From Acidimicrobiales bacterium (GTDB taxonomy: Bacteria > Actinomycetota > Acidimicrobiia > Acidimicrobiales > UBA8190), in contig DATKSK010000042.1 of NCBI GenBank assembly GCA_035531755.1, positions 1-64,000 on the forward strand: a DNA stretch of 64,000 nucleotides, read 5' to 3'. The position numbers and the translations under genes are program-made. Below the pieces are notes generated by a model. It had not been told where the DNA came from and searched no databases. It was given only the letters and a program-made list of their open reading frames with translations. Below, piece after piece: positions 1 to 64,000 of the stretch (the stretch's first letter is position 1; each line of letters opens with the position of its first letter).

Positions 1-1
1 G

Positions 2-220
2 GTCACCCTGCACGGTTCGGGCTGGGCGGTGATGACCACGTCGGGGCTTGCCACCACCCCGCATGGCGGGGCAGCGGGTCCGGTGGTGGTCGAGCTACCG
101 GGCGACGTGGTGGTTGGTGGGCTGCCCGTCGGCGGGACGCCTGTTGAACCACACGCTGTCATCAGGGCTGCCACAGCCACAGAGGCCAGCACCCAGGAAG
201 GCCCCCTCGGGGCCCCGTGA
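2..220 (+). CDS. Possible 3' end of a gene cut by the left edge
   Basis: The frame is open from the left edge to a TGA at 218-220 and uses mostly G or C in third codon positions, which fits a coding tail of about 72 residues (LHGSGWAV...VVVELPGDVVVGG). No domain is recognised and no start lies inside the window. It could equally be a chance frame in GC-rich DNA. The sequence from 221 to 343 shows nothing convincing. Confidence 0.2.
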   Translation, partial: VTLHGSGWAVMTTSGLATTPHGGAAGPVVVELPGDVVVGGLPVGGTPVEPHAVIRAATATEASTQEGPLGAP

Positions 221-343
221 TCCGAGCTGAACACGGGCCGAGTCTCGCACGGGTCTCCTCGCCGAGGCGGCCCACAGGGGGTCACCGCCAGGCAAGCACC
301 CCGACCGGAGGGAACCGCTTCGATGAGTTCCGCCGACTCCTCG

Positions 344-640
344 TCACGAACGGTCTTGGTGACGACGGTCCAGGTGTGATCCGGCGATCCCGCGCAGAGG
401 GTTCTGGCGCCGCTCCTCACGGACGTCCTCGAACGGGAAGACGTCGCGGAAGTCGTGACCATCCGAGAGCCTCCGTATCCGGTAGCCGCCACCGAGGACC
501 TCTGCCACCTCGAAGCCGCTGGTCCAGTCTCCGAGGAATCTGTTGCGGACACAGACCGTCGTGCCTACAGCCAGCGTGGGCACGAGCGCGCCGCTCCCGG
601 TAGCGGACCGTTGGAAGTCCTGGCTCTTGTCCTGGTGCAC
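344..640 (-). CDS. Small conserved-looking protein of unknown function
   Basis: A 98-residue protein starting at GTG 640, chosen because AGGAGG lies about 7 bases upstream. The middle (VCVRNRFLGDWTSGFEVAEV, then YRIRRLSDG and VFPFEDVRE) looks like a small SH3/Tudor-like beta module of a type I associate with short actinobacterial proteins; this is a resemblance, not a family assignment. No signal peptide or membrane segment. It stands alone and its role is unknown. Confidence 0.6.
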   Translation of the reverse strand: MHQDKSQDFQRSATGSGALVPTLAVGTTVCVRNRFLGDWTSGFEVAEVLGGGYRIRRLSDGHDFRDVFPFEDVREERRQNPLRGIAGSHLDRRHQDRS

Positions 641-672
641 CTTGGCTCCTCCTGGACGTCCGAAGCCTTCGA

Positions 673-873
673 CTACGAGAAAGCCCCGGCGTCCCGCTTT
701 ATGGTGGCCGAGGTGTCGGTCGTGGGGCGTTGGCTACCGGTGACCGTATCGGACGCCGTGAGCTGGGCGCGAGCCGTGGTCCAGAACTCGGACCAGTAGC
801 CGCGCCAGTCGGAGGACCCGAGCGCCCACGCCAGGGCGGCGATCCCTAGCCCTCGTGCCACCACCCGGCGCAT
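673..873 (-). CDS. Doubtful 66-residue membrane peptide
   Basis: Starts at ATG 873. The first 20 residues are hydrophobic after two arginines (MRRVVARGLGIAALAWALGS), followed by a tryptophan-rich stretch (DWRGYWSEFW). There is no clear ribosome binding site and no family was recognised. The rest of the interval 641-990 holds nothing I can support, so this frame is reported only as a possibility. Confidence 0.2.
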   Translation of the reverse strand: MRRVVARGLGIAALAWALGSSDWRGYWSEFWTTARAQLTASDTVTGSQRPTTDTSATIKRDAGAFS

Positions 874-990
874 ACGGAGAAGATCGGCAAGCTGGCGGTG
901 CCGCTTGAGGTGTCGAGAGCTTCACCGACAAGGTCCCACGCAGTTCCCCCGCTGTGCGGACGAGTCAGTGCCTTGGCTACCGATTCAGGG

Positions 991-2352
991 TCAATAGCCA
1001 GGCGGGGGTGTCAGTTGGAGCCACAGGTAGAACGCTCGGATGTTGCCGTTGAACGAATAGATGGCGCTGTCGACGCTCGCGAATTGTTCGGCAGTGGTAT
1101 CGAGTGATGCCAGGAGCGCCGAGCTGCCACACGAGCTCGAAGCGTTGGGAATGATGGCCGAGAAGTTGGCGAAATCGATTCGAGCCACTCCATCGCCCAC
1201 ATGGGCCCAATTGAGCATTCCGGCTGTCTGCGACGAGAAGTAGCTCGTGTACCCCGCAGCCTGCTCGGCTGAGGTCGGACCTGCCAGGAGCGCGTTCATC
1301 GCCCCGGCGAGGACCTGCGGAGGTTGCACGGCACGAGTCACCGGGAACACGGCGTCACAGCTTGTCTTGCCAACTTGTCCGAAATACACGTTCACCCCCA
1401 GGGCGACCGGGGGCGTGCCGGTCGGGAGCGTCGCCACCGGTGCCGGCATCGCAGCAGGCGGGGAGGCCGCAGGCCCGATCGGACCGACCGGCGTGTTTCG
1501 AACCACGAGCCAGTAGCCCAGTCCCGAGGGGCTGCGCTCGATACCGACCACCAGTCGACCTGGGGTCAGACCCGCGGCGGAACCGAAGAAGCCCGCGTCA
1601 CCGAAGGCGAAGACCCCGCCGTCTCGGGCGGTCAGCCAATAGCCCCTTCCGTCGGGAGTGGCGGCGACCCCAGAGACCGGTTGGATTCCGGCGATCGGGG
1701 CACCCGATCCGTAGAAGCCGGCGTCACCGAAGGCGAACACCCCGCCGTCGGCTGCCGCCAGCCAGTAGCCCAGGCCATCCGGGGAGCGGGCGATCCCCAC
1801 GACTGATCTGATGCCAGGGATCGCGGCACCCGATCCGTAGAAGCCGGCGTCACCGAAGGCGAAGACCCCGCCGTCGGATGCCGCCAGCCAGTAGCCCCTG
1901 CCGTCGGGCGTGGCTGCCATGGCCGTGACCGGAGCGTTGAGCCTGACAGCGCCCATGGATCCGTAGAAGCCGGCGTCACCGAAGGCGAAGACCCCGCCGT
2001 CGGATGCCGCCAGCCAGTAGCCCCCGCCGTCGGGCGTGGCGGCCATCGCCGTGACCGGAGCGTTGAGCCTGACGGCGCCCATGGATCCGTAGAAGCCGGC
2101 GTCACCGAAGGCGAAGACCCCGCCGTCGGATGCCGTCTCCCAGTAGCCCTGGCCGTCGGGCGTGGCGGCCATTGCTGTGACCGGTTGTGTGTTCAAGACG
2201 GATGCAGTGGAGCCGTAGAAGCCGGCGTCACCGAAGGGCAGAACCGTCTCGCCGACCGCGGCTGCGGCGGGTTCCGCCACAGATGCGGCGAGACCCAGGA
2301 GCACGCAACATGCGACTGCTAATCCCGACAGGCGACCACGGGGTACCCTCAT
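991..2352 (-). CDS. Secreted six-repeat protein with C-terminal GerMN-like domain
   Basis: A 453-residue exported protein. The ATG at 2352 is chosen because GGAGGG lies 4-5 bases upstream; an in-frame ATG at 2394 has no such site. Residues 1-30 form a signal peptide (MRVPRGRLSGLAVACCVLLG, then an AxA-type end). Six 42-residue repeats follow (FGDAGFYGS, PDG, GYWLAASDGGVFAF), a blade-like unit common in Acidimicrobiia secreted proteins. After a proline/alanine linker, the last 130 residues (LGVNVYFGQVGKTSCDAVFPVTR...LLAGPTSAEQAAGY...ARIDF) look like a GerMN domain, known from spore germination and cell-envelope proteins. Its role is probably in the envelope or outside the cell. A DosR-like site lies 60 bases upstream. 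Confidence 0.85.
   Translation of the reverse strand: MRVPRGRLSGLAVACCVLLGLAASVAEPAAAAVGETVLPFGDAGFYGSTASVLNTQPVTAMAATPDGQGYWETASDGGVFAFGDAGFYGSMGAVRLNAPVTAMAATPDGGGYWLAASDGGVFAFGDAGFYGSMGAVRLNAPVTAMAATPDGRGYWLAASDGGVFAFGDAGFYGSGAAIPGIRSVVGIARSPDGLGYWLAAADGGVFAFGDAGFYGSGAPIAGIQPVSGVAATPDGRGYWLTARDGGVFAFGDAGFFGSAAGLTPGRLVVGIERSPSGLGYWLVVRNTPVGPIGPAASPPAAMPAPVATLPTGTPPVALGVNVYFGQVGKTSCDAVFPVTRAVQPPQVLAGAMNALLAGPTSAEQAAGYTSYFSSQTAGMLNWAHVGDGVARIDFANFSAIIPNASSSCGSSALLASLDTTAEQFASVDSAIYSFNGNIRAFYLWLQLTPPPGY
1497..2240 (-). repeat. Tandem 126-bp coding repeats (six units)
   Basis: The phrase GTAGAAGCCGGCGTCACCGA recurs at 1711, 1837, 1963, 2089 and 2215, exactly 126 bp apart, with a diverged sixth copy at 1585. 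Units near 1840-2140 are almost identical at the DNA level, which suggests recent duplication or gene conversion. They encode the 42-residue blades of the surrounding gene. Confidence 0.95.
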
Positions 2353-2411
2353 CCCACCCTCCGTCTCCACCGCCCTGCTGTCATCAGACAACACATCCCG
2401 AGAGGCATGTA

Positions 2412-2425
2412 GGGCCGAAGGTCCC
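2412..2425 (-). promoter_or_regulatory. DosR-like box upstream of the GerMN protein gene
   Basis: Read on the minus strand the site is GGGACCTTCGGCCC, a full match to the motif that recurs in this window. It lies 60 bases before the start codon at 2352. A weak -10 hexamer TCTGAT (2383-2388) sits exactly 23 bp downstream, the spacing seen at the ATPase, gdh and acs promoters. Confidence 0.5.
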
Positions 2426-2575
2426 GGCGTCGTTCACGTATGGGAGGGGCCAGAGCCAGGGCGGGGTCGACCCAACCCGGACCGCTCGCCCCAGACACTT
2501 CCAATGCGGTCATCCGCCGCGGTGTTGACGAGTCGGGAGATCAGCGCTCCGAGCTGGGACCGAGGCTGTGGGTCT

Positions 2576-3760
2576 TTACGAGGTCGTCGATGCTGGCGGC
2601 AGACCCATGGTCTTGGCGTGCACGCCGAGTTCGGAGTGCGGCGGTACCAGGTCGAGGCCGTCGACGGCGTCAAGGAGCCCCGGGGTGTCGCCGGGCTGGC
2701 CCCTGACCCCGTACTGCCAGACGACCGATTCGGTCTTGGGGTCCACCACGATGACCCGGTCGTTGGCATCGTCGGTGGCGATCACATCCCCGTTGGGGAG
2801 TGCGAGGGCCAGCGACGGGTGGTTGAGGGCGACGTTGCCGCTCGGGCGATACCGCCACAGGAGGCGGCCAGATGCGTCGAAGGTCTCGATCTGGCCTGGG
2901 TCGGAGTAGTCCACCGTCAGGTAGGTGCCGGGGCGCACTTCGTTACTGTCGGAGGGGTAGCTCACGCCCGGAGGGTGCCATGAGGCATAGATCCTCCCGG
3001 CCAGGTCCATCTCGTCCACCCAGTCCCCATTGATCTCGGTGACCAGGTAATGCCCATTGACCATGGGAAAGACACCGTTCGGACTCCCGAAGCGAGCCGG
3101 TGGTGCGTGGTGGCAGGCCGAGGTGGTCGCGCCATAGACGCGGGCCGGTGTCTGCGTGTGCGGGGCGATGAGCAGGATGCGACAGTTCTTGATGTCGGCC
3201 GTGAGCACGTCCCCGTTCGGGAGGACCACGGCATCGTCGGGGTTCGAGAGATGGTTCGGGCTATCGCCGGGCACACCCGGCGTGCCGTAACGCCAGAGGA
3301 TCTTCCGCGAGGCCACATCGATCAACGTGACCACCGAGAACTCCTCCTCGGTCGCGATGATCTGCCTCCCGTCCGGGGTGAAGAAGGCGTCGTCCGGACT
3401 CTTGAACTCGACCCCGGGGGAAAGATCGCCGGGCCGGGGAAAGGTCCAGATGGTGCGGCCGTGGGGATCCACCACGATCAGCCGGTTGTTGCCCTCGTCG
3501 GCGATCAACACGGGACCGGGAAGCACGCTCGGGTCAGAGCCTGGCGCCAGGCGAGCAGGACCCGTTCCGGTGCTGGGAAGCAGCGGTGCACGGGCCGCTG
3601 ACTCCGCGTGCGTCGTGGCGGTCCGGGGAACGATGGTGTGACCTGGACGACCACCGGAGCTGAGCGCCGCACCCACGCCCACGCCCACCAGGATGGCAGT
3701 GGTGGCCCCGACAATCGTGCGGTTGCGCCGGACACGTCGCGATGCCCGCTGGCGCTGCAT
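2576..3760 (-). CDS. Membrane-anchored NHL/PQQ-type beta-propeller protein
   Basis: A 394-residue protein with an N-terminal anchor (arginine-rich residues 1-15, then a hydrophobic segment TTAILVGVGVGAALSS) and an extracytoplasmic propeller. Repeated motifs are typical of NHL or arylsulfotransferase-like propellers: ADEGNNRLIVVDPHGRTIWTF, PNGDVLTADIKNCRILLI, PNGDVIATDDANDRVIVVDP, each near a WRYG or WQYG strand. No catalytic residues can be assigned; it may bind ligands or act as a secreted enzyme. ATG 3760 is the only good start. A near-palindromic DosR-like box lies 57 bases upstream. Confidence 0.75.
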   Translation of the reverse strand: MQRQRASRRVRRNRTIVGATTAILVGVGVGAALSSGGRPGHTIVPRTATTHAESAARAPLLPSTGTGPARLAPGSDPSVLPGPVLIADEGNNRLIVVDPHGRTIWTFPRPGDLSPGVEFKSPDDAFFTPDGRQIIATEEEFSVVTLIDVASRKILWRYGTPGVPGDSPNHLSNPDDAVVLPNGDVLTADIKNCRILLIAPHTQTPARVYGATTSACHHAPPARFGSPNGVFPMVNGHYLVTEINGDWVDEMDLAGRIYASWHPPGVSYPSDSNEVRPGTYLTVDYSDPGQIETFDASGRLLWRYRPSGNVALNHPSLALALPNGDVIATDDANDRVIVVDPKTESVVWQYGVRGQPGDTPGLLDAVDGLDLVPPHSELGVHAKTMGLPPASTTS

Positions 3761-3816
3761 ACGTCACCATGATGGCTCTCCACCGGCGTTGTGGCGGCCA
3801 TTGGTCCTGAGTCGCA

Positions 3817-3830
3817 GGGACCTTGGTCCC
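3817..3830. promoter_or_regulatory. DosR-like box, two-fold symmetric
   Basis: GGGACC-TT-GGTCCC is the most symmetric copy of the motif in the window. It lies 57 bp before the propeller gene on the minus strand and 181 bp before the oxidoreductase gene on the plus strand. No convincing -10 hexamer is found at the 23-bp spacing on either side, so which gene it serves is open. Confidence 0.45.
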
Positions 3831-4010
3831 TTCTGTCGTCCTGGCTCGACCAGCTCCTGGCGCAGCATTTACGGTCTGAGGCGGCCACCACCGGGTGCCG
3901 GGGTACGAAGGTCGGATGAACTGCAAGCCGATCTCCGCATCCCGGGTGATCCCCCTTGTCGACCAGGTCCCCTACCCGATCGTCCACCCGCTCACCGAGG
4001 AGCCAGCCCG

Positions 4011-5027
4011 ATGAAGATCCACACCATGCTCTCCGGGCTCGAGGATGCCGGCGAGCGTGCTCGTCGCCTCGAAGCACTCGGGGTGGAGGGCGTGTTCACC
4101 TTCGAGGGACCTCGGGATCTCTTCTTGCCCCTCATCCTCGCGGCAGCGAACACCTCGACGATCGAACTGATGACCAACGTCGCCATCGCGTTTCCCCGCA
4201 ACCCGATTCAGCTCGCCCACCAGGCCAACGACCTGCAATGCCTGTCGCACGGGCGCTTCACCCTCGGGCTCGGGGCCCAGGTCCGGGGGCAGATCGAGAA
4301 GCGCTACGGCGTACCCTTCGACCGTCCCATCGCCCGTATGCGGGAGCTCATCGGGGCTCTCCGGGCGATCTTCGCCGCCTGGCAGTACGACGAAGGGCTC
4401 GCGTTCGACGGTGAGTTCTACCGTCACACGCTGATGCCACCCATGTTCAACCCGGGGCCGAACCCCTACGGGATGCCGCCGATCTTCCTGGGGGCACTGG
4501 GCCCGCAGATGACCCGCCTTGCCGCCGAGATCGCCGACGGCCTGCTGGTCATGCCCTTCAACACCAGACGTCATTTCCAGGAGCGGACCTTGCCGATGGT
4601 CGACGAGGGCCTGGCTCGAGCCGGCCGCAGCACGGCGGATCTCGATCTCGTCGGCGAGGTCATCGTGTGCTGTGGCCGCACCGAGGAGGAGTTGGCCGCG
4701 GCCGACGAGGCAACTCGCTGGCTTCTCAGCTTCTACGCGTCGACGCCGTCCTACCGACCCGTCCTCGACGTCGAGGGCTGGGGCGATGTGCAGACGGAGT
4801 TGCATGCCCTCTCCAAAGAGGGACGCTGGGACGAGATGCCACGACGCATCGAACCGGCGATGCTCTCCACGCTCGCTGCTCGCGGGACACCCGAGGAGGT
4901 GGCCACCGACATCGCAGCGCGCTTCGGCGAACGCGTCCATCGGGTCGCCTTCTACACGCCCCAGGCCATCGACGAGCAGAGCCTCGGCGCCCTGGTGGAC
5001 GCGCTGAGGAGCAGACCCGTCGCCTGA
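4011..5027 (+). CDS. F420-dependent LLM-class oxidoreductase (TIGR03617-like)
   Basis: A 338-residue luciferase-like monooxygenase-family protein. Members use reduced F420 or flavin to oxidise or reduce small substrates; the substrate here is unknown. Family signs are the N-terminal TIM-barrel strand (HTMLSGLEDAGERARRLEALG), IELMTNVAIAFPRNPIQLAHQA, SHGRFTLGLGAQV and PPIFLGALGPQMTRLAAEIADG. The ATG at 4011 is chosen because GAGGAG lies 8 bases upstream; upstream in-frame sequence back to 3693 has no family similarity. It ends 143 bp from a convergent acyl-CoA ligase gene. Confidence 0.85.
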   Translation: MKIHTMLSGLEDAGERARRLEALGVEGVFTFEGPRDLFLPLILAAANTSTIELMTNVAIAFPRNPIQLAHQANDLQCLSHGRFTLGLGAQVRGQIEKRYGVPFDRPIARMRELIGALRAIFAAWQYDEGLAFDGEFYRHTLMPPMFNPGPNPYGMPPIFLGALGPQMTRLAAEIADGLLVMPFNTRRHFQERTLPMVDEGLARAGRSTADLDLVGEVIVCCGRTEEELAAADEATRWLLSFYASTPSYRPVLDVEGWGDVQTELHALSKEGRWDEMPRRIEPAMLSTLAARGTPEEVATDIAARFGERVHRVAFYTPQAIDEQSLGALVDALRSRPVA

Positions 5028-5035
5028 ACCACCCC

Positions 5036-5086
5036 GCGGGCGCGAGCCGGCCGTTGCGTTTGGGCTCGGCCCCGGGGTTCGCCCGC
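5036..5086 (+). terminator. Possible hairpin terminator after the LLM gene
   Basis: Nested inverted repeats: GCGGGCG (5036-5042) pairs with CGCCCGC (5080-5086), and CGAGCC (5043-5048) with GGCTCG (5063-5068). No U-tract follows, so this would be an imperfect, actinobacterial-style hairpin between two converging genes. Confidence 0.3.
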
Positions 5087-5169
5087 TCTGTGACGACGGC
5101 CCCCGCAGTGACCTCGGACGGTCGGGCTGGGCTTGACCCGGCAGAGCTCCCCAGGGAGGCGCACGACAC

Positions 5170-7050
5170 TCAGCCGCCGGCATAGATGTCGTCGATGATC
5201 TCGTCGTAGTGTTCGTACACGACTGATCGTCTGACCTTCATCGTGGGGGTGAGCTCCCCGGCCTCGGCCGTCAGGTCATGAGCCAGCACTCGGAACTTGC
5301 GGATGCCTTCGGCGTGTGACCGCTTGGTGTTGATCTGATCGATGCCCGCCTGAATGGCGGCCAGCAGGTCCGGATCGGCCGCCAGGGATTCGAGCTCGCC
5401 GAGCTTGTTGTGCTGCTGAGCCCAGCGGGTGAGCTTCTCGGGGTCGAGAGTGAGCAGGGCAGCGAGGTACTTGCGCCCTTCGCCGACGACGATCGCCTCG
5501 GAGACGAGCGGGTGGTTGCGCAGGTCGCTCTCGATGTCCTGGGGGGCGATGTTCTGGCCGCCGGCCGTGATGATCAGGTCCTTCTTGCGACCCAGGAGGC
5601 GGAGGGAGCCATCGGTGTCGAAGGCTCCCGTGTCGCCGGTGTGCATCCATCCGTCGACGTCGACGAGCGCGTCCGTGGCCTTGGGGTCGTTGACGTAGCC
5701 GAGGCACACATTGCCACCCTTGATCAGGATCTCGCCGTCGTCGGCGATCCTGACACCGATGCCGGGCAGCGGGGTTCCGACGGTGCCTATCCGGATGTGA
5801 TCGACGGGGTTGCCGGCGCCGGCCCCGCAGCCCTCGGTCTGGCCGTACAGCTGGATCAGGGGCAGCCCGATGGCGTGGAACCAGCGGATGAGGTCGGGGT
5901 GGGTCGGCGCCGCCGCGGTGACCAGAACGTGGGCCTGGTCGAGGCCGATCTGTCGGCGGATGGTTGCACCGATTGTCCGGTCCAGGGCCCGGTAGAGAGC
6001 GGCGGCGGACCTGGCCTGCGGCGTGCCCTCCTGCTCGGCGGCGACATTGCCCAGCCCGAGTGTGACGTAGCGGTCCACGGCTGCTCGCACCGGCAGGGCC
6101 TGGGTCCGCACATGGTGCTCGATACCTTCGCGAAGCTTCTCCCACACCCGGGGCACGGCTACGAACACGGTCGGCCGACACGCCGGGAGGTCCTCGGCGA
6201 CTGTGGTGAGGCTGCGGGCGAACCAGGTCTCACCGGCCACCGCGATCGGCATGAAGTCGCTGACCATACGCTCGGCGATGTGGCTGAGCGGCAGGAACGA
6301 CAAGAAGCGTTCGCCGTCACCGATGTCATAGACAGGGGCGACACAACGCAACGACCACATGATGTTGGCGTGGCTGATCACCACCCCTTTGGGAGGGCCG
6401 CTCGTGCCGCTCGTGTAGACGATCGTCGCGACGTCATCGGGCTGAACCTCACGGGACCGTTCGTGCACGGCGTCGGGATCGCGGACGAGCCGATCGGCAC
6501 CGATACCTCGGAGTTCGTCGAAGCTGATGACGAAGCTGTCGCTGGTCCGGCGGGCACCGTCCGCCAAGACCACCCGCTCGAGGGCGGGCAACTCGTCTCG
6601 AACCTCGAGGACCTTGCCCAGCTGCGCGTGGGTGTCCACGAAACACACCGCGACATCGGCGTGGCCGAGGATGTAGGCGACTTGTGCCGGTGAGCTCGTC
6701 GGGTAGACGGGGACCGTCACGCTCCTGTTGAAGAGCGTCCCCAGGTCGGCCAGATGCCACTCCACTCGGTTGGCCGACAGGATGGCAACCCGCTGACCGG
6801 GTTCGACGCCGAGCTCGGCTAGGCCCCCGGCAATCTGCGTGGCCGCCAGCAGGTATTCGGCCCACGTGACGGCCTCCCACTCCCCGGCGGTGGAACGCTC
6901 CCCCGGGCAGTGCCGCATCGCCGGGCGGCCGGGATGTCGCTGCCCGTTCGCGATGAAGGCGTCGACGATCGTGGCGCCCTGTTCGGCTGCCACCCCGACC
7001 GATCTGGTCTCGGTCCCCATCAGGTGGTCCCGGTCGTGGAGAAGCGCCAT
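5170..7050 (-). CDS. Long-chain fatty acid-CoA ligase (FadD15-like, AMP-forming)
   Basis: An adenylate-forming enzyme of about 626 residues that activates fatty acids to acyl-CoA through an acyl-AMP. Visible motifs: P-loop-like YTSGTSGPPKGVV, LPLSHIAERM, the YGQTEG adenine motif, GWMHTGDTGAFDTDG, LLGRKKDLI and the late lysine region PTMKVRR. The start is uncertain: ATG 7050 has a weak GGA..AGG upstream, ATG 7020 is just before the conserved region, and an open frame runs to 7128. It probably supplies acyl-CoA for lipid metabolism; the neighbouring desaturase gene fits that. Length and motif order match the FadD15/FAA1 class. Confidence 0.88.
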   Translation of the reverse strand: MALLHDRDHLMGTETRSVGVAAEQGATIVDAFIANGQRHPGRPAMRHCPGERSTAGEWEAVTWAEYLLAATQIAGGLAELGVEPGQRVAILSANRVEWHLADLGTLFNRSVTVPVYPTSSPAQVAYILGHADVAVCFVDTHAQLGKVLEVRDELPALERVVLADGARRTSDSFVISFDELRGIGADRLVRDPDAVHERSREVQPDDVATIVYTSGTSGPPKGVVISHANIMWSLRCVAPVYDIGDGERFLSFLPLSHIAERMVSDFMPIAVAGETWFARSLTTVAEDLPACRPTVFVAVPRVWEKLREGIEHHVRTQALPVRAAVDRYVTLGLGNVAAEQEGTPQARSAAALYRALDRTIGATIRRQIGLDQAHVLVTAAAPTHPDLIRWFHAIGLPLIQLYGQTEGCGAGAGNPVDHIRIGTVGTPLPGIGVRIADDGEILIKGGNVCLGYVNDPKATDALVDVDGWMHTGDTGAFDTDGSLRLLGRKKDLIITAGGQNIAPQDIESDLRNHPLVSEAIVVGEGRKYLAALLTLDPEKLTRWAQQHNKLGELESLAADPDLLAAIQAGIDQINTKRSHAEGIRKFRVLAHDLTAEAGELTPTMKVRRSVVYEHYDEIIDDIYAGG

Positions 7051-7243
7051 CACACCTATTCCATACGACGACCCGACAGATCGATGCCAGAGCCGAAGGG
7101 CTCTTTCGATGTGACGGAGCAGGTTCACCGCGCTGGTCGAGTGACAGCTGGGCAGGCCCGAGCCCGCTACGAGGACCTGTCGTCAGAGGATGGCGGCACA
7201 CAGCCAGAGGCGACACCCTGGCCGGCGCGAACGCCGCTCACGG

Positions 7244-8077
7244 CTACCGGCCGACAGAGCGGACAGAGCCTGCGGAGACCGTGGACGGCCGGTCAGGGTG
7301 CCGAAGGGTGGCGCAGCGGAGGAGCACGAGGACCCGGATGCACCACCACCCCGGGTCGAATTCCCCCTTCGCCAGGCTCAGTCGGCTCGACGTGGTGGCG
7401 GCGTGATGATTGTTGTGGAGCCCCTCGCCGACGACGAGCCACGCCAACCACTGGTTGTTCGTGGCGAGATTGTCGTACGGCCGCCGTCCCCACCGGTGGC
7501 CCACGGCGTTGATGGCGCCTCCGCTCAGGAGGTAGTAGGCGGCGTGGACCCCAGCGGTGACGAGGGCGAGCTGCCAGCCGATCAGGACCACGAGGATGCC
7601 CACCCCGAGACCGAGGCCGAGCAGGGCGTGGTCGAACACGACGCGGTCCCAACGATCGCCGGGCATGTCCCGGGCGTACCGGGCGACCATGGCAGGGTCC
7701 CGGGCCACCTTGCGGTAGAGCAGCGCGTTGGCGAACTGCACCCGCGCGAAACCCAGGACGAGCGGGGAGTGCGGGTCACGCTCGGTGTCCGTGAAGGCGT
7801 GGTGCTTTCGGTGCACGGCGACCCACTGGCGCGGCCGAGTGCCGGTGCCCATCCAGATCAGGACCCGGCACACCGTCCGGACGCCCGGTGAGAGCCGCAG
7901 GGCCCGGTGCGCCAGGCATCGGTGCAGGTACACCGTGGTCACCAGGAGGCACACCTGGGAGATGAGGAGCCCGCCCAGGACGGCCCCGAGGAGGAGAAGC
8001 ACGGCGGTGACAGTACTGCCGCCGGAGCCCGCCGTGACGATGCGGACGTGGCGACCCTCGGCGCGACCGGAGGGCAC
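7244..8077 (-). CDS. Acyl-CoA/fatty acid delta-9-type desaturase
   Basis: Integral membrane di-iron desaturase of about 277 residues. The three histidine clusters of the family are present: HRCLAH, HRKHH and HNNHH. Hydrophobic stretches near the N-terminus (VLLLLGAVLGGLLISQVCLLVTTVYL) and mid-protein (LLGLGLGVGILVVLIGWQLALVTAGVHAAYYLL) fit the four-helix topology. Enzymes of this type introduce a double bond into acyl chains. The start is uncertain; GTG 8077 is chosen because it leaves a 77-bp gap to the divergent gene, while ATG 8203 would overlap that gene and add a low-complexity Arg/Pro-rich leader. Confidence 0.85.
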   Translation of the reverse strand: MPSGRAEGRHVRIVTAGSGGSTVTAVLLLLGAVLGGLLISQVCLLVTTVYLHRCLAHRALRLSPGVRTVCRVLIWMGTGTRPRQWVAVHRKHHAFTDTERDPHSPLVLGFARVQFANALLYRKVARDPAMVARYARDMPGDRWDRVVFDHALLGLGLGVGILVVLIGWQLALVTAGVHAAYYLLSGGAINAVGHRWGRRPYDNLATNNQWLAWLVVGEGLHNNHHAATTSSRLSLAKGEFDPGWWCIRVLVLLRCATLRHPDRPSTVSAGSVRSVGR

Positions 8078-8141
8078 GACCGGGGACCGGCGTCCGACGG
8101 AGGATTCGCGCCCACCCCCGGGCCCCGGCGGAGGCGTCCGA

Positions 8142-8147
8142 TATCTT
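8142..8147 (+). promoter_or_regulatory. -10 box of a probable leaderless promoter
   Basis: TATCTT ends 7 bases before GTG 8155, placing the transcription start at or next to the start codon of the acetyltransferase gene. No ribosome binding site is present. Confidence 0.5.
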
Positions 8148-8154
8148 GTGCGCC

Positions 8155-8748
8155 GTGCCCGCCCACGGCGTCCGAAGGGCGCAACCCGCCGATGTCGATG
8201 CACTCGCCACGACGCTGGCGCGCGCCTTCGACGACGACCCCCTGACGATGTGGCTCTTCCCGGACGCCGCCGCTCGCCGGCGCCGGCTCCCGGCCTTCTT
8301 CCGGTCCCTGCTCCGGGTGGCGCTCCCCGTGGGCGAGGTCTACACCGCCGAGGACGCCCGATGTGCCGCCATCTGGAACCCCCCGGGCACCTTCCCCATG
8401 GGCTGGCGCACCGACACCCGGCTCGGGCTCACCACGACGCGCCTCGTGGGGTGGCGCATCGTCACGCGGGCACGGGGCCTGCTGTACTTCGCCAGCCACC
8501 ACCCCAAGGAGCCCCACTGGTACCTGCAGATGCTGGGCACCGACCCCGACGACCAGGGCCGGGGCATGGGCTCGGCGATCATGGCTCCGGTCCTGGAGCG
8601 CTGCGACCGGGAGGGCGAGCGCGTCTACCTGGAGTCGTCGAAAGAACGCAACATCCCCTTCTACGTGCGGCACGGGTTTGCCGTCACCGAGGAGGTCAGG
8701 GTCCCGGCGGGCCCGGTGGTGTGGGCCATGTGGCGCGACCCGAGGTGA
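8155..8748 (+). CDS. GNAT-family N-acetyltransferase
   Basis: A 197-residue acetyltransferase. The acetyl-CoA motif A region reads LGTDPDDQGRGMGSAIMAPVLERCD (Q/RxxGxG/A loop), followed by YLESSKERNIPFYVRHGFAV, typical of GNAT motif B. Substrate unknown; proteins of this layout often modify small amines or peptides. GTG 8155 is chosen because of the -10 box 7 bases upstream; TTG 8146 is an alternative. It is divergent from the desaturase gene. Confidence 0.85.
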   Translation: MPAHGVRRAQPADVDALATTLARAFDDDPLTMWLFPDAAARRRRLPAFFRSLLRVALPVGEVYTAEDARCAAIWNPPGTFPMGWRTDTRLGLTTTRLVGWRIVTRARGLLYFASHHPKEPHWYLQMLGTDPDDQGRGMGSAIMAPVLERCDREGERVYLESSKERNIPFYVRHGFAVTEEVRVPAGPVVWAMWRDPR

Positions 8749-8795
8749 TCCCGCCGGGGTCGTGACATCGGGTTGCGCGCCGCCCTCGGCGAACG

Positions 8796-8801
8796 TATGT
8801 T
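8796..8801 (+). promoter_or_regulatory. -10 box of a probable leaderless promoter
   Basis: TATGTT ends 8 bases before ATG 8810. The start codon would be at or within one base of the transcript 5' end. Confidence 0.4.
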
Positions 8802-8809
8802 CGATGTGA

Positions 8810-8995
8810 ATGGACCGTCGCTACGAGCTCGAGAACCTGCGGCGCTCGATCGCCATGCTCCGGCCCGGCTCGGCGGCCCTCGACCGGGAGGCGGCCATGC
8901 GGCTGCTGGCCGAGCTCCAGGAACTGGAGCGCCGCCTCCACGCCATGCGCGCCGGGCTGGAGCGTCTCCTCGAACAGGATCGCGATCGGGATTAG
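8810..8995 (+). CDS. Small coiled-coil protein of unknown function
   Basis: 61 residues, strongly charged, with heptad-like leucines from residue 7 to 54 (LENLRRSIAML...LLAELQELERRLHAMRAGLERLL), so probably one long helix or a coiled coil. No family recognised. The -10 box directly upstream supports expression. It precedes the glycoside-hydrolase-like lipoprotein gene by 35 bp. Confidence 0.5.
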   Translation: MDRRYELENLRRSIAMLRPGSAALDREAAMRLLAELQELERRLHAMRAGLERLLEQDRDRD

Positions 8996-8998
8996 CCT
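8993..8998 (+). promoter_or_regulatory. -10 box for the lipoprotein gene
   Basis: TAGCCT overlaps the stop of the preceding small gene and lies 32 bases before ATG 9031; the leader contains GGGGGGAG as ribosome binding site. Confidence 0.35.
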
Positions 8999-9030
8999 GG
9001 GCAACGGTCAACTCTGGGGGGAGTCGCCGG

Positions 9031-9909
9031 ATGCGCAGGGGGGGGTTCGGGGCCGCACTGCTCGTGCTGGCCCTGTCGTCGATCGCGGGCTGCACACTCA
9101 CCACGCACTCGGGGTCGAGCGCGCTGGGGTTCTTCGTGTCGTCGCAGCAGCCCTCGGGCGTCCGCTCCCTGGCCAACACCCTCGGCGTCCAGGTCCAGGG
9201 CATCTCCGCGTACACCGACGGGACGTCGTGGTCCTCGATCGGCAGCTACCAGCCGCCCGCGACCACGCTGCGCCTGTACCTGGGTGTCAGCATGTCCCCG
9301 GACAACGGCGCCCCGTCCCAGACGCCTGCCCACCTCGCCGTGTACCAGCGGCTGGCGCAGTCCCTCGTGAACGGCGGCCAGCCGTACGCCATCATCCGGA
9401 TCGGGTGGGAGTGGAACACCACCTTCTTCTCGTGGGGGGAGCAGAACACCACCCCAGCGCAGTACGTGACGGCCTTCGACGACATCGTCTCCACCATGCG
9501 CAGTGTGCCCGGGCAGCAGTTCCGGTTCGACTGGTGCGCGGGCTCGGGCAACACGCCGACGAACGGCTCCTACGCGGACTCGTACCCCGGGGACCAGTAC
9601 GTCGACTACATCGGCACGGACCAGTACGACAATCCCGTCACGAGCTGGAACGACAACCTCACCATGGTGGGCGGCCTGGCATACACGGTGAGCTTCGCCG
9701 TGGCCCACGGAAAGGTCGTCAGCATCCCCGAATGGGGCCTGAACGGAACCGACGACCCGACATTCGTCGACCTGATGCACTCGTTCATCGCCGATCCCGC
9801 CAACCAGGTGGGCTACAGCTCGTACTTCTCCGACAACGCCGGCGTCGATTCCGACATCACCCAATTCCCCAACGCAGAGGCCGCGTTCACCCGGGACTTC
9901 GCCGGGTAG
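9031..9909 (+). CDS. Secreted lipoprotein, GH26-like glycoside hydrolase
   Basis: 292 residues. The first 21 form a lipoprotein signal ending in the lipobox IAGC, so the mature protein would be anchored through Cys21. The rest resembles the (beta/alpha)8 fold of GH26 beta-mannanase-type enzymes: IIRIGWEWN carries a likely acid/base Glu127 and VVSIPEWGLNG the likely nucleophile Glu234. Such enzymes cleave beta-linked mannans or related glycans outside the cell. ATG 9031 is preceded by GGGGGGAG. Confidence 0.75.
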   Translation: MRRGGFGAALLVLALSSIAGCTLTTHSGSSALGFFVSSQQPSGVRSLANTLGVQVQGISAYTDGTSWSSIGSYQPPATTLRLYLGVSMSPDNGAPSQTPAHLAVYQRLAQSLVNGGQPYAIIRIGWEWNTTFFSWGEQNTTPAQYVTAFDDIVSTMRSVPGQQFRFDWCAGSGNTPTNGSYADSYPGDQYVDYIGTDQYDNPVTSWNDNLTMVGGLAYTVSFAVAHGKVVSIPEWGLNGTDDPTFVDLMHSFIADPANQVGYSSYFSDNAGVDSDITQFPNAEAAFTRDFAG

Positions 9910-10005
9910 GACCGGTCGCGGGGCTCGTGCCGACGGACCGGGCCCCGTCAGCTGGACTGGGCCTCGACGGCTGGCCGTGACACGAGCGCAGTGGGGCGAC
10001 GGGCC

Positions 10006-10055
10006 GACCGGAGGGGCGACCGGAGGGCGACCGGAGGGCGACCGGAGGGCGACCG
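10006..10055 (+). repeat. Short tandem repeat, 11-bp unit
   Basis: GACCGGAGGGC is repeated four to five times head to tail (first copy one base longer), just upstream of the PPOX gene. No function can be assigned; copies contain GGAGGG but are too far from the start codon to act as its ribosome binding site. Confidence 0.85.
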
Positions 10056-10075
10056 GCCGTGGGGCATCATGGGCC

Positions 10076-10795
10076 ATGACCCAGAGCAGCCCGCTGCGCG
10101 AATCGCCGCGCACGACCCTGCGCCGAAAGCGCGAGCGGGGCACCCATGAACGGGGCGCCATCGACGCCATCCTCGACGAAGGGCTCGTGTGCCACGTGGG
10201 CTTCGCGGACGGAGAGTCGTTGTTCGTGCAACCGACCGCCTACGCCCGCATCGGCGACGACCTCTACTTCCACGGGGCGCCGGCCAACCGCATGCTGCGC
10301 GCCCTGGCGGCCGGCGCCCCCGCCTGCGTGACCGTGACGCTCCTGGACGGCCTGGTGCTGGCCCGCTCGGCCTTCCACCACTCCATGAACTACCGGTCCG
10401 TCATGCTCCTCGGGACGGCGGAGCGCGTCGACGACGACGAGGGCAAGCGGGCCGCCATGTCCGCCCTGCTCGACCACGTCGCCGCCGGCCGGAGCACCGA
10501 CACCCGCCCACCCAGCGCCCAGGAGCTGCGGGCGACGCTCGTGGTGCGCTTCCCGATCGACGAGGGCTCCGCCAAGGTGCGGCAAGGAGGGCCCATCGAG
10601 GAGCCCGAGGACCTCGGCCTGCCCGTGTGGGCGGGGCAGATCCCGCTCGAGATGGTGGCGGGTGCGGCGATCCCGGACGACGGGCTGGCGCCCGGGGTGG
10701 AGCCGCCGGCGTACGTGCGCGGGTATCCCTCCCGCCGGCGGTCGGCCGCCGGCGGGAACGGCGACGCGCCGGTCAGTCCGACAGCTGGCTCATGA
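10076..10795 (+). CDS. Pyridoxamine 5'-phosphate oxidase-family (Nim-like) flavoprotein
   Basis: 239 residues with the split-barrel flavin-binding signature: RKRERGTHERGAIDAILDEG, then VCHVGFADG, PTAYARIGDDLYFHGAPANRML, and HHSMNYRSVMLLGTAERVDDD. Members bind FMN or F420 and reduce small substrates; some are nitroimidazole reductases. ATG 10076 is chosen because the similarity begins a few residues later; an upstream frame through the tandem repeat reads as low-complexity. The 3' end overlaps the convergent NTF2-like gene by 23 bp. Confidence 0.82.
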   Translation: MTQSSPLRESPRTTLRRKRERGTHERGAIDAILDEGLVCHVGFADGESLFVQPTAYARIGDDLYFHGAPANRMLRALAAGAPACVTVTLLDGLVLARSAFHHSMNYRSVMLLGTAERVDDDEGKRAAMSALLDHVAAGRSTDTRPPSAQELRATLVVRFPIDEGSAKVRQGGPIEEPEDLGLPVWAGQIPLEMVAGAAIPDDGLAPGVEPPAYVRGYPSRRRSAAGGNGDAPVSPTAGS

Positions 10796-11144
10796 ACTGG
10801 TTGAGGTCGAAGTAGTCCCGCCATGCCTTGATGCGCCCACCCTCCACCTCGAAGGTGCCCATGACCGGGAGGCTCACCGTGCGTTCCGGGGACACGAAGC
10901 GGTCGACGCGCTCGGTGAGCACCACGTCGCCGTCCGCCACGATGTGGCGCACGTCGAATTCGACGCGGTCCCACCCCGCGGTGAACCCCACGATCATGGC
11001 GCGGATGTCCTCCGTGCCCACGAGCGGGTCCACCGGGATGTTGTGGTACTCCGCGTCGTCGTGGAAGTACCCCATGATCTGGTCGATGTCGAGCGTGGAC
11101 CATGCGGCACAGAAGCTCGTGACGACGTCGATCGGTGCGGTCAC
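10773..11144 (-). CDS. NTF2-like protein, limonene-epoxide hydrolase type
   Basis: 123 residues of the cone-shaped NTF2/SnoaL fold. Family cues are FCAAWSTLDIDQIMGYFHDDAEYHNIPVDPLVG and the later DRVEFDVRHIVADGDVVLTERVDRF and WRDYFDLNQF, close to limonene-1,2-epoxide hydrolase, where Asp-Arg-Asp acts on epoxides. Activity is inferred only from family. Start is GTG 11144 with GGGGAGG 6 bases upstream. A TACGGT -10 box (11209-11214, minus strand) lies 64 bases upstream. Confidence 0.75.
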   Translation of the reverse strand: MTAPIDVVTSFCAAWSTLDIDQIMGYFHDDAEYHNIPVDPLVGTEDIRAMIVGFTAGWDRVEFDVRHIVADGDVVLTERVDRFVSPERTVSLPVMGTFEVEGGRIKAWRDYFDLNQFMSQLSD

Positions 11145-11261
11145 GGTTGGCCTCCCCGGTCAGGCGGTGGTGGTCGTCGTGCGGGCACTGCGACCTTGTC
11201 GCCCCCGGACCGTAGTCGGGTCCCACCCGGTCGGCCACGATCGATCCGGCGCTCGGTCCTG

Positions 11262-11987
11262 ATGGACGCCGGCCCGGTGAGCCGCGGGCGCGCCCCCCGG
11301 GCCCGGCCGGGGCGCCGCCGGGTCGGTGGGCCCGGGCGTCGCCGGGGGTTCCGTGCGGGCGCGGCGGCCAGTGCGATGGCCCTCGTCGCTCTGGGCGCGT
11401 GCGGTGCACCTGCCCATGACCCGACGACGCGTCCCGAGACCACCACCCCGGCCCGAACGACGCCCCCGGTGGCGCTCCCACCGGGTGGTCACCTCCCCCC
11501 AGCCGCCCTCGACCAGCTGGCGCCCTTCGCCCGAGACCGGGCGGCGGCGGCCGCGCTCGCCGCCATGACCACCCGGGCGACACCCTCGGCCCCCGGGGCC
11601 GACGGCCTCACCCTCTTCCTGTTCCACGGCGTGGCGCTGGCGCCCGATCCCTCGGGGGCCGCCGACGCCGGCACCGAGTCCGTCCCCGTCGGCACCAAGG
11701 TCCAGGTCGACGATCCCGTCGACTACATCGATCCCTCGGGACGGCGCTGGTACGCCTTCCAGCTCGCGAACGGCCGCGACCCGGGGGCCGTCTACTGGCT
11801 GGACATGACGGCGCTGCAGCGCCGGCAACAGGCGACGCCCGGCCGGATCCTGTTCAGCCGGGTGGTCGGCGATCGCAGCGGCGTGCCCCCGACCGTCCCG
11901 AGCGCCTACAACGGCGTCTCCTTCGTCGACACGGCCGGTCACAGCCTCCCCGTCGGGGCGGCCGTGATCGTCTCCCTCAACCCCTGA
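11262..11987 (+). CDS. Putative lipoprotein of unknown function
   Basis: 241 residues. An arginine-rich N-terminus (1-34) leads into a hydrophobic stretch ending at LGAC, a plausible lipobox, then a Thr/Pro-rich linker. The body has two small beta-rich segments, including VPVGTKVQVDDPVDYIDPSGRRWYAFQLANG. No family recognised. ATG 11262 is chosen to include the positive region; ATG 11376 is a shorter alternative. No clear ribosome binding site. Confidence 0.6.
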   Translation: MDAGPVSRGRAPRARPGRRRVGGPGRRRGFRAGAAASAMALVALGACGAPAHDPTTRPETTTPARTTPPVALPPGGHLPPAALDQLAPFARDRAAAAALAAMTTRATPSAPGADGLTLFLFHGVALAPDPSGAADAGTESVPVGTKVQVDDPVDYIDPSGRRWYAFQLANGRDPGAVYWLDMTALQRRQQATPGRILFSRVVGDRSGVPPTVPSAYNGVSFVDTAGHSLPVGAAVIVSLNP

Positions 11988-12075
11988 CATCGTCACCCAC
12001 GCGGGGCGCGAGCCGACGCCCCGGCGGTGCTGATCGACCTCGTCCACCGGGCGATCGGGCCGGCGGGCCCCGGAC

Positions 12076-13014
12076 TCACCGCAGGCCCGGGAGGTCGTGC
12101 ACTTCGAGCGCGGCCGGCACGGGGCGCAGCCCGGCCTCGTCCTCGTGGGTGGCGCCCTGCACGAGCTGGCTGCGACTGAGTGCCACCACGCCCGCCACCA
12201 GCGCGCCCAATGCGGCGGCCTCGATGACCACCGCGAAGGGCTCGAGCTGCATGTGCTCCTTGAAGATGAACAACCCGAGCAGGCTGGCGACGAGCGGGTC
12301 GACGATGGTGAACCCGGGCTGCGAGGCCGCCAGCGGCCCCGCCTGGAAGGCATGGGCGGAAAGGATCATCGACCCCGCGCCGACGGCCACGAGCACGTAG
12401 GGCGACCAGGTGAGGAAGATCGAGAACCCGCTCCCCGTGTGCGCGCTGAGCTCCTTGATGACAGCTGCGACGAAACCCCACGAGATCCCCGTGGCCACAC
12501 CGAGCGTGGCCGCCTTGCGCGCCGGTGAGGCCGGGGCGCCACGTCGCAACGGCGCGAAGGCGACGGCCGTGGTGATGATCGTCAGGCCGATCGCCGAGAT
12601 CCCCGCGAACCACCACGACGACGCCTGCGCGTGGAGGTGCCCGCCCGACGGGCTGGCGGTGAACAGGAACACACCCAGGCCGGCGGCCATGGCACCGGCA
12701 GCCAGCCAGTCGTGGCGCGCCACCCGGCGCGTGCCGATGAGCGCCATGTAGGCGAACACGAACAAGAGCTCGGTGGCCAGGATCGGCTGCACGAGGGCGA
12801 GGTCCCCGAAGTGCAGCGCCGTGACCTGGAAGACGAACCCGAGGATCATGCTGGCGATGCCGGCCAGCCAGATGGGTTGGCGCACCAGGTAGAGCAGCAG
12901 ACGGGGGCTCAGGCGCTCGCCGCCCGGGGCGGGAGCGGCGCCGAGCCGCTGGCAGACCGACGACGTGGCCGTGCAGAAGCTCGCGGCCAGGGCGAGGATG
13001 ACCGCCCGCGCCAT
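12076..13014 (-). CDS. DMT-superfamily (EamA/NIPA-like) membrane transporter
   Basis: 312 residues with about nine to ten hydrophobic helices, for example ILALAASFCTATSSVCQRLG, WLAGIASMILGFVFQVTALHFGDLALVQPILATELLFVFAYMAL and AALGALVAGVVAL. The pattern ALHFGDLALVQPIL and FTIVDPLVASLLGLFIFKE is typical of the drug/metabolite or NIPA-type magnesium transporter family. Substrate cannot be told. ATG 13014 has GGAGAG about 7 bases upstream; upstream in-frame sequence is non-hydrophobic and Arg/Pro-rich. Confidence 0.8.
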   Translation of the reverse strand: MARAVILALAASFCTATSSVCQRLGAAPAPGGERLSPRLLLYLVRQPIWLAGIASMILGFVFQVTALHFGDLALVQPILATELLFVFAYMALIGTRRVARHDWLAAGAMAAGLGVFLFTASPSGGHLHAQASSWWFAGISAIGLTIITTAVAFAPLRRGAPASPARKAATLGVATGISWGFVAAVIKELSAHTGSGFSIFLTWSPYVLVAVGAGSMILSAHAFQAGPLAASQPGFTIVDPLVASLLGLFIFKEHMQLEPFAVVIEAAALGALVAGVVALSRSQLVQGATHEDEAGLRPVPAALEVHDLPGLR

Positions 13015-13069
13015 CAGCCCGCTCTCCGAGGTTGCATCGCCGATCCCGTCACGTTCGCACTCCGGGTAG

Positions 13070-13075
13070 ATGCTA
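13070..13075 (-). promoter_or_regulatory. Possible -10 box of the DMT transporter gene
   Basis: TAGCAT on the minus strand, 55 bases before ATG 13014. No good -35 is seen. The rest of 13076-13398 holds no gene I can support. Confidence 0.3.
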
Positions 13076-13300
13076 TTGGCTCCCGGTGGGCCGCCGGCCC
13101 ACGGTCGGGATCGGCGCGTGGCGCCGCGGCGCGTCGGCGGGCGTGGCCGCGCCCGACGTCCCGCCCCGGGGTCGGGAGGGGCCCCGGGCCGGGCCGCGCC
13201 ACCACCTGACCCGTACCGGGCAACTCCTCGCGTAGAGGCGAGTCCTTCGCCCCGCGGGGCCGCGACGTCCGGCCCTGGTCGCCTCCCCACCCCAGCCCGC

Positions 13301-13319
13301 CTTGTCGAGTGGTGACAAG
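13301..13319. promoter_or_regulatory. Inverted repeat CTTGTC-N7-GACAAG
   Basis: A perfect 6-bp inverted repeat with a 7-base loop, 80 bp after the HD-GYP gene stop. It could be a terminator or an operator. A related CTTGT-N7-ACAAG repeat lies upstream of the same operon at 16643-16659. Confidence 0.35.
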
Positions 13320-13398
13320 ATCACGAAGCGTGGCCTTTCGGACCACCGCACCACGGCCGACCGGCTGCCCTCGAACGCCGACGCCGCCATGCAGCCGC

Positions 13399-14463
13399 TC
13401 AGGTGTCCGGGAACATCTCCAGGACGGCAACCGCCTCGCCGGCGTGATCCAGGAAGAGGTCGAGCACGTCGGGATCGAAGCTGGTGGCTCGAGCTGATCG
13501 CATGATATCGAGCGCCTCGTCGACCGGGAGCGCCGGCTTGTACACGCGACGGCTCACAAGGGCGTCGAACACGTCGGCCACGGCCGCGATGCGGCCCTCG
13601 AGCGCGATCTCCTCTCCGGCGAGCCCCCGGGGATAGCCGCTGCCGTCCCAACGCTCGTGATGGGTGTGGGCGATCACCGCCGCCATCACCATCAGGGGTT
13701 GGTCCGACTTGTCCAGGATCTCGAATCCCAACTCGGCGTGCTGCTTGATGACGTCGAACTCCTCCGGCGTCACCCGCCCGGGTTTCAGGAGGATGCTGTC
13801 GGGAACGCCCACCTTGCCGACGTCGTGCATGGCGGCGGCGAGCCGGATCGACGCACACTGCTCGTCCCCCAACCCGCACAACCCGCCGAGCAGCTCGGCG
13901 TACTGGCTCATGCGCTCGATGTGCTGGCCCGTCTCGAAGTCACGGCCCTCGATGGCCCGGGCCAGGGCCTTGATGGTGTCCTCGCTCGTCCGACGGAGGC
14001 TCGTCTCGCTGTCCTCGAGACGGTGCACGGTCTCGCCGAGGGCCTGCGTGCGCTCCACCACCATCTGCTCGAGCTGAACCCGGTAGGTGTCGTTCTCGGT
14101 CTCGACGCGGGCGCGCAACAGTGCGTTGGCCACCGCGATCACCACCTGGTTCACCTCGAACGGCTTGGTCACGTACCCGTAGGCCCCGAGCCCCAGGGCG
14201 ATGGTGGCGAACCCCGGGTCGGTCACGCCCGAGACCATCACGATGGGCAGCCACGGAAACTGGGCGCGCACGTAGCGCAAGAGCGCCACGCCGTGCTCGT
14301 CGGGCATCATCACATCGCACAGGACCAGCTCGTAGTGATTGATCCTCAGGGCGTGGCGGGCTTCTTCGACCGTCGACACCGTGTCGCAGCCGTAGCCGTG
14401 CCGGGCGAGCATGCGAACCAGGGCCCGGCGGACGGCGTCCTCGTCGTCGACGACCAGGATCAT
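13399..14463 (-). CDS. Response regulator with HD-GYP c-di-GMP phosphodiesterase domain
   Basis: 354 residues. Receiver domain 1-118 with Asp6/Asp7, phosphoacceptor Asp50 (LVLCDVMMPDEHG) and Lys100 (VTKPF). A coiled-coil linker runs 120-160. The HD-GYP domain follows: His181 (GQHIERM), HD at 213-214 (MHDVGKVGVPD) and GYP at 276-278 (WDGSGYP). HD-GYP proteins hydrolyse cyclic di-GMP, so phosphorylation probably tunes c-di-GMP turnover. It lies 18 bp downstream of the hybrid kinase gene, its likely partner. Starts at ATG 14463. Confidence 0.92.
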   Translation of the reverse strand: MILVVDDEDAVRRALVRMLARHGYGCDTVSTVEEARHALRINHYELVLCDVMMPDEHGVALLRYVRAQFPWLPIVMVSGVTDPGFATIALGLGAYGYVTKPFEVNQVVIAVANALLRARVETENDTYRVQLEQMVVERTQALGETVHRLEDSETSLRRTSEDTIKALARAIEGRDFETGQHIERMSQYAELLGGLCGLGDEQCASIRLAAAMHDVGKVGVPDSILLKPGRVTPEEFDVIKQHAELGFEILDKSDQPLMVMAAVIAHTHHERWDGSGYPRGLAGEEIALEGRIAAVADVFDALVSRRVYKPALPVDEALDIMRSARATSFDPDVLDLFLDHAGEAVAVLEMFPDT

Positions 14464-14481
14464 GCGGCGAACCCGCGACGA

Positions 14482-16473
14482 TCAATCACCGAGCACTGCC
14501 CGGATCTTGACCAGGAGCGCGGCCTCTGTGAACGGCTTGCTGATGAGTGCGACACCCCTCTCCAACGTTCCTCGGGCGGAGAGCACGGACTGGGCGTATC
14601 CGGACATGAAGATCACGCGCACATCCGGATCGGCCGCTGTGATCTGCTCTGCCATCTCGTTGCCCAGCATGTGCGGCATCACGACATCGGTGACCAGCAG
14701 GTCGATCTCACCCTGGTGCGCGGATGCAGCCGCAATGGCGTCCGCGCTGCAGCTCGCCGACATGACGCGATACCCGTGGCGCGTGAGAATGCGCACGGTG
14801 AGGGCGCGCATGGCGTCCTCGTCCTCGACGACGAGCACCGTCACGCCCTTGGTGTCCTTGCTTTCTTCCTCGACCTCCTCCTCGATCCCGACCTGCTCGG
14901 CTGACACGTCGGTGAGCGGGAGCAGCACGCTGACGGTCGTGCCGAATCCGGGCTCCGAGTAGATCTGGATGTCCCCGCCCGCCTGGTTCACGATGCCGTA
15001 CACGGTGGCCAGACCCAAACCCGTTCCGACGCCCGCCGACTTCGTCGTGAAGAACGGCTCGAAGGCGCGCTCGACGATCGTGCGCTCCATGCCGATGCCC
15101 GTATCGCTCACCCGTAGGCGCACATGGGGCCCGACCGATCCCTCGCGGCGTTGCGAGGCGTGCGCCTCATCGATGACCACGTTCTCGGTATCGATGGTCA
15201 GCGTCCCCCCACCGGGCATGGCGTCGCGGGCGTTCAGCGCAAGGTTGACGAGCACCTGCTCGAGCTGCCCGGGGTCGGCCATCACGTCGCCGAGGTCGGG
15301 CGCGAGCGCGATGCGCACTTCCACGTCCTCGCCGACAGCCGTACGCAGCAGCTGTTCGACGCCGCGCACGACGTCGCCGAGGTCGACGACCTCGGGGTGG
15401 ACGACGTCGCGGCCGCCGACCGCCAGGAGCTGGCGGGTGATCAGGGCGCCACGTTCCGCCGCCCGGTACGCCTCGTCGAGGTCGTCGGCCACCAGGCGCC
15501 ATCGGGGGTCGGCGCCGGCGGCCGTCTCCTCGGCGACCGCCTTCGCCACCTCCTCGGCCGCGAAAGCGGTGTAGTTGAGGATGATGCCCAGCAGGTTGTT
15601 GAAGTCATGGGCGACGCCGCCGGCAAGCTGGCCCAAGCTCTCGAGCCGTCGGGACCGGTGCATCTGGCCGTCGAATCGCTCCTCGGCGGCCGCGGCCCTG
15701 AGCCGGCTGCGTTCCTCTTCGGCCTCGATCCAAGCCGATGCGTCGCGGATGGCGGCCGAGACGAGCATGCCCCGGTCGGTGGCGAACGTCCCGCTCAAAC
15801 TGACGTCAGCGGCGAACTCGGTGCCGTCGGCACGTCGGGCCCACAATTGGCGCCCCTCCCCCATGAGCCGCGCGCTGGGGCTCTCGAAATACGTGGCCCG
15901 GTGTCGGGAGTGGCCGACGCGGTGTTCATCGGGAACGAGCATCTCCACGGGCGCACCCACCAGCTCATCGTGTTCGTAGCGGAAGAGCCGGACCGCCTTG
16001 TCGTTGACGAATTCGATGCGCCCGTCCCCGCCGACGCACACCATGGCGTCGGGAGCCGCCTCGAGAACGCCGCGGAACATCGATCTGGCCCTGTGCCGGT
16101 CGGTGTCGTCGCGGTGCACGGTCACGACCCCGACGATCTCGCCGGACGGGTCCACCACCGCGCAATGCGACAGGAGGACCGGCACGGGCGAGCCGTCCTT
16201 GCGCACGCGCACGGTCTCGTACGGCAGGACCCGCTCCCCGCGCGTGATCATGGCGAGCACGTCGTTCTCTCGCGACCGGTCCCCCGACGGGCACAGCATG
16301 TCGATCGGCTTGCCGAGAACCTCCGAGGACTCGTATCGGTACAACGCTGCGGCGCTCAGGTTCCACACCACGATGGTCCCGTGCGTCGACGTCCCGATGA
16401 CGGCGTCGAAGGACGAATCGATGATCGGTGTCAACCACGCCTGGGTGTCGAGAAACGCCCCGATCTCGGTCAC
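14482..16473 (-). CDS. Hybrid sensor histidine kinase (PAS-PAS-HisKA-HATPase-REC)
   Basis: About 663 residues, cytoplasmic (no membrane segment). PAS domain 1 near 12-125 (IIDSSFDAVIGTSTHGTIVVWN), PAS 2 near 140-250 (LEAAPDAMVCVGGDGRIEFVND). HisKA has His289 in GGVAHDFNNLLG; the ATPase domain has NLALNARDAM (N box), DTGIGM (G1) and GTGLGLATV (G2). A C-terminal receiver carries Asp596 (TDVVMP). The HDFNN type suggests NtrB-like kinases. The start is uncertain: GTG 16473 lies just before the first PAS; open frame extends to GTG 16611 but that leader is Arg/Gly-rich. Signal unknown. Confidence 0.88.
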   Translation of the reverse strand: MTEIGAFLDTQAWLTPIIDSSFDAVIGTSTHGTIVVWNLSAAALYRYESSEVLGKPIDMLCPSGDRSRENDVLAMITRGERVLPYETVRVRKDGSPVPVLLSHCAVVDPSGEIVGVVTVHRDDTDRHRARSMFRGVLEAAPDAMVCVGGDGRIEFVNDKAVRLFRYEHDELVGAPVEMLVPDEHRVGHSRHRATYFESPSARLMGEGRQLWARRADGTEFAADVSLSGTFATDRGMLVSAAIRDASAWIEAEEERSRLRAAAAEERFDGQMHRSRRLESLGQLAGGVAHDFNNLLGIILNYTAFAAEEVAKAVAEETAAGADPRWRLVADDLDEAYRAAERGALITRQLLAVGGRDVVHPEVVDLGDVVRGVEQLLRTAVGEDVEVRIALAPDLGDVMADPGQLEQVLVNLALNARDAMPGGGTLTIDTENVVIDEAHASQRREGSVGPHVRLRVSDTGIGMERTIVERAFEPFFTTKSAGVGTGLGLATVYGIVNQAGGDIQIYSEPGFGTTVSVLLPLTDVSAEQVGIEEEVEEESKDTKGVTVLVVEDEDAMRALTVRILTRHGYRVMSASCSADAIAAASAHQGEIDLLVTDVVMPHMLGNEMAEQITAADPDVRVIFMSGYAQSVLSARGTLERGVALISKPFTEAALLVKIRAVLGD

Positions 16474-16642
16474 GGTGCCGGCCGAGGTGTCAGCCCACTC
16501 GCCGGCCGGCACAACGGCTCGAAGGCCACGCAGTCCGGAGCCGCCACGCTTTCGCGCGTGGCGGCCGACGACCCGGAAAGGCCCTGGTCGGCCTCCTCGC
16601 CCACTCCCCACCCCTCAGGACACTCAGTGCCCCTCCACGAGT

Positions 16643-16659
16643 CTTGTTGGCCCCACAAG
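16643..16659. promoter_or_regulatory. Inverted repeat CTTGT-N7-ACAAG upstream of the kinase operon
   Basis: Lies 170 bp upstream of the kinase start and 105 bp beyond the USP stop at 16764. Could be an operator or the terminator of the ATPase operon. Nothing else in 16474-16763 is supported. Confidence 0.25.
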
Positions 16660-16763
16660 GAATAGCAAGGGGTCTGACCAGGGCATCTCACTGCAGGTGG
16701 CGACCCGACCATCGTGAGAGCACCCGTTGGGGACGACCGGCGGCGGCGCCGGACGGCGGCGGG

Positions 16764-17225
16764 TCAGGCCTGGCGGTCGGCGACCGGCGGCGAGGGGACC
16801 ACGAGCACCGGGCACGGTGCGAACTCCAGCACGTGCTCGGTCTCGCTCCCGACGTAGGGTGAGCGGACGCCCCGGCGGTCCGACACCGCCATCACGACCA
16901 GGTCGGCCGGCCACGCCCGCGCCTCCTCCACGATGCGCCGCGCCGGCGGCCCGGCCCGCACCACCGACGTCACGGCGTCGGCTCGCACGCCCGCCATCTG
17001 CACCTGGCGGACGACGTGGGCCAGGAGTTGCTCCGCCTCGCGGTGGCGCCGGGCCCCGGTGCCGGGACCGGTGACGTCCTCGATCGCCTGCTCGACGCCA
17101 TGGTCCCCCACCACGGTCAGGACCCTGACGGCCGCCCCCCATCCGGCGGCCAGCGGAGCCGCCCGGCGTGCGGCCTGCAGGCTCTCGTGCGAGTCGTCGA
17201 CGGCCATGAGCACGCGGGCGATCAC
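16764..17225 (-). CDS. Universal stress protein, last gene of the V/A-ATPase operon
   Basis: 153 residues of the UspA fold: VIARVLMAVDDSHESLQAARRAAPLA at the N-terminus, then PADLVVMAVSDRRGVRSPYVGSETEHVLEFAPCPVLVVP. The usual ATP loop GxxGxxxxxxxxGS appears changed to SDRRGVRSPYVGSETE, so ATP binding is uncertain. GTG 17225 overlaps the stop of the subunit D gene (GTGA), so it is translated together with the ATPase. That coupling suggests a stress protein that works with or is dosed with the pump. Confidence 0.85.
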   Translation of the reverse strand: MIARVLMAVDDSHESLQAARRAAPLAAGWGAAVRVLTVVGDHGVEQAIEDVTGPGTGARRHREAEQLLAHVVRQVQMAGVRADAVTSVVRAGPPARRIVEEARAWPADLVVMAVSDRRGVRSPYVGSETEHVLEFAPCPVLVVPSPPVADRQA

Positions 17226-17890
17226 CGGACCGTCCCACCGTCGTCGGACCCGGGCCCGCCCCCCGCGGTCGGGGACGCGCCCCGGCGCCGTTGCGCCCAG
17301 CGGGTCGCCACGCGCTCCTCGCGCTCGAGCTCGTCGAGTCGCAATTCCAGATGGTCGAGTGCCTCTTGGAGCCGCGGCACTCGAAGACGCTCGATCGCCC
17401 GCAGTCGCCGCTGCGTGGCCTGCAGCTCGGCGTCGATGCGCCCATAGGCGTCGTCGGCCACGGCGTGGGCGACGGCCGCCGCCAGCGCCCCACGGTAGGC
17501 GGCGGCTGCCGGGGCCAGCGCGGCGTTCCCCGCCGCCAGCGCAGCCGGCCCCGGGGCGGCGGCGGTGACACGGGCGTCGTCGGGATGTCGCACCCCCATG
17601 GTGTTGCCCCACCGCACGTGGACCTCGGCATGACCGGCGCACGAGGCCACGGCCAGCGCGGTGTCGGTCACCCCCCCGAGCACGCCCGACCGGAGTCCCC
17701 AGCGCTCGGCTTCGACGCACGCCGTATCCCACGCACGCTGCGTGTCGCCGCGCAGCAGGGCCAGGTGCTCTCGTTCGCGCCGGAGCAGCTGGCGCTTGCG
17801 GTCGAGCAGCTCCGCGCCGCGGCGCGCCGCGGCCAGGCGGCCGGAGAGCCACAACCGGCCGGCCCGCCCCGGCGGGACGTGCTCAGCCAT
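17222..17890 (-). CDS. atpD: V/A-type ATPase subunit D (central stalk)
   Basis: 222 residues forming the long alpha-helical rotor stalk that turns inside the A3B3 head. N-terminal helix GRLWLSGRLAAARRGAELLDRKRQLLRREREHL matches the family pattern (LxxLxxRLxxAxRGxxLLxxKRxxL), and the C-terminal helix has RLRAIERLRVPRLQEALDHLELRLDELEREE. ATG 17890 overlaps the subunit B stop by 8 bp; an open frame upstream to 17965 reads through subunit B's repeat tail. Confidence 0.88.
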   Translation of the reverse strand: MAEHVPPGRAGRLWLSGRLAAARRGAELLDRKRQLLRREREHLALLRGDTQRAWDTACVEAERWGLRSGVLGGVTDTALAVASCAGHAEVHVRWGNTMGVRHPDDARVTAAAPGPAALAAGNAALAPAAAAYRGALAAAVAHAVADDAYGRIDAELQATQRRLRAIERLRVPRLQEALDHLELRLDELEREERVATRWAQRRRGASPTAGGGPGSDDGGTVR

Positions 17891-19346
17891 CGTCGCGGTC
17901 GTCCCGGGTGGGCACGGCGTCGCGGTCGTCCCGGGTAGGCACGGCGTCCGACCCGGGCTCGTCACGCCCGTACCGGGCCGCCACGTCGGCCGCGGGCACC
18001 ATGGTGAGCTCGCGTTCGGGGAGGACCGACACCACCCGCCAGGCGCGGGCCAAGGTGTCGTCGATCGTCCGCGACTCGTCGGGGCGCTGGTCGAGCAGCT
18101 CGGCGCCGAAGGCGTCGGCGAACGCCAGGTAGTACCGGTCGGTCTCGGTCAGCGCCGCGGTCCCGATCAGCTCCGCCAGGTCGCGGGCCCGCTGGGCGCG
18201 AGCGAAGGCGGCGACGAGCTGTGCGGCCAGGGCGGGGTGGTCCGACCGGGTCCGGCCGCGGCCCGTCCCCTTGCGCATGAGCCGCGACAGCGAGCCCAGG
18301 ACGTCGACCGGAGGGTACAGGCCCTCGCCGTGGACGTCGGGCGACAGCATCACCTGGCCCTCGGTGATGTACCCCGTGAGATCGGGGACGGGGTGGGTCA
18401 CGTCGCCCGCCGGCATGGTGAGCACAGGGACCAGGGTCACCGAGCCCGGCCGGTCGTGCAGCCGGCCGCAGCGCTCGTAGATCGAGGCCAGGTCGCTGTA
18501 GAGGTACCCGGGATAGGCCCGGCGGCCCGGGATCTCGCCGCGCGCCGCGGACACCTCCCGGACGGCCTCGCAGTAGCTCGTCATGTCGGCCAGCACCACG
18601 AGCACGTGCTCCCCCCGGTCGAAGGCGAGATGCTCGGCGACGGTGAGGACCACGCGGGGAGTCAGGATGCGCTGCACCACGGGGTCGTCGGCGGTGTCGA
18701 GGAACAACGCGAGGTCACCGGCGGCGGCGCGCTCCTCGAGCACACCGCGCATGGCGGCAGCATCGGCGCGGGTCAGGCCCATCGCCCCGACCAGGACCTT
18801 GAACGGCTCCCCGCCGACGTGCGCCTGTGCCGCCAGTTGTGCCGCCAGCTCGAAGTGCGGCAGGCCCGCCGAGGAGAACACGGGCAGCTTCTGGCCCCGG
18901 ACGAGCGTCGTCAGCGCGTCGATGACCGAGATGCCGGTGAGGACCGGGTCACGCGGCACGTCGCGCCGGGTGGGGTTGAGCGGCGCGCCCGCCACGGGGC
19001 GGGTCGTCGTGCCGAGCATGGGCGGGCCGTCGTCGAGGGGTTCACCCAGGCCGTTCCACACCCGACCGAGCCACCCCTCCCCCACGGGGATCTCGAACGG
19101 CCGGCCCTCGAAGGCGACGGACACCGTGTCGGGGTCGATCCCCGCGGTGCCCTGGAGCACCTCCACGACGGCGAGGTCGCGGTGCACCTCGAGCACGAGG
19201 CCCCGGCGCGCCTCGCCCGAGGCCAGGCGCACGGTGGCGATCTCGTCCCAGCCGACGCCCTCGACCCCGGCCACCACGAGCAGCGGGCCCTCGGCGTCGC
19301 GGGCGCCGCGGTACTCGACCGACACGCCGACGTCGGGCGCGCTCAC
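17883..19346 (-). CDS. atpB: V/A-type ATPase subunit B (non-catalytic)
   Basis: 487 residues. Recognised by VEYRGARDAEGPLLVVAGVEGVGWDEIATV, GLGEPLDDGPP, NPTRRDVPRDPVLTGISVIDALTTLVRGQKLPVFSSAGLPHFELAAQLAAQA, AFDRGEHVLVVLADMTSYCEAVREVSAARGEIPGRRAYPGYLYSDLASIYER, and the C-terminal LPERELTMVPAADVAARY. It forms the hexameric head with subunit A. As usual for B, the Walker A is absent. GTG 19346 overlaps the subunit A stop. The extreme C-terminus holds a duplicated AVPTRDDRD. Confidence 0.95.
   Translation of the reverse strand: MSAPDVGVSVEYRGARDAEGPLLVVAGVEGVGWDEIATVRLASGEARRGLVLEVHRDLAVVEVLQGTAGIDPDTVSVAFEGRPFEIPVGEGWLGRVWNGLGEPLDDGPPMLGTTTRPVAGAPLNPTRRDVPRDPVLTGISVIDALTTLVRGQKLPVFSSAGLPHFELAAQLAAQAHVGGEPFKVLVGAMGLTRADAAAMRGVLEERAAAGDLALFLDTADDPVVQRILTPRVVLTVAEHLAFDRGEHVLVVLADMTSYCEAVREVSAARGEIPGRRAYPGYLYSDLASIYERCGRLHDRPGSVTLVPVLTMPAGDVTHPVPDLTGYITEGQVMLSPDVHGEGLYPPVDVLGSLSRLMRKGTGRGRTRSDHPALAAQLVAAFARAQRARDLAELIGTAALTETDRYYLAFADAFGAELLDQRPDESRTIDDTLARAWRVVSVLPERELTMVPAADVAARYGRDEPGSDAVPTRDDRDAVPTRDDRDDG
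17891..17944 (-). repeat. 27-bp tandem duplication in the 3' end of the subunit B gene
   Basis: Two copies of a 27-bp unit differing at one base encode AVPTRDDRD twice at the C-terminus of subunit B, immediately before the subunit D start codon. Confidence 0.85.
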
Positions 19347-21070
19347 CCGAGGGCCTTCAGCACGGCCAGCACCTCGTCGCGCCGGCTCTCGACACCCGCG
19401 GCGTCACCCGGGCCCACCTCGTCGCGCACCCGGGTGACGCCCGACAGGTCGACCTCCTCCACCACCGACGAGGGCACCCCGCCCTCGACGAGGGCGAGGC
19501 ACCGGTCGTGGACGGCCAGGACCATCTCGAGCAGGGCCGCCTGCTTGTCCGGCCGGCAGGCGGCGTCGTTGTCGCTCAACGCGCTCTGCTGCAGCACCGC
19601 CTCGCGCAGCAGCCTCCCCGCCAACAGGACCATCCGCTCGCGCCCGGGCAGCGCGGACAGCCCGACCAATTCGACCACCGACGCCAATCGGTCGGCTTCG
19701 GCGAGGAGGGCGACCGCCCGAGCCCGGTTGCGGGCCCAGGCCGGCCGGCCCGCGGCGGCGTGCCAAGAGCCGATGGCCGCGGCGTCGCGGGAGAACGAAC
19801 GACTCCAGGTGACGGCCGGGTAGTGGCGCGCGTACGCCAGGTCCCGGTCGAGGGACCACAGCGAGCGGACGAATCGCTCGGTGTGCGCCGTCACGGGCTC
19901 GGTGGTGTCGCCCCCTGGGGGCGACACGGCGCCCACGACGGTGACCGATCCCTCGCCGCCGCCGAGGGTGCGGACCCTGCCGGCACGCTCGTAGAAGGCC
20001 GCCAGCGCCGACGCCAGGCCCGCCGGATAGCCCTCCTCGGCGGGCAGCTCGCCGCTGCGGGACGAGAACTCGCGCAAGGCCTCGGCCCACCGGGACGTGG
20101 AGTCGGCGAGCAGAACCGTGTCGTAGCCCATGTCGCGGTAGAACTCCGCCACGGTCATGCCGGTGTAGACACTGGCCTCGCGTGCCATCACCGGCATGTT
20201 CGAGGTGTTGGCGATGACGACCGTCCGCTCGAGCAGGGCCCCGCCCGTCACCGGGTCGTCCAACGCGGCGAGGTCGGCCAACGCGTCGGCCAGCTCGTTG
20301 CCACGCTCGCCGCACCCGACGAACACGATCACGTCGGCGTCCGCCCACTTGACGACCTGCTGGAGCAACACCGTCTTGCCGGTCCCGAACCCACCCGGCA
20401 CCGCGGCCGTGCCCCCCTTCGGCACCGGGAAGAGCAGGTCGACGACGCGCTGGCCCGTGGCCAACGGCGCGCCGGGCCCGAGCCGGGCCTGCACGGGACG
20501 GGCGACGCGCACGGGCCACCACTCGCAGACGGTGACCGGGCGGTCCCCCACGAGCACGACCGGCTCCTCATCGGTCACCTCGCCCCCGCCCGAGACCCAC
20601 GTCACCGTCCCGGCGACCCCCGGCGGCACGAGGACCCGGTGGTCGATCCGCCCGGGCGTGGCGACGGTCCCGAGGACCGTCCCCGGCGCGACCTCGGCAC
20701 CACTGCGCACGCCGGGGACGAACCGCCAGGTCGGGCCCGGGCCGGCCTCACCGGTGAGCGAGCCCGGCGTCAACCAGGCGGGGCGGTGCACGAGGGGCCG
20801 CAACAGGCCGTCGAAGATGCCGCCGAGCAGGCCCGGCCCGAGCATCGCCGACAGCGGCCGGCCCAGCCCGACCACCCGGTCCCCGACGCGCAGGCCACCC
20901 GTGTACTCGTAGGCCTGCGCGGTCACGAGGCCGCGTCGGATCGACACGACCTCGGCCGCCAGGCGCGCGCTCCCGAGCTCCACCACGTCGAGCACGGCCG
21001 TCCCCGTCAAGCCCTCGAGCTCGACGAGCGGGCCGTTCACCCGCACCACGCGTCCCGCGGGCGGCGTCAC
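19343..21070 (-). CDS. atpA: V/A-type ATPase catalytic subunit A
   Basis: 575 residues. Walker A GGFGTGKT near residues 226-233, catalytic region CGERGNELADAL, and DSTSRWAEALREFSSRSGELPAEEGYPAGLASALAAFYERAGR with the usual non-homologous region between residues 90 and 190 (PGSLTGEAGPGPTWRFVPGV). It hydrolyses or makes ATP in the A3B3 head. GTG 21070 is chosen because it forms a GTGA overlap with the subunit E stop; GTG 21076, two codons upstream, is also possible. Confidence 0.97.
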   Translation of the reverse strand: MTPPAGRVVRVNGPLVELEGLTGTAVLDVVELGSARLAAEVVSIRRGLVTAQAYEYTGGLRVGDRVVGLGRPLSAMLGPGLLGGIFDGLLRPLVHRPAWLTPGSLTGEAGPGPTWRFVPGVRSGAEVAPGTVLGTVATPGRIDHRVLVPPGVAGTVTWVSGGGEVTDEEPVVLVGDRPVTVCEWWPVRVARPVQARLGPGAPLATGQRVVDLLFPVPKGGTAAVPGGFGTGKTVLLQQVVKWADADVIVFVGCGERGNELADALADLAALDDPVTGGALLERTVVIANTSNMPVMAREASVYTGMTVAEFYRDMGYDTVLLADSTSRWAEALREFSSRSGELPAEEGYPAGLASALAAFYERAGRVRTLGGGEGSVTVVGAVSPPGGDTTEPVTAHTERFVRSLWSLDRDLAYARHYPAVTWSRSFSRDAAAIGSWHAAAGRPAWARNRARAVALLAEADRLASVVELVGLSALPGRERMVLLAGRLLREAVLQQSALSDNDAACRPDKQAALLEMVLAVHDRCLALVEGGVPSSVVEEVDLSGVTRVRDEVGPGDAAGVESRRDEVLAVLKALG

Positions 21071-21675
21071 GACCACAGCCCCTGCACCTCCCCCGCCATG
21101 GCGGCGATCTGGCGGTCGACCAGGTCCGCGGCGCTCACCACGGCACGGCGCTGACCGTCCTGCGCCACCACGTCGAGGCCGGCCGGGCCCCCGGTGTGCA
21201 CCACGGCACGACCGCCGACCCGGCGCCGCGCCGTGGTCGCGGCACGCGCCGCCAGGGCGCGCACCTCGACCGAGCCCCGGCGCCGCTCCAATTCCTGGAG
21301 TGCCTGTGCCCGTAACGACTCGAACGCCCGGCGGTGGGCGCCGAGCACCAGAGACCGAGCCTCGGCGCGCGTGGCCGCCGACTCGGTGGCGGCGGCGCGC
21401 GCCGCGGCGAGCGCGCCTTGGGCCCGGGCCTCGTCGAGCACGGCGGCGGCCTCGGCCGCGGCGTCGGCCAGCACGTCCAGGGCGTGCTCCTCGGCGGCGT
21501 CGGCGACGGCGCCAGCGGCGCGCCGCGCGTCGTCCTCGATCGCCCGGACCACCGGCTCGAGCGACGCCCGCATGGCGTCCGGCCCGATCGGCGGCGGGCC
21601 CGGGGCGCGGGCGCGTCGTCCCCCGGTGCCGGCTGTCAGGCCGCGCACCTCCACCGACGCCCCCGCGCCGGTCAC
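21067..21675 (-). CDS. atpE: V/A-type ATPase subunit E (peripheral stalk)
   Basis: 202 residues, with an alanine-rich charged helix from about 35 to 130 (AIEDDARRAAGAVADAAEEHALDVLADAAAEAAAVLDEAR) and a C-terminal alpha/beta part ending ADLVDRQIAAMAGEVQGLW. This matches the E subunit layout (helix that pairs with H, globular end contacting the head). GTG 21675 overlaps the subunit F stop (GTGA). The N-terminal 30 residues are Gly/Pro-rich and unusual. Confidence 0.8.
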   Translation of the reverse strand: MTGAGASVEVRGLTAGTGGRRARAPGPPPIGPDAMRASLEPVVRAIEDDARRAAGAVADAAEEHALDVLADAAAEAAAVLDEARAQGALAAARAAATESAATRAEARSLVLGAHRRAFESLRAQALQELERRRGSVEVRALAARAATTARRRVGGRAVVHTGGPAGLDVVAQDGQRRAVVSAADLVDRQIAAMAGEVQGLWS

Positions 21676-21890
21676 GGCGGCATCACCACCGTGAGCACCC
21701 CGGCGGCTGTGGGCACACCGGATCCGAGGGCGGCGGCTGCCGGCGTGAGGACCACGACGGCGACCTCCGCGGACAACGTCGTCAACGCCGTCGCCACCGA
21801 TCGGCGGTCCTCCGCATGCACCACGACGGCGCCGGCGAGCGCGAACCCGTCGGTACGGACAGCCTCACCGATGACGACGACCGTGCCCAT
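21672..21890 (-). CDS. atpF: V/A-type ATPase subunit F, short form
   Basis: 72 residues against about 100 in typical subunit F. The N-terminal Rossmann-like part is present (MGTVVVIGEAVRTDGFALAGAV, then VVVLTPAAAA), but the usual C-terminal helix that contacts subunit D seems missing. Position between K and E supports the call. ATG 21890 starts 4 bp after the K stop. Confidence 0.7.
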   Translation of the reverse strand: MGTVVVIGEAVRTDGFALAGAVVVHAEDRRSVATALTTLSAEVAVVVLTPAAAALGSGVPTAAGVLTVVMPP

Positions 21891-21894
21891 GGGG

Positions 21895-23706
<1,812 letters not shown>

Positions 23707-23720
<14 letters not shown>

Positions 23721-24633
23721 CGAGGACCTCCTCCTCGGCGCCGCCGCGTGCGGCGATCTCGAGTGCGCCCCGTGCTCGCCATGCGTCCGCGGCGAGGAGC
23801 CCGAACGCCCCGACGGTGGACGCCTCGCCGGCGCGCGACCTGCCGACGAGGTCGGACCCTTCCTTCTCGACCGTGGCCCACCACCGGGCCTCGGCCCTCC
23901 ACAGGTCCTCGGGGCCCTCGATGCCGTGGAGCACCCATGCCGCCGAGCGCGGAACGCTCCGGGCCAGCTCGGGCAGCGTGGTCGCGCCGGCCCAGCGGTC
24001 GCCGAGCACGCGTCGGGCGTCTCGCCGTTGCGGTGCGCCCAGCGACGCCAGCGCCCCCGTCACGAGAGCCCGTCCGATCACCATGGCCGCGTAGGACGCC
24101 GCCCAGCGCGACGCCGCCGGGGCTCCGTCGGCCACGCGACGCGCCCAGGTGATCTCGAGCGCGAGCCGGACGGCCGACGGGTCGCCGGTGCCGGGATCAC
24201 CCCATGCCGATGTGGCCAGTGCCCGGCGAACCTCCTCGGGGGTGCGGGCGCCGGACACGCGCGGCCAGGCCGTCGACAAGGCGCCGAGGCGGAACGGCGG
24301 CTCCGCCCCGTACCCGGCGAGGCCGGCCAGGTGCCCGGCGACGTTGTCGATCTCGATGCCCGTGGCCAGCACCCGCAGCCCGCCCCCCGCCACCGCCGGC
24401 CCCCAGCCCGCGAGCACGCGGAGGTGCCAGACGAGGGTCGCGGTCACCGCATGCTGCGCGCTGCCCCGGTCCATCCCGGGCCGCACGTCGTGCCCGTACG
24501 GTGTGCGCGCCAGGGCCTCGACCGCACGGGCCAGCGACGGTGAGGCCGCCAGCTCCCGGGCCCCTCCGGCCCCGATCCGACGGCGGCACAGGCCTCGTCC
24601 CCGAACCTCGGCGGCCACCCACCCCGCACTCAC
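23707..24633 (-). CDS. atpC: V/A-type ATPase subunit C (rotor-ring socket)
   Basis: 308 residues. The AhaC/NtpC family is weakly conserved; supporting features are the all-helical alanine-rich sequence, GIEIDNVAGHLAGLAGYG (family has a similar DxxN motif), and the place between H and I. It links the D/F stalk to the K ring. GTG 24633 overlaps the H stop (GTGA), which sets the start; earlier in-frame sequence is Arg/Gly-rich. Confidence 0.7.
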
Positions 24634-25064
24634 GCGACCGGCCTCCCGGCGGCGGTGACTGCCCGGACCACCGAGTCGACGACCGCGGGCATCCGCTCCC
24701 GGGACACCCGCTCCACCCGCTCGACCTCGGCCCGGGCGACGGCGAGCTGCGCCCGGCACTCATCGGCGGACCGGTCGAGATCGGCTCGGGCCGTCCGCGC
24801 CAGCTCGGCGCCGGCGCCGGCGCGCGCCTCGGCCACCAACCGCTCGGCCTCCTCGTCCGCGTCGGCGCGCCGACGGGCAGCGTGCTGCTCGGCGCCACGC
24901 ACGAGATCGGCGGCACGGCGCTCGGCCTCCGCCAGGAGCGCGAAGACCGGCGCCAGCTCCGACGCCACCTCGACGGCGCGGTCCACCGGGACGCCGGCCG
25001 CTCCCGGCGCACCGGGCACGCCCGGGAAACGCAGACGACGCAAGAACGCCTCGAGTGCCGGCAC
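24630..25064 (-). CDS. atpH: V/A-type ATPase subunit H-like peripheral stalk protein
   Basis: 144 residues, mostly one long charged helix (LLAEAERRAADLVRGAEQHAARRRADADEEAERLVAEARAGAGAELA...), like subunits G/H that pair with E. First gene of the operon. GTG 25064 is chosen because AAGGAG lies 6 bases upstream; GTG 25070 directly abuts that site and is too close. Confidence 0.75.
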   Translation of the reverse strand: MPALEAFLRRLRFPGVPGAPGAAGVPVDRAVEVASELAPVFALLAEAERRAADLVRGAEQHAARRRADADEEAERLVAEARAGAGAELARTARADLDRSADECRAQLAVARAEVERVERVSRERMPAVVDSVVRAVTAAGRPVA

Positions 25065-25104
25065 GGCCACCTCCTTACGCCCGTCGCGCCGCGACCCTGT
25101 CCCG

Positions 25105-25168
25105 AGCCTACGGCCGCACGGCCGACCATGGCAGAGGCAAAGGTCCCTCCTACCAGGACTTTTGCCTT
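25105..25168 (-). promoter_or_regulatory. V/A-ATPase operon promoter with paired DosR-like boxes
   Basis: On the minus strand GGGACCTTTGCCTC (25134-25147) is followed after exactly 23 bp by the -10 hexamer TAGGCT (25105-25110), placing the box at about -49 to -36, centre -42.5. A second, opposed copy AGGACTTTTGCCTT lies on the plus strand at 25155-25168. Together they form the inverted repeat GCAAAGGTCC / GGACTTTTGC. A position overlapping -35 is that of a class II activator. Confidence 0.6.
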
Positions 25169-25206
25169 CCGTGGCGGCAGCGGGCGCCCCGGCTGGGCCC
25201 AGGCCC

Positions 25207-25449
25207 TCAGCCCGCCGCGGCCAGGTAGGCCACGCACCCCTGGACAGTCGACAGGCGGGGGTAGTCGTGCTCGGGGATCTCGACGCCGGTCCGCTCGTGG
25301 AGCCCCACCACGAAGTTGAGGAAGTCGATCGAGTCCAGGTCGAGCGCTTCCTGCAGCGTCTCCCCGGGACCGACCTGGGCCAGGTCGGCCTCGGGGGCCA
25401 CTTCGTGCAGCACGGTGCGGATCACGTCGAGTGCCTCGTCGTCTGTCAT
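25207..25449 (-). CDS. Acyl carrier protein-like protein coupled to the E2 gene
   Basis: 80 residues with the phosphopantetheine motif DLDSIDFLNFV (Ser40) and acidic helices typical of ACPs. ATG 25449 overlaps the stop of the E2 gene (ATGA) and has GGGGGAG upstream. An ACP translated with a 2-oxoacid dehydrogenase is unusual: it could accept an acyl group derived from the complex, or serve lipoate or fatty acid metabolism. Unlike a housekeeping AcpP it has no fab genes next to it. Confidence 0.88.
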   Translation of the reverse strand: MTDDEALDVIRTVLHEVAPEADLAQVGPGETLQEALDLDSIDFLNFVVGLHERTGVEIPEHDYPRLSTVQGCVAYLAAAG

Positions 25450-26924
25450 AGCTCCCCCGGCTCCTGCAATAGGCGGTCGATGGCGGAGAGGAAGATCCCG
25501 CCGCGGTGGCCGTCGCTCGCCCGGTGATCGGCGGACAGCGTGGCGACGACACACGGGCGGACCCCGAGCATTCCCTCGGAGGCCCACGGTCGCTCGGCGA
25601 CCCGGCCGAACCCGACCAATGCGACCTGTGGCGGGTAGATCACGCCGAACACCGCTTCGACGCCCAGGTCGCCCAGGTTGGTGACGGTGATGGTGGGATC
25701 GCTCATCTCCGAGCTGCGCAGCACGCCCGTGCGTGCCCGGCCGACCAGGTCGCGCAGGCTCGCCATCAGGTCGTCGAGGCTCGATCGATCGGTGTCGTGG
25801 ACGGCGGGGGCGATCACGCCGCCCGATCGTAGGGACACCGCCACCCCGACGTGGACGGCTCGGCTCGGCTCGAAGCGGTCGGCGACCATGAAGCCGTTCA
25901 TCTCGGGGACCTGTGCGACGGCCAGGGCGGTCGCCTTGAGCAGCAGCACCGGCATCACGAGGCGCTTCGTCACCGGCCGGTCGAGGTTGGCACGCTCGAG
26001 CCACGCCGACGCACGGCTCATGTCGATGGTCGTGCTCAGGTAGTAGTGGGGGATCTCCCGCTTGGAGCGTGCCATGAGCGCGCCGATGGCGTGCCGCAGG
26101 GCCGCCTGGCGATCGACACCCGCCTCCGCCGTCGAGGCCGGCTCGTTCCCGCCACCACCCACGTCGCCTGGCGCCATCGCCGTCGGCGTCCCCATCGGCG
26201 TCCCCATCGGCATCGCGGTGGCGGCGGCCGCCACGCGGTCCCCCTCCTGCGGTGACGGCACGCCGAGGCGCACGTCGCGCTCGACCACCGCCCCGCCGGG
26301 CCCGGTCCCTTTCACCGACGCCAGGTCGACTCCGGTCTCGGCGGCCAACCGCCGCGCCAAGGGCGAGGAGCGCACGGAGGCCCGTGCGGGCGCCACCCGG
26401 GCCGCGCCCTCCACGTCCGCCCGCGTGACCGCCCCCCCGGCTCCACTCCCCACGATCGTCGACAGGTCCACGCCGAGCGTGCGGGCCACGTGGCGGATCA
26501 CCGGGGACGTGATCACGCCTTTGGGGGGAAGCGTCGGCGGTCGCTGCGGCGGCGCCGCCGTCGCCGGTAGCGCTCCCGATGCCGCCTCCACCGGTGCCTG
26601 TGCCGGAATCGCCGGTGCCCGTGCCGCCTTCGCCGGTGCCCGTGCCGCCTCCACCGGGGCCGCCTCAGCTCGAGCCGGAGCCCGGGCGCCGACCGTGGCC
26701 GCCTCGCCGGGACCGACCCGGGCGAGGACGCTTCCGACGGGCACCTCGGCGCCCTCGGGGACGACGATCTCCTCCACGATCCCGTTCTCGAAGATCTCGA
26801 CCTCGATGGTCGACTTCTCGGTCTCGACCACCGCCACGATGTCCCCACGGTGGACCTCGTCGCCGGGCTTCACCATCCACCGGGAGACGATGCCGCTGTC
26901 CATGTCGGCGCCGAGCGACGGCAT
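25446..26924 (-). CDS. 2-oxoacid dehydrogenase E2 (dihydrolipoamide acyltransferase) with two binding domains
   Basis: 492 residues. Lipoyl domain 1-75 with Lys37 in ETEKST; Ala/Pro linker to about 135; then two successive peripheral-subunit-binding modules, near 139-172 (SPVIRHVARTLGVDLSTIVG) and 186-219 (SSPLARRLAAETGVDLASVK); a second linker; catalytic domain from about 270 with DHRASDG near the C-terminus as the active-site HxxxD. It transfers the acyl group from lipoate to CoA. ATG 26924 is chosen since GGGGGAG lies 6 bases upstream; GTG 26939 would add five residues. Confidence 0.92.
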   Translation of the reverse strand: MPSLGADMDSGIVSRWMVKPGDEVHRGDIVAVVETEKSTIEVEIFENGIVEEIVVPEGAEVPVGSVLARVGPGEAATVGARAPARAEAAPVEAARAPAKAARAPAIPAQAPVEAASGALPATAAPPQRPPTLPPKGVITSPVIRHVARTLGVDLSTIVGSGAGGAVTRADVEGAARVAPARASVRSSPLARRLAAETGVDLASVKGTGPGGAVVERDVRLGVPSPQEGDRVAAAATAMPMGTPMGTPTAMAPGDVGGGGNEPASTAEAGVDRQAALRHAIGALMARSKREIPHYYLSTTIDMSRASAWLERANLDRPVTKRLVMPVLLLKATALAVAQVPEMNGFMVADRFEPSRAVHVGVAVSLRSGGVIAPAVHDTDRSSLDDLMASLRDLVGRARTGVLRSSEMSDPTITVTNLGDLGVEAVFGVIYPPQVALVGFGRVAERPWASEGMLGVRPCVVATLSADHRASDGHRGGIFLSAIDRLLQEPGEL

Positions 26925-26939
26925 GCGGAACTCCCCCAC

Positions 26940-27914
26940 CTACGCCCCCAGTCCGTGCACGGCGGCGACCACGTCGTCACGTTGCGGGAGGGCGTGATCC
27001 TCGAGGTGCTTGGCGTACGGCATGGGCACCTCCACCGAGCACACCCGCGCCACGGGGGCGTCGAGGTCGTAGAACGCGTGCTCGACGATCCGTGCGCTGA
27101 CCTCGGCGGAGAGGCTCCCCGATCGCCACCCCTCGTCGACGACGACGGCCCGGTGCGTCCTGATGACCGACGACACGAACGTCTCGGTGTCGAGTGGCCG
27201 CAGGCTGCGGAGGTCCACGACCTCGGCGTCGATGCCCTCGGGGGCCAGCGCATCAGCCGCCGCCACGGCGGTCCGCAGCGTCCCGCCGTACGCGATGAGC
27301 GTCACGTCGGTCCCCGGGCGAACCACGGCCGCACCGGTGAGCGCGACGTCACCCGCGTCATCGGCCAGTTCGCCCTCCACGTTGTAGAGGCCGCCGTGCT
27401 CGAAGACGAGCACCGGGTCCGGATCGCACAGTGCGGGCCACAGCATGCCCCGTGCGTCCTGGAGCGTGGCCGGTGCAACCACCCGGAGGCCCGGGACATG
27501 CGCATACCAGCCCTCCAGGCTGTGGGAGTGCTGCGCGGCCAATTGCCGACCGGCACCGGTGGTCATCCGGATCACGAGGGGGACGTTGAATTGGCCGCCC
27601 GACATGTGCAGCAGCGCTGCCGCCGTGTTCACGATCTGGTCGAGCGCGAGCAGGCTGAAGTTCACGGTCATGATCTCGACGATCGGCCGCATGCCGCCGA
27701 GAGCCGACCCGATGCCGGCCCCCACGAACGCCGACTCCGACAGCGGCGTGTCGCGCACGCGATCGGGGCCGAACTCCTCGAGCAGTCCGAGACTCACGGC
27801 ATAGCAGCCGCCGTAGCGCCCCACGTCCTCCCCCATGAGAAAGACGCGCTCGTCTCGCTGCATGGCATCACGAATCGCCTCGCGCATCGCTTCGCGGTAG
27901 GTCACGGTGCTCAC
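26940..27914 (-). CDS. 2-oxoacid dehydrogenase E1 beta subunit
   Basis: 324 residues of the PdhB/AcoB family: [75 protein letters not shown], and [25 protein letters not shown]. With E1 alpha it decarboxylates a 2-oxoacid (pyruvate or acetoin most likely, branched chain not excluded) using thiamine diphosphate. GTG 27914 overlaps the E1 alpha stop (GTGA). Confidence 0.93.
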
Positions 27915-28951
27915 GATGCCGCTCCCTTGGGCTCCGAGGTCACGAAACGCTCGAGGTCCTCGACGGGCTCGAGCTCGCCGGCCTCGGCATAGGCCACGGC
28001 GTCCTCGACCTCGGCGGCGACCTCCGCCTCCATGCTGTCGAGATCGTCCTGCGTGAGCACCTGGTCGCTGCGAAGCTGATCGGCGAGCATCGGGATGGGG
28101 TCGCGGTGCTTCCACTGCTCGATCTCCGCCTTGTCGCGATAGCGGTCGGGGTCGTACATGGAGTGTGCGCGGAACCGGTAGGTGCGCAGCTCCAGGAAGT
28201 GCGGCCCGCCGCCGGCCCGCACCGCTTCGACGGCGTGGAGCGCTGCCTCTTCGACACCGAGCACGTCCATGCCGTCGACCTCCCACGACGGCACCCGGTA
28301 CGAGGCCGCCTTGAGCGCCAGGTCGGTCTCCGATTCGGCGCGATCGAGTGCTGTCCCCATGCCGTAGAGGTTGTTCTCGCAGCAGAACAGCACGGGCAGG
28401 TGCCACAGCGCGGCCAGGTTCATGGATTCGTGGAATTCGCCCTCGGCGACCGCACCGTCGCCGAAGAAGCACGCTGTCACGCGCGGCAGCGCCTGCATGT
28501 GGTCGGCCAGGGCGAGGCCGACCGCCAGGGGCAGACCACCACCGACGATGGCATTGCCCCCGTAGAACCTCGTCGCCGCGTCGAACAGGTGCATCGAACC
28601 ACCGCGGCCCCGGCTGCACCCCTCACGCTTGCCTTCGAGCTCGGCCATCACCGAGCGCATGGTGATGCCCCGCGCCAGTGCGTGGCCGTGCTCTCGGTAG
28701 GTGGTGACGACGGCATCGTCGGGGAGGAGGCGCTCCATGACGCCGACGGAGCACGCCTCCTCGCCGATCGCCAGGTGCAGGAACCCGCGGATCCGCTCGG
28801 CGCTGTAGAGCTCCACGCAGCGCTCCTCGAACCGTCGGATGCGCACCATCTGGCGCAGCAGATGGATTCGATGATCGGCCTCGACGGTCACGGCGCGGTC
28901 CCGGGAGCCGGTGGCCCCCGCGGCGCCGGGGGCGTCCGCGGTCTCGGTCAT
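27911..28951 (-). CDS. 2-oxoacid dehydrogenase E1 alpha subunit
   Basis: 346 residues with the thiamine diphosphate motif GDG (164-166) to NN (193-194), plus [20 protein letters not shown] and [14 protein letters not shown]. Closest in look to PdhA/AcoA of the pyruvate or acetoin dehydrogenase type. ATG 28951 overlaps the acs stop (ATGA) and has GGAGGGGG upstream. E3 is not in the operon and must come from elsewhere. Confidence 0.93.
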
Positions 28952-30738
28952 GATGCCCCCTCCAACGTCGAGATGTCTCCTTCGGGCAGGCCGAGCTCGC
29001 GCGCCTTGAGCAGCCGCCGCATGATCTTCCCGCTGCGCGTGTGCGGGAGGTGCTGGTCGAACTCGATCTCGCGTGGTGCCACCGCGGCCCCGAGCCGCTT
29101 GCGCGAGAACCCGACGAGCTCGAGGCGCAGTTCGTCGGTGGCCTCGAAGCCCGGGCGCAGCGCCACGAACGCCTTGACGAGCTCCCCGGCCACCGGGTCG
29201 GGCTTCCCGATGACCCCGGCCTCGGCGACGGCGGGGTGCTCCATCAGGGTCGACTCGACCTCGAACGGCCCGATGAGGTGGCCGGCCGACTTGATGACGT
29301 CATCGGCACGGCCCACGAACCAGAAGTAGCCGTCGGCGTCACGCCGGGCCAGGTCCCCGCTCAGGTACCAGCCGCCGGCGAAGCACGACCGGTAGCGGTC
29401 GTCATCGCCCAGGTACCCGCGGAACATCGACGGCCAGCCGGGGCGGAGGGCGAGCTCGCCCTCCTGGCCCGCAGCGGCCAGGGTCGCTGTCCCGTCCTCG
29501 CCGACCACGACGTTCCCGTGTTCGTCGCGCACGAGGACGGCGGCCTCCACGCCCGGCAGCGGCCTGCCCATCGAGCCGGGCCTGATGTCCATGCATGCGT
29601 AGTTGGCGATCATGATCCCGCCCGTCTCGGTCTGCCACCAGTTGTCGTGGACAGGCAGGCCGAGCGCCTCCTGGCCCCACAGCACGACCTCGGGGTTGAG
29701 GGGCTCGCCGACGCTGGCCACGAAGCGGAGGTGGCTGAGGTCGTGCTCCTGGGCCGCCGCCGCACCCGCCTGCATGAGCATGCGCAATGCCGTCGGTGCC
29801 GTGTACCAGACGGTGACGGCCTCGTCCTCGAGCGTCGAGTACCACCGCTGCGCGTCGAAATCGCCTTCGTCGACGACGCTGGTCACACCGTGGACCAGCG
29901 GGGCGAGGATGCCGTAGGAGGTGCCCGTGACCCACCCGGGGTCGGCCGTGCACCAGAAGACGTCGTCAGGGTGCAGGTCGAGGGCGATCCTCCCCGTGGC
30001 GTGGTGCGACACCACCGCCTCGTGCACGTGGACCGCGCCCTTCGGGGTCCCGGTCGTCCCACTCGTGAAGTGCAGCAGCGCCATGTCCTCGGGGTCGGTC
30101 GGCGCGATCTCGTAGGAGGGGGCGGCCTGTGCCAGCAGCGTCTCGAGGTCGAGGGTGTCGTCGGGGCCCGCATCCGCCGACGACCCGCCGATCAGCAGGA
30201 CGTGGTGAAGATCCGGCAGCTGGTGGCGGATCCCGGCGACCTTGCGCCGGTAGAGGCCGGCGGTGGTGACGAGGACGCGGCCCGATCCCAGCGCCAGACG
30301 TTGGCGGATGGGCTCGGGTCCGAACGCCGCGAACAAGGGGCACAGCACGCTGCGGTGCTTCAGGGTCCCGAGGACCGCCACGTAGAGGTCGGGAACGCGG
30401 GGGGCGAGGACGAAGACGCGCTCGCCGGGCTCGACGCCCAGGCTGTCGAGGACGTTGGCGAAGCGGCTGGACCGCTCGGCGAGCTGACCGTACGACACGT
30501 CGAGACGGGCGCCGGAGCGGTCGATGCACCGCAGCGCCACGTGATCGCGCCGGGGCCCCGCGGCGTGACGGTCGACGGCCTCGTGGGCCATGTTCAGCCC
30601 CCGACCACCGGGCAGCCCGTCGAGCGCCTGTCGGGCGGCCGCCCACGTGAACCCGGCCCGTTCGGCCTCGTAGTCCGCCATGTTGGGCGCCGGCGAACCA
30701 CCGCCGCCCTCCGCCTTGCGGATCGCCTGCCACTGCAC
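28948..30738 (-). CDS. acsA: Acetyl-CoA synthetase (AcsA-like, AMP-forming)
   Basis: 596 residues. Motifs: [21 protein letters not shown] (phosphate loop), [71 protein letters not shown] and the acetylatable lysine region [10 protein letters not shown]. The WWQTE motif points to acetate or short acyl substrates. It makes acetyl-CoA from acetate, ATP and CoA, the same product as the complex encoded downstream. GTG 30738 has AAGGGG 6 bases upstream. Confidence 0.92.
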
Positions 30739-30795
30739 GGGCCACCCCTTTCCTGCCGGGCGCCCGAACCCGTCCCGATGCCACCCGCGCGTTCG

Positions 30796-30838
30796 ACGGT
30801 ACGCCCCGACCGGCGTCGCTCCCAGGGTCCAACGTCAC
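30796..30838 (-). promoter_or_regulatory. acs-pdh-acp operon promoter with DosR-like box
   Basis: On the minus strand GTGACGTTGGACCC (30825-30838, differing from the motif at two or three positions) precedes the -10 hexamer TACCGT (30796-30801) by exactly 23 bp. Predicted transcript start is about 50 bases before GTG 30738. Confidence 0.5.
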
Positions 30839-30889
30839 CTGGGCCGAGGTCGAGGTTCCCCTGCCTCATGCCGCGCACCAGGTCGCCGT

Positions 30890-30903
30890 GGGACTTTCTT
30901 CCC
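30890..30903 (+). promoter_or_regulatory. DosR-like box upstream of a USP gene
   Basis: GGGACTTTCTTCCC, very close to the mycobacterial DosR core GGGACTTTAGTCCC, 37 bases before ATG 30941. A weak opposed half-like copy lies at 30847-30860. No TANNNT hexamer is found at the 23-bp spacing. Confidence 0.45.
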
Positions 30904-30940
30904 TATCGGCCTGCGTGGGCGGGGCGCGAGCGTGGGGCCC

Positions 30941-31378
30941 ATGACGAGGATCGTCGTGGGAGTGGACGGCTCGAACCGCTCCAAGGACGCCCTGCGGTGG
31001 GCGGCTCGGCAGGCCGAGACGACGGGCGCCGCGCTCGACGTGGTCATGGCGTGGGAGCGCCTGAACCCCGATGCCTGGATCCCGCACGAGCCACCGGGGA
31101 CCGATCCGCTGGCGGTGACCCGACGGGCGGTGGAGGGGATCGTCGAACGCGTCCTCGGCGAGCATCCGTCGATCGCGGTCACGACCCGCGCCATGGAAGG
31201 CCCGGCGGCGAAGGTCCTCATCACCGAGGCTTCCGGGGCGGACCTCCTGGTCCTGGGCAACCGGGGGCACGGCGGGTTCGCCGGGCTCCTCCTCGGCTCG
31301 GTCAGCCTGCACTGCCTCACCCACGCACACTGCCCCGTCGTCATCGTCCGACCGACACACAGCCCGATCCGCAGCTGA
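30941..31378 (+). CDS. Universal stress protein, ATP-binding type
   Basis: 145 residues: RIVVGVDGSNRSKDALRWAARQAE, then ADLLVLGNRGHGGFAGLLLGSVSLHC with the complete ATP loop GxxG-x9-GS, then CPVVIVRP. ATP-binding USPs act as stress or dormancy regulators. ATG 30941 follows a DosR-like box; in mycobacteria several USP genes belong to the DosR regulon. It is divergent from the acs operon. Confidence 0.92.
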   Translation: MTRIVVGVDGSNRSKDALRWAARQAETTGAALDVVMAWERLNPDAWIPHEPPGTDPLAVTRRAVEGIVERVLGEHPSIAVTTRAMEGPAAKVLITEASGADLLVLGNRGHGGFAGLLLGSVSLHCLTHAHCPVVIVRPTHSPIRS

Positions 31379-31418
31379 CGGGCCGGCGGGGCTGGGCCGC
31401 CAGGGCCAGGGGCCGAGG

Positions 31419-32654
31419 CTAGGGGCTGTCTCCCCGGATACGCGCGGCCGCTTCCCAGAGCCCGTCGCGGGCGTCGGGGTGGGCGGCCTCCTGGATCAGC
31501 AGCCGGGCCTGGGCGCGCTGGCTACGACCGAACACGAACGCGCAACCCTGCTCGGTCACCACGACGGAATGCTGGAACGACGTCACGGGTGCATCGAGCC
31601 GGCCGACGATGGTGGACGTGTCGCTCTTGGCGTGCCACGAGGGCAGGGCGATGATGGCGTGGCCGCCGGCCGAGTGCAGCGCCCCGACGACGAAGTCCGG
31701 CTGCCCACCGAAGCCCGAGTAGATCCGCCCGTTCACGTAACTGGCGTTGGCCTGCGCATACAGGTCGACCTGGAGTGCGCTGTTCACCGAGCACATGGAG
31801 TGGTGCGCGGCGATGTTGCCGGGGTCGTTGACGGTCTCGGTCCGCATCATCCGGACCCGGGGATTGCCGTCGACCCAGGCGTAGAGATCAGGCGACCCGA
31901 AGAGGAACGACGCCGTGACCGGCCGCGCCTCGTCCAAGGCGTTGGCCCGCTCGAGCTCGAGCACTCCGTCGCTGATGACCTCCGACCACACGCCGAGCGA
32001 GTGCTTCGTGCGCAGGAACCCGAGCACCGAGTCGGGCACCTCCCCGATGCCGATCTGGAGGGTCGACCCGTCGGCCACGAGTGACGCCACGTTCTCGGCG
32101 ATCGCGACGGTGGCCGCTCGGGGCGGTGGCGGTGCCGGTGAGGGCAGCGCCTCCTCGACCTCGACGGCGAGGTCGACGAGCTCGCAGTCGATCTCGGCGT
32201 CGCCGAGGGTGTAGGGCATCTTCGGGTTGACCTGCGCGATCACCAGCCCGCCACGGGACCGCGCGCGCTCGATGGCGGCGGGCAGGATGTTCACCTCGAT
32301 CCCGAGCGAGACCCGTCCCGCACGGGGGACCGACGTGTGCACGAGGACGACGTCGGGAGGGCGCGCCACATCGAAGAGCATCGGCACCAGCGAAAGGCGC
32401 ATGGGCAGGTAGTCGAGTGAGGCCAGGCCCCGCATGCCGGGGCCCACGAAGGGCGTCTCCGGCACGACGCCGGAACGGGACGGTGTGCCTTTCTGGGCGT
32501 TGAGGACGAAGAGCCGGTAGTTCTCGACGGCGCTGTCGAACAGCTCGACCAGCCGCATCGGCATGGCGAAGTTCCCGCTGGCGACGGCACGGGGCTCGGC
32601 CCACGGCATGGCACCGAGGCGGTTGACGAGCTCGCGCTCGGAGACGGTCTCCAC
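31419..32654 (-). CDS. Acetyl-CoA hydrolase/CoA-transferase family protein
   Basis: 411 residues with two CoA-transferase domains: N-terminal VVPETPFVGPGMRG, VHTSVPRAGRVSLGIEVNIL; C-terminal LQIGIGEVPDSV, NSALQVDLYAQANASYVNG, GRIYSGFGGQPDFVVGA, SFQHSVVVTEQGCAFVFG. Family members move CoA between acetate and acids such as 4-hydroxybutyrate or succinate. Where I recall the catalytic glutamate (in NSALEVD) this protein has Gln295, so activity is open. GTG 32654 follows a -10 box by 7 bases. It may share the acetyl-CoA pool with the acs operon. Confidence 0.85.
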   Translation of the reverse strand: METVSERELVNRLGAMPWAEPRAVASGNFAMPMRLVELFDSAVENYRLFVLNAQKGTPSRSGVVPETPFVGPGMRGLASLDYLPMRLSLVPMLFDVARPPDVVLVHTSVPRAGRVSLGIEVNILPAAIERARSRGGLVIAQVNPKMPYTLGDAEIDCELVDLAVEVEEALPSPAPPPPRAATVAIAENVASLVADGSTLQIGIGEVPDSVLGFLRTKHSLGVWSEVISDGVLELERANALDEARPVTASFLFGSPDLYAWVDGNPRVRMMRTETVNDPGNIAAHHSMCSVNSALQVDLYAQANASYVNGRIYSGFGGQPDFVVGALHSAGGHAIIALPSWHAKSDTSTIVGRLDAPVTSFQHSVVVTEQGCAFVFGRSQRAQARLLIQEAAHPDARDGLWEAAARIRGDSP

Positions 32655-32661
32655 GGTCGAG

Positions 32662-32667
32662 ACCCTA
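32662..32667 (-). promoter_or_regulatory. -10 box of a probable leaderless promoter
   Basis: TAGGGT on the minus strand ends 7 bases before GTG 32654; no ribosome binding site is present. Confidence 0.45.
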
Positions 32668-32711
32668 CGGACCCGGCGGCGGCCCCACCAGTGGCCGTCC
32701 GTCGGGGGTGC

Positions 32712-34448
32712 TCAGGCAGCCGGGGCGGTCCCCGATCGGGTGCCGGATGTGGGGCCCCCCGGCTCGGTGCCCGGGCCGGGGCCCTCGTCGGTGCCCGGGC
32801 GGGGGCCCTCGTCGGTGCCCGCCGAGGCGGGGGTGACGGGCATGCCGACGTCCTCGGGGACGAGCGTCGGGGTCGACCGGTTGAGCGTCTCCCCCCCGAA
32901 GAACGCCGGGCCGGCGAGCCGCCACGCCACCAGGCAGACGACGCCGATCACCGCCGACACCAGGGCGATCAGGAAGACGCCCCCGACGTCGGAGTGCGGC
33001 GGGAAGGGCAGGTGCCACGAGGTCCAGCTGGCGGCGGTGGTGTTGTTGAAGTTCCAGTCCCTCCAGACGCACCAGATCATGGCGAAGTAGAGCATCAGCC
33101 CGCCGAGCACGGGCAGGATGCCTTTCATCCACAGGTCGCGGGCGCTGCGGGTCAGGACCTTGCGGTAGTACCACGCGCAGGTGAAGCCGGTGAGGCCGTA
33201 GTAGAAGGCGATCCAGATCCCGATGGCTGTGACGGCGTCGGGGATCAGGAAGCCGCCGGCCAGGTGGTTCATCGCCACGTACAGCACGGCGGAGACGGCC
33301 CCCATCGACACCGTGGCGACCGTCGGCGTCAGGTACCGCTTGTGCATCCTGCCGAAGACGTCGGGCAGGCCCTTGTAGACCGCCATGGACAACACGGTGC
33401 GGGCGGTCGGCAGGATCGTGGTCTGTGTCGACGCCGCCGCCGAGGTGAGCACCATGAGGATGAGCAGGTGGGAGAGCACCGACCCGAACCAGCCGGCGCC
33501 GAACACGGCCGTGCCGAGCACCGAGATGACGTCGCTGCTGTGGGCGGGGTTGGCCAGGCCGATGCCCTTGGCGCCGATGCCGGCGTACGCCTGGGCCGCC
33601 ATGGTGACGAGGAAGTAGATGGACAGCAGGAGCACGGTGGAGATGATCGCCGCCAGGCCCGGGTTGCGACGCTGGTCGGCGGTCTCCTCGTTGATCGACA
33701 CCGACGTGTCCCACCCCCAGTAGATGAACAGCATGAGCAGCACGCCGCCGACGATCGCCGAGAACGACGTCCCGCTGAAGGTGAACCACGACCAGCTCGG
33801 CGTGAGGTGGGTGGCGGGAGCGCTGCCGATGGCGACACGGATGAGCGCCACCACGGCGAACACCACGAGCATCACCACTTCCACCGACAGGAGCAGCCGC
33901 TGGACCCGGGCCGAGATCTCGATGCCGCGGTAGCAGACGTACGTCATGGCGACCAGGAACAGGAGCCCCACGAGCAGGACCCATTCGCTCGTGGGGTTGC
34001 TGCCGATGCCGTGGGCGTTGAACAGGTGGAAGCTGTACTGCCCGGTCACCTGGGCGAGGCTGGCCATGACGAGCACGTCCGAGGCGATGATGCCCCAGCC
34101 CCCCAGCCACCCGACCTTGGGTCCGAACGTCCTGGTCCCCCAGGTGAAGGTGGTGCCGCAGTCGGGGTCCGCCTTGTTGAGCTCGCTGTAGCCGATGGAC
34201 ACCAGGAGCATCGGCACGAAGGCGATCACCGTCACCAGGGGGGCCTTCAACCCGACGCCGACGACGATGAGCCCCAGGGTGGCGGCCAGGCTGTAGGCGG
34301 GTGCCGTGGAGGCCACGCCGATCACGATGTTCGAGGCCAGGCTCAGCGCCCCTGTCTTGAGGCCCTTCTCGGCCGGGTCCTCGGTATGCGAGAGCGCCGT
34401 GGCGGGAGGCGGCGGTCCTGCGCTCGGTGCGGGTGTCGTCGTGGACAT
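32712..34448 (-). CDS. APC-superfamily amino-acid permease
   Basis: 578 residues with about 12-13 membrane helices. Family cues: GLKTGALSLASNIVIGVASTAPAYSLAATLG, NKADPDCGTTFTWGTRTFGPKVGWLGGWGI, IYWGWDTSVSINEETAD, LTSAAASTQTTILPTAR, AFYYGLTGFTCAWYYRK. Likely imports amino acids or amines. ATG 34448 has AAGGAGG upstream and lies 11 bp after the gdh stop, so it is co-transcribed with glutamate dehydrogenase. The C-terminus is a Gly/Pro/Glu repeat tail. A paralogue is at 44575-46188. Confidence 0.92.
   Translation of the reverse strand: MSTTTPAPSAGPPPPATALSHTEDPAEKGLKTGALSLASNIVIGVASTAPAYSLAATLGLIVVGVGLKAPLVTVIAFVPMLLVSIGYSELNKADPDCGTTFTWGTRTFGPKVGWLGGWGIIASDVLVMASLAQVTGQYSFHLFNAHGIGSNPTSEWVLLVGLLFLVAMTYVCYRGIEISARVQRLLLSVEVVMLVVFAVVALIRVAIGSAPATHLTPSWSWFTFSGTSFSAIVGGVLLMLFIYWGWDTSVSINEETADQRRNPGLAAIISTVLLLSIYFLVTMAAQAYAGIGAKGIGLANPAHSSDVISVLGTAVFGAGWFGSVLSHLLILMVLTSAAASTQTTILPTARTVLSMAVYKGLPDVFGRMHKRYLTPTVATVSMGAVSAVLYVAMNHLAGGFLIPDAVTAIGIWIAFYYGLTGFTCAWYYRKVLTRSARDLWMKGILPVLGGLMLYFAMIWCVWRDWNFNNTTAASWTSWHLPFPPHSDVGGVFLIALVSAVIGVVCLVAWRLAGPAFFGGETLNRSTPTLVPEDVGMPVTPASAGTDEGPRPGTDEGPGPGTEPGGPTSGTRSGTAPAA
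32766..32819 (-). repeat. 24-bp tandem repeat in the 3' end of the permease gene
   Basis: Two near-identical 24-bp units plus part of a third encode the tail GTDEGPRPGTDEGPGPGTEPGG of the permease. Confidence 0.8.
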
Positions 34449-34459
34449 GGCGCCCTCCT

Positions 34460-35818
34460 TCAGATGGTGCCTTCGTCGAGCATGGCGCCGGCGACCTTGA
34501 CGAAACCGGCGATGTTCGCCCCGGCGACGTAGTTGCCCGGCGCCCCGTACTCCTCGGCGGCTCGTCGGACCTGCCCGTGGATGTCGCGCATGATGGCGCG
34601 CAGCTTCGCGTCGACCTGCGCCGTCGGCCAGGGCAGATGGGCGCTGTCCTGTGCCATCTCGAGGCCCGACACGGCGACACCGCCGGCGTTCGCCGCCTTG
34701 GCCGGCCCGTAGAGGATCCCCGCATCGACGAACAGCTCCACGCCCCGTGACGTCGTCGGCATGTTGGCACCCTCCGCCACCAGGACCACGCCGTTGCGCA
34801 GGAGGTTGGCGGCGTCCTTGGCGCCGATCTCGTTCTGCGTCGCGCAGGGGAACGCGCAGTCGGCGGGCACGTCCCACAACGGGTTCTCGCCGTTGGGCTG
34901 CGCCGGGACGTAGGTGGACCGGGGGAAGCGCTCGGCATACTCGCGGATCCGACCGCGCCGGACGTTCTTCATATCCATGAGCCAGTCGAGCTTGTCCCGG
35001 TCGATGCCGTCGGGGTCGAGGACGAAGCCGCCGGAGTCGGACATGGTCAGGAGCCGCGCCCCCATGTCGAGCAGCTTCTGCGCGGTGTACTGGGCGACGT
35101 TGCCGCTGCCCGACACGAGACAGGACTTCCCGGTGAGGTCCTCACCCTTGGTGGCGAGCATCTCGGCCGCGAAGTACACGGTGCCGTAGCCGGTTGCCTC
35201 GGTGCGGATGAAGGACCCGCCCCAGTCGGGCTCCTTCCCCGTCATGACGCCCGTGAACTGGTTGGTGATGCGCTTGTGCTGCCCGAACAGGAAACCGATC
35301 TCGCGCCCACCGACCCCGATGTCGCCGGCGGGGATGTCGGTGAACTGCCCGATGTGCCGGGCCAGCTCGGTCATGAACGACTGGCAGAAGCGGCGCACCT
35401 CGGCATCGCTCTTGCCCTTCGGGTCGAAGTCCGATCCCCCCTTGGCGCCGCCGAGGGGAAGGGTGGTGAGCGCGTTTTTGAGCACCTGCTCGAAGGCGAG
35501 GAACTTGAGCACGCTCAGGTCGACGGTGGGGTGGAATCGCAGGCCTCCCTTGTAGGGACCGATGGCGCTGTTCATCTGCACGCGGAACCCGCGGTTGATC
35601 TGGACCTCGTCGGCGTCGTCGACCCAGTTGACCCGGAAGATGATCACGCGCTCGGGCTCGGCCAGGCGCTCCAGGATCTTCGCCTCCCGGAAGTCGCGCC
35701 GACGGTCGAGGACCGGCACCAGGCAGACGGCGGCCAGCTCGACGGCCTGCAGGAATTCGGGCTGGCCCGGGTTCTTGGCGCGGACGCGCTCCAGCACGCC
35801 TTCCACGTAGCCGTCCAC
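34460..35818 (-). CDS. gdhA: NADP-type glutamate dehydrogenase
   Basis: 452 residues, the normal length of the hexameric bacterial enzyme. Motifs: NRGFRVQMNSAIGPYKGGLRFHP, LPLGGAKGGSDFDPKGKSDAEV (catalytic Lys), DIPAGDIGVGGREIGFLFGQ, the Rossmann loop VSGSGNVAQYTAQKL and CATQNEIGAKDA. Interconverts 2-oxoglutarate plus ammonia and glutamate. GTG 35818 has GGGAGGGAGG upstream. First gene of an operon with the permease; its promoter carries a DosR-like box. Confidence 0.96.
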   Translation of the reverse strand: MDGYVEGVLERVRAKNPGQPEFLQAVELAAVCLVPVLDRRRDFREAKILERLAEPERVIIFRVNWVDDADEVQINRGFRVQMNSAIGPYKGGLRFHPTVDLSVLKFLAFEQVLKNALTTLPLGGAKGGSDFDPKGKSDAEVRRFCQSFMTELARHIGQFTDIPAGDIGVGGREIGFLFGQHKRITNQFTGVMTGKEPDWGGSFIRTEATGYGTVYFAAEMLATKGEDLTGKSCLVSGSGNVAQYTAQKLLDMGARLLTMSDSGGFVLDPDGIDRDKLDWLMDMKNVRRGRIREYAERFPRSTYVPAQPNGENPLWDVPADCAFPCATQNEIGAKDAANLLRNGVVLVAEGANMPTTSRGVELFVDAGILYGPAKAANAGGVAVSGLEMAQDSAHLPWPTAQVDAKLRAIMRDIHGQVRRAAEEYGAPGNYVAGANIAGFVKVAGAMLDEGTI

Positions 35819-35877
35819 GCCCTGTCCTCCCTCCCGGTGTCCCTGTGGCCGCGTCGTGCCTCCTCAGCCTCCCTGCG

Positions 35878-35920
35878 ACCGTACGATCAGGCATACCGGT
35901 GCTCCAGGGTCGAAGGTCCT
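35878..35920 (-). promoter_or_regulatory. gdhA promoter with DosR-like box
   Basis: On the minus strand AGGACCTTCGACCC (35907-35920) lies exactly 23 bp upstream of the -10 hexamer TACGGT (35878-35883), the same geometry as at the ATPase and acs promoters. Transcript start is about 50 bases before GTG 35818. Confidence 0.6.
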
Positions 35921-35980
35921 GTTGTCCATCGGCGCTGGTCACCGGCGGTTTCGGGCCGTGACGCGGCGACGCCGCGCCCG

Positions 35981-35986
35981 TATGCT
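35981..35986 (+). promoter_or_regulatory. -10 box of the aminotransferase gene
   Basis: TATGCT, 33 bases before ATG 36020; GAGGGG serves as ribosome binding site. Confidence 0.4.
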
Positions 35987-36019
35987 CGAAGCGGCGAACA
36001 CCCGAGCACGAGGGGCCCC

Positions 36020-37339
36020 ATGGACACGACCACCGACCGAGTCCCACAGGAGCGCCTGCTGCTGACCGACATCCCCGGGCCGCGCTCGCGCCGGCTCATG
36101 GCCCGCCGGTCCGCCGCCGTCCCCGCAGGGGTGGGGACCACCCTGGGGGTGTTCGTGGCGCGCGCCGGTGGCGGGATCGTCGAGGACGTCGACGGCAACC
36201 GCCTCATCGACTTCGCATCGGGCATCTCGGTCACCAACGTCGGCAGCAGCGCGCCCCGGGTGATCACGGCGGTGCGCGAGCAGCTCGACCGGTTCACCCA
36301 CACCTGCTTCCAGGTCACGCCGTATACGGGGTACGTGGAGGTGTGCGAGCGGCTCAACGAGCTCACCCCGGGGGCCCACGACAAGCGGTCGTTCCTCGTG
36401 AACTCGGGGGCCGAGGCCGTCGAGAACGCCGTGAAGGTGGCGCGCTACGCCACCGGCCGCCCGGCGGTCGTGGCCTTCGACCACGGGTTCCACGGCCGGA
36501 CGCTCCTGGGCATGAGCCTCACCGGGAAGGCCATGCCCTACAAGCGCGGGTTCGGCCCCTTCGCCCCCGAGGTCTACCGGGCGCCGTACTCCGACCCCTT
36601 CCGGCAGACGGGGAAGCTGTCGGAGGTCGTGGACCTGCTCGAGACCACCGTGGGCTCGGGCTCGATCGCCTGCATCGTGGTGGAGCCCATCGCCGGTGAG
36701 GGCGGCTTCGTCGTGCCCGAGCCCGGGTGGCTGGCCGGGCTGGCCGAGTGGTGCGCGGCCACGGGTGTCGTGCTCGTCGCCGACGAGATCCAGTCCGGGT
36801 TCGGCCGCACCGGCGCCTGGTACGCGTGTGAGCACGAGGGCGTCGTCCCCGACCTGGTGACCACGGCCAAGAGCCTGGGGGGCGGTCTGCCCGTCGCGGC
36901 CGTCACGGGCCGCGCCGGGCTCATGGACGCCGTGCATGCCGGCGGGCTCGGCGGCACGTTCGGCGGCAACCCGCTGGCGTGCGCCGCCGCGCTGGCCTCC
37001 ATCGCCACCATCGAGGAGGACGGGCTGCTGGAACGGGCACGGCGGATCGGGGACGCCGCGCTGCCCCGCCTCCGGGCCATGGCGGGCGCCCACGGCGTCG
37101 TGGGGGACGCCCGCGGGCGGGGGGCGATGGTGGCCATCGAGCTCGTGGGTCCCGACGGCATCACGCCCGACACGGCCGCCACCGGCCGCATCGCGGCCGC
37201 GTGCCACGCCCGGGGACTGCTCGTCCTCACGGCCGGGACCTACGGCAACGTCATCCGGCTCCTGCCCCCCCTCGTCATCCCCGACCACCTGCTCGACGAG
37301 GGGCTCACGATCCTGGAGGAGGCGGTGGCAGCCGCCTGA
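36020..37339 (+). CDS. Class III aminotransferase, 4-aminobutyrate type (GabT-like)
   Basis: 439 residues, PLP enzyme. NSGAEAVENAVKVAR, FDHGFHGRTLLGMSLTGKAMPYKRGFGPFAPEVYRAPY, EPIAGEGGFVVP, ADEIQSGFGRTG and TTAKSLGGGLPVAAVTGR with the PLP lysine. Moves the amino group of GABA or a related omega-amine to 2-oxoglutarate, giving glutamate. ATG 36020. It converges with the aminoaldehyde dehydrogenase gene with one base between them; together they fit GABA/putrescine breakdown. Confidence 0.92.
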   Translation: MDTTTDRVPQERLLLTDIPGPRSRRLMARRSAAVPAGVGTTLGVFVARAGGGIVEDVDGNRLIDFASGISVTNVGSSAPRVITAVREQLDRFTHTCFQVTPYTGYVEVCERLNELTPGAHDKRSFLVNSGAEAVENAVKVARYATGRPAVVAFDHGFHGRTLLGMSLTGKAMPYKRGFGPFAPEVYRAPYSDPFRQTGKLSEVVDLLETTVGSGSIACIVVEPIAGEGGFVVPEPGWLAGLAEWCAATGVVLVADEIQSGFGRTGAWYACEHEGVVPDLVTTAKSLGGGLPVAAVTGRAGLMDAVHAGGLGGTFGGNPLACAAALASIATIEEDGLLERARRIGDAALPRLRAMAGAHGVVGDARGRGAMVAIELVGPDGITPDTAATGRIAAACHARGLLVLTAGTYGNVIRLLPPLVIPDHLLDEGLTILEEAVAAA

Positions 37340-37340
37340 C

Positions 37341-38780
37341 TCACGAGTCGAGCGCGCTCATGACGTGCTTGATGCGCGTGTAGTCCTCGAACCCGTACAC
37401 CGACAGGTCCTTGCCGTACCCCGAGTGCTTGAAGCCACCGTGGGGCATCTCGGCCACCAGGGGGATGTGGGTGTTGATCCATACGCACCCGAAGTCGAGC
37501 CCCTTGGCCATGCGCATGGCCCGGCCGTGGTCGCGGGTGAACACCGACGAGGCCAAGGCGTACTCCACGTCGTTCGCCCACCGCAGCGCTTCGCTCTCGT
37601 CGGAGAACTGCTGGACGGTGATGACCGGCCCGAACACCTCCTGCTGCACGATGTCGTCGTCCTGGTGCACGTCGCTCACGACCGTGGCCTCGTAGAAATA
37701 GCCCCGTCCCTCGATCCGGTGGCCGCCGGTGCGGACGTCGGCGTGCGACGGCAGGTTGTCGACGAAGGTCGTGACGCGCCCCAGCTGGTCGGCGCTGTTC
37801 AGGGGCCCGAAATCGGCCCCCTCCACCTCGGGGCCCGCCACCGTCTGGGCCCGGGCCCTCTCGACCAGCGCGGCCGCGAAGTCGTCGTGCACCCGGGGCC
37901 CGGCCAGCACCCGCGTGGCCGCGGTGCAGTCCTGCCCGGCGTTGAAGTAGCCGGCCACGGCGATGGCCTCGGCCGCCTTGTCGATGTCGGCGTCGTCGAA
38001 GACGATCACCGGGGCCTTGCCACCGAGCTCGAGGTGCACGCGCTTGACGTCCTCCGAGGCGGCCATGGCGACCTCGCGCCCGGCCCTGACGCTCCCGGTG
38101 ATGGAGACCATCCGGGGCACGGGGTGCGACACGAGCGCACGGCCCGTCTCGCGGTTGCCGCAGACGACGTTGAGCACACCCGGCGGCAGGAACTCGGCGG
38201 CGATCTCGGCCAGCATCACCGTCGTGACCGGCGTGGTGTGCGCCGGCTTGAGGACGACGGCGTTGCCCGCGGCAATGGCCGGCGCGAACTTCCAGACGGC
38301 CATCATCATGGGGTAGTTCCAGGGTGTGACCTGGGCACACACCCCGACCGGCTCGCGGCGGACGTACGACGTGAACCCCGACATGTACTCCCCTGCCGAT
38401 CGGCCCTCGAGGAGGCGGCAGGCCCCGGCGAAGAACCGGATCTGGTCGACCATCGGCGGGATCTCCTCGGAGAGCGTGAGCGCCCGGGGCTTGCCGGTGT
38501 CCTCGCACTCGGCGTCGACGAGCTCCTCGGCCTTGGCCTCGATGGCGTCGGCGATGCGGAACAGCGCCAGGCTCCGCTCCGAGGGGGTGGCCTCGCGCCA
38601 CTTCTCGAAGGCGTCCTGGGCGACACGCATGGCGTGGTCGATGTCAGCGGGGCCCGACACGGGCATGGTGGCGTAGGCCTCGCCGGTGGACGGGTTGACG
38701 ACGTCCTCGGTGTCGCCGTCCCTGGTGTCGAGGTGGGCGCCACCCACGAAGTTGCGCAGCACACGTCGGTCCCCAGCCAT
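37341..38780 (-). CDS. Aldehyde dehydrogenase, gamma-aminobutyraldehyde type
   Basis: 479 residues: [52 protein letters not shown] with catalytic Glu, [14 protein letters not shown] with catalytic Cys, EVFGPVITV and [29 protein letters not shown]. The last motifs resemble PatD-type 4-aminobutyraldehyde dehydrogenase. Oxidises an aminoaldehyde with NAD(P). ATG 38780 has GGGAGAGGG upstream. Confidence 0.92.
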
Positions 38781-38887
38781 GGATGGTCCCTCTCCCTGTC
38801 GGTCCGCCGGTGCCCACAATCGCACTCGCGGCGTCGCCGGACAAGGGGCCCCACCCCCGCTGTCCTGGGCATCCCCGCTCTCCCGCC

Positions 38888-38901
38888 GGGACCTCCGGCC
38901 C
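38888..38901 (+). promoter_or_regulatory. Candidate DosR-like box between ALDH and SDH-like genes
   Basis: GGGACCTCCGGCCC, two positions off the core motif, in the divergent region 108 bp from one start and 119 bp from the other. No clear -10 at the standard spacing, so this is the weakest listed copy. Confidence 0.3.
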
Positions 38902-39019
38902 TAGCCGCTCCGGGCTGCGCCGGGGGAACATGTGGTGGACACGAACGGCGCCGGGCACCGTGCCCGGGCGTCGGGTCGACCCGGACGACGGGCCGGGCGG
39001 GCGGCGGGAGGAGATCGTC

Positions 39020-40231
39020 ATGCGCGTCCTGCTCGTGGGAGCGGGTGGAGTGGGGACGGCGTTCGCCCGGACGGCCGCCCGGCGCGACGTCTTCGAGCAC
39101 ATCGTGGTGGCGGACCATGCGCTCGACCGCGCCCAGCGTGCCGCCCAGGCGGCGAGCGACCGCTTCACCGCCGTGAAGCTCGATGCGTCGGACGAGACGG
39201 CCGTTGCCGAGTTGCTCCGGGCCGAGCGGTGCGACGTTCTGGTGAACGCCGTCGACCCCCGGTTCGTCATGCCGCTGTTCCGCGGCGCGCTCGCCGCGGG
39301 GACGCACTACCTCGACATGGCCATGTCCCTGTCGCACCCCCACCCCGAGGAGCCCTACGCCAAGACGGGGGTGAAGCTCGGCGACGAGCAGTTCGCCATG
39401 GCCGGGCAGTGGGAGGAGCGGGGCAAGCTGGCGATCGTGGGCATGGGTGTCGAGCCCGGGCTCTCCGACGTCTTCGCCCGCCACGCCGCCGACACGCTCT
39501 TCTCCTCGATCGAGGAGGTGGGCGTGCGCGACGGGGCCAACCTGGTGGTGGAGGGTTACGACTTCGCCCCCACCTTCTCGATCTGGACCACCATCGAGGA
39601 GTGCCTCAACCCGCCCGTCGTCTTCGAGAAGGACAAGGGGTGGTACACCACGGAGCCCTTCAGCGAGCTCGAGGTCTTCGACTTCCCGGCCGGCATCGGC
39701 CCGGTGGAGTGCGTGAACGTCGAGCACGAGGAGGTGCTGCTCGTCCCGCGCTGGGTGCAGGCCGACCGGGTCACCTTCAAGTACGGCCTCGGTGACGAGT
39801 TCATCGGCGTGCTGAAGACGCTGCACAAGCTCGGGCTCGACTCCACCAGCCCGGTCCGCGTCGATGGCCGCGAGGTGTCGCCCCGGGACGTGGTGGCCGC
39901 CTGCCTGCCCGACCCGGCCGAGCTCGGGCACGTGATGCAGGGCGTGACCTGCGCGGGGACGTGGGTGAAGGGCACCGGCAAGGACGGCAACCGGCGCGAG
40001 GTCTACCTGCACCACGTGGTGGACAACGCCTGGTCCATGGCCGAGTACGACTCGCAGGCCGTCGTCTGGCAGACCGCCATCAACCCTGTCGTCGCCCTGG
40101 AGCTCGTGGCGTCGGGCGTGTGGACGGGTGCGGGCGTCCTCGGCCCGGAGGCCTTCCCGGCGGGACCGTTCCTCGACCTCCTCGTCGACCACGGCTCGCC
40201 CTGGGGATGCGAGGAGCGCGCCGTGCGCTGA
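39020..40231 (+). CDS. Saccharopine dehydrogenase-like oxidoreductase
   Basis: 403 residues. Rossmann start MRVLLVGAGGVGTAFARTAARR, then VNAVDPRFVMPLFRGALAAGTHYLDMAMS and VGMGVEPGLSDVFARHAAD, the family pattern of saccharopine, lysine 6- or carboxynorspermidine dehydrogenases. Substrate is unknown; the polyamine/GABA neighbours suggest an amino acid or polyamine. ATG 39020 has GGGAGGAG upstream. Confidence 0.88.
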   Translation: MRVLLVGAGGVGTAFARTAARRDVFEHIVVADHALDRAQRAAQAASDRFTAVKLDASDETAVAELLRAERCDVLVNAVDPRFVMPLFRGALAAGTHYLDMAMSLSHPHPEEPYAKTGVKLGDEQFAMAGQWEERGKLAIVGMGVEPGLSDVFARHAADTLFSSIEEVGVRDGANLVVEGYDFAPTFSIWTTIEECLNPPVVFEKDKGWYTTEPFSELEVFDFPAGIGPVECVNVEHEEVLLVPRWVQADRVTFKYGLGDEFIGVLKTLHKLGLDSTSPVRVDGREVSPRDVVAACLPDPAELGHVMQGVTCAGTWVKGTGKDGNRREVYLHHVVDNAWSMAEYDSQAVVWQTAINPVVALELVASGVWTGAGVLGPEAFPAGPFLDLLVDHGSPWGCEERAVR

Positions 40232-40272
40232 GCCCGGTGTCCTTCTTCACCGCCTTCGGCGTGGGGGGGGCG

Positions 40273-41229
40273 TCATCTCCCTCCCCGGCCACGCGGTTGG
40301 CGGGGCGGTCCCGACCCCACGGACGAGGTGCGTCCGCCGGCCGTCCGCTGCAAGAGGTCGACGACCAGCACGGCGTCGTCTGCTTCCGCCGGTGACGACC
40401 CGTGACGGGCGGACGCCCCCGCAGAGAGCTCGACGCACACCGGCACACCGGGGTGCATCCGGCCGTGCGCGTCGAGCAGGGCCCGCCCCCGGGCCTCTCC
40501 GAGCGGTATGGCGTCGACGATGACGTCGGCGCCAGCCGCCAGGGGGCAGGGCTCGCCCACCAGGGCGGGACAGCGCGACGAGTCCCGGAGCGGTCCGGGG
40601 CACACGAGCACATGGAGGCCCGCCGCCCGGGCCTGACCTTCGGCGTACCACCGCCCCCCGGTGGACTCCACGAGCACGCGGGTGCGGTCGTGGCCGTCCG
40701 GCCAGGCGGGGAGCCTGTGGACCGCTCCCATGACCACGCGGACGATCGCCGGGCGCTCGTAGTGGTCGGCGGTCACGTAGCCGCGGGCGCGGGCGAGGGC
40801 GAGCATCGGCCGGTTCTCGACCAGGACGTCGGCGTGCACGTTCGTCACGCCGCGAGCGGCGGCGGCCTCCAGGAGGACGTCGAGGAGGTACGGGCCCAGC
40901 CAACCCCGCCACCCGGGGCCCACGGCGATCCCGAGCTCCCCGTCGCCGTCGGGGAGCAACTCGTAGCTGCACTCCGCCACGATGGCGTCCGGCCGGCCCG
41001 TGCGGACGACCTCCGCGACGATACCGGTACCGCCCCGGCTGCCGACGCGCACCATCGCGTCGAGCGACCGCCGGTTCGGCACGCGTGCCTGGAAGAAGCG
41101 GCGGTACAGGTCGTCGTCGGTGAGGGTCGCGTAGAAGGCCGCCAGGGCGTCGGCATCGTCCTCGGTCTCCGGGCGCACGACGAGCGTGCGGCCGCCGGGG
41201 AGCTCGATCGACCTCGGCTCGAGGTTCAC
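40273..41229 (-). CDS. GNAT acetyltransferase fused to an unknown C-terminal domain
   Basis: 318 residues. GNAT domain about 13-160: LVVRPETEDDADALAAFYATLTDDDLYRRFF and GIAVGPGWRGWLGPYLLDVLLEAAAARGVTNVHADVLVENRPMLALARARGY. The C-terminal 120 residues are not recognised; they carry a cysteine/proline pattern (VCPGPLRDSSRCPALVGEPCPL) and alternating hydrophobic stretches (ADVIVDAIPLG, DAVLVVDLL). GTG 41229 is 20 bp after the USP stop, so the two are one operon. In mycobacteria such acetyltransferases can modify USPs or enzymes; that link is inference here. Confidence 0.82.
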   Translation of the reverse strand: MNLEPRSIELPGGRTLVVRPETEDDADALAAFYATLTDDDLYRRFFQARVPNRRSLDAMVRVGSRGGTGIVAEVVRTGRPDAIVAECSYELLPDGDGELGIAVGPGWRGWLGPYLLDVLLEAAAARGVTNVHADVLVENRPMLALARARGYVTADHYERPAIVRVVMGAVHRLPAWPDGHDRTRVLVESTGGRWYAEGQARAAGLHVLVCPGPLRDSSRCPALVGEPCPLAAGADVIVDAIPLGEARGRALLDAHGRMHPGVPVCVELSAGASARHGSSPAEADDAVLVVDLLQRTAGGRTSSVGSGPPRQPRGRGGR

Positions 41230-41249
41230 GTGGCCAGGGTGTGCATCCT

Positions 41250-41735
41250 TCAAGGCGCCTCGTCGGAGCGGACGATCATGACCGAGCACGGTGCGTGCGC
41301 GGCGCAGTGTGCGCTCACGGACCCGAGCAGGAGGCCGTCGAACCCTCCGAAGCCGCGGCTGCCGACCACCAGCACCGAAGCACCCCTGGCCGCTTCCGTG
41401 AGCACGTGCGCGGCGTGACCTTCCCGCACGTCGGTGTGGACGTGCACGGCGCGATTCGGCCCCATCACCTCGTCGACCATGACGGCGAGCGCCTTGCGCG
41501 CGACGTCCGTGGGGTTGGCGGGCGGGGGCAGGCTCTGCAACCAGGCGTGCTCGTCGGCGAGGTGCCACGCGTGCACCACCTCGAGGCGCGCCCCGACCAG
41601 CTCGGCATACCGAAGCGCCCACCGGAGCGCCCCTCTCGATTCCTCGGAGGCGTCCACGCCCACGACGATCCGGTTCCCGTCAGGGTCGCAGGGCTGCTCA
41701 GTGCCCGTGCGCCCGCTTGCCGATGGCTCGTGCAC
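41250..41735 (-). CDS. Universal stress protein, ATP-binding type
   Basis: 161 residues: NRIVVGVDASEESRGALRWALRYAE, and ASVLVVGSRGFGGFDGLLLGSVSAHC with the full ATP loop, then CSVMIVRSDEAP. Like the USP at 30941. GTG 41735 has AGGAGG upstream. Its upstream region, shared with archease-rtcB on the other strand, holds two opposed DosR-like boxes. Confidence 0.92.
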   Translation of the reverse strand: MHEPSASGRTGTEQPCDPDGNRIVVGVDASEESRGALRWALRYAELVGARLEVVHAWHLADEHAWLQSLPPPANPTDVARKALAVMVDEVMGPNRAVHVHTDVREGHAAHVLTEAARGASVLVVGSRGFGGFDGLLLGSVSAHCAAHAPCSVMIVRSDEAP

Positions 41736-41819
41736 GTCAGGACCTCCTGTCCGGCACCGGTCGCCAACCCGGCGGCGATCTCTCCTCCCATGCTGCGCCG
41801 CCAACGTCGCAGGCGACCA

Positions 41820-41833
41820 GGGGCGAAGGTCCT
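41820..41833 (-). promoter_or_regulatory. DosR-like box facing the USP-GNAT operon
   Basis: Minus strand AGGACCTTCGCCCC, 84 bp before GTG 41735. The closest hexamer resembling -10 is CAGCAT at 24 bp spacing, which is weak. Confidence 0.45.
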
Positions 41834-41856
41834 GCGGCCAGCCCGCCCGCACCCGT

Positions 41857-41899
41857 GGGACCTTCGACCCTTGCCCGCTCCGGGCATCCGCGCAACGGT
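41857..41899 (+). promoter_or_regulatory. DosR-like box facing archease-rtcB
   Basis: GGGACCTTCGACCC (41857-41870) is a full motif match; AACGGT (41894-41899) sits exactly 23 bp downstream and differs by one base from the TACGGT -10 of gdhA. The predicted transcript would start near 41906, 27 bases before ATG 41933. Confidence 0.5.
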
Positions 41900-41932
41900 G
41901 CGGTGATGGCCGCCTCCGAAGCAGCACCCTGA

Positions 41933-42385
41933 ATGGCGCCTCCGGAACCCGAGCGGGAAGCGTCGCGGGGTCGCGGACACCGGCTCGCTCCTCACACCGC
42001 CGACTGCATCCTCGAGGCGTGGGGCGAGGATCGCACCTCGTGCCTCGCCGAGGCCATGACAGCCCTGGTGGAGGTGTTCGCCGAGGTACACGGCGACGAT
42101 GCGGCCACTCGGACGCTGCCCCTGGCAGCGGAGCCGGGTCCCGACGCCGACGTCCTCGTGGCCCTGCTCGAGGAGGTGATCTACGTCGCCGACGTCTTCG
42201 GCGCCGTGCCCGTCCGCTTCCACGTCGTCGAAGCCGAGGATGGTGGGATCGCGGGTGACATGGTGGTCGTGACCGGGCGCCAGGTCGAGCTCGTCGGGCC
42301 CGTGCCGAAGGGTGTGTCGTACCACGACCTCGAGGTCGGCGAGCACGAGGGGCGGTGGACGTGTCGAGCGGTCGTGGACGTGTGA
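41933..42385 (+). CDS. Archease (RtcB cofactor)
   Basis: 150 residues of the archease/SHS2 fold: [58 protein letters not shown], and the end motif [12 protein letters not shown]. Archease helps RtcB form its guanylate intermediate so that the ligase turns over. ATG 41933 lacks a good ribosome binding site. It overlaps the rtcB start (GTGA), so the two proteins are made together. Confidence 0.9.
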
Positions 42386-43815
42386 GCGGCACCCGACGCC
42401 TCCACCCGGCCGGGCCGGACCGTTGGCGGATGGAACCGACCGGCACGATGCGCGTCCCGGGGATCGTCTTCTCCTCGGCCGCGCTGCTCTCCCAGATCAC
42501 CGGCGACGAGTCGCTCGAGCAGGTGGCGAACGTGGCGACCCTGCCGGGGATCGTGGAGGCCTCCTACGCGATGCCCGACATCCACTGGGGCTACGGGTTC
42601 CCGATCGGCGGCGTCGCCGCCACCGACGTGGTCGAGGGCGGGGTCGTGTCCCCCGGCGGCGTCGGCTTCGACATCTCCTGTGGGGTGCGCCTGCTGCTCT
42701 CTCCTGTCGGCCTCGACGAGCTGGCCCCCCACGTGGAGACCCTCATGGACGAGCTCGAGGCCCGGGTGCCGAAGGGGCTCGGGGCGGGGGCCGTGTGGGA
42801 GCTGGCCGACGACGCCGAGCTGACCGCCGTGCTACGCGACGGGGCCCGCCACGCCGTGGCCCGGGGTCTCGGCCTCGACGCCGACGTGGCCCGCTGCGAG
42901 GACGGAGGGGTGATGGCCGGTGCGGACCCGGGCGCGGTGGGCGACCGGGCCCGTCGGCGCGGCGCGGGCCAGCTCGGCAGCCTCGGCTCGGGGAACCATT
43001 TCCTCGAGGTCCAGGTCGTCGACGAGATCGTCGACGCCGAGGCAGCCGGGTCCTTCGGCATCCGGCCGGGGCAGGTGTGCGTGATGATCCATTGCGGGTC
43101 GCGCGGCCTCGGGCACCAGGTCTGCTCGGACACCGTCAAGGAGATGCAATCGTCGATGGCGCGGTACGGGATCGTCGTGCCCGACCCCCAGCTCGCCTGC
43201 GTCCCGGTCGAGTCGCGGGAGGGCCGGGCCTACCTGGGAGCGATGGCAGCGGCGGCAAACTTCGGCCGGGCGAACCGTCAGGCCCTGACCGCGGCGGTGC
43301 GCAGCGCGTTCGCCACGGCCGTAGGGACCGATCGGCTGGACCTTCTCTACGACGTGTCGCACAACCTGGCCAAGCTCGAATGGCACGACGTCGACGGGGG
43401 ACGGCGGCTCCTGTGCGTGCACCGGAAGGGGGCGACGAGGGCCCTTCCCCCCGGGCACCCGGACCTGCCCGACGACCTGCGACCGGTGGGCCAGCCGGTG
43501 CTGGTCCCCGGATCGATGGGCACGGCGTCCTACGTCCTGGTCGGCCGCGCCCCGGGCGGGGCGTTCTCCTCGACCTGCCACGGCGCGGGCCGCACGATGA
43601 GCCGGCATGCAGCCACCCGGAGCATCCGGGGCGCGGTGTTGCGCCAGCAACTCGAGGAACAGGGGATCTCGGTACGGGCGGCATCGGCACGTGGGCTCGC
43701 CGAGGAGGCACCGTTCGCATACAAGGACGTCGACGACGTGGTCGCCATCTGCGAGCGGGCCGGCCTCGCCCGGCGCGTCGCCCGGCTGCGGCCGGTCGGA
43801 GTCCTGAAGGGGTGA
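42382..43815 (+). CDS. rtcB: RNA-splicing ligase RtcB
   Basis: 477 residues. Motifs: [35 protein letters not shown] (metal-binding Cys), [36 protein letters not shown] and [13 protein letters not shown] with the His that is guanylylated. Joins RNA 2',3'-cyclic phosphate and 5'-OH ends with GTP and Mn. In bacteria it repairs cleaved tRNA or rRNA. GTG 42382 overlaps the archease stop, which fixes the start. Confidence 0.96.
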
Positions 43816-43846
43816 CCGTCCCACGGCCGCCGGTGCCGGCGGCCCG

Positions 43847-44095
43847 CTAGCGCGGGTCGGTCGAGGAGCCGAGGCCGAGCTCGCGCAGGGCGTCGTCGAT
43901 CACGAGCTCCGACAGCTCGGCGACGCTGGCGTCCACGATCCGGGCGTCGAGCGCCAGGCGCCGTGCCGCGGCGTGGGCCCGGGTGAACAGCTCCTCCAGG
44001 CGCCGCCGCCGGGCGCGGTGCAGCACGAAGGCGGCCACGGCGCACCCCACCAGGAGCACCTCGGCCACGAGCGCGACCACCAGGGCCGCTCCCAC
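43847..44095 (-). CDS. Small single-pass membrane protein, unknown
   Basis: 82 residues: one N-terminal helix (LVVALVAEVLLVGCAVAAFVL), an arginine cluster (HRARRRR, stop-transfer), then a charged helical tail. GTG 44095 with GGGGGG upstream. Function unknown. Confidence 0.55.
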   Translation of the reverse strand: MGAALVVALVAEVLLVGCAVAAFVLHRARRRRLEELFTRAHAAARRLALDARIVDASVAELSELVIDDALRELGLGSSTDPR

Positions 44096-44121
44096 TCGCT
44101 ACTTCCCCCCCATCGACGTCA

Positions 44122-44127
44122 AGCGTA
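44122..44127 (-). promoter_or_regulatory. -10 box for the small membrane protein gene
   Basis: TACGCT on the minus strand, 26 bases before GTG 44095. Confidence 0.3.
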
Positions 44128-44146
44128 CCCCCGCGTGTGCCGGTGG

Positions 44147-44575
44147 TCACTCCCCGTCGGCGGGCACCACCAGGACGGGCACCGTCGAGCGGTGGAGCAG
44201 CTTGTGCGGCACCGACCCCAGGATCGCACCCAGGATGGGCCGTTCGCCGGTCCCCCCGACCACGATGACCCGGGCCTGGCGCTCCAGGGCGGCCTCGAGG
44301 AGCGACTCTGCGGGCCGCAGGGCGGCCACGATGGGCTCCACCTGCACCGAGGGGTCGAGCGCGTTGGCCTCGGCCACCGCGGTGCGCAGCATGTCGCTGC
44401 CGATCTTCTCGAGCTGGTCCTTGTAGTCGGCGGTCTCCCCGCCCATGGGGTTGGGCTCGTAGCCGAACACGATGGTCAACGGCGCGTCGAAGGCCCTGGC
44501 CACGCTGACCGCCACGCGCAGGGCCGCCTTCGACCCGTCGGTGCCGTCGTAGCCGAGGACGATGTCGCCGGCCAT
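44147..44575 (-). CDS. Universal stress protein coupled to an amino-acid permease
   Basis: 142 residues: GDIVLGYDGTDGSKAALRVAVSVARAF, ARVIVVGGTGERPILGAILGSVPHKLLHRSTVPVLVVP. The ATP loop is altered (GGTGERPILGAILGSVP) but keeps the GS pair. ATG 44575 overlaps the permease stop by one base. A USP paired with a transporter suggests a cytoplasmic partner that senses nucleotide state. Confidence 0.9.
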   Translation of the reverse strand: MAGDIVLGYDGTDGSKAALRVAVSVARAFDAPLTIVFGYEPNPMGGETADYKDQLEKIGSDMLRTAVAEANALDPSVQVEPIVAALRPAESLLEAALERQARVIVVGGTGERPILGAILGSVPHKLLHRSTVPVLVVPADGE

Positions 44576-46188
44576 CAGTCGACCACCGGGGTGACGCCCG
44601 GCGTGAGCGGCGGAGCCGGCGCGTCGACGGACTCGGCGACCTCGCGGTCACGCCGGAAGAACTCCGGATGGCGCAGACGCCAGATCACCATGAGCGGCAC
44701 TCCGATCAGCAACAGGCCGACGCCGAGGACGAGCGGAGGGCCGAGGCCCTTCTTGACGTACAGGTGCCAGTGGAAGATGTGGAAGCTGAAATGCAGGGCC
44801 GGGAACCAGGCCTGGTTGCCGGTGTTGGAGTTGGCGGGGTCGGAGTAATAGAAGATGGCCACGAAGAACAGGATCGTCAGCATGACGGCCCCGAGCAGCG
44901 GGGCGAGCCCGATGAAGATGAAGTTCTTCATGCTCCTGAAGATGTGGCGGCGGTAGTAGAAGACGCAGGCGAAGCCCGTGAGGCCGTAGTAGAAGGCGAT
45001 GCCGAAGCCCAGCGCCAGGATGGAGTTGGCGAGGACGTCGTTGGGGCTGATGAGGGTCAGGCCCACGTACCAGACGATCGCCACCGCCCCGAAGACCAAG
45101 GTCGAGAAGCCCGGGGACAGGAACCGCGGGTGGATGTCGGCGAAGCGCTTGGGGAAGGCCTTGTGCACCGCCATCGACAGCGACGAGCGTGCCGCAGGGA
45201 GGACGGTGGTCTGCGTCGACGCCGAGGCCGAGGTGAGCACGGCGATGATGAGCAGCTTGTCCCACGGCGACCCGAGCACGTCCTTCGCAAGGTGGCCGAG
45301 CACGTCGTCGCTGTGGTTGGTGAGGAACCCGGGTCCGTGGAACGCCTGGGCGGCGGTCGACACGATGACGTAGATGAGCAGCAGGACGATCGTGGCCAGC
45401 AGGGCGGCGCGGCCCGGTGTGCGCCGGGTGTCCCTGGCCTCCTCGTTCACGGTGACGGCGGTGTCCCATCCCCAGTAGATGAAGACGGCCAGGAGCATCC
45501 CGGCCGACAGCGCGCCCAGGGAGGGGATCTTGAACGGGTCGAACCACGCCCACGCGGGGTGGATGCTGTGGGCGATCCCGCCGCCGTACACCTTGGCCAG
45601 CGCGGCGACGGCGAACACCACGAGGATGACGATCTCGGCGCCGAGGAGGGCCACCTGGGTGCGGGCCGACAGCTCGATGCCGATGTAGCAGATGGCGGTC
45701 ATGATGACGAGCCACGCCACGCCGACGAAGGTGACCCAGAACCCCGAGGAGTCGGCGGCGATCCCGTGGGCGCCGAAGAGCGAGAACGTGTACACGCCCG
45801 CCACCGATGCCAGGTTGGGCATCACCACGAGGTCGGTGACCAGGATGCCCCACCCCGCCATCCACCCCGTCTTGGGGCCGATGGCCCGCGTCACCCAGGT
45901 GAAGGTGGTCCCGCAGTCCGGGTCGGCGCGGTTCAGGTAGTAGTACGCCGCGGCGATGAACAGCATGGGCACGAAGGCCAGGAGCATGACCGCCGGGGAC
46001 CGCACACCCACGTAGAAGGTCACGAAGCCGAGGGTGGCTGCCAGGCTGTAGGCGGGGGCTGTCGACGCCACCCCGATGACGAGGCTCGAGACCATCCCGA
46101 GGGCCCCGGTCTTGAGGCCCTTGCCGCCGGGCGGCTCCCCCAAGGGTGTTGCGCCGAGCTCTCCGGAGTCCGCGGTCGTGGTCGTCAA
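44575..46188 (-). CDS. APC-superfamily amino-acid permease
   Basis: 537 residues, about 12 helices. Paralogue of the permease at 32712-34448: GLKTGALGMVSSLVIGVASTAPAYSLAATLG, NRADPDCGTTFTWVTRAIGPKTGWMAGWGI, IYWGWDTAVTVNEEARD, LTSASASTQTTVLPAAR. Starts at TTG 46188 with AGAGGGG about 7 bases upstream; no ATG or GTG fits. Likely amino-acid or polyamine uptake, given the aminotransferase and PuuB-like genes beyond it. Confidence 0.92.
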   Translation of the reverse strand: MTTTTADSGELGATPLGEPPGGKGLKTGALGMVSSLVIGVASTAPAYSLAATLGFVTFYVGVRSPAVMLLAFVPMLFIAAAYYYLNRADPDCGTTFTWVTRAIGPKTGWMAGWGILVTDLVVMPNLASVAGVYTFSLFGAHGIAADSSGFWVTFVGVAWLVIMTAICYIGIELSARTQVALLGAEIVILVVFAVAALAKVYGGGIAHSIHPAWAWFDPFKIPSLGALSAGMLLAVFIYWGWDTAVTVNEEARDTRRTPGRAALLATIVLLLIYVIVSTAAQAFHGPGFLTNHSDDVLGHLAKDVLGSPWDKLLIIAVLTSASASTQTTVLPAARSSLSMAVHKAFPKRFADIHPRFLSPGFSTLVFGAVAIVWYVGLTLISPNDVLANSILALGFGIAFYYGLTGFACVFYYRRHIFRSMKNFIFIGLAPLLGAVMLTILFFVAIFYYSDPANSNTGNQAWFPALHFSFHIFHWHLYVKKGLGPPLVLGVGLLLIGVPLMVIWRLRHPEFFRRDREVAESVDAPAPPLTPGVTPVVD

Positions 46189-46215
46189 CTACCACCCCTC
46201 TCCCGTGCCGTTCGG

Positions 46216-46221
46216 AGCATA
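46216..46221 (-). promoter_or_regulatory. -10 box of the permease-USP operon
   Basis: TATGCT on the minus strand, 27 bases before TTG 46188. Confidence 0.4.
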
Positions 46222-46403
46222 TTCGCAGAGCACGCCGACCGTGACAAGCGATTTCGTTGCATACTGGGGGGCCAATGGCAGTTTCCATTGCCCGTCCACA
46301 TCAGCGCCAGTCCGGGCCCGTCGGGGACGAGGGCCGGATGGCGACGGCGGAGCACGGGGATCGTCCCGGTGCGGCGCGGACGGTGGAGGAAGGACCGGAG
46401 ACC

Positions 46404-47783
46404 GTGAGCGATCACACCAACCCCGACAGGGAGCGGCTGAGCGCCCGGGCGCGCGAGCTGTTCGCATCCGAGCTCGCCACCCTGCTCGCCGCCACACCGA
46501 GCTCGCACCAGTTGTTCGACCGCGCCCGCCGGAGCATGCCGCTCGGTGTGGCGTCGTCGTTCCAGGCGGGCGATCCGTATCCCATCTACCTGTCGCGGGG
46601 CAAGGGCGCCGAGGTGTGGGACGTGGACGGCCGGGCCTATGTCGACTTCCACAACGGCTTCGGGTCGACTGCCGTGGGCCATGCCCACCCGGCGGTGGCG
46701 GCGGCCATCGAGCGCGCCGCCAACTCGGGAACGCATTTCGCCGTCACCACCGAAGCGACCGTGGTGTTGGCCGAGGAGTTGTGCCGGCGCTTCCGGCTCG
46801 AGCGCGTGCGCTTCACCAATTCAGGGACCGAGGCCACGATGGACGCCGTGCGCGTGGCGCGGGGCGTCACCGGCCGCGACGTCATCTGCAAGATCGAGGG
46901 CTCGTACCACGGACATCACGATGCCGTGATGTTCTCCGTGGCGCCGAGCCTCCATCTGATCGAGGCGACCGAACAGACCGGGGCGCAACCGCCGGCATCC
47001 AAGGGGATCCCGCTCGAGATGGCCAAGTGGACTCTCGTCGTCCCCTACAACGACCTCGGCGCGCTCGAGCGGCTCTTCGCGGAGCGCGGGGACGAGATCG
47101 CGTGCTTCATCCTCGAGCCGGTGATGATGAACATCGGCATCGTCCTGCCGGCACCCGGCTACCTGGAGGGCGTCCGGGAGCTGTGCACGCGCCACGGGGT
47201 CGTGCTCGTCTTCGACGAGGTCAAGTGCGGCGCCACCATCGCCGCCGGGGGCGCCATCGAGCGCTTCGGCGTCCAGCCCGACCTGGCCTGCTTCGCCAAG
47301 TCGATCACCGGCGGGGTGCCGGCCGGGGCCTTCGGGGGACGGGCCGACATCATGGACGAGATCGGCACCGGCATCGCCCAACAGGGGACGTTCAACGGAA
47401 ACCCCCTGGTGGCTGCGGCGGGGCTGGCGGCGCTGACCGAGGTACTCACCCCCGACGCCTACGAGCATTTCGGGCGCATCGGGACTCGCCTGGCCGAGGG
47501 GTGCGCCAAGGCCGTCGCCGCCCACGACATCCCGGCACACGTGATCGACCTCGGCTGCAAGGGGTGCGTCTCCTATCGGCGCGAGCCGCTCGTCGACTAC
47601 CGCAGCTTCCTCGAGACCGACGCCGACCTCTTCGACGCGTCCTGGGCGTGGCTCGTCAACCGCGGGATCTTCATGACGCCAGGCAACGAGGAGCAGTGGA
47701 CGCTGTCGGTACAGCACGACGATCGTCACATCGACCGTTTCGTGGACGCCTTCCACGAATTCTGCGCCGCTGTCGCCGGATGA
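46404..47783 (+). CDS. Class III aminotransferase, HemL-like
   Basis: 459 residues, PLP enzyme related to glutamate-1-semialdehyde aminomutase: SMPLGVASSFQAGDPYPIYLSRGKGAEVWDVDGRAYVDFHNGFG, RFTNSGTEATMDAVRVARGVTGRDVICKIEGSYHGHHD, FDEVKCGATIAAGG and LACFAKSITGGVPAGAFGGR with the PLP lysine. It lacks the full HemL signature and is probably an aminotransferase for an unknown amine rather than a tetrapyrrole enzyme. GTG 46404 is chosen for GGAG just upstream; ATG 46338 and 46275 are possible. Confidence 0.85.
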   Translation: MSDHTNPDRERLSARARELFASELATLLAATPSSHQLFDRARRSMPLGVASSFQAGDPYPIYLSRGKGAEVWDVDGRAYVDFHNGFGSTAVGHAHPAVAAAIERAANSGTHFAVTTEATVVLAEELCRRFRLERVRFTNSGTEATMDAVRVARGVTGRDVICKIEGSYHGHHDAVMFSVAPSLHLIEATEQTGAQPPASKGIPLEMAKWTLVVPYNDLGALERLFAERGDEIACFILEPVMMNIGIVLPAPGYLEGVRELCTRHGVVLVFDEVKCGATIAAGGAIERFGVQPDLACFAKSITGGVPAGAFGGRADIMDEIGTGIAQQGTFNGNPLVAAAGLAALTEVLTPDAYEHFGRIGTRLAEGCAKAVAAHDIPAHVIDLGCKGCVSYRREPLVDYRSFLETDADLFDASWAWLVNRGIFMTPGNEEQWTLSVQHDDRHIDRFVDAFHEFCAAVAG

Positions 47784-47814
47784 CGACGTGCGGCACGGCC
47801 GGCGGGCAACGGGC

Positions 47815-49110
47815 TCAGCGTCCGAGGGCGTCGCGCGCCCGGTACCACCACCCCGCCGCGGCGAGCAGCCACGGCACGTGCGCCGGCCACGGCACCGGCG
47901 GCCACGCCCGGCCGGCGAAGGGCGGCAGGTCCCCGTCGCCGGCGAGCCACCGGCCCACGGCGCCACCGAAGTGGGTCGACAGCGCCACGCCGCTGCCGCA
48001 GTACCCCATGGCGTACACGACACCCGTGACGGGGTGACGGCCCACATGCGGGACCCGATCGGCGGTGAGCGCCACCTGGCCTCCCCAGGCGCGGTCGACG
48101 CGGACGCCGCCCAGCTGGGGGTGGATGCGCACCATGGCCGCGTACAGACGGTCGCGGGACTGTTCCACCGTCGTCGGGGAGAACGACGTCCGCCCGCCGA
48201 ACAGGACCCGGCGGCCGTCGGGCGACAAGCGCCAGTAGTGCAGGAGATTCCTGGTGTCGAAGAACATCCGGCCGTGCGGGTCGACCGACGCCGCCAGGTC
48301 GGGCGCCACCGGCTCGGTGGCGATGATGAAGCTGCCGATGCCGAGCACCCGCCGGCCGAGCCACGGCACCAGCCGCCGGTCGGTGGCGCCGTTGGTGGCC
48401 ACCACCACCTCGCCGGCGCGCAGCACATCACCGGAGGTGTGCACGACGTAACCCGCACCGCTCGGTTCGATGCGGGCGACGGCGGTGGCGCCGTGGAGGT
48501 CGGCGCCCGCAGCGGCGGCAGCCCGGGCGATGCCGGCAGCGAACTTGGCCGGGTGGAGCCCGGCACTGCGGTTCACGAGCAGGGCCCCGGCGAACCCGTC
48601 GGACCCGATCTCGGCCCCCAGCTGCGCCCTGGTGACGTAGCGGGCGTCCTCGCCGATCGACGCGTGGGCGTCCGCCACGGTGCGCAGGTGCTCGGCGGTG
48701 CGGGGATGGTGGGCCAACTCGAGATGGCCCGTCCGGCGCCAGTCGCAGTCGATACCGAGGTCCCGGCACAGCGACTCGACGCCCTCGAAGGCCGCCACGG
48801 TGTCGTCCCACAGGCGGCGGCCGTCCGGCAGGGCGAGCAACTCGGGCAGGGCCAGCTTGCCCCCGGGGTGGACCATGCCGCCGTTGCGGCTGCTCGCCCC
48901 GGCGGCGATGCCGTCACCGTCGAGGACGACGGCGTGGCGTCCTCGACGAGCGAGCTCCAGGGCCGCGGTCAGCCCCGTGGTGCCCCCGCCCACGATGACG
49001 ACGTCCGCCTCGGCGGGCAGCGGCACCGACGTCGGGCGCGGGAGCTCGACCTCGTCCCACCAGTAGGGAGCCGACCGGTAGCCCGGCGTGCAGGGCGCGA
49101 CCGGGGCCAT
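47815..49110 (-). CDS. FAD-dependent amine oxidase, PuuB-like (gamma-glutamylputrescine oxidase type)
   Basis: 431 residues of the DAO fold: N-terminal YRSAPYWWDEVELPRP, FAD loop ADVVIVGGGTTGLTAALELARRG, GASSRNGGMVHPGG, RSAGLHPAKFAAGIARAA, HYWRLSPDGRRVLFGGR, and C-terminal GYCGSGVALSTHFG. These match PuuB-like oxidases that turn gamma-glutamylputrescine or similar amines into aldehydes plus H2O2. ATG 49110. Divergent from the Lrp regulator. Confidence 0.88.
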   Translation of the reverse strand: MAPVAPCTPGYRSAPYWWDEVELPRPTSVPLPAEADVVIVGGGTTGLTAALELARRGRHAVVLDGDGIAAGASSRNGGMVHPGGKLALPELLALPDGRRLWDDTVAAFEGVESLCRDLGIDCDWRRTGHLELAHHPRTAEHLRTVADAHASIGEDARYVTRAQLGAEIGSDGFAGALLVNRSAGLHPAKFAAGIARAAAAAGADLHGATAVARIEPSGAGYVVHTSGDVLRAGEVVVATNGATDRRLVPWLGRRVLGIGSFIIATEPVAPDLAASVDPHGRMFFDTRNLLHYWRLSPDGRRVLFGGRTSFSPTTVEQSRDRLYAAMVRIHPQLGGVRVDRAWGGQVALTADRVPHVGRHPVTGVVYAMGYCGSGVALSTHFGGAVGRWLAGDGDLPPFAGRAWPPVPWPAHVPWLLAAAGWWYRARDALGR

Positions 49111-49160
49111 CGGGCAAGGTTCGCACCGCCCGGCGGCGTCGACAACCCCGGAGCGCCACG

Positions 49161-49625
49161 GTGAGGCCCGAAGGGAAGGTGGTCCTCGACGACGTCGACA
49201 AGCGCATCATCGAGCAGCTCCAACAGGACGGGCGCAGGCCCTACACGCAGATGGCGCCGGCCGTCGGCCTGTCCGAGGCGGCGGTGCGCCAACGGGTCCA
49301 GCGCCTGATCGACGCGGGTGTCGTCCAGATCGTCGGCGTGACCGACCCCCGCATGATCGGGTTCGGGCGTCAGGCGATGATCGGGCTCACGGTGGAAGGC
49401 GACACCCGGAAGGTCGCCGACACCGTGGCGGCGATGGACGAGGTCGTCTACGTGGTGCTGACGGCCGGATCACTCGACGTGCTCGTGGAGGTCGTGGTGG
49501 AGGATGACGAGCACCTTCTCGAACTGCTCAACGACAAGATCCGCGCCATCGACGGCGTGCGGGACACCGAGACCTTCATGTACCTGCGCATCCACAAGCA
49601 GACGTACGCCTGGGGCGCGCCGTGA
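49161..49625 (+). CDS. Lrp/AsnC-family transcriptional regulator
   Basis: 154 residues. HTH 10-60 (LDDVDKRIIEQLQQDGRRPYTQMAPAVGLSEAAVRQRVQRLIDAGVVQIVGV), then the RAM/AsnC ligand domain (AMIGLTVEGDTRKVADTVAAMDEVVYVVLTAGSLDVLVEVV). GTG 49161 with GGAG upstream. It overlaps the next aminotransferase and is divergent from the PuuB-like gene, so it probably controls both in response to an amino acid or polyamine. Confidence 0.93.
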   Translation: MRPEGKVVLDDVDKRIIEQLQQDGRRPYTQMAPAVGLSEAAVRQRVQRLIDAGVVQIVGVTDPRMIGFGRQAMIGLTVEGDTRKVADTVAAMDEVVYVVLTAGSLDVLVEVVVEDDEHLLELLNDKIRAIDGVRDTETFMYLRIHKQTYAWGAP

Positions 49626-51073
49626 GCACGTCGCCCGACCGCCCGCACGTCGACCGGCACCAGGGCGCCCGGCTCCAGGACGTCCGGCTCCAGGACGTCC
49701 GGCTCCAGGACGAGGCCCGGCGTCACCTCTGGATGCATTTCACGCGGCTCGGGTCCTTCGAGGACGGCGAGCTACCCGTCTTCGTGCGGGGCTCGGGTGC
49801 ACGGCTCACCGACAGCACCGGCCGCTCCTTTCTCGACGGCCTGTCCAGCCTCTTCGTGGTCCAGGCCGGGCACGGCCGCGCCGAGCTGGCCGAGGCGGGT
49901 CGGCGCCAGGCCCAGGAGCTCGCCTACTACCCCATCTGGTCGGCGGCCCACCCCTCGGCCGTCGAGCTGGCGACACGCCTGGCGGCACTTGCTCCCGGCG
50001 ACCTCAACCGCGTCTTCTTCACGACGGGCGGCTCCGAGGCCGTCGAGTCGGCGTGGAAGCTGGCGCGGGCGTACTTCAAAGCGATCGGGCAGCCGGCGCG
50101 TACCAAGGTGATCGCCCGTGACCAGGCGTACCACGGCACGACCATGGGCGCGCTCGCCATCACCGGCCTGCAGGCACTGCGCACCCCGTTCGAGCCCCTC
50201 GTCCCGGGCGTGGTGCACGTCACCAACACCAACCGCTTCCGCTCGGCATTCGGCCCCGACGTCACCGTCGACGACGAACGCTTCGCGGCGGCCTGCGCAG
50301 GCGCCATCGAGGACGCCATCCTCGCCGAGGGCCCCGACACCGTGGCAGCGGTCTTCCTGGAGCCATTGCAGAACACAGGGGGATGCTTCGTCCCCCCGCC
50401 CGGCTACTTCACCCTGGTACGCGACATCTGCGACCGCCACGGCGTCCTGCTGGTCAGCGACGAGGTCATCTGCGGCTTCGGCCGCCTGGGCACGTGGTTC
50501 GGCGCCGAGCGCTACGGCTACCAGCCCGACATGGTCACCTTCGCCAAGGGCGTGACGTCGGGGTATGCGCCCCTCGCCGGAGTGCTCTGCCGCGACTTCC
50601 TGGCCGCGCCGTTCCTCGAAGGAGACGCCAGCTTCGCCCACGGGATCACGTTCGGCGGGCACCCGGTCTCGTGCGCCGTGGCGCTCGCCAACATCGACGT
50701 GCTCCAGGACGAGGGGATCATCGAGCACGTCGCCACCACCGGCCCCGCCCTGGGAGCAAGGCTGCAAGGCCTGCGCGACCTGCCGATCGTGGGGGACGTG
50801 CGCGGCGACGGCTTCTTCTGGGCCGTCGAGCTGGTGAAGGACCCCGACGACCCCAGCGTACGTTTCACTCCCGAGGAACGGACCACCCTCGTGCGGGGAT
50901 ATGTCGCCCCCCGGCTGTTCGCCGAAGGGCTGGTGTGCCGTGCCGACGACCGTGTCGACCCCGTCGTCCAGCTCGCGCCGGTCCTGGTGTGCGGCGACAG
51001 CGAGCTCGACGAGATCGAGGCGACGCTTCGCGCCGTCCTCACCGAGGCGGGCACCACGCTGTCACGCTCGTGA
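49622..51073 (+). CDS. Class III aminotransferase, putrescine/omega-amine type (SpuC-like)
   Basis: 483 residues: HLWMHFTRLGSF, FTTGGSEAVESAWKLARAYFKAIGQP, AYHGTTMGALAITG, SDEVICGFGRLGTWFGAERYGYQPDMVTFAKGVTSGYAPLAGV with the PLP lysine, HGITFGGHPVSCAVALANI. Close to pyruvate-dependent putrescine or beta-alanine aminotransferases. GTG 49622 overlaps the Lrp stop (GTGA). The N-terminus contains a threefold RLQDV repeat. Confidence 0.93.
   Translation: MSTSPDRPHVDRHQGARLQDVRLQDVRLQDEARRHLWMHFTRLGSFEDGELPVFVRGSGARLTDSTGRSFLDGLSSLFVVQAGHGRAELAEAGRRQAQELAYYPIWSAAHPSAVELATRLAALAPGDLNRVFFTTGGSEAVESAWKLARAYFKAIGQPARTKVIARDQAYHGTTMGALAITGLQALRTPFEPLVPGVVHVTNTNRFRSAFGPDVTVDDERFAAACAGAIEDAILAEGPDTVAAVFLEPLQNTGGCFVPPPGYFTLVRDICDRHGVLLVSDEVICGFGRLGTWFGAERYGYQPDMVTFAKGVTSGYAPLAGVLCRDFLAAPFLEGDASFAHGITFGGHPVSCAVALANIDVLQDEGIIEHVATTGPALGARLQGLRDLPIVGDVRGDGFFWAVELVKDPDDPSVRFTPEERTTLVRGYVAPRLFAEGLVCRADDRVDPVVQLAPVLVCGDSELDEIEATLRAVLTEAGTTLSRS
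49670..49712 (+). repeat. 15-bp tandem repeat near the 5' end of the aminotransferase gene
   Basis: CGGCTCCAGGACGTC is repeated at 49670, 49685 and (last two bases differing) 49700, encoding RLQDV three times in a poorly conserved N-terminal stretch. Confidence 0.9.
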
Positions 51074-51107
51074 CGGCGGCGGTGTCGGCACGCCGCCCTA
51101 CCGTGGG

Positions 51108-51371
51108 TCAGTGCACTTCCTCGTGCACCGTCGTCGCGACCCCCTGGGAGTCGGTCGCCTGGCGGTCGTACGTGCGATCGCGGCTTCCGGCCGGACGGCG
51201 TGACGTGCCGTAGACGATCGCCGAGGCGACGAGGCCGACGGCCCCGAGGACCATGAGGATGACACCCACCGTGGAAAGCCTGAACCCGTGCCCTTGCGCC
51301 GTCACGGCCCAGTACATGACCGCACCGGCCGCCATCGCAATGATGCTGAAGACCATTCCGGTCAAACCCAT
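51108..51371 (-). CDS. DUF6458-like small membrane protein
   Basis: 87 residues, two helices (MVFSIIAMAAGAVMYWAVTA and TVGVILMVLGAVGLVASAIVYG) joined by QGHGFRLS, then a polar tail. This is the pattern of the actinobacterial DUF6458 family, function unknown. ATG 51371 has GGAGG upstream. A DosR-like box lies 58 bp upstream. Confidence 0.8.
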   Translation of the reverse strand: MGLTGMVFSIIAMAAGAVMYWAVTAQGHGFRLSTVGVILMVLGAVGLVASAIVYGTSRRPAGSRDRTYDRQATDSQGVATTVHEEVH

Positions 51372-51400
51372 TTCTGTGCCTCCATCTCAATACCCAGGCC

Positions 51401-51443
51401 ATCAGCCGGGGAGAAGGAAGCGGGGCTCCGGGACCTTCGCGGT
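51401..51443 (-). promoter_or_regulatory. DosR-like box upstream of the DUF6458 gene
   Basis: Plus strand GGGACCTTCGCGGT (51430-51443), one half intact and one degenerate. On the minus strand a weak -10 GCTGAT (51401-51406) sits exactly 23 bp downstream. Confidence 0.35.
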
Positions 51444-51846
51444 CAATGGTAGCGCGTCGTCTCTCTCTATCTGCAGCCATTGCTCTCATGGCGGGCCTTC
51501 GCCATCATCGATCTGCGCCTGGTTCATGCCTGAGCGTTTTCGAGACGTCCTCCGGGCTCGACGACGCGATGCAGCCGTAGGTCGCGCTCCCTGGACGATC
51601 TTTGGTGTTGTGCCGTTCTGCTCTATTCGTCGCGATCGTTAGCTGTCATTGTCGGAGTGTCCTGCCCCCCGACGGGCGCACGGGGGCCAACGCTCCTTTG
51701 GGGGCAGGGCATGACAAGTTCCTCACCCGAGGTTCTGTTGCAGGCAGTGATCTGGTTGGACCGCCAACCTCTCCCGGCTTGTGCCGATCCCTCGCTCTGC
51801 ACCGCCCGAGTGTCTTGGAGGCTCCCGGGACTGCGCAGGCGGAGGC
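51444..51846. other. Intergenic stretch without a supported gene, locally less GC-rich
   Basis: Between the DUF6458 and zinc-ribbon genes. The part around 51450-51660 has visibly more A and T than its surroundings (for example CTCTCTCTATCTGCAGCC). Short frames exist on both strands, but none has a ribosome binding site, a -10 box and a recognisable protein together. No tRNA or hairpin terminator was recognised. Confidence 0.4.
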
Positions 51847-52092
51847 ATGGAGGTGGAGCAGGTGCAATCACGTGCCAAGTACGTCAGCGCCACCGGTGGC
51901 GGGCTCAGTGCCGACGAGCGCGCCCCGCGGAGGTTCGCGTCGGGCCGGGTCTGCGGAGAACGTGACTGTGGCACCGAGTTGTCCGTCTACAACGACGGCT
52001 ACTTCTGCTCACTGCACGCGCCGCGCGATATGCCACGCGTCCGGGCCCGGAAGGCGAACCGTCCTCCGGCGCCTTCGGCGGTTCAGCCGTGA
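51847..52092 (+). CDS. Small zinc-finger-like protein
   Basis: 81 residues. The core GRVCGERDCGTELSVYNDGYFCSLH has the pattern C-x4-C-x-T-x-L-S-x-YN...C-x2-H, a small treble-clef-like zinc motif seen in actinobacterial proteins of unknown role. The rest is basic and polar. ATG 51847 follows GGAGGC at short spacing, so the start is not certain. Confidence 0.65.
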   Translation: MEVEQVQSRAKYVSATGGGLSADERAPRRFASGRVCGERDCGTELSVYNDGYFCSLHAPRDMPRVRARKANRPPAPSAVQP

Positions 52093-52099
52093 CCACCCG

Positions 52100-52477
52100 T
52101 CAGCTGTAGTCGACCTTCCCCGCGCCGGGCGTGCCGATGGCGAAGGCCAGTCCGCGCAGGGGCGCGTGCTCGCTGACGGGCCAGATGCTGTGGGTCGTGT
52201 CGGGCGGCGTGTACACGAGATCGCCGGCCTGCACGGCGCGCTCCTCGTCGGCGATCTTCATGATCCCGCGGCCAGAGATGATGTAGTAGAACTCGTGCGT
52301 CGGGTGGGAGTGCGCGTCGACCGCCCCACCACCCGCGATCTCCCACTCGCTCACGAGCTCGAGGAATCCCCCCTCGGTGGCAGCACGCATCTCCTGGGGT
52401 GGGACCAGCCACCAGACCGGGGTGGTGCCGTTGTGCTCGATCGTGGGGGCCATGTCCTCAATCGACCGGACGTCCAT
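52100..52477 (-). CDS. Cupin-domain protein
   Basis: 125 residues of a single cupin barrel. Metal residues: HSHPTHEFYYIISG (motif 1, HxH...E) and PPDTTHSIWP (motif 2 His). Enzymatic or binding role unknown. ATG 52477 has AGGAGA upstream; a TACGTT -10 box (minus strand, 52512-52517) lies 34 bases before the start. Confidence 0.85.
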   Translation of the reverse strand: MDVRSIEDMAPTIEHNGTTPVWWLVPPQEMRAATEGGFLELVSEWEIAGGGAVDAHSHPTHEFYYIISGRGIMKIADEERAVQAGDLVYTPPDTTHSIWPVSEHAPLRGLAFAIGTPGAGKVDYS

Positions 52478-52542
52478 GCTCTGGATCTCCTACTTCGGCT
52501 GTCGGCGGCACAACGTAGTGGAGCGGGTCCCGGCGCGGCCGG

Positions 52543-53046
52543 TCACCGAAGCGGCAACCTTGCGATGCCGGCAGTCGACGACCCGGGCACGGCTCTCGCG
52601 GACGTCGTCGCGGTGGGGTCGGTCGTCGTGGTCGACGCGGTGGTGGTGGTCGCGCCGGTCGTGGTTGTCGGCGTCGGCGCACCGGTGGTCGTGGTGGAGT
52701 CGCCGAGCGACGAGCCGGCAGGGCCGCCGACCGCCGGTGCCGGTGCCGTGGTGGTGGTGCTCGAGGAGCGGGGAATGAACGTCGTCGTCGAACGGGGGGC
52801 CGCATGCGGGACGGCGGTCGTCGGCAGAGGAGTCGTCGGCGGAGGAGTCGTCGTCGCCAGGGCCGTGCCCGAGCCGGCCGGCGCCGTCGCCGGTTTCGGG
52901 CCCGGGTCCCCGGCCGGCGACGTCGTCGTGCGATGGTGCCCGGGCGATGTGGCCGGCGTGCCCCCGGAGACGGCGACGCCCAGCGTCACGCCCAGCGCCG
53001 TCATGGCGGCTGCGGCAGCGCCGGCGGTGACGGTGCGTCGCGACAT
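52543..53046 (-). CDS. Secreted Thr/Pro-rich low-complexity protein
   Basis: 167 residues. Signal peptide 1-30 (MSRRTVTAGAAAAAMTALGVTLGVAVSG) followed by a mucin-like tail rich in Thr, Pro, Ser and Ala (TTTPPPTTPLPTTA, STTTTAPAP, TTTTASTTTT). Probably a cell-surface or secreted, possibly glycosylated, protein. ATG 53046 directly follows a -10 box, supporting a leaderless start. Confidence 0.55.
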   Translation of the reverse strand: MSRRTVTAGAAAAAMTALGVTLGVAVSGGTPATSPGHHRTTTSPAGDPGPKPATAPAGSGTALATTTPPPTTPLPTTAVPHAAPRSTTTFIPRSSSTTTTAPAPAVGGPAGSSLGDSTTTTGAPTPTTTTGATTTTASTTTTDPTATTSARAVPGSSTAGIARLPLR

Positions 53047-53052
53047 GTGCAA

Positions 53053-53058
53053 AGCGTA
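53053..53058 (-). promoter_or_regulatory. -10 box of a probable leaderless promoter
   Basis: TACGCT on the minus strand ends 6 bases before ATG 53046. Confidence 0.45.
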
Positions 53059-53121
53059 GGCGGCACCGGCATGCCGGCGGTCGCATTCGGGCGGAATCGG
53101 AGCGGATGTCGGACCCGCCGG

Positions 53122-53127
53122 TACACT
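53122..53127 (+). promoter_or_regulatory. -10 box for the SnoaL-like gene
   Basis: TACACT, 65 bases before GTG 53193; GAGGAG serves as ribosome binding site. Confidence 0.35.
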
Positions 53128-53192
53128 GCGGGCGTCCGGCGAGCCCGCCCGACGCGATCGTGCCGAGAACCGGCACCCCTTCGAGGAGACCC

Positions 53193-53669
53193 GTGGACCT
53201 CGCCGAGATCGAAGCCATCCGACAGCTCAAGTACGCGTACTTCCGCCTCCTCGACCTGAAGCGATTCTCCGAGCTCGGCGAGCTCCTCACCGAGGACGCC
53301 ACCACGGGGTACCAGTCCGGCACCCTTCAGCACACCGGGCGGGCCGCCATCGTGGCCTTCCTCCAGGAGTCCCTCGGCGATCCGGGCATCGTGACGATGC
53401 ACAACGGCCACCATCCCGAGATCTCGCTCACGAGCGCCACGACCGCCACGGGCCGGTGGTACCTGGAGGACCGCGTGATCGTCCCCGCGCACGACTTCGA
53501 GCTTCACGGCACCGCGCTGTACGAGGACCGGTACGCCAAGGACGGCGCGGCATGGAGGATCGCCCACACCGGCTACGACCGGATCTTCGAGGAGCACCGC
53601 CACTACTCGACCGGGGCCGTGCGCTCGATCCGGGCCGGCGGGACCACGACGGACTTCGCCCACGGGTAG
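53193..53669 (+). CDS. SnoaL/NTF2-like protein
   Basis: 158 residues: DLAEIEAIRQLKYAYFRLLDLKRFSELGELLTEDATTGYQSG, FLQESLGDPGIVTMHNGHHPEISLTSATTATGRWYLEDRVI, WRIAHTGYDRIFEE. The pattern is that of SnoaL-like or LinA-like NTF2 proteins, which include isomerases, dehydratases and dehalogenases. No substrate can be assigned. GTG 53193 has GAGGAG 4-5 bases upstream. Confidence 0.82.
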   Translation: MDLAEIEAIRQLKYAYFRLLDLKRFSELGELLTEDATTGYQSGTLQHTGRAAIVAFLQESLGDPGIVTMHNGHHPEISLTSATTATGRWYLEDRVIVPAHDFELHGTALYEDRYAKDGAAWRIAHTGYDRIFEEHRHYSTGAVRSIRAGGTTTDFAHG

Positions 53670-53889
53670 CCGCCGCGACGAGCGCGATCCTGCGCCCAGG
53701 GCAGTCCGAGACAGGCCCCCCGCTCTGGGCTCACCCTGACCTCTGACCGCCCGAACGGCTCGTACAGGGCGGGGATGGAGTCCTCGGGGACGAAGGGGCG
53801 CCGTTGGCCACCGCCGGGGTCTACCCGCCCGCAGGGCCACGCGCCTGTCGCCGTCCGAGGCGCTGCGGACCATGTGACCGCGTCATCGC

Positions 53890-53924
53890 CGTCTGTTCGG
53901 CCCGGCAGCCGCGTCTGTTCGGCC
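53890..53924 (+). repeat. 13-bp direct repeat in the intergenic region
   Basis: CGTCTGTTCGGCC occurs at 53890-53902 and 53912-53924. The 275-bp interval between the converging SnoaL and GH1 genes holds no supported gene. Confidence 0.6.
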
Positions 53925-53944
53925 GGTCGACGCCCTCCGTCGGC

Positions 53945-55153
53945 TCAGCCCGGCGGCGCCACCAACGCATTCGACCGGGCCACCGCGCCGAACCACGACG
54001 CGCTCGGCTTGGCGCGACGGGCGAACGTCTCGCGGTCGACGGCGTGCAGGCCGAACGTGGGCCGGTACCCGTGGCTCCACTCGAAGTTGTCGAGGAGACT
54101 CCATACGAAGTACCCACGCACGTCCACGCCGTCGTCGAGACAGCGCCGGACGCCGCGCAGCGCCTCGTCCAGATAGGCGATGCGTGCGGCGTCGTCGTCG
54201 GTGGCGATCCCGTTCTCCGTGACGACGACCGGCAGGCCGGTCACCGCCGCCGCCCGCCGGACACAGTGCTCCACCACCTGTGGCCAGTACTCGCACCCCA
54301 TCTGGGTCGTGGGCACCGTGGGGTCGTCGGGGGCCTGGCCTTGTGGCCCGAAGTGCAGACGCGTGTAGCACTGCACGCCGACGAAATCGTCTCCCCCGGT
54401 GGCGCGCAGGAAGGAGTCCTCGAGGATCTCGCGCGCCGCGTCACGTACACCCTCGCCACCGGGCTCGGCCACCAACTCGTCCATGGACAGCGTGAGACCG
54501 ACGGGAAAGTCACCGGGGCCCGACCGCAGCTCGTCGACGGCGAGGCGATGGGCCCGGACCATCGCCTCGTTCACCGCCAGGTGACGGGCGAGATCCCCCG
54601 TCACCCCCGGCGGGGAGGTCCCCGTGGTGTACCCCGCGACGCCCACGACGTTGGGCTCGTTGATCGTGCACGCCCACCCGACGAGGTCGCCCAGGGCGAC
54701 GACGGCCCGCGCCACGAAACGGGCGAACGCGTCGGGTGCGTCAGCCGCTTCCCAGCCGCCGCGCGCGCTGAGCCATCTCGGGTTCGTGAAATGGTGGAAC
54801 GTCACCACCGGGACGACGCCCCCGTCGCGACACGCCGCGCAGATCCGGCGGTACCGGTCCAGGGCGGCGACCGAGAACTCACCTTCGGCCGGCTCGATCC
54901 GGCTCCACTCGAGTGAGAACCGATAGGCGCCCAGGCCCATGGTCCGGACGAGCTCGACATCCTCGGACCAACGGTGCAGCGAGTCGCAGGCGTCCCCACT
55001 CGATTCCGCACATCCCGAGCCAGGTTCGTGCTCCCACGCCCACCAGTCGTTGTTGACGTTGCCCCCCTCGATCTGATGGGCAGCCGTCGCCGCTCCCCAC
55101 AGGAAACCTCGGGGGAAGCTGATCGCCGGCGCCGCCGGGTCGGGACCGTCCAC
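53945..55153 (-). CDS. GH1 beta-glucosidase
   Basis: 402 residues of the GH1 (beta/alpha)8 barrel: SFPRGFLWGAATAAHQIEGG, YRFSLEWSRIEPAEGEF, VTFHHFTNPRWL, acid/base Glu166 in CTINEPNV, nucleophile Glu313 in VVVTENGI, and GYFVWSLLDNFEWSHGY. Removes glucose or galactose from beta-linked glycosides; no signal peptide, so cytoplasmic. GTG 55153 is chosen because a -10 box ends 6 bases upstream. Confidence 0.93.
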   Translation of the reverse strand: MDGPDPAAPAISFPRGFLWGAATAAHQIEGGNVNNDWWAWEHEPGSGCAESSGDACDSLHRWSEDVELVRTMGLGAYRFSLEWSRIEPAEGEFSVAALDRYRRICAACRDGGVVPVVTFHHFTNPRWLSARGGWEAADAPDAFARFVARAVVALGDLVGWACTINEPNVVGVAGYTTGTSPPGVTGDLARHLAVNEAMVRAHRLAVDELRSGPGDFPVGLTLSMDELVAEPGGEGVRDAAREILEDSFLRATGGDDFVGVQCYTRLHFGPQGQAPDDPTVPTTQMGCEYWPQVVEHCVRRAAAVTGLPVVVTENGIATDDDAARIAYLDEALRGVRRCLDDGVDVRGYFVWSLLDNFEWSHGYRPTFGLHAVDRETFARRAKPSASWFGAVARSNALVAPPG

Positions 55154-55159
55154 GACCGA

Positions 55160-55165
55160 ACGGTA
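55160..55165 (-). promoter_or_regulatory. -10 box of a probable leaderless promoter
   Basis: TACCGT on the minus strand ends 6 bases before GTG 55153; no ribosome binding site. Confidence 0.45.
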
Positions 55166-55250
55166 TCTCTCGCCGGCACCGCTCGCCGGCACCGCCTCGG
55201 GCGGGCGGCACCAGACACTGCCGGGAACGCGGCCCTCCCCGCGAGCCGCC

Positions 55251-55256
55251 TATCTT
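55251..55256 (+). promoter_or_regulatory. -10 box of the binding-protein/GH13 operon
   Basis: TATCTT, 62 bases before ATG 55319. Confidence 0.35.
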
Positions 55257-55318
55257 GGGCCGCCGGAAGGGCCGATCGCCCGAGGGGGACCTCCGGGGTG
55301 GCGGGGCAGGAGGTGGAG

Positions 55319-56812
55319 ATGGCCGGGTCGGGCCGTGGGCGCTGGGAACGATCGTGGCGGCGGTTCCGTCGAAGGCCCCGGCGCGTGCAGGTCGGCTCGG
55401 TGGTCGTCGCCGTGGCGGTCGTGGCGGCCGCCTCCTTCTTCGTCGGTTCGGGCTCGTCCGGCGGCTCTCCGGGCTCCACCACCGCACCGACCCCGGCAGG
55501 GGCGCCCGGCAGAGGCGCCGCCGACGGCGCCGGCGTCAGCGCCCACGCCATCAAGGTGGTCTTCCCCGTCTCCAACCTGCAGGCGCTGGCCTCCAACCTC
55601 GGCTTCGCCGGCGATATCGAGTACGGCGAGCAGGCCAAGGCGATCGACCTCTTCGTCAAGCAGATCAACGACGCCGGGGGAATACACGGCCGGAAGATCG
55701 ACCCGGTGATCGTCCACTTCGACCCGACGAACGAGGTGGTCATGCGGGCCATGTGCAAGGACTGGACCGAAGGGGGCTCCCCGGCCTTCGCCGTGCTCGA
55801 CGGGGTGGGCACCTGGTCGGGCGACAACCAGCTGTGCATCACCCAGGAGGGCCATACGCCCTTGCTCAGCCAGTGGACGACGGTGACGGATTGGACGCGC
55901 CAGGGCGCGCCCTACCTGTGGTGGACGGGCCCCGACGATGCCGCCATCCTGAAGGCCACGGTGCAGTGGGGTGTGGCCGCCGGGCTGCTCGGGAACGCCA
56001 CCAAGGTCGCCGTGGTCGTCGGTGACCGGGCGAGCGACCAACTGGCGCTGAACCAGTACCTGCTGCCCGACCTGCAACAGGTGGGCGTGACGCCGATCGT
56101 CAAGACGATCCCCGCCAACCCGTCAGACATCGCCGGCACCGATGCCCAGGCGCCCTTCGTCGTGCAGCAGTTGAAATCGGACGGCGTCACCTCGGTGATC
56201 CCGCTCATACCGTTCAACGTCTTCTTCCCTGTCCTCGCGGCCGAGACGACGCAGCAGTACTTCCCGAGGCTCCTGTTGTCGGACTACGAGAACTCCATCC
56301 AAGCGGCGCTGGGGCTCATCCCCCTCCCCTACGAAAAGGCGCTCGACGGGCAGGAGGGCGTCACGACGGAGACGCTCGGGGGGATCGACGACACCCGCCC
56401 GGAGGCGGACGGTGGCTACGACACCGGCGTGCGGAGTTGCTTCGCGACGTGGCACAAGGCCTATCCGCAGGTCCCGGAGGGAAACCAGAACTTCTACATC
56501 GAGGAACAGGGGCCGGTGCAGGCCTGGTGCCAGGAGATCCGCCTGTTCGCAGCGGCGGCGACCGCGGCCGGCCCGCACCTCGATCGGCGGACGTTCGACG
56601 CCGCCATGGCCACGATCTCCGACTTCCCGGGAGGCTTTTCCCCGACTCTGACCTACGGCCCGGACAAGTTCTCGGGCCCCACCGAGTACCGGGTGGTCAG
56701 GCTCCACACCAATGCACCGGTGTCGAGCCAGTGCAAGATGCCGCTCGACCACACTCCCCAGACGGTGTGCTGGGTCGTCGTGAACGACTGGCAACCACTC
56801 CCCGGGTCGTGA
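55319..56812 (+). CDS. Type I periplasmic-binding-like protein (LivK-type)
   Basis: 497 residues. N-terminal anchor: basic 1-24, hydrophobic VGSVVVAVAVVAAASFFVG, then a Ser/Gly/Pro linker. The body is a Leu/Ile/Val-binding type fold: IKVVFPVSNLQALASNL, EQAKAIDLFVKQINDAGGIHGRKIDPVIVHFDPTNEVVMRAMCKDWTE, TKVAVVVGD, and GVTSVIPLIPFNVFFPVLAAET. Such proteins bind amino acids or other small solutes outside the membrane. ATG 55319 has AGGAGG upstream. No permease gene follows; a GH13 gene overlaps its stop. Confidence 0.85.
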   Translation: MAGSGRGRWERSWRRFRRRPRRVQVGSVVVAVAVVAAASFFVGSGSSGGSPGSTTAPTPAGAPGRGAADGAGVSAHAIKVVFPVSNLQALASNLGFAGDIEYGEQAKAIDLFVKQINDAGGIHGRKIDPVIVHFDPTNEVVMRAMCKDWTEGGSPAFAVLDGVGTWSGDNQLCITQEGHTPLLSQWTTVTDWTRQGAPYLWWTGPDDAAILKATVQWGVAAGLLGNATKVAVVVGDRASDQLALNQYLLPDLQQVGVTPIVKTIPANPSDIAGTDAQAPFVVQQLKSDGVTSVIPLIPFNVFFPVLAAETTQQYFPRLLLSDYENSIQAALGLIPLPYEKALDGQEGVTTETLGGIDDTRPEADGGYDTGVRSCFATWHKAYPQVPEGNQNFYIEEQGPVQAWCQEIRLFAAAATAAGPHLDRRTFDAAMATISDFPGGFSPTLTYGPDKFSGPTEYRVVRLHTNAPVSSQCKMPLDHTPQTVCWVVVNDWQPLPGS

Positions 56813-58647
56813 CGCCCGACGACACGGGGTCGGCCCCGATCGCGACGGGGCCTCGGCCCATGCCCGCGATGCCGGGCCACAGGGACACGCCCGCGGCGCC
56901 CTGGTGGCAGACCGACGTCCTGTACCAGGTCTATCCCCGCTCGTTCGCCGACTCGGACGCGGACGGCACGGGCGACCTGCGCGGCATCATCGACCGGCTC
57001 GACCACCTCGTGTGGTTGGGGGTGGGCGGGATCTGGCTGAGCCCGATCACGGTCTCGCCCAACGCCGACTGGGGTTACGACGTCGCCGACTACTGCGCCG
57101 TGCTGCCCGAGCTCGGGACACTGGACACGTTCGACCTCCTCGTCACCGAAGCGGCCCGTCGAGGTGTGCGCGTCCTGATGGACCTGGTGCCCAACCACAC
57201 GAGCGATGACCACCCGTGGTTCGTCGACTCCCGCTCCTCGAGGACGTCGCCGCGACGCGGGTGGTATGTCTGGGCGGACCCCAAGCCCGACGGGACGCCG
57301 CCGAACAACTGGGTGAGCAGCTTCGGGGGCCCGGCCTGGACGCTCGACGCCGTCACCGGTCAGTACTACCTGCACAACCACCTGTCCGAGCAGCCGGACC
57401 TCAACTGGTGGAACGACGACGTCCGTTCTGCTTTCGACGACGTCCTGCGGTTCTGGTTGGACCGGGGGGTCGCCGGGTTCCGCATCGACGTTTGCAACAT
57501 CATCGTCAAGGACGCCCTGCTCCGGGACAACCCACCCGCCACCGAGGACGACGACTTCGAGGCTCAGCTCTTCGGACAGCGACCCGTCTACAGTGCGAAC
57601 CGCCCGGAGGTCCACGACGTCCTGCGGCGGTGGCGCCGGCTGGCCGAGTCGTACGACCCCCCGCGGGTCCTCGTCGGGGAGACGCCGGTGGAGGTCGAGG
57701 TGATGGCCGACTACTACGGCGACGGCCACGACGAACTGCACCTGGCGTTCAACTTCCCGTTCATCACCGCACCGCTCCAGGCCGACGCCATGCGACAGAT
57801 CGTCGAGCGCACGGAGGAGCGCCTGCCACCGGGTGCGTGGCCGGCGTGGACGGGGTCGAACCACGATATGTCGCGGTTGGCGTCGCGCTGGGCGGACGGC
57901 GATCCCCGCAAGGTCAGGGTGGCCCTCGTCGTGTTGCTGTGCCTGCGCGGCACGCCTGTCCTGTACCAGGGCGACGAGATCGGCCTGGGCGACGTCCCGG
58001 TGGCCCGGGACGACCTGCGCGACCCTCTGGGCGTCCGGTACTGGCCGGCCTACGCCGGGCGCGACGCCATGCGGACGCCCATGCCGTGGCGCAACATGCC
58101 CGGCGGTGGCTTCACCGAGCCGGGCACACGCCCGTGGCTGCCGCTGGGGGACGTCGCCGGGTGCAACGTGGAGGACCAGCGAGCAGACCCCGGGTCCGTG
58201 CTCACGCTGGCCCGGGACCTGATCGCCCTGCGCCGGCAGTCCGGTGCCCTGCAGACGGGTCGCTACGAAACGATCGAGGCGCCCGACGGCGTGTGGGCGT
58301 GGCGCCGGGGCGACGGCGTCGTCGTGGTGCTCAACCTCTCCGACGACGACGCCACCGTCGACGCGGTCCACGGCCGCGTGCGCATCGGCACGGACCGAGA
58401 CCGCGACGGGCGGCCGGTCCGGGGCAAGCTCCGACTGCTGGGCTGGGAAGGGGTCGTCATCGAGACGGCACAGCCCGGTCGGCTTCGCCCCCGCACCACA
58501 CCGACCGGCACCGGTGGCGTCGGGGCGCCCGGGCCGCCGGAGCAGGTCGGCGCGGGTCGAGTGGAACGAGGGGTACCCGTGCCCGCCACACCGGGCCGGG
58601 CCGTGTCGGCGGCGCCCCTCAGGGGACGAGGACGACCTTCCCCGTAA
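56809..58647 (+). CDS. GH13 alpha-glucosidase
   Basis: 612 residues: DVLYQVYPRSFADSDADGTGDLRGI, DLVPNHTSDDHPWF, nucleophile Asp227 in GFRIDVCN, acid/base Glu291 in LVGETPVE, Asp353 in SNHDMSRL. Layout fits oligo-1,6-glucosidase or alpha-glucosidase. GTG 56809 overlaps the binding-protein stop (GTGA). The last 60 residues are a Gly/Pro/Arg-rich tail beyond the catalytic and beta domains, and the 3' end overlaps the convergent oxidoreductase gene by 29 bp. Confidence 0.93.
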   Translation: MTPDDTGSAPIATGPRPMPAMPGHRDTPAAPWWQTDVLYQVYPRSFADSDADGTGDLRGIIDRLDHLVWLGVGGIWLSPITVSPNADWGYDVADYCAVLPELGTLDTFDLLVTEAARRGVRVLMDLVPNHTSDDHPWFVDSRSSRTSPRRGWYVWADPKPDGTPPNNWVSSFGGPAWTLDAVTGQYYLHNHLSEQPDLNWWNDDVRSAFDDVLRFWLDRGVAGFRIDVCNIIVKDALLRDNPPATEDDDFEAQLFGQRPVYSANRPEVHDVLRRWRRLAESYDPPRVLVGETPVEVEVMADYYGDGHDELHLAFNFPFITAPLQADAMRQIVERTEERLPPGAWPAWTGSNHDMSRLASRWADGDPRKVRVALVVLLCLRGTPVLYQGDEIGLGDVPVARDDLRDPLGVRYWPAYAGRDAMRTPMPWRNMPGGGFTEPGTRPWLPLGDVAGCNVEDQRADPGSVLTLARDLIALRRQSGALQTGRYETIEAPDGVWAWRRGDGVVVVLNLSDDDATVDAVHGRVRIGTDRDRDGRPVRGKLRLLGWEGVVIETAQPGRLRPRTTPTGTGGVGAPGPPEQVGAGRVERGVPVPATPGRAVSAAPLRGRGRPSP

Positions 58648-59590
58648 CGGTCCGATCGAGCAGCGAGGCCATCACCGCGGCCGCTTCGCCGAGCGGCCGT
58701 TCGACCGCCTCGACCGGGTGCAGACGGCCGTCGTCGACCATCTCGATGAGCTCGTCGAGCATCGCCCGGTTGTCGTCGGGGTGGCTCATGGCCCACGAGC
58801 CCCAGTCGACGCCGACCACGGTGCGGTTGTTCAGCAGGACGTGGTTGAGCGGGACCGAGGCGATCGGGCCGGAGGCGAACCCGATGACGCAGAACCGCCC
58901 GAACGTCCGGGTGGCGCGCAGGGCGGGCTCGCTGTGGTGCCCCCCGACCGGGTCCACGACCACGTCGGCACCGCCGCCGGTGAGTTCGCGGACGCGCGAC
59001 TTCAGGTCCTCGTGCTCGTACGCCACGGTCGCCTCGGCGCCCATCTGCCGGGCAGCGTCGAGCTTGTCCTCGGTCGACGCCGCCGCCACGACGTGGGCGC
59101 CGAGGCTCACGGCGACGTCGACGGTGGCCAGACCGATGCCGCCGCCTGCGCCCAAGACGAGCACCCACTCACCTTCGCTGACGGTCACCCGTCGCGTCAG
59201 CGTGAACCATGCCGTGCTGTAGCTCTGGATGAACGCCGCCGCCTGGCCGAAGCTGAGCGCCTGGGGCATCGAGTCGAGGGACCGGGCGGGCACCACCACC
59301 TGCTCCGCGAAGGCGCCGAAGCCGATCATGGCCATGACGCGCTCCCCCACCGACACGCGTGTCACGCCCTCGCCGACGGCGCGCACGATACCCGCGACCT
59401 CCCCGCCGGGGACGAACGGCACGGCCGGCTTCAACTGGTACCGCCCCTGGCAGATCAAACCGTCGACGTAGTTCACCCCGGCGGCCCGCACGTCCACGAC
59501 GACCTGGCCCGGCCCGGGGGCCACCTCGTCGCGCTCCTCGACGACGACGTTGTCGAGGGAGCCCAGTTCCCTGCACACCACGACGCGCAC
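58619..59590 (-). CDS. Zinc-independent quinone oxidoreductase-like MDR protein
   Basis: 323 residues of the QOR/zeta-crystallin type: VVDVRAAGVNYVDGLICQGRYQLKPAVPFVPGGEVAGIV, Rossmann loop VLVLGAGGGIGLATVDVA, GGADVVVDPVGG. No structural zinc cysteines. Reduces quinones or enones with NADPH. GTG 59590 directly follows a -10 box. Divergent from TetR, so possibly under its control. Confidence 0.92.
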   Translation of the reverse strand: MRVVVCRELGSLDNVVVEERDEVAPGPGQVVVDVRAAGVNYVDGLICQGRYQLKPAVPFVPGGEVAGIVRAVGEGVTRVSVGERVMAMIGFGAFAEQVVVPARSLDSMPQALSFGQAAAFIQSYSTAWFTLTRRVTVSEGEWVLVLGAGGGIGLATVDVAVSLGAHVVAAASTEDKLDAARQMGAEATVAYEHEDLKSRVRELTGGGADVVVDPVGGHHSEPALRATRTFGRFCVIGFASGPIASVPLNHVLLNNRTVVGVDWGSWAMSHPDDNRAMLDELIEMVDDGRLHPVEAVERPLGEAAAVMASLLDRTVTGKVVLVP

Positions 59591-59596
59591 GACCGG

Positions 59597-59602
59597 ACAC
59601 TA
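59597..59602 (-). promoter_or_regulatory. -10 box of a probable leaderless promoter
   Basis: TAGTGT on the minus strand ends 6 bases before GTG 59590. Confidence 0.5.
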
Positions 59603-59617
59603 GAACACCGGTGCGCG

Positions 59618-59689
59618 CCACGACACCGTGCGCCCCACGACACCGTGCGCCCCACGACACCGTGCGCACCACGACACCGTGCGCACCAC
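59618..59689. repeat. 17-bp tandem repeat between the MDR and TetR genes
   Basis: CGACACCGTGCGCCCCA-type units begin at 59621, 59638, 59655 and 59672, spaced exactly 17 bp. They lie directly upstream of both divergent promoters. Confidence 0.9.
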
Positions 59690-59720
59690 CGTCAGGGGCC
59701 CTCCGCCCGGCGGAGACTCC

Positions 59721-59749
59721 TTGCATTTACAGTGCAACCTTCCTAGCAT
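59721..59749 (+). promoter_or_regulatory. TetR gene promoter with embedded palindrome (candidate operator)
   Basis: -35 TTGCAT (59721-59726), 17-bp spacer, -10 TAGCAT (59744-59749) ending 6 bases before ATG 59756. The palindrome TTGCA-N7-TGCAA (59721-59737) starts on the -35 and fills much of the spacer, a typical position for TetR self-repression. Confidence 0.6.
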
Positions 59750-59755
59750 CCACCC

Positions 59756-60427
59756 ATGGCGTCGGAGAGCGGGCCCACGGTGGCGACGGCGGCGAAGCCG
59801 GCGAGCGGTTCGGACGGGGCGGCAGAGGCGGCGGACGGCCGACTGGCCCGGGGCGAGCGCACCCGGCGCGCCCTGGCCGAGGCCCTGATCGGTCTGCTCG
59901 AAGAGGGCGACGCCCGGCCCACGGCTCGGCGCATCGCGGCGCGCGCCGGGGTGTCGCTGCGCCTCGTCTACCACCACTTCGAGGACGTGGAGTCCATCCT
60001 GCGCGCCGCGGTGGCGATCCAGGAACAGCGCCACTGGCGCCACATCCGGCCCGTCGAGCCCGCCCTCCCCCTGGCCGAGCGGGTCGCCGGCGTCGTCCGT
60101 CAGCGCACCGGCGTGTTCCAAGCCGTGGCGCCGGTACGCCGGGCGGCCGAAGCCATGGCGGACAGCTCCCCCACCATCGCCGGGGAGCTGGCCCGCGCCC
60201 GCTCCCGGCTGCGCGCCCAGCTCCGCGCCACGTTCGCGCCCGAGCTCGATCGCGGCACGACGCCGTCGGCCGCGTCGCGCCTCGACGTGCTGGAGGTTGC
60301 GACCTCGTGGGAGACATGGGAGCAGCTCCAGCGCATGGGTCGGGGGGCGGCCGCCTGCCGGCGGACGATGGAACTGCTCGCCACGGCCGCCGTCGGCGGA
60401 CCGACCGGTACCGGAGGTAGGACATGA
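59756..60427 (+). CDS. TetR-family transcriptional regulator
   Basis: 223 residues. HTH near 35-80: RTRRALAEALIGLLEEGDARPTARRIAARAGVSLRLVYHHFEDVESILRAAV; C-terminal ligand domain not assignable. ATG 59756 is supported by the leaderless promoter. Overlaps the haloalkane dehalogenase start (ATGA). Likely represses its own operon and perhaps the divergent quinone oxidoreductase in response to a small organic compound. Confidence 0.92.
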   Translation: MASESGPTVATAAKPASGSDGAAEAADGRLARGERTRRALAEALIGLLEEGDARPTARRIAARAGVSLRLVYHHFEDVESILRAAVAIQEQRHWRHIRPVEPALPLAERVAGVVRQRTGVFQAVAPVRRAAEAMADSSPTIAGELARARSRLRAQLRATFAPELDRGTTPSAASRLDVLEVATSWETWEQLQRMGRGAAACRRTMELLATAAVGGPTGTGGRT

Positions 60428-61344
60428 AGGTACTGCGCACACCCGACGAACGGTTCGAGGGCCTGCCGGGCTACGGATTCGCCCCGCACTACGTCGAGGT
60501 GGCGTCGGGCGACGGACAGGGCCGGCTGCGCGTGCACTACGTCGACGAGGGCCCCTCCGCCGGCGCGGAGACGATCCTCCTGCTCCACGGCGAGCCGTCG
60601 TGGAGCTACCTCTACCGCAGGATGGTGGCGCCGCTCACGGGTGCCGGCTTCCGCGTGATCGCGCCGGACCTGGTGGGCTTCGGCCGCTCCGACAAGCCGG
60701 CCAGCCGCACCGACTACACCTACGCGCGGCATGTCGAGTGGATGCGCGCCGCGCTGTTCGACGAGGTGGGGCTGACGGGGTTGACGCTCGTGGGCCAGGA
60801 CTGGGGCGGCCTCATCGGCCTGCGGCTCGTCGCCGAGCATCCCGACCGCTTCCGCCGGGTGGTGGCGGCCAACACCGGCCTGCCCACGGGCGACACGGAC
60901 ATGGGCGAGGCCTTCATGGCCTGGCAGAAGTTCTCCCAGGAGGTGCCGGAGCTCCCCGTGGGCCGCATCGTGCGCGGCGGGTGCGTCACCGACGTGGCGC
61001 CCGCGGTGGTCGCCGCCTACGACGCCCCGTTCCCCGACGAGTCGTTCAAGGAGGGGGCCCGCCAGTTCCCCGTGCTCGTGCCCACCCGTCCCGACGACCC
61101 CGCCGCCGAGGCCAACCGCCGCGCCTGGGAGGTGCTGCGCCGGTTCGACAAGCCCTTCCTGTGCGCGTTCAGCGATCGCGACCCCATCACCCACGGCGCC
61201 GATCGGCTGTTCCTCGACCAGGTCCCCGGGGCCGCCGGGAGGGACCACACCACCATCGCCGGCGGGGGCCACTTCCTCCAGGAGGACAAGGGGGAGGACC
61301 TCGCCCGCACCGTCGTCGCCTTCGTCGCGGCGACCACGGCCTGA
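60424..61344 (+). CDS. Haloalkane dehalogenase-like alpha/beta hydrolase
   Basis: 306 residues of the DhlA/HLD-I type: LLLHGEPSWSYLYR (oxyanion HGEPSW 55-60), VGQDWGGLIGLRL with nucleophile Asp126 and halide-binding Trp127, and GGGHFLQ with His283. These features separate dehalogenases from esterases, which carry Ser at the nucleophile. ATG 60424 overlaps the TetR stop. Substrate unknown. Confidence 0.9.
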   Translation: MKVLRTPDERFEGLPGYGFAPHYVEVASGDGQGRLRVHYVDEGPSAGAETILLLHGEPSWSYLYRRMVAPLTGAGFRVIAPDLVGFGRSDKPASRTDYTYARHVEWMRAALFDEVGLTGLTLVGQDWGGLIGLRLVAEHPDRFRRVVAANTGLPTGDTDMGEAFMAWQKFSQEVPELPVGRIVRGGCVTDVAPAVVAAYDAPFPDESFKEGARQFPVLVPTRPDDPAAEANRRAWEVLRRFDKPFLCAFSDRDPITHGADRLFLDQVPGAAGRDHTTIAGGGHFLQEDKGEDLARTVVAFVAATTA

Positions 61345-61347
61345 CCC

Positions 61348-61411
61348 GCACCGTCCGACCGCCGCACCGTCCGACCGCCGCACCGTCCGACCGCCTCACC
61401 GTCCGACCGAA
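61348..61411 (+). repeat. 16-bp tandem repeat upstream of the sulfatase gene
   Basis: GCACCGTCCGACCGCC repeated four times (61348, 61364, 61380, and a diverged copy at 61396). It fills the whole gap between two genes and ends just before the ribosome binding site GGAGC. Confidence 0.9.
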
Positions 61412-61420
61412 CGGAGCACC

Positions 61421-62953
61421 ATGGGCCGCAAGATCCTCTTCGTCACCACCGACCAGCAGCGCTACGACGCGCTCGGGTGCACGGGCAACACCATCGCCCG
61501 CACCCCGGTCGTCGACGCGTTGGCAGCGGCCGGCGTCGTCTACCACCGCGCCCACAACCAGAACACGGTGTGCACGCCGGCGCGCTCGACCATGATCACC
61601 GGCCAGTACGTGCGCACCCACGGCGTGGTCTCCAACGGGATCCCCCTTCCCACCGACGCGCCCTCGGTGGCGGCGCACCTGCACGACACCGTGGGCTACC
61701 GCACGGCCCTGATCGGCAAGGCCCACTTCCAGCCGGCGTTCGACCCCGACGGCAAGTGGACGGAGAACTGCCTGGCCGGCGACCGCTCGACCGGGCCCTA
61801 CCGCGGCTTCGACCACGTCGAGCTGGCCATGCACGGCTACCTGCGGCGCTGGCACTACGACAAATGGCTCGAGGCGAACGGCGCCGAGTGGCTCGACGCC
61901 TACTACCCCCTCATCAACTTCGCCAGCATGGGCCTCAACGACGAGGGCGGCGGCGACACCGACGCGCCGGAGGTGAAGCACAACCCGATGCCGCGCGGCA
62001 TGTACCACACCGACTGGGTCGCCAACCGGGCCATCGCCTGGCTCGACTCGCTGCCGGCGGACGAGGACTGGTTCTGCTGGATGAGCTTCCCCGACCCCCA
62101 CCACCCGTGGGACCCCCCGGTCGACGAGGTGCGCCGCCGCATCGACTGGCGCCAGCTCGACCTGCCCCCGGGGCACCCGGGCTCGATCGACAAGGCGGTC
62201 GAGATCCTGGCCCAGAAGCCCCATCACTGGCTCGACTGGTACGAGGGGCGGTTCCAGAACATGGAGGGCGGGCCCATGCGCTTCGTGCCCGGCACCATGT
62301 CGCACGACCAGGTGCGCGAGGTGAGCGCCCTCATCCACGTGGAGAACGAGCTGATCGACGAGGCCCTGGGCCGCGTGATGGCTCGCATCGAGGAGCGCGG
62401 CTGGGGGCCCGACACCGACGTCGTGTTCACCACCGACCACGGCGAGCTCCAGGGAGACTTCGGGCTGCTGTTCAAGGGCCCGTACCACGTCGACGCGCTG
62501 ATGCGCGTGCCCCTGGTGTGGCGCCCGGCCCCGAGCGCGGGCGTCACCCCTGCCGAGGTGCACGAGCCCGTGGGCCACGTCGACCTCGTCCCGACCTTCT
62601 GCGACATCGCGGGGGCGGCGGTGCCCGACTGGGCGCAGGGCCGGATGCTGCCGGTGGCGCCGGGCTCGGACCGCCACTGGGCCATCACCGAGTGGGACAG
62701 CCAGTTCGCCCATATCGGCATGCACCTGCGGTCGATCTACCGCGACGGTTGGCTGTGCACCGCGTACGAGCCCGGCCCCCTCTACCAGGGGACCGAGGGC
62801 GAGCTCTACGACATGGCGGAGGACCCCATGCAGTGGCGCAACCTGTGGGACGACCCCGCCTATCGGGCCCGGCGCGACGAGCTGGTCACCGATCTCTACG
62901 ACAACCTGCCCGAGCAGCGCCAGCCGCCGCTCGCCGTGGAGGCCCCGGTCTGA
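61421..62953 (+). CDS. Sulfatase (type I, formylglycine-dependent)
   Basis: 510 residues. ILFVTTDQQRYDALGC metal site, VCTPARSTMITG with Cys51-x-Pro-x-Arg (the site converted to formylglycine), KAHFQP, and the second metal site FTTDHGELQGDFGLLFKG. Hydrolyses sulfate esters or, in some subfamilies, phosphonate monoesters. No signal peptide. ATG 61421 with GGAGC upstream; probably co-transcribed with the dehalogenase. No maturase is in the window. Confidence 0.92.
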   Translation: MGRKILFVTTDQQRYDALGCTGNTIARTPVVDALAAAGVVYHRAHNQNTVCTPARSTMITGQYVRTHGVVSNGIPLPTDAPSVAAHLHDTVGYRTALIGKAHFQPAFDPDGKWTENCLAGDRSTGPYRGFDHVELAMHGYLRRWHYDKWLEANGAEWLDAYYPLINFASMGLNDEGGGDTDAPEVKHNPMPRGMYHTDWVANRAIAWLDSLPADEDWFCWMSFPDPHHPWDPPVDEVRRRIDWRQLDLPPGHPGSIDKAVEILAQKPHHWLDWYEGRFQNMEGGPMRFVPGTMSHDQVREVSALIHVENELIDEALGRVMARIEERGWGPDTDVVFTTDHGELQGDFGLLFKGPYHVDALMRVPLVWRPAPSAGVTPAEVHEPVGHVDLVPTFCDIAGAAVPDWAQGRMLPVAPGSDRHWAITEWDSQFAHIGMHLRSIYRDGWLCTAYEPGPLYQGTEGELYDMAEDPMQWRNLWDDPAYRARRDELVTDLYDNLPEQRQPPLAVEAPV

Positions 62954-62971
62954 CCGGGGTCGTCGCGCCGG

Positions 62972-63568
62972 TCAGGGCGCGGGGGCGGGAACCGTCTCGT
63001 TGTAGCGCTGCAGCACGGGGCCGTCGACCCCCCAGGCGATCCGGGTGATCGACGCCGTCGCCAGGTAGAGCCGCCATGCCACGGCGTCCCCGGTACCGAG
63101 GGCCCACGCCACGGCCGCCTTGATGGGCGACACGTGGCTCACGACGACGACGTCGGTGTCGGCCCGCGCCCCCGCACCGGGGCGGGCGAACAGCTCGTCG
63201 CACGCGTCGCGTACACGAACGCCCACCTCGGCCAGCGACTCGCCGCCGGGCGGCCGGTACCCGGGGTCGCCGCGCCAGCGCGCCCAGACCTCGGCCGGGA
63301 CGGACCCGAGCGCCTGTCCCTCGAACTCGCCGTAGTCCACCTCGACCCAGCGCTCGTCGACTTCGGCGGGCACGTCGAGTCCCAGCGCGCCGGCGGTGTC
63401 GACGGCCCGTCCCAGGGGGCTCGTCACCAGCCTGCCGACGGCGCCGACGGCGCCCCCGAGGGCAGCGGCCTGCGCCCGGCCGCGGTCGGTCAGCGGAGAG
63501 TCGGTCCGGCCGAGCAGGAGGCCGGCGGCGTTCCCCGCCGCTTCGCCATGACGCACGAGGACCAGCAC
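62972..63568 (-). CDS. Histidine phosphatase (phosphoglycerate mutase-like)
   Basis: 198 residues: LVLVRHGEAAGN with catalytic His7, DSPLTDRGRAQAAALG, VTSPLGRAVDTA, VVVSHVSPIKAAVAWAL with the second catalytic His. Similar to CobC or the acid-phosphatase half of the RNase H/phosphatase protein that follows a zinc-ribbon gene in many actinobacteria; here there is no RNase H domain. GTG 63568 with GAGG upstream. Confidence 0.9.
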   Translation of the reverse strand: MLVLVRHGEAAGNAAGLLLGRTDSPLTDRGRAQAAALGGAVGAVGRLVTSPLGRAVDTAGALGLDVPAEVDERWVEVDYGEFEGQALGSVPAEVWARWRGDPGYRPPGGESLAEVGVRVRDACDELFARPGAGARADTDVVVVSHVSPIKAAVAWALGTGDAVAWRLYLATASITRIAWGVDGPVLQRYNETVPAPAP

Positions 63569-63575
63569 GGCGACC

Positions 63576-64000
63576 TCAGCGGACCAGGATGCGGCCGCAC
63601 TGATCGCACGTGACGACGGCGTCGGGCGGTGCCCGGCGGATGCGATCGATCTCCATGGCGGGGAGCGCCAGGTGACAGCCGCCGCACGAGCCGCCCACCA
63701 GCCGGGCCGCCCCCGTGCCGCCGAGCCGGGTGCGCAGCTGCTCGTAGCGGGCGAGGAGGTCGTCGCCTACGCCCGCCGCCGTCGTGGCGCGCACCTGCGC
63801 CTCCCCGGCGATCTCCTCGTCGAGCGCGGCCTCTGCGACGCCGATGGCGGCCCGGAGACGGCCGGCGTCGTCCTCGAGCGCGCCGCGCGCCACGTCGCCC
63901 TCCTGGAGCTCGCCGTCGAACGGCTCGAGCGCCTCCATGATCTCGAGCTCCCGGTCCTCGAGCTCGGCGATATGGCGCGCCAGGTGCTTGACCTCCTCGC
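63576..64000 (-). CDS. C4-type zinc-ribbon coiled-coil protein, 5' end outside the window
   Basis: At least 140 residues; the frame stays open through the right edge (EVKHLARHIAELEDRELEIM upstream of the first internal Met), so the N-terminus is missing. A long charged coiled coil is followed by GGSCGGCHLALP and VTCDQCGRIL, two CxxC pairs forming a zinc ribbon (CT398/C4-type family). Usually next to a Nif3-like gene; role unknown, possibly nucleic acid binding. Confidence 0.9.
   Translation of the reverse strand, partial: EEVKHLARHIAELEDRELEIMEALEPFDGELQEGDVARGALEDDAGRLRAAIGVAEAALDEEIAGEAQVRATTAAGVGDDLLARYEQLRTRLGGTGAARLVGGSCGGCHLALPAMEIDRIRRAPPDAVVTCDQCGRILVR

Follow-up and report, generated by a model that had tools for sequence, protein, structure and literature searches.

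The minus strand of the window (the whole 64,000-nucleotide stretch of DNA analyzed here) carries, at 16764-25070, a V/A-type ATPase operon of nine genes in the order H-C-I-K-F-E-A-B-D, followed by a coupled gene for a universal stress protein (USP) (Table 1). All ten genes lie where a first-pass annotation of this DNA had put them. The overlaps of 4-16 bp that it claimed throughout were found at eight junctions (H/C 4, C/I 14, I/K 16, F/E 4, E/A 10, A/B 4, B/D 8, and D/USP 4 bp), the exception being K and F, which do not overlap and are separated by a gap of 4 bp. The GTGA described as joining the USP gene to subunit D does contain both the start of the former and the stop of the latter, and the paired DosR-like boxes described in the promoter are present, with a single strong box (11/12) and a second that reaches only 9/12. 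An Rfam scan of the window returned no matches.

Table 1 Features of the ATPase locus and its surroundings, in window positions
Feature	Position	Strand	Evidence and remarks
USP, 153 aa	16764..17225	-	Pfam Usp 93 bits, above cut-off; GTGA-coupled to D; degenerate ATP motif
Subunit D (central axle), 222 aa	17222..17890	-	Pfam ATP-synt_D 93 bits, above cut-off
Subunit B, 487 aa	17883..19346	-	NF003235 592 bits, cut-off 349
Subunit A (catalytic), 577 aa	19343..21076	-	NF003220 661 bits, cut-off 470
Subunit E (peripheral stalk), 202 aa	21067..21675	-	Weak vATP-synt_E/PRK02292 (Pfam 10 bits), position, clade homology
Subunit F, 72 aa	21672..21890	-	Pfam ATP-synt_F 22.2 bits, cut-off 23.5
Subunit K/c (proteolipid), 139 aa	21895..22314	-	Homology to other K subunits and position only
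Subunit I/a (stator, membrane), 473 aa	22299..23720	-	Pfam V_ATPase_I 85 bits, above cut-off; conserved Arg motifs
Subunit C (rotor cap), 308 aa	23707..24633	-	AlphaFold model resembles Thermus subunit C; Pfam 12.4 bits
Subunit H/G (peripheral stalk), 146 aa	24630..25070	-	Pfam V-ATPase_G 27.2 bits, cut-off 28.6; alternative start possible at 25064
DosR-like box 1, GGGACCTTTGCCTC	25134..25147	-	11/12 scored positions; 64-77 bp upstream of subunit H
DosR-like box 2, AGGACTTTTGCCTT	25155..25168	+	9/12 scored positions; inverted pair with box 1
ACP-E2-E1beta-E1alpha-acyl-CoA synthetase cluster	25207..30738	-	Pfam; upstream of ATPase
DosR-like box, GGGACTTTCTTCCC	30890..30903	+	11/12; divergent promoter of acyl-CoA synthetase cluster and canonical USP gene (about 30941-31378, +)

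Subunit composition and predicted ion coupling

The proposed V/A-type identity of the operon is borne out by profile matches above cut-off for subunits A (NF003220) and B (NF003235), whose nucleotide sites are intact, and by the fold of subunit C. The P-loop of subunit A reads GGFGTGKT in the sequence itself, and inspection across the operon found catalytic and ion-path residues intact. The best PDB matches of subunit A are archaeal A-type enzymes (3m4y, 1vdz) and Thermus A chains. As subunit C gives hardly any sequence signal (12.4 bits), its identity was settled by structure: an AlphaFold model made from 28 family members (pLDDT 91.8) had Thermus V-ATPase subunit C as its top PDB match (1r5z, TM 0.64, probability 1.00), a fold that rules out an unrelated protein. 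In the peripheral stalk, G/H falls just under its Pfam cut-off and E far under; both fit by position and clade homology.

Two subunits, I and F, are reduced relative to outgroup enzymes. Subunit I keeps its two arginine motifs and has a short cytoplasmic arm (total length 473 aa, compared with 630-730 aa in outgroups), and subunit F spans 72 aa, without the C-terminal part of the 109-aa F subunit of the outgroup locus L064. Subunit K consists of one hairpin with its own Glu (in AEGIAIYG) and two extra N-terminal hydrophobic segments, while in the outgroup bacteria L059, L060, L064, and L066 K is a double hairpin that has lost the first glutamate. Measured against the published set of Na+ ligands (Gln, and Ser/Thr after Glu; Mulkidjanian and colleagues, PMC2359735), that of K is incomplete: in the alignment Thr takes the place of Gln, and Gly follows Glu. 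Na+ coupling was ruled out on these grounds, and the ATPase is therefore predicted to be proton-coupled. Given one Glu per single K hairpin, each hairpin of the ring is expected to carry one proton, and one carboxylate per hairpin would imply a high proton-to-ATP ratio.

Gene order, lineage, and coexistence with an F-type enzyme

The usual V/A-type gene order is H-I-K-E-C-F-A-B-D. A subunit B scan of named genomes yielded 56 loci, and once all subunits had been mapped, complete actinobacterial loci presented the H-C-I-K-F-E-A-B-D block and outgroups H-I-K-E-...-A-B-D (the mapping is ordered by open-frame start, such that a few neighboring genes look swapped). The same order was found in Acidimicrobiales, Streptosporangiaceae, Thermoleophilia, and four megaplasmids of Streptomyces and Embleya. 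The order that the first-pass annotation called unusual is thus unusual against the common one, but a whole actinobacterial lineage has it, which rules out a peculiarity of the window genome.

In a tree of subunits A and B, the actinobacterial loci form one clade (support 0.995) on a long stem of 0.72 substitutions per site, with Acidimicrobiales-type, Streptosporangiaceae-type, and Thermoleophilia branches. This clade stays apart from other V-type A subunits sampled across Actinomycetota, which leaves descent from the V-type common elsewhere in the phylum unsupported. The presence of such an enzyme, also thought unusual for actinobacteria, is not so in itself: V-type ATPases above cut-off occur in 93/396 sampled genomes of the phylum. 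Most of these, however, belong to another lineage. Within the order Acidimicrobiales the operon was found in only 7 of 397 sampled genomes, and its distribution is therefore patchy.

With regard to transfer, for which phylogeny of A and B had been suggested as a test, metagenome-assembled genomes (MAGs) labelled Eremiobacterota branch within the Acidimicrobiales part of the tree, which means either transfer or misbinning. Two MAGs with this label (L027 and L030) contain the ATPase and the USP and had no DosR ortholog at E 1e-40. Another MAG, REEB240 (L026/L185), is labelled Acidobacteriota; its ATPase locus matches that of G179, placed by the kinship table in the window's family, and REEB240 is therefore likely mislabelled.

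A check for a coexisting F-type operon located one on another contig of the window genome, which is that of a soil actinobacterium, and F-type alpha was present in all 26 carriers checked (24 above cut-off and two as fragments), ruling out the V-type enzyme as sole ATP synthase. No DosR-like box of 10 or more was found in 20 kb around the F-type operon of the window genome.

The linked stress protein and neighboring genes

A USP gene after subunit D, for which a search of relatives had been proposed, recurs in about 18 loci, and its co-production with the ATPase is real. One USP subfamily follows D in the Acidimicrobiales-type loci and in L027 and L030, the USP domain usually starting 6-9 bp after the stop of D. 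Relatives of this subfamily are present in L033 and L038, more distant USPs follow D in L039 and the plasmids L187 and L189, and the close carriers L018, L022, L023, L026, and L036 lack the gene. We compared these proteins with the ATP-binding USP motif G-2x-G-9x-G(S/T). The window USP reads A-V-S-D, then nine residues, then GS; other V-ATPase-linked USPs are similar and likewise lack the first two glycines, and the neighboring USP at 30941 keeps the canonical motif. As most of the motif is missing from the linked USPs, ATP sensing by them appears doubtful, and the control by nucleotide state that the first-pass annotation read into the coupling did not hold up. Instead of sensing ATP, the coupled USP probably accompanies the ATPase as a stress protein.

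The acyl-CoA synthetase cluster upstream of the ATPase adjoins it, or shares an operon with it, in relatives. In G613, one boxed promoter precedes acyl-CoA synthetase-E1-E1-E2-ACP-H-C-I-K-F-E-A-B-D, with a USP gene divergent; in L018 the cluster lies downstream of the ATPase, and it is the cluster's promoter that has the boxes. In the window, genes for ACP, E2, E1beta, E1alpha, an AMP-binding acyl-CoA synthetase, and acetyl-CoA hydrolase span 25207-32654, and the part from ACP to acyl-CoA synthetase recurs beside the ATPase in Acidimicrobiales, with Planobispora and Microbispora sharing some of this arrangement; an ACP of its own is unusual for a 2-oxoacid dehydrogenase cluster. Downstream of the USP gene, 13399-16611 encodes a PAS-histidine kinase-receiver hybrid and a receiver-HD-GYP protein.

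DosR-like boxes and a predicted regulon

DosR is a switch known from dormant tuberculosis bacteria, and Hsp20, WS/DGAT, and USP genes are its hallmark targets. The window genome encodes, at C21:16527-17147, a DosR ortholog with 59% identity to M. tuberculosis DosR over 207 aa (query sequence checked against PDB 3c3w), the next best response regulator reaching 38%. The recognition helix AEKTVKNYVS is identical in the two proteins, and the adjoining gene encodes a GAF histidine kinase, with one GAF domain as called.

Promoter boxes were scored against GGGAC[CT]TTNGNCCC, which has 12 scored positions. Six related promoters (those of the window genome, G595, G613, G747, G179, and L018) contain 12 boxes of 10 or more and 8 of 11 or more, in a set that was put together after the boxes had been seen and with operon starts chosen by us. 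Expected numbers were 0.7 (permuted motifs) and 0.9 (shuffles) at 10 or more, and 0.03 and 0.04, respectively, at 11 or more; the observed numbers were reached by 0/500 permuted motifs and 0/300 shuffles. Cruder promoter intervals gave 9 boxes against 0.88 expected. In G595 (L182 899-1879), a gene for a GNAT-like acetyltransferase separates subunit H from the boxes. Among the 33 loci for which there was an upstream region, 7 had a box of 11 or more; for control genes the figure was 9 of 253 (Fisher p 8e-4). The signal is patchy outside the window's family (f1), and the Streptomyces fungicidicus promoter has no box of 11 or more. Because enrichment over all carriers is modest, the strong box claim is limited to the window's family.

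Genome-wide, GGGACNTTNGNCC occurs 26 times, compared with 3 for the reversed control. Sites of 11-12/12 precede genes for Hsp20, WS/DGAT (wax-ester synthase), acyl-CoA dehydrogenase, and DUF4118, and are also found before a YbjN gene, archease-RtcB, and glutamate dehydrogenase and in the divergent USP/acyl-CoA synthetase promoter; as these loci were partly picked for having sites, the list illustrates the regulon and is no measure of it. At 41820-43815, two DosR-like boxes (AGGACCTTCGCCCC and GGGACCTTCGACCC) stand before an archease gene followed by one for RtcB RNA ligase, suggesting that RNA repair may be part of the dormancy regulon in the window organism. DosR is present in 17 of 20 ATPase carriers, but also in 199/397 genomes of the order and in 17/17 of the family with or without the ATPase; since half of the order has it anyway, co-occurrence proves little, and after this control count we discarded it as proof of control. 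The boxes share the form GGGACCTTCGGCCC with a predicted OsdR site in Streptomyces, and those predicted OsdR sites that were tested were bound by OsdR in EMSA (PMC5069765). From sequence, we predict DosR-type regulation of the operon in this family.

Discussion

How non-growing actinobacteria keep the membrane energized without oxygen is an old question, addressed mostly by work on M. tuberculosis, the F-type enzyme of which is a drug target. Our preferred reading, with a probability of about 0.6, is that a proton-coupled second V/A ATPase has come under DosR-type control in this Acidimicrobiales family and would serve hypoxic survival. By sequence, the operon encodes a complete rotary enzyme of a compact actinobacterial lineage, kept as a second one beside the housekeeping F-type. 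We infer that a DosR/DevR-type response regulator would bind the paired promoter boxes and control the operon in the family, and that hypoxia would induce the ATPase alongside other dormancy genes when respiration fails. Moving one proton per hairpin would be a gearing suited to ATP synthesis at low proton-motive force; the enzyme may also be able to run in reverse, holding up that force, and the coupled USP would act as its companion stress protein. A more specific version, to which we lean less than halfway, is that of a dormancy-specific rotary ATPase, in which the DosR switch would recruit a differently geared V/A enzyme along with the pyruvate-dehydrogenase-like/acyl-CoA synthetase module, so that proton-motive force and ATP would be maintained without oxygen; a dedicated USP that binds no nucleotide would be its partner or its brake.

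The main rival to hypoxic survival is that the enzyme is an acid-homeostasis pump, exporting protons by ATP hydrolysis in acidic peat and permafrost soils. Many carriers are indeed palsa or bog MAGs, K appears proton-specific, the patchy distribution suggests transfer, and there are precedents in the horizontally acquired V-ATPases of acid-tolerant Thaumarchaeota, for which such a role has been proposed (PMC6863869), and in an acid-soil methanotroph (PMC6119699). Many other carriers, however, are Streptosporangiaceae and Streptomyces, which are not known acidophiles; the promoter signals are DosR-like, and K keeps one Glu in each hairpin, whereas the double-hairpin, pump-type K has lost one. 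We regard an acid pump as the less probable reading. Still less probable is an ordinary spare ATPase on a transferable operon with nothing special in its regulation, the boxes being those of another NarL-family regulator or of neighboring genes. This would fit the patchy distribution, the plasmid copies, and the weak or absent boxes of many carriers, but sits poorly with the strong enrichment in six related promoters and with the boxes that this genome has at hallmark dormancy genes. The least credible in our view is the model of the first-pass annotation, in which the pump is tuned by a USP that responds to the ATP/ADP state: translational coupling to D and recurrence speak for it, whereas the missing motif glycines and the several close carriers devoid of any USP tell against it.

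If control by DosR for hypoxic survival is true, the locus would be a natural case of an ATPase swapped or added for dormancy, in a compact V/A-ATPase lineage that spreads partly via megaplasmids. Culturable Streptosporangiaceae and Streptomyces carry the same operon, so the dormancy reading is testable. The component families are each already known. As far as the literature and collections searched go, with most subscription journals outside them, the lineage with its own gene order and reduced subunits is new, as is the predicted place of a V/A-ATPase in a DosR-type regulon, priority being unproven for both; no paper joining DosR with a V-type ATPase was found there.

The DosR/DevR regulon of M. 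tuberculosis and the OsdR regulon of S. coelicolor have in common with the window genome the regulator ortholog, the box sequence, and USP, Hsp20, and WS/DGAT targets, but the paper on the OsdR regulon reports no rotary ATPase, and the terms 'ATPase' and 'ATP synthase' are absent from its text (PMC5069765). Among known enzymes, the Thermus thermophilus V/A-ATPase and the archaeal A-type resemble the window operon in comprising the same nine subunit types, with A matching theirs best and C folding like Thermus subunit C; the window operon differs in gene order, in its short I and F, in the extra N-terminal segments of K, and in being a second enzyme beside an F-type, with a USP attached. Enterococcus-like bacterial V-ATPases (L059, L060, L064, and L066) share homologs of A, B, D, and I, yet they lie on a separate branch of the tree, and the window K, unlike theirs, is a single hairpin that has a Glu of its own and an incomplete set of Na+ ligands. 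The V-type atp operons of acidophilic Archaea are transferred as whole operons and are proton-coupled, as is predicted for the window enzyme (PMC6863869); those, however, belong to an archaeal lineage, are the sole ATPase in cultivated species, and are induced at low pH, whereas the operon of the window is actinobacterial and stands beside an F-type enzyme.
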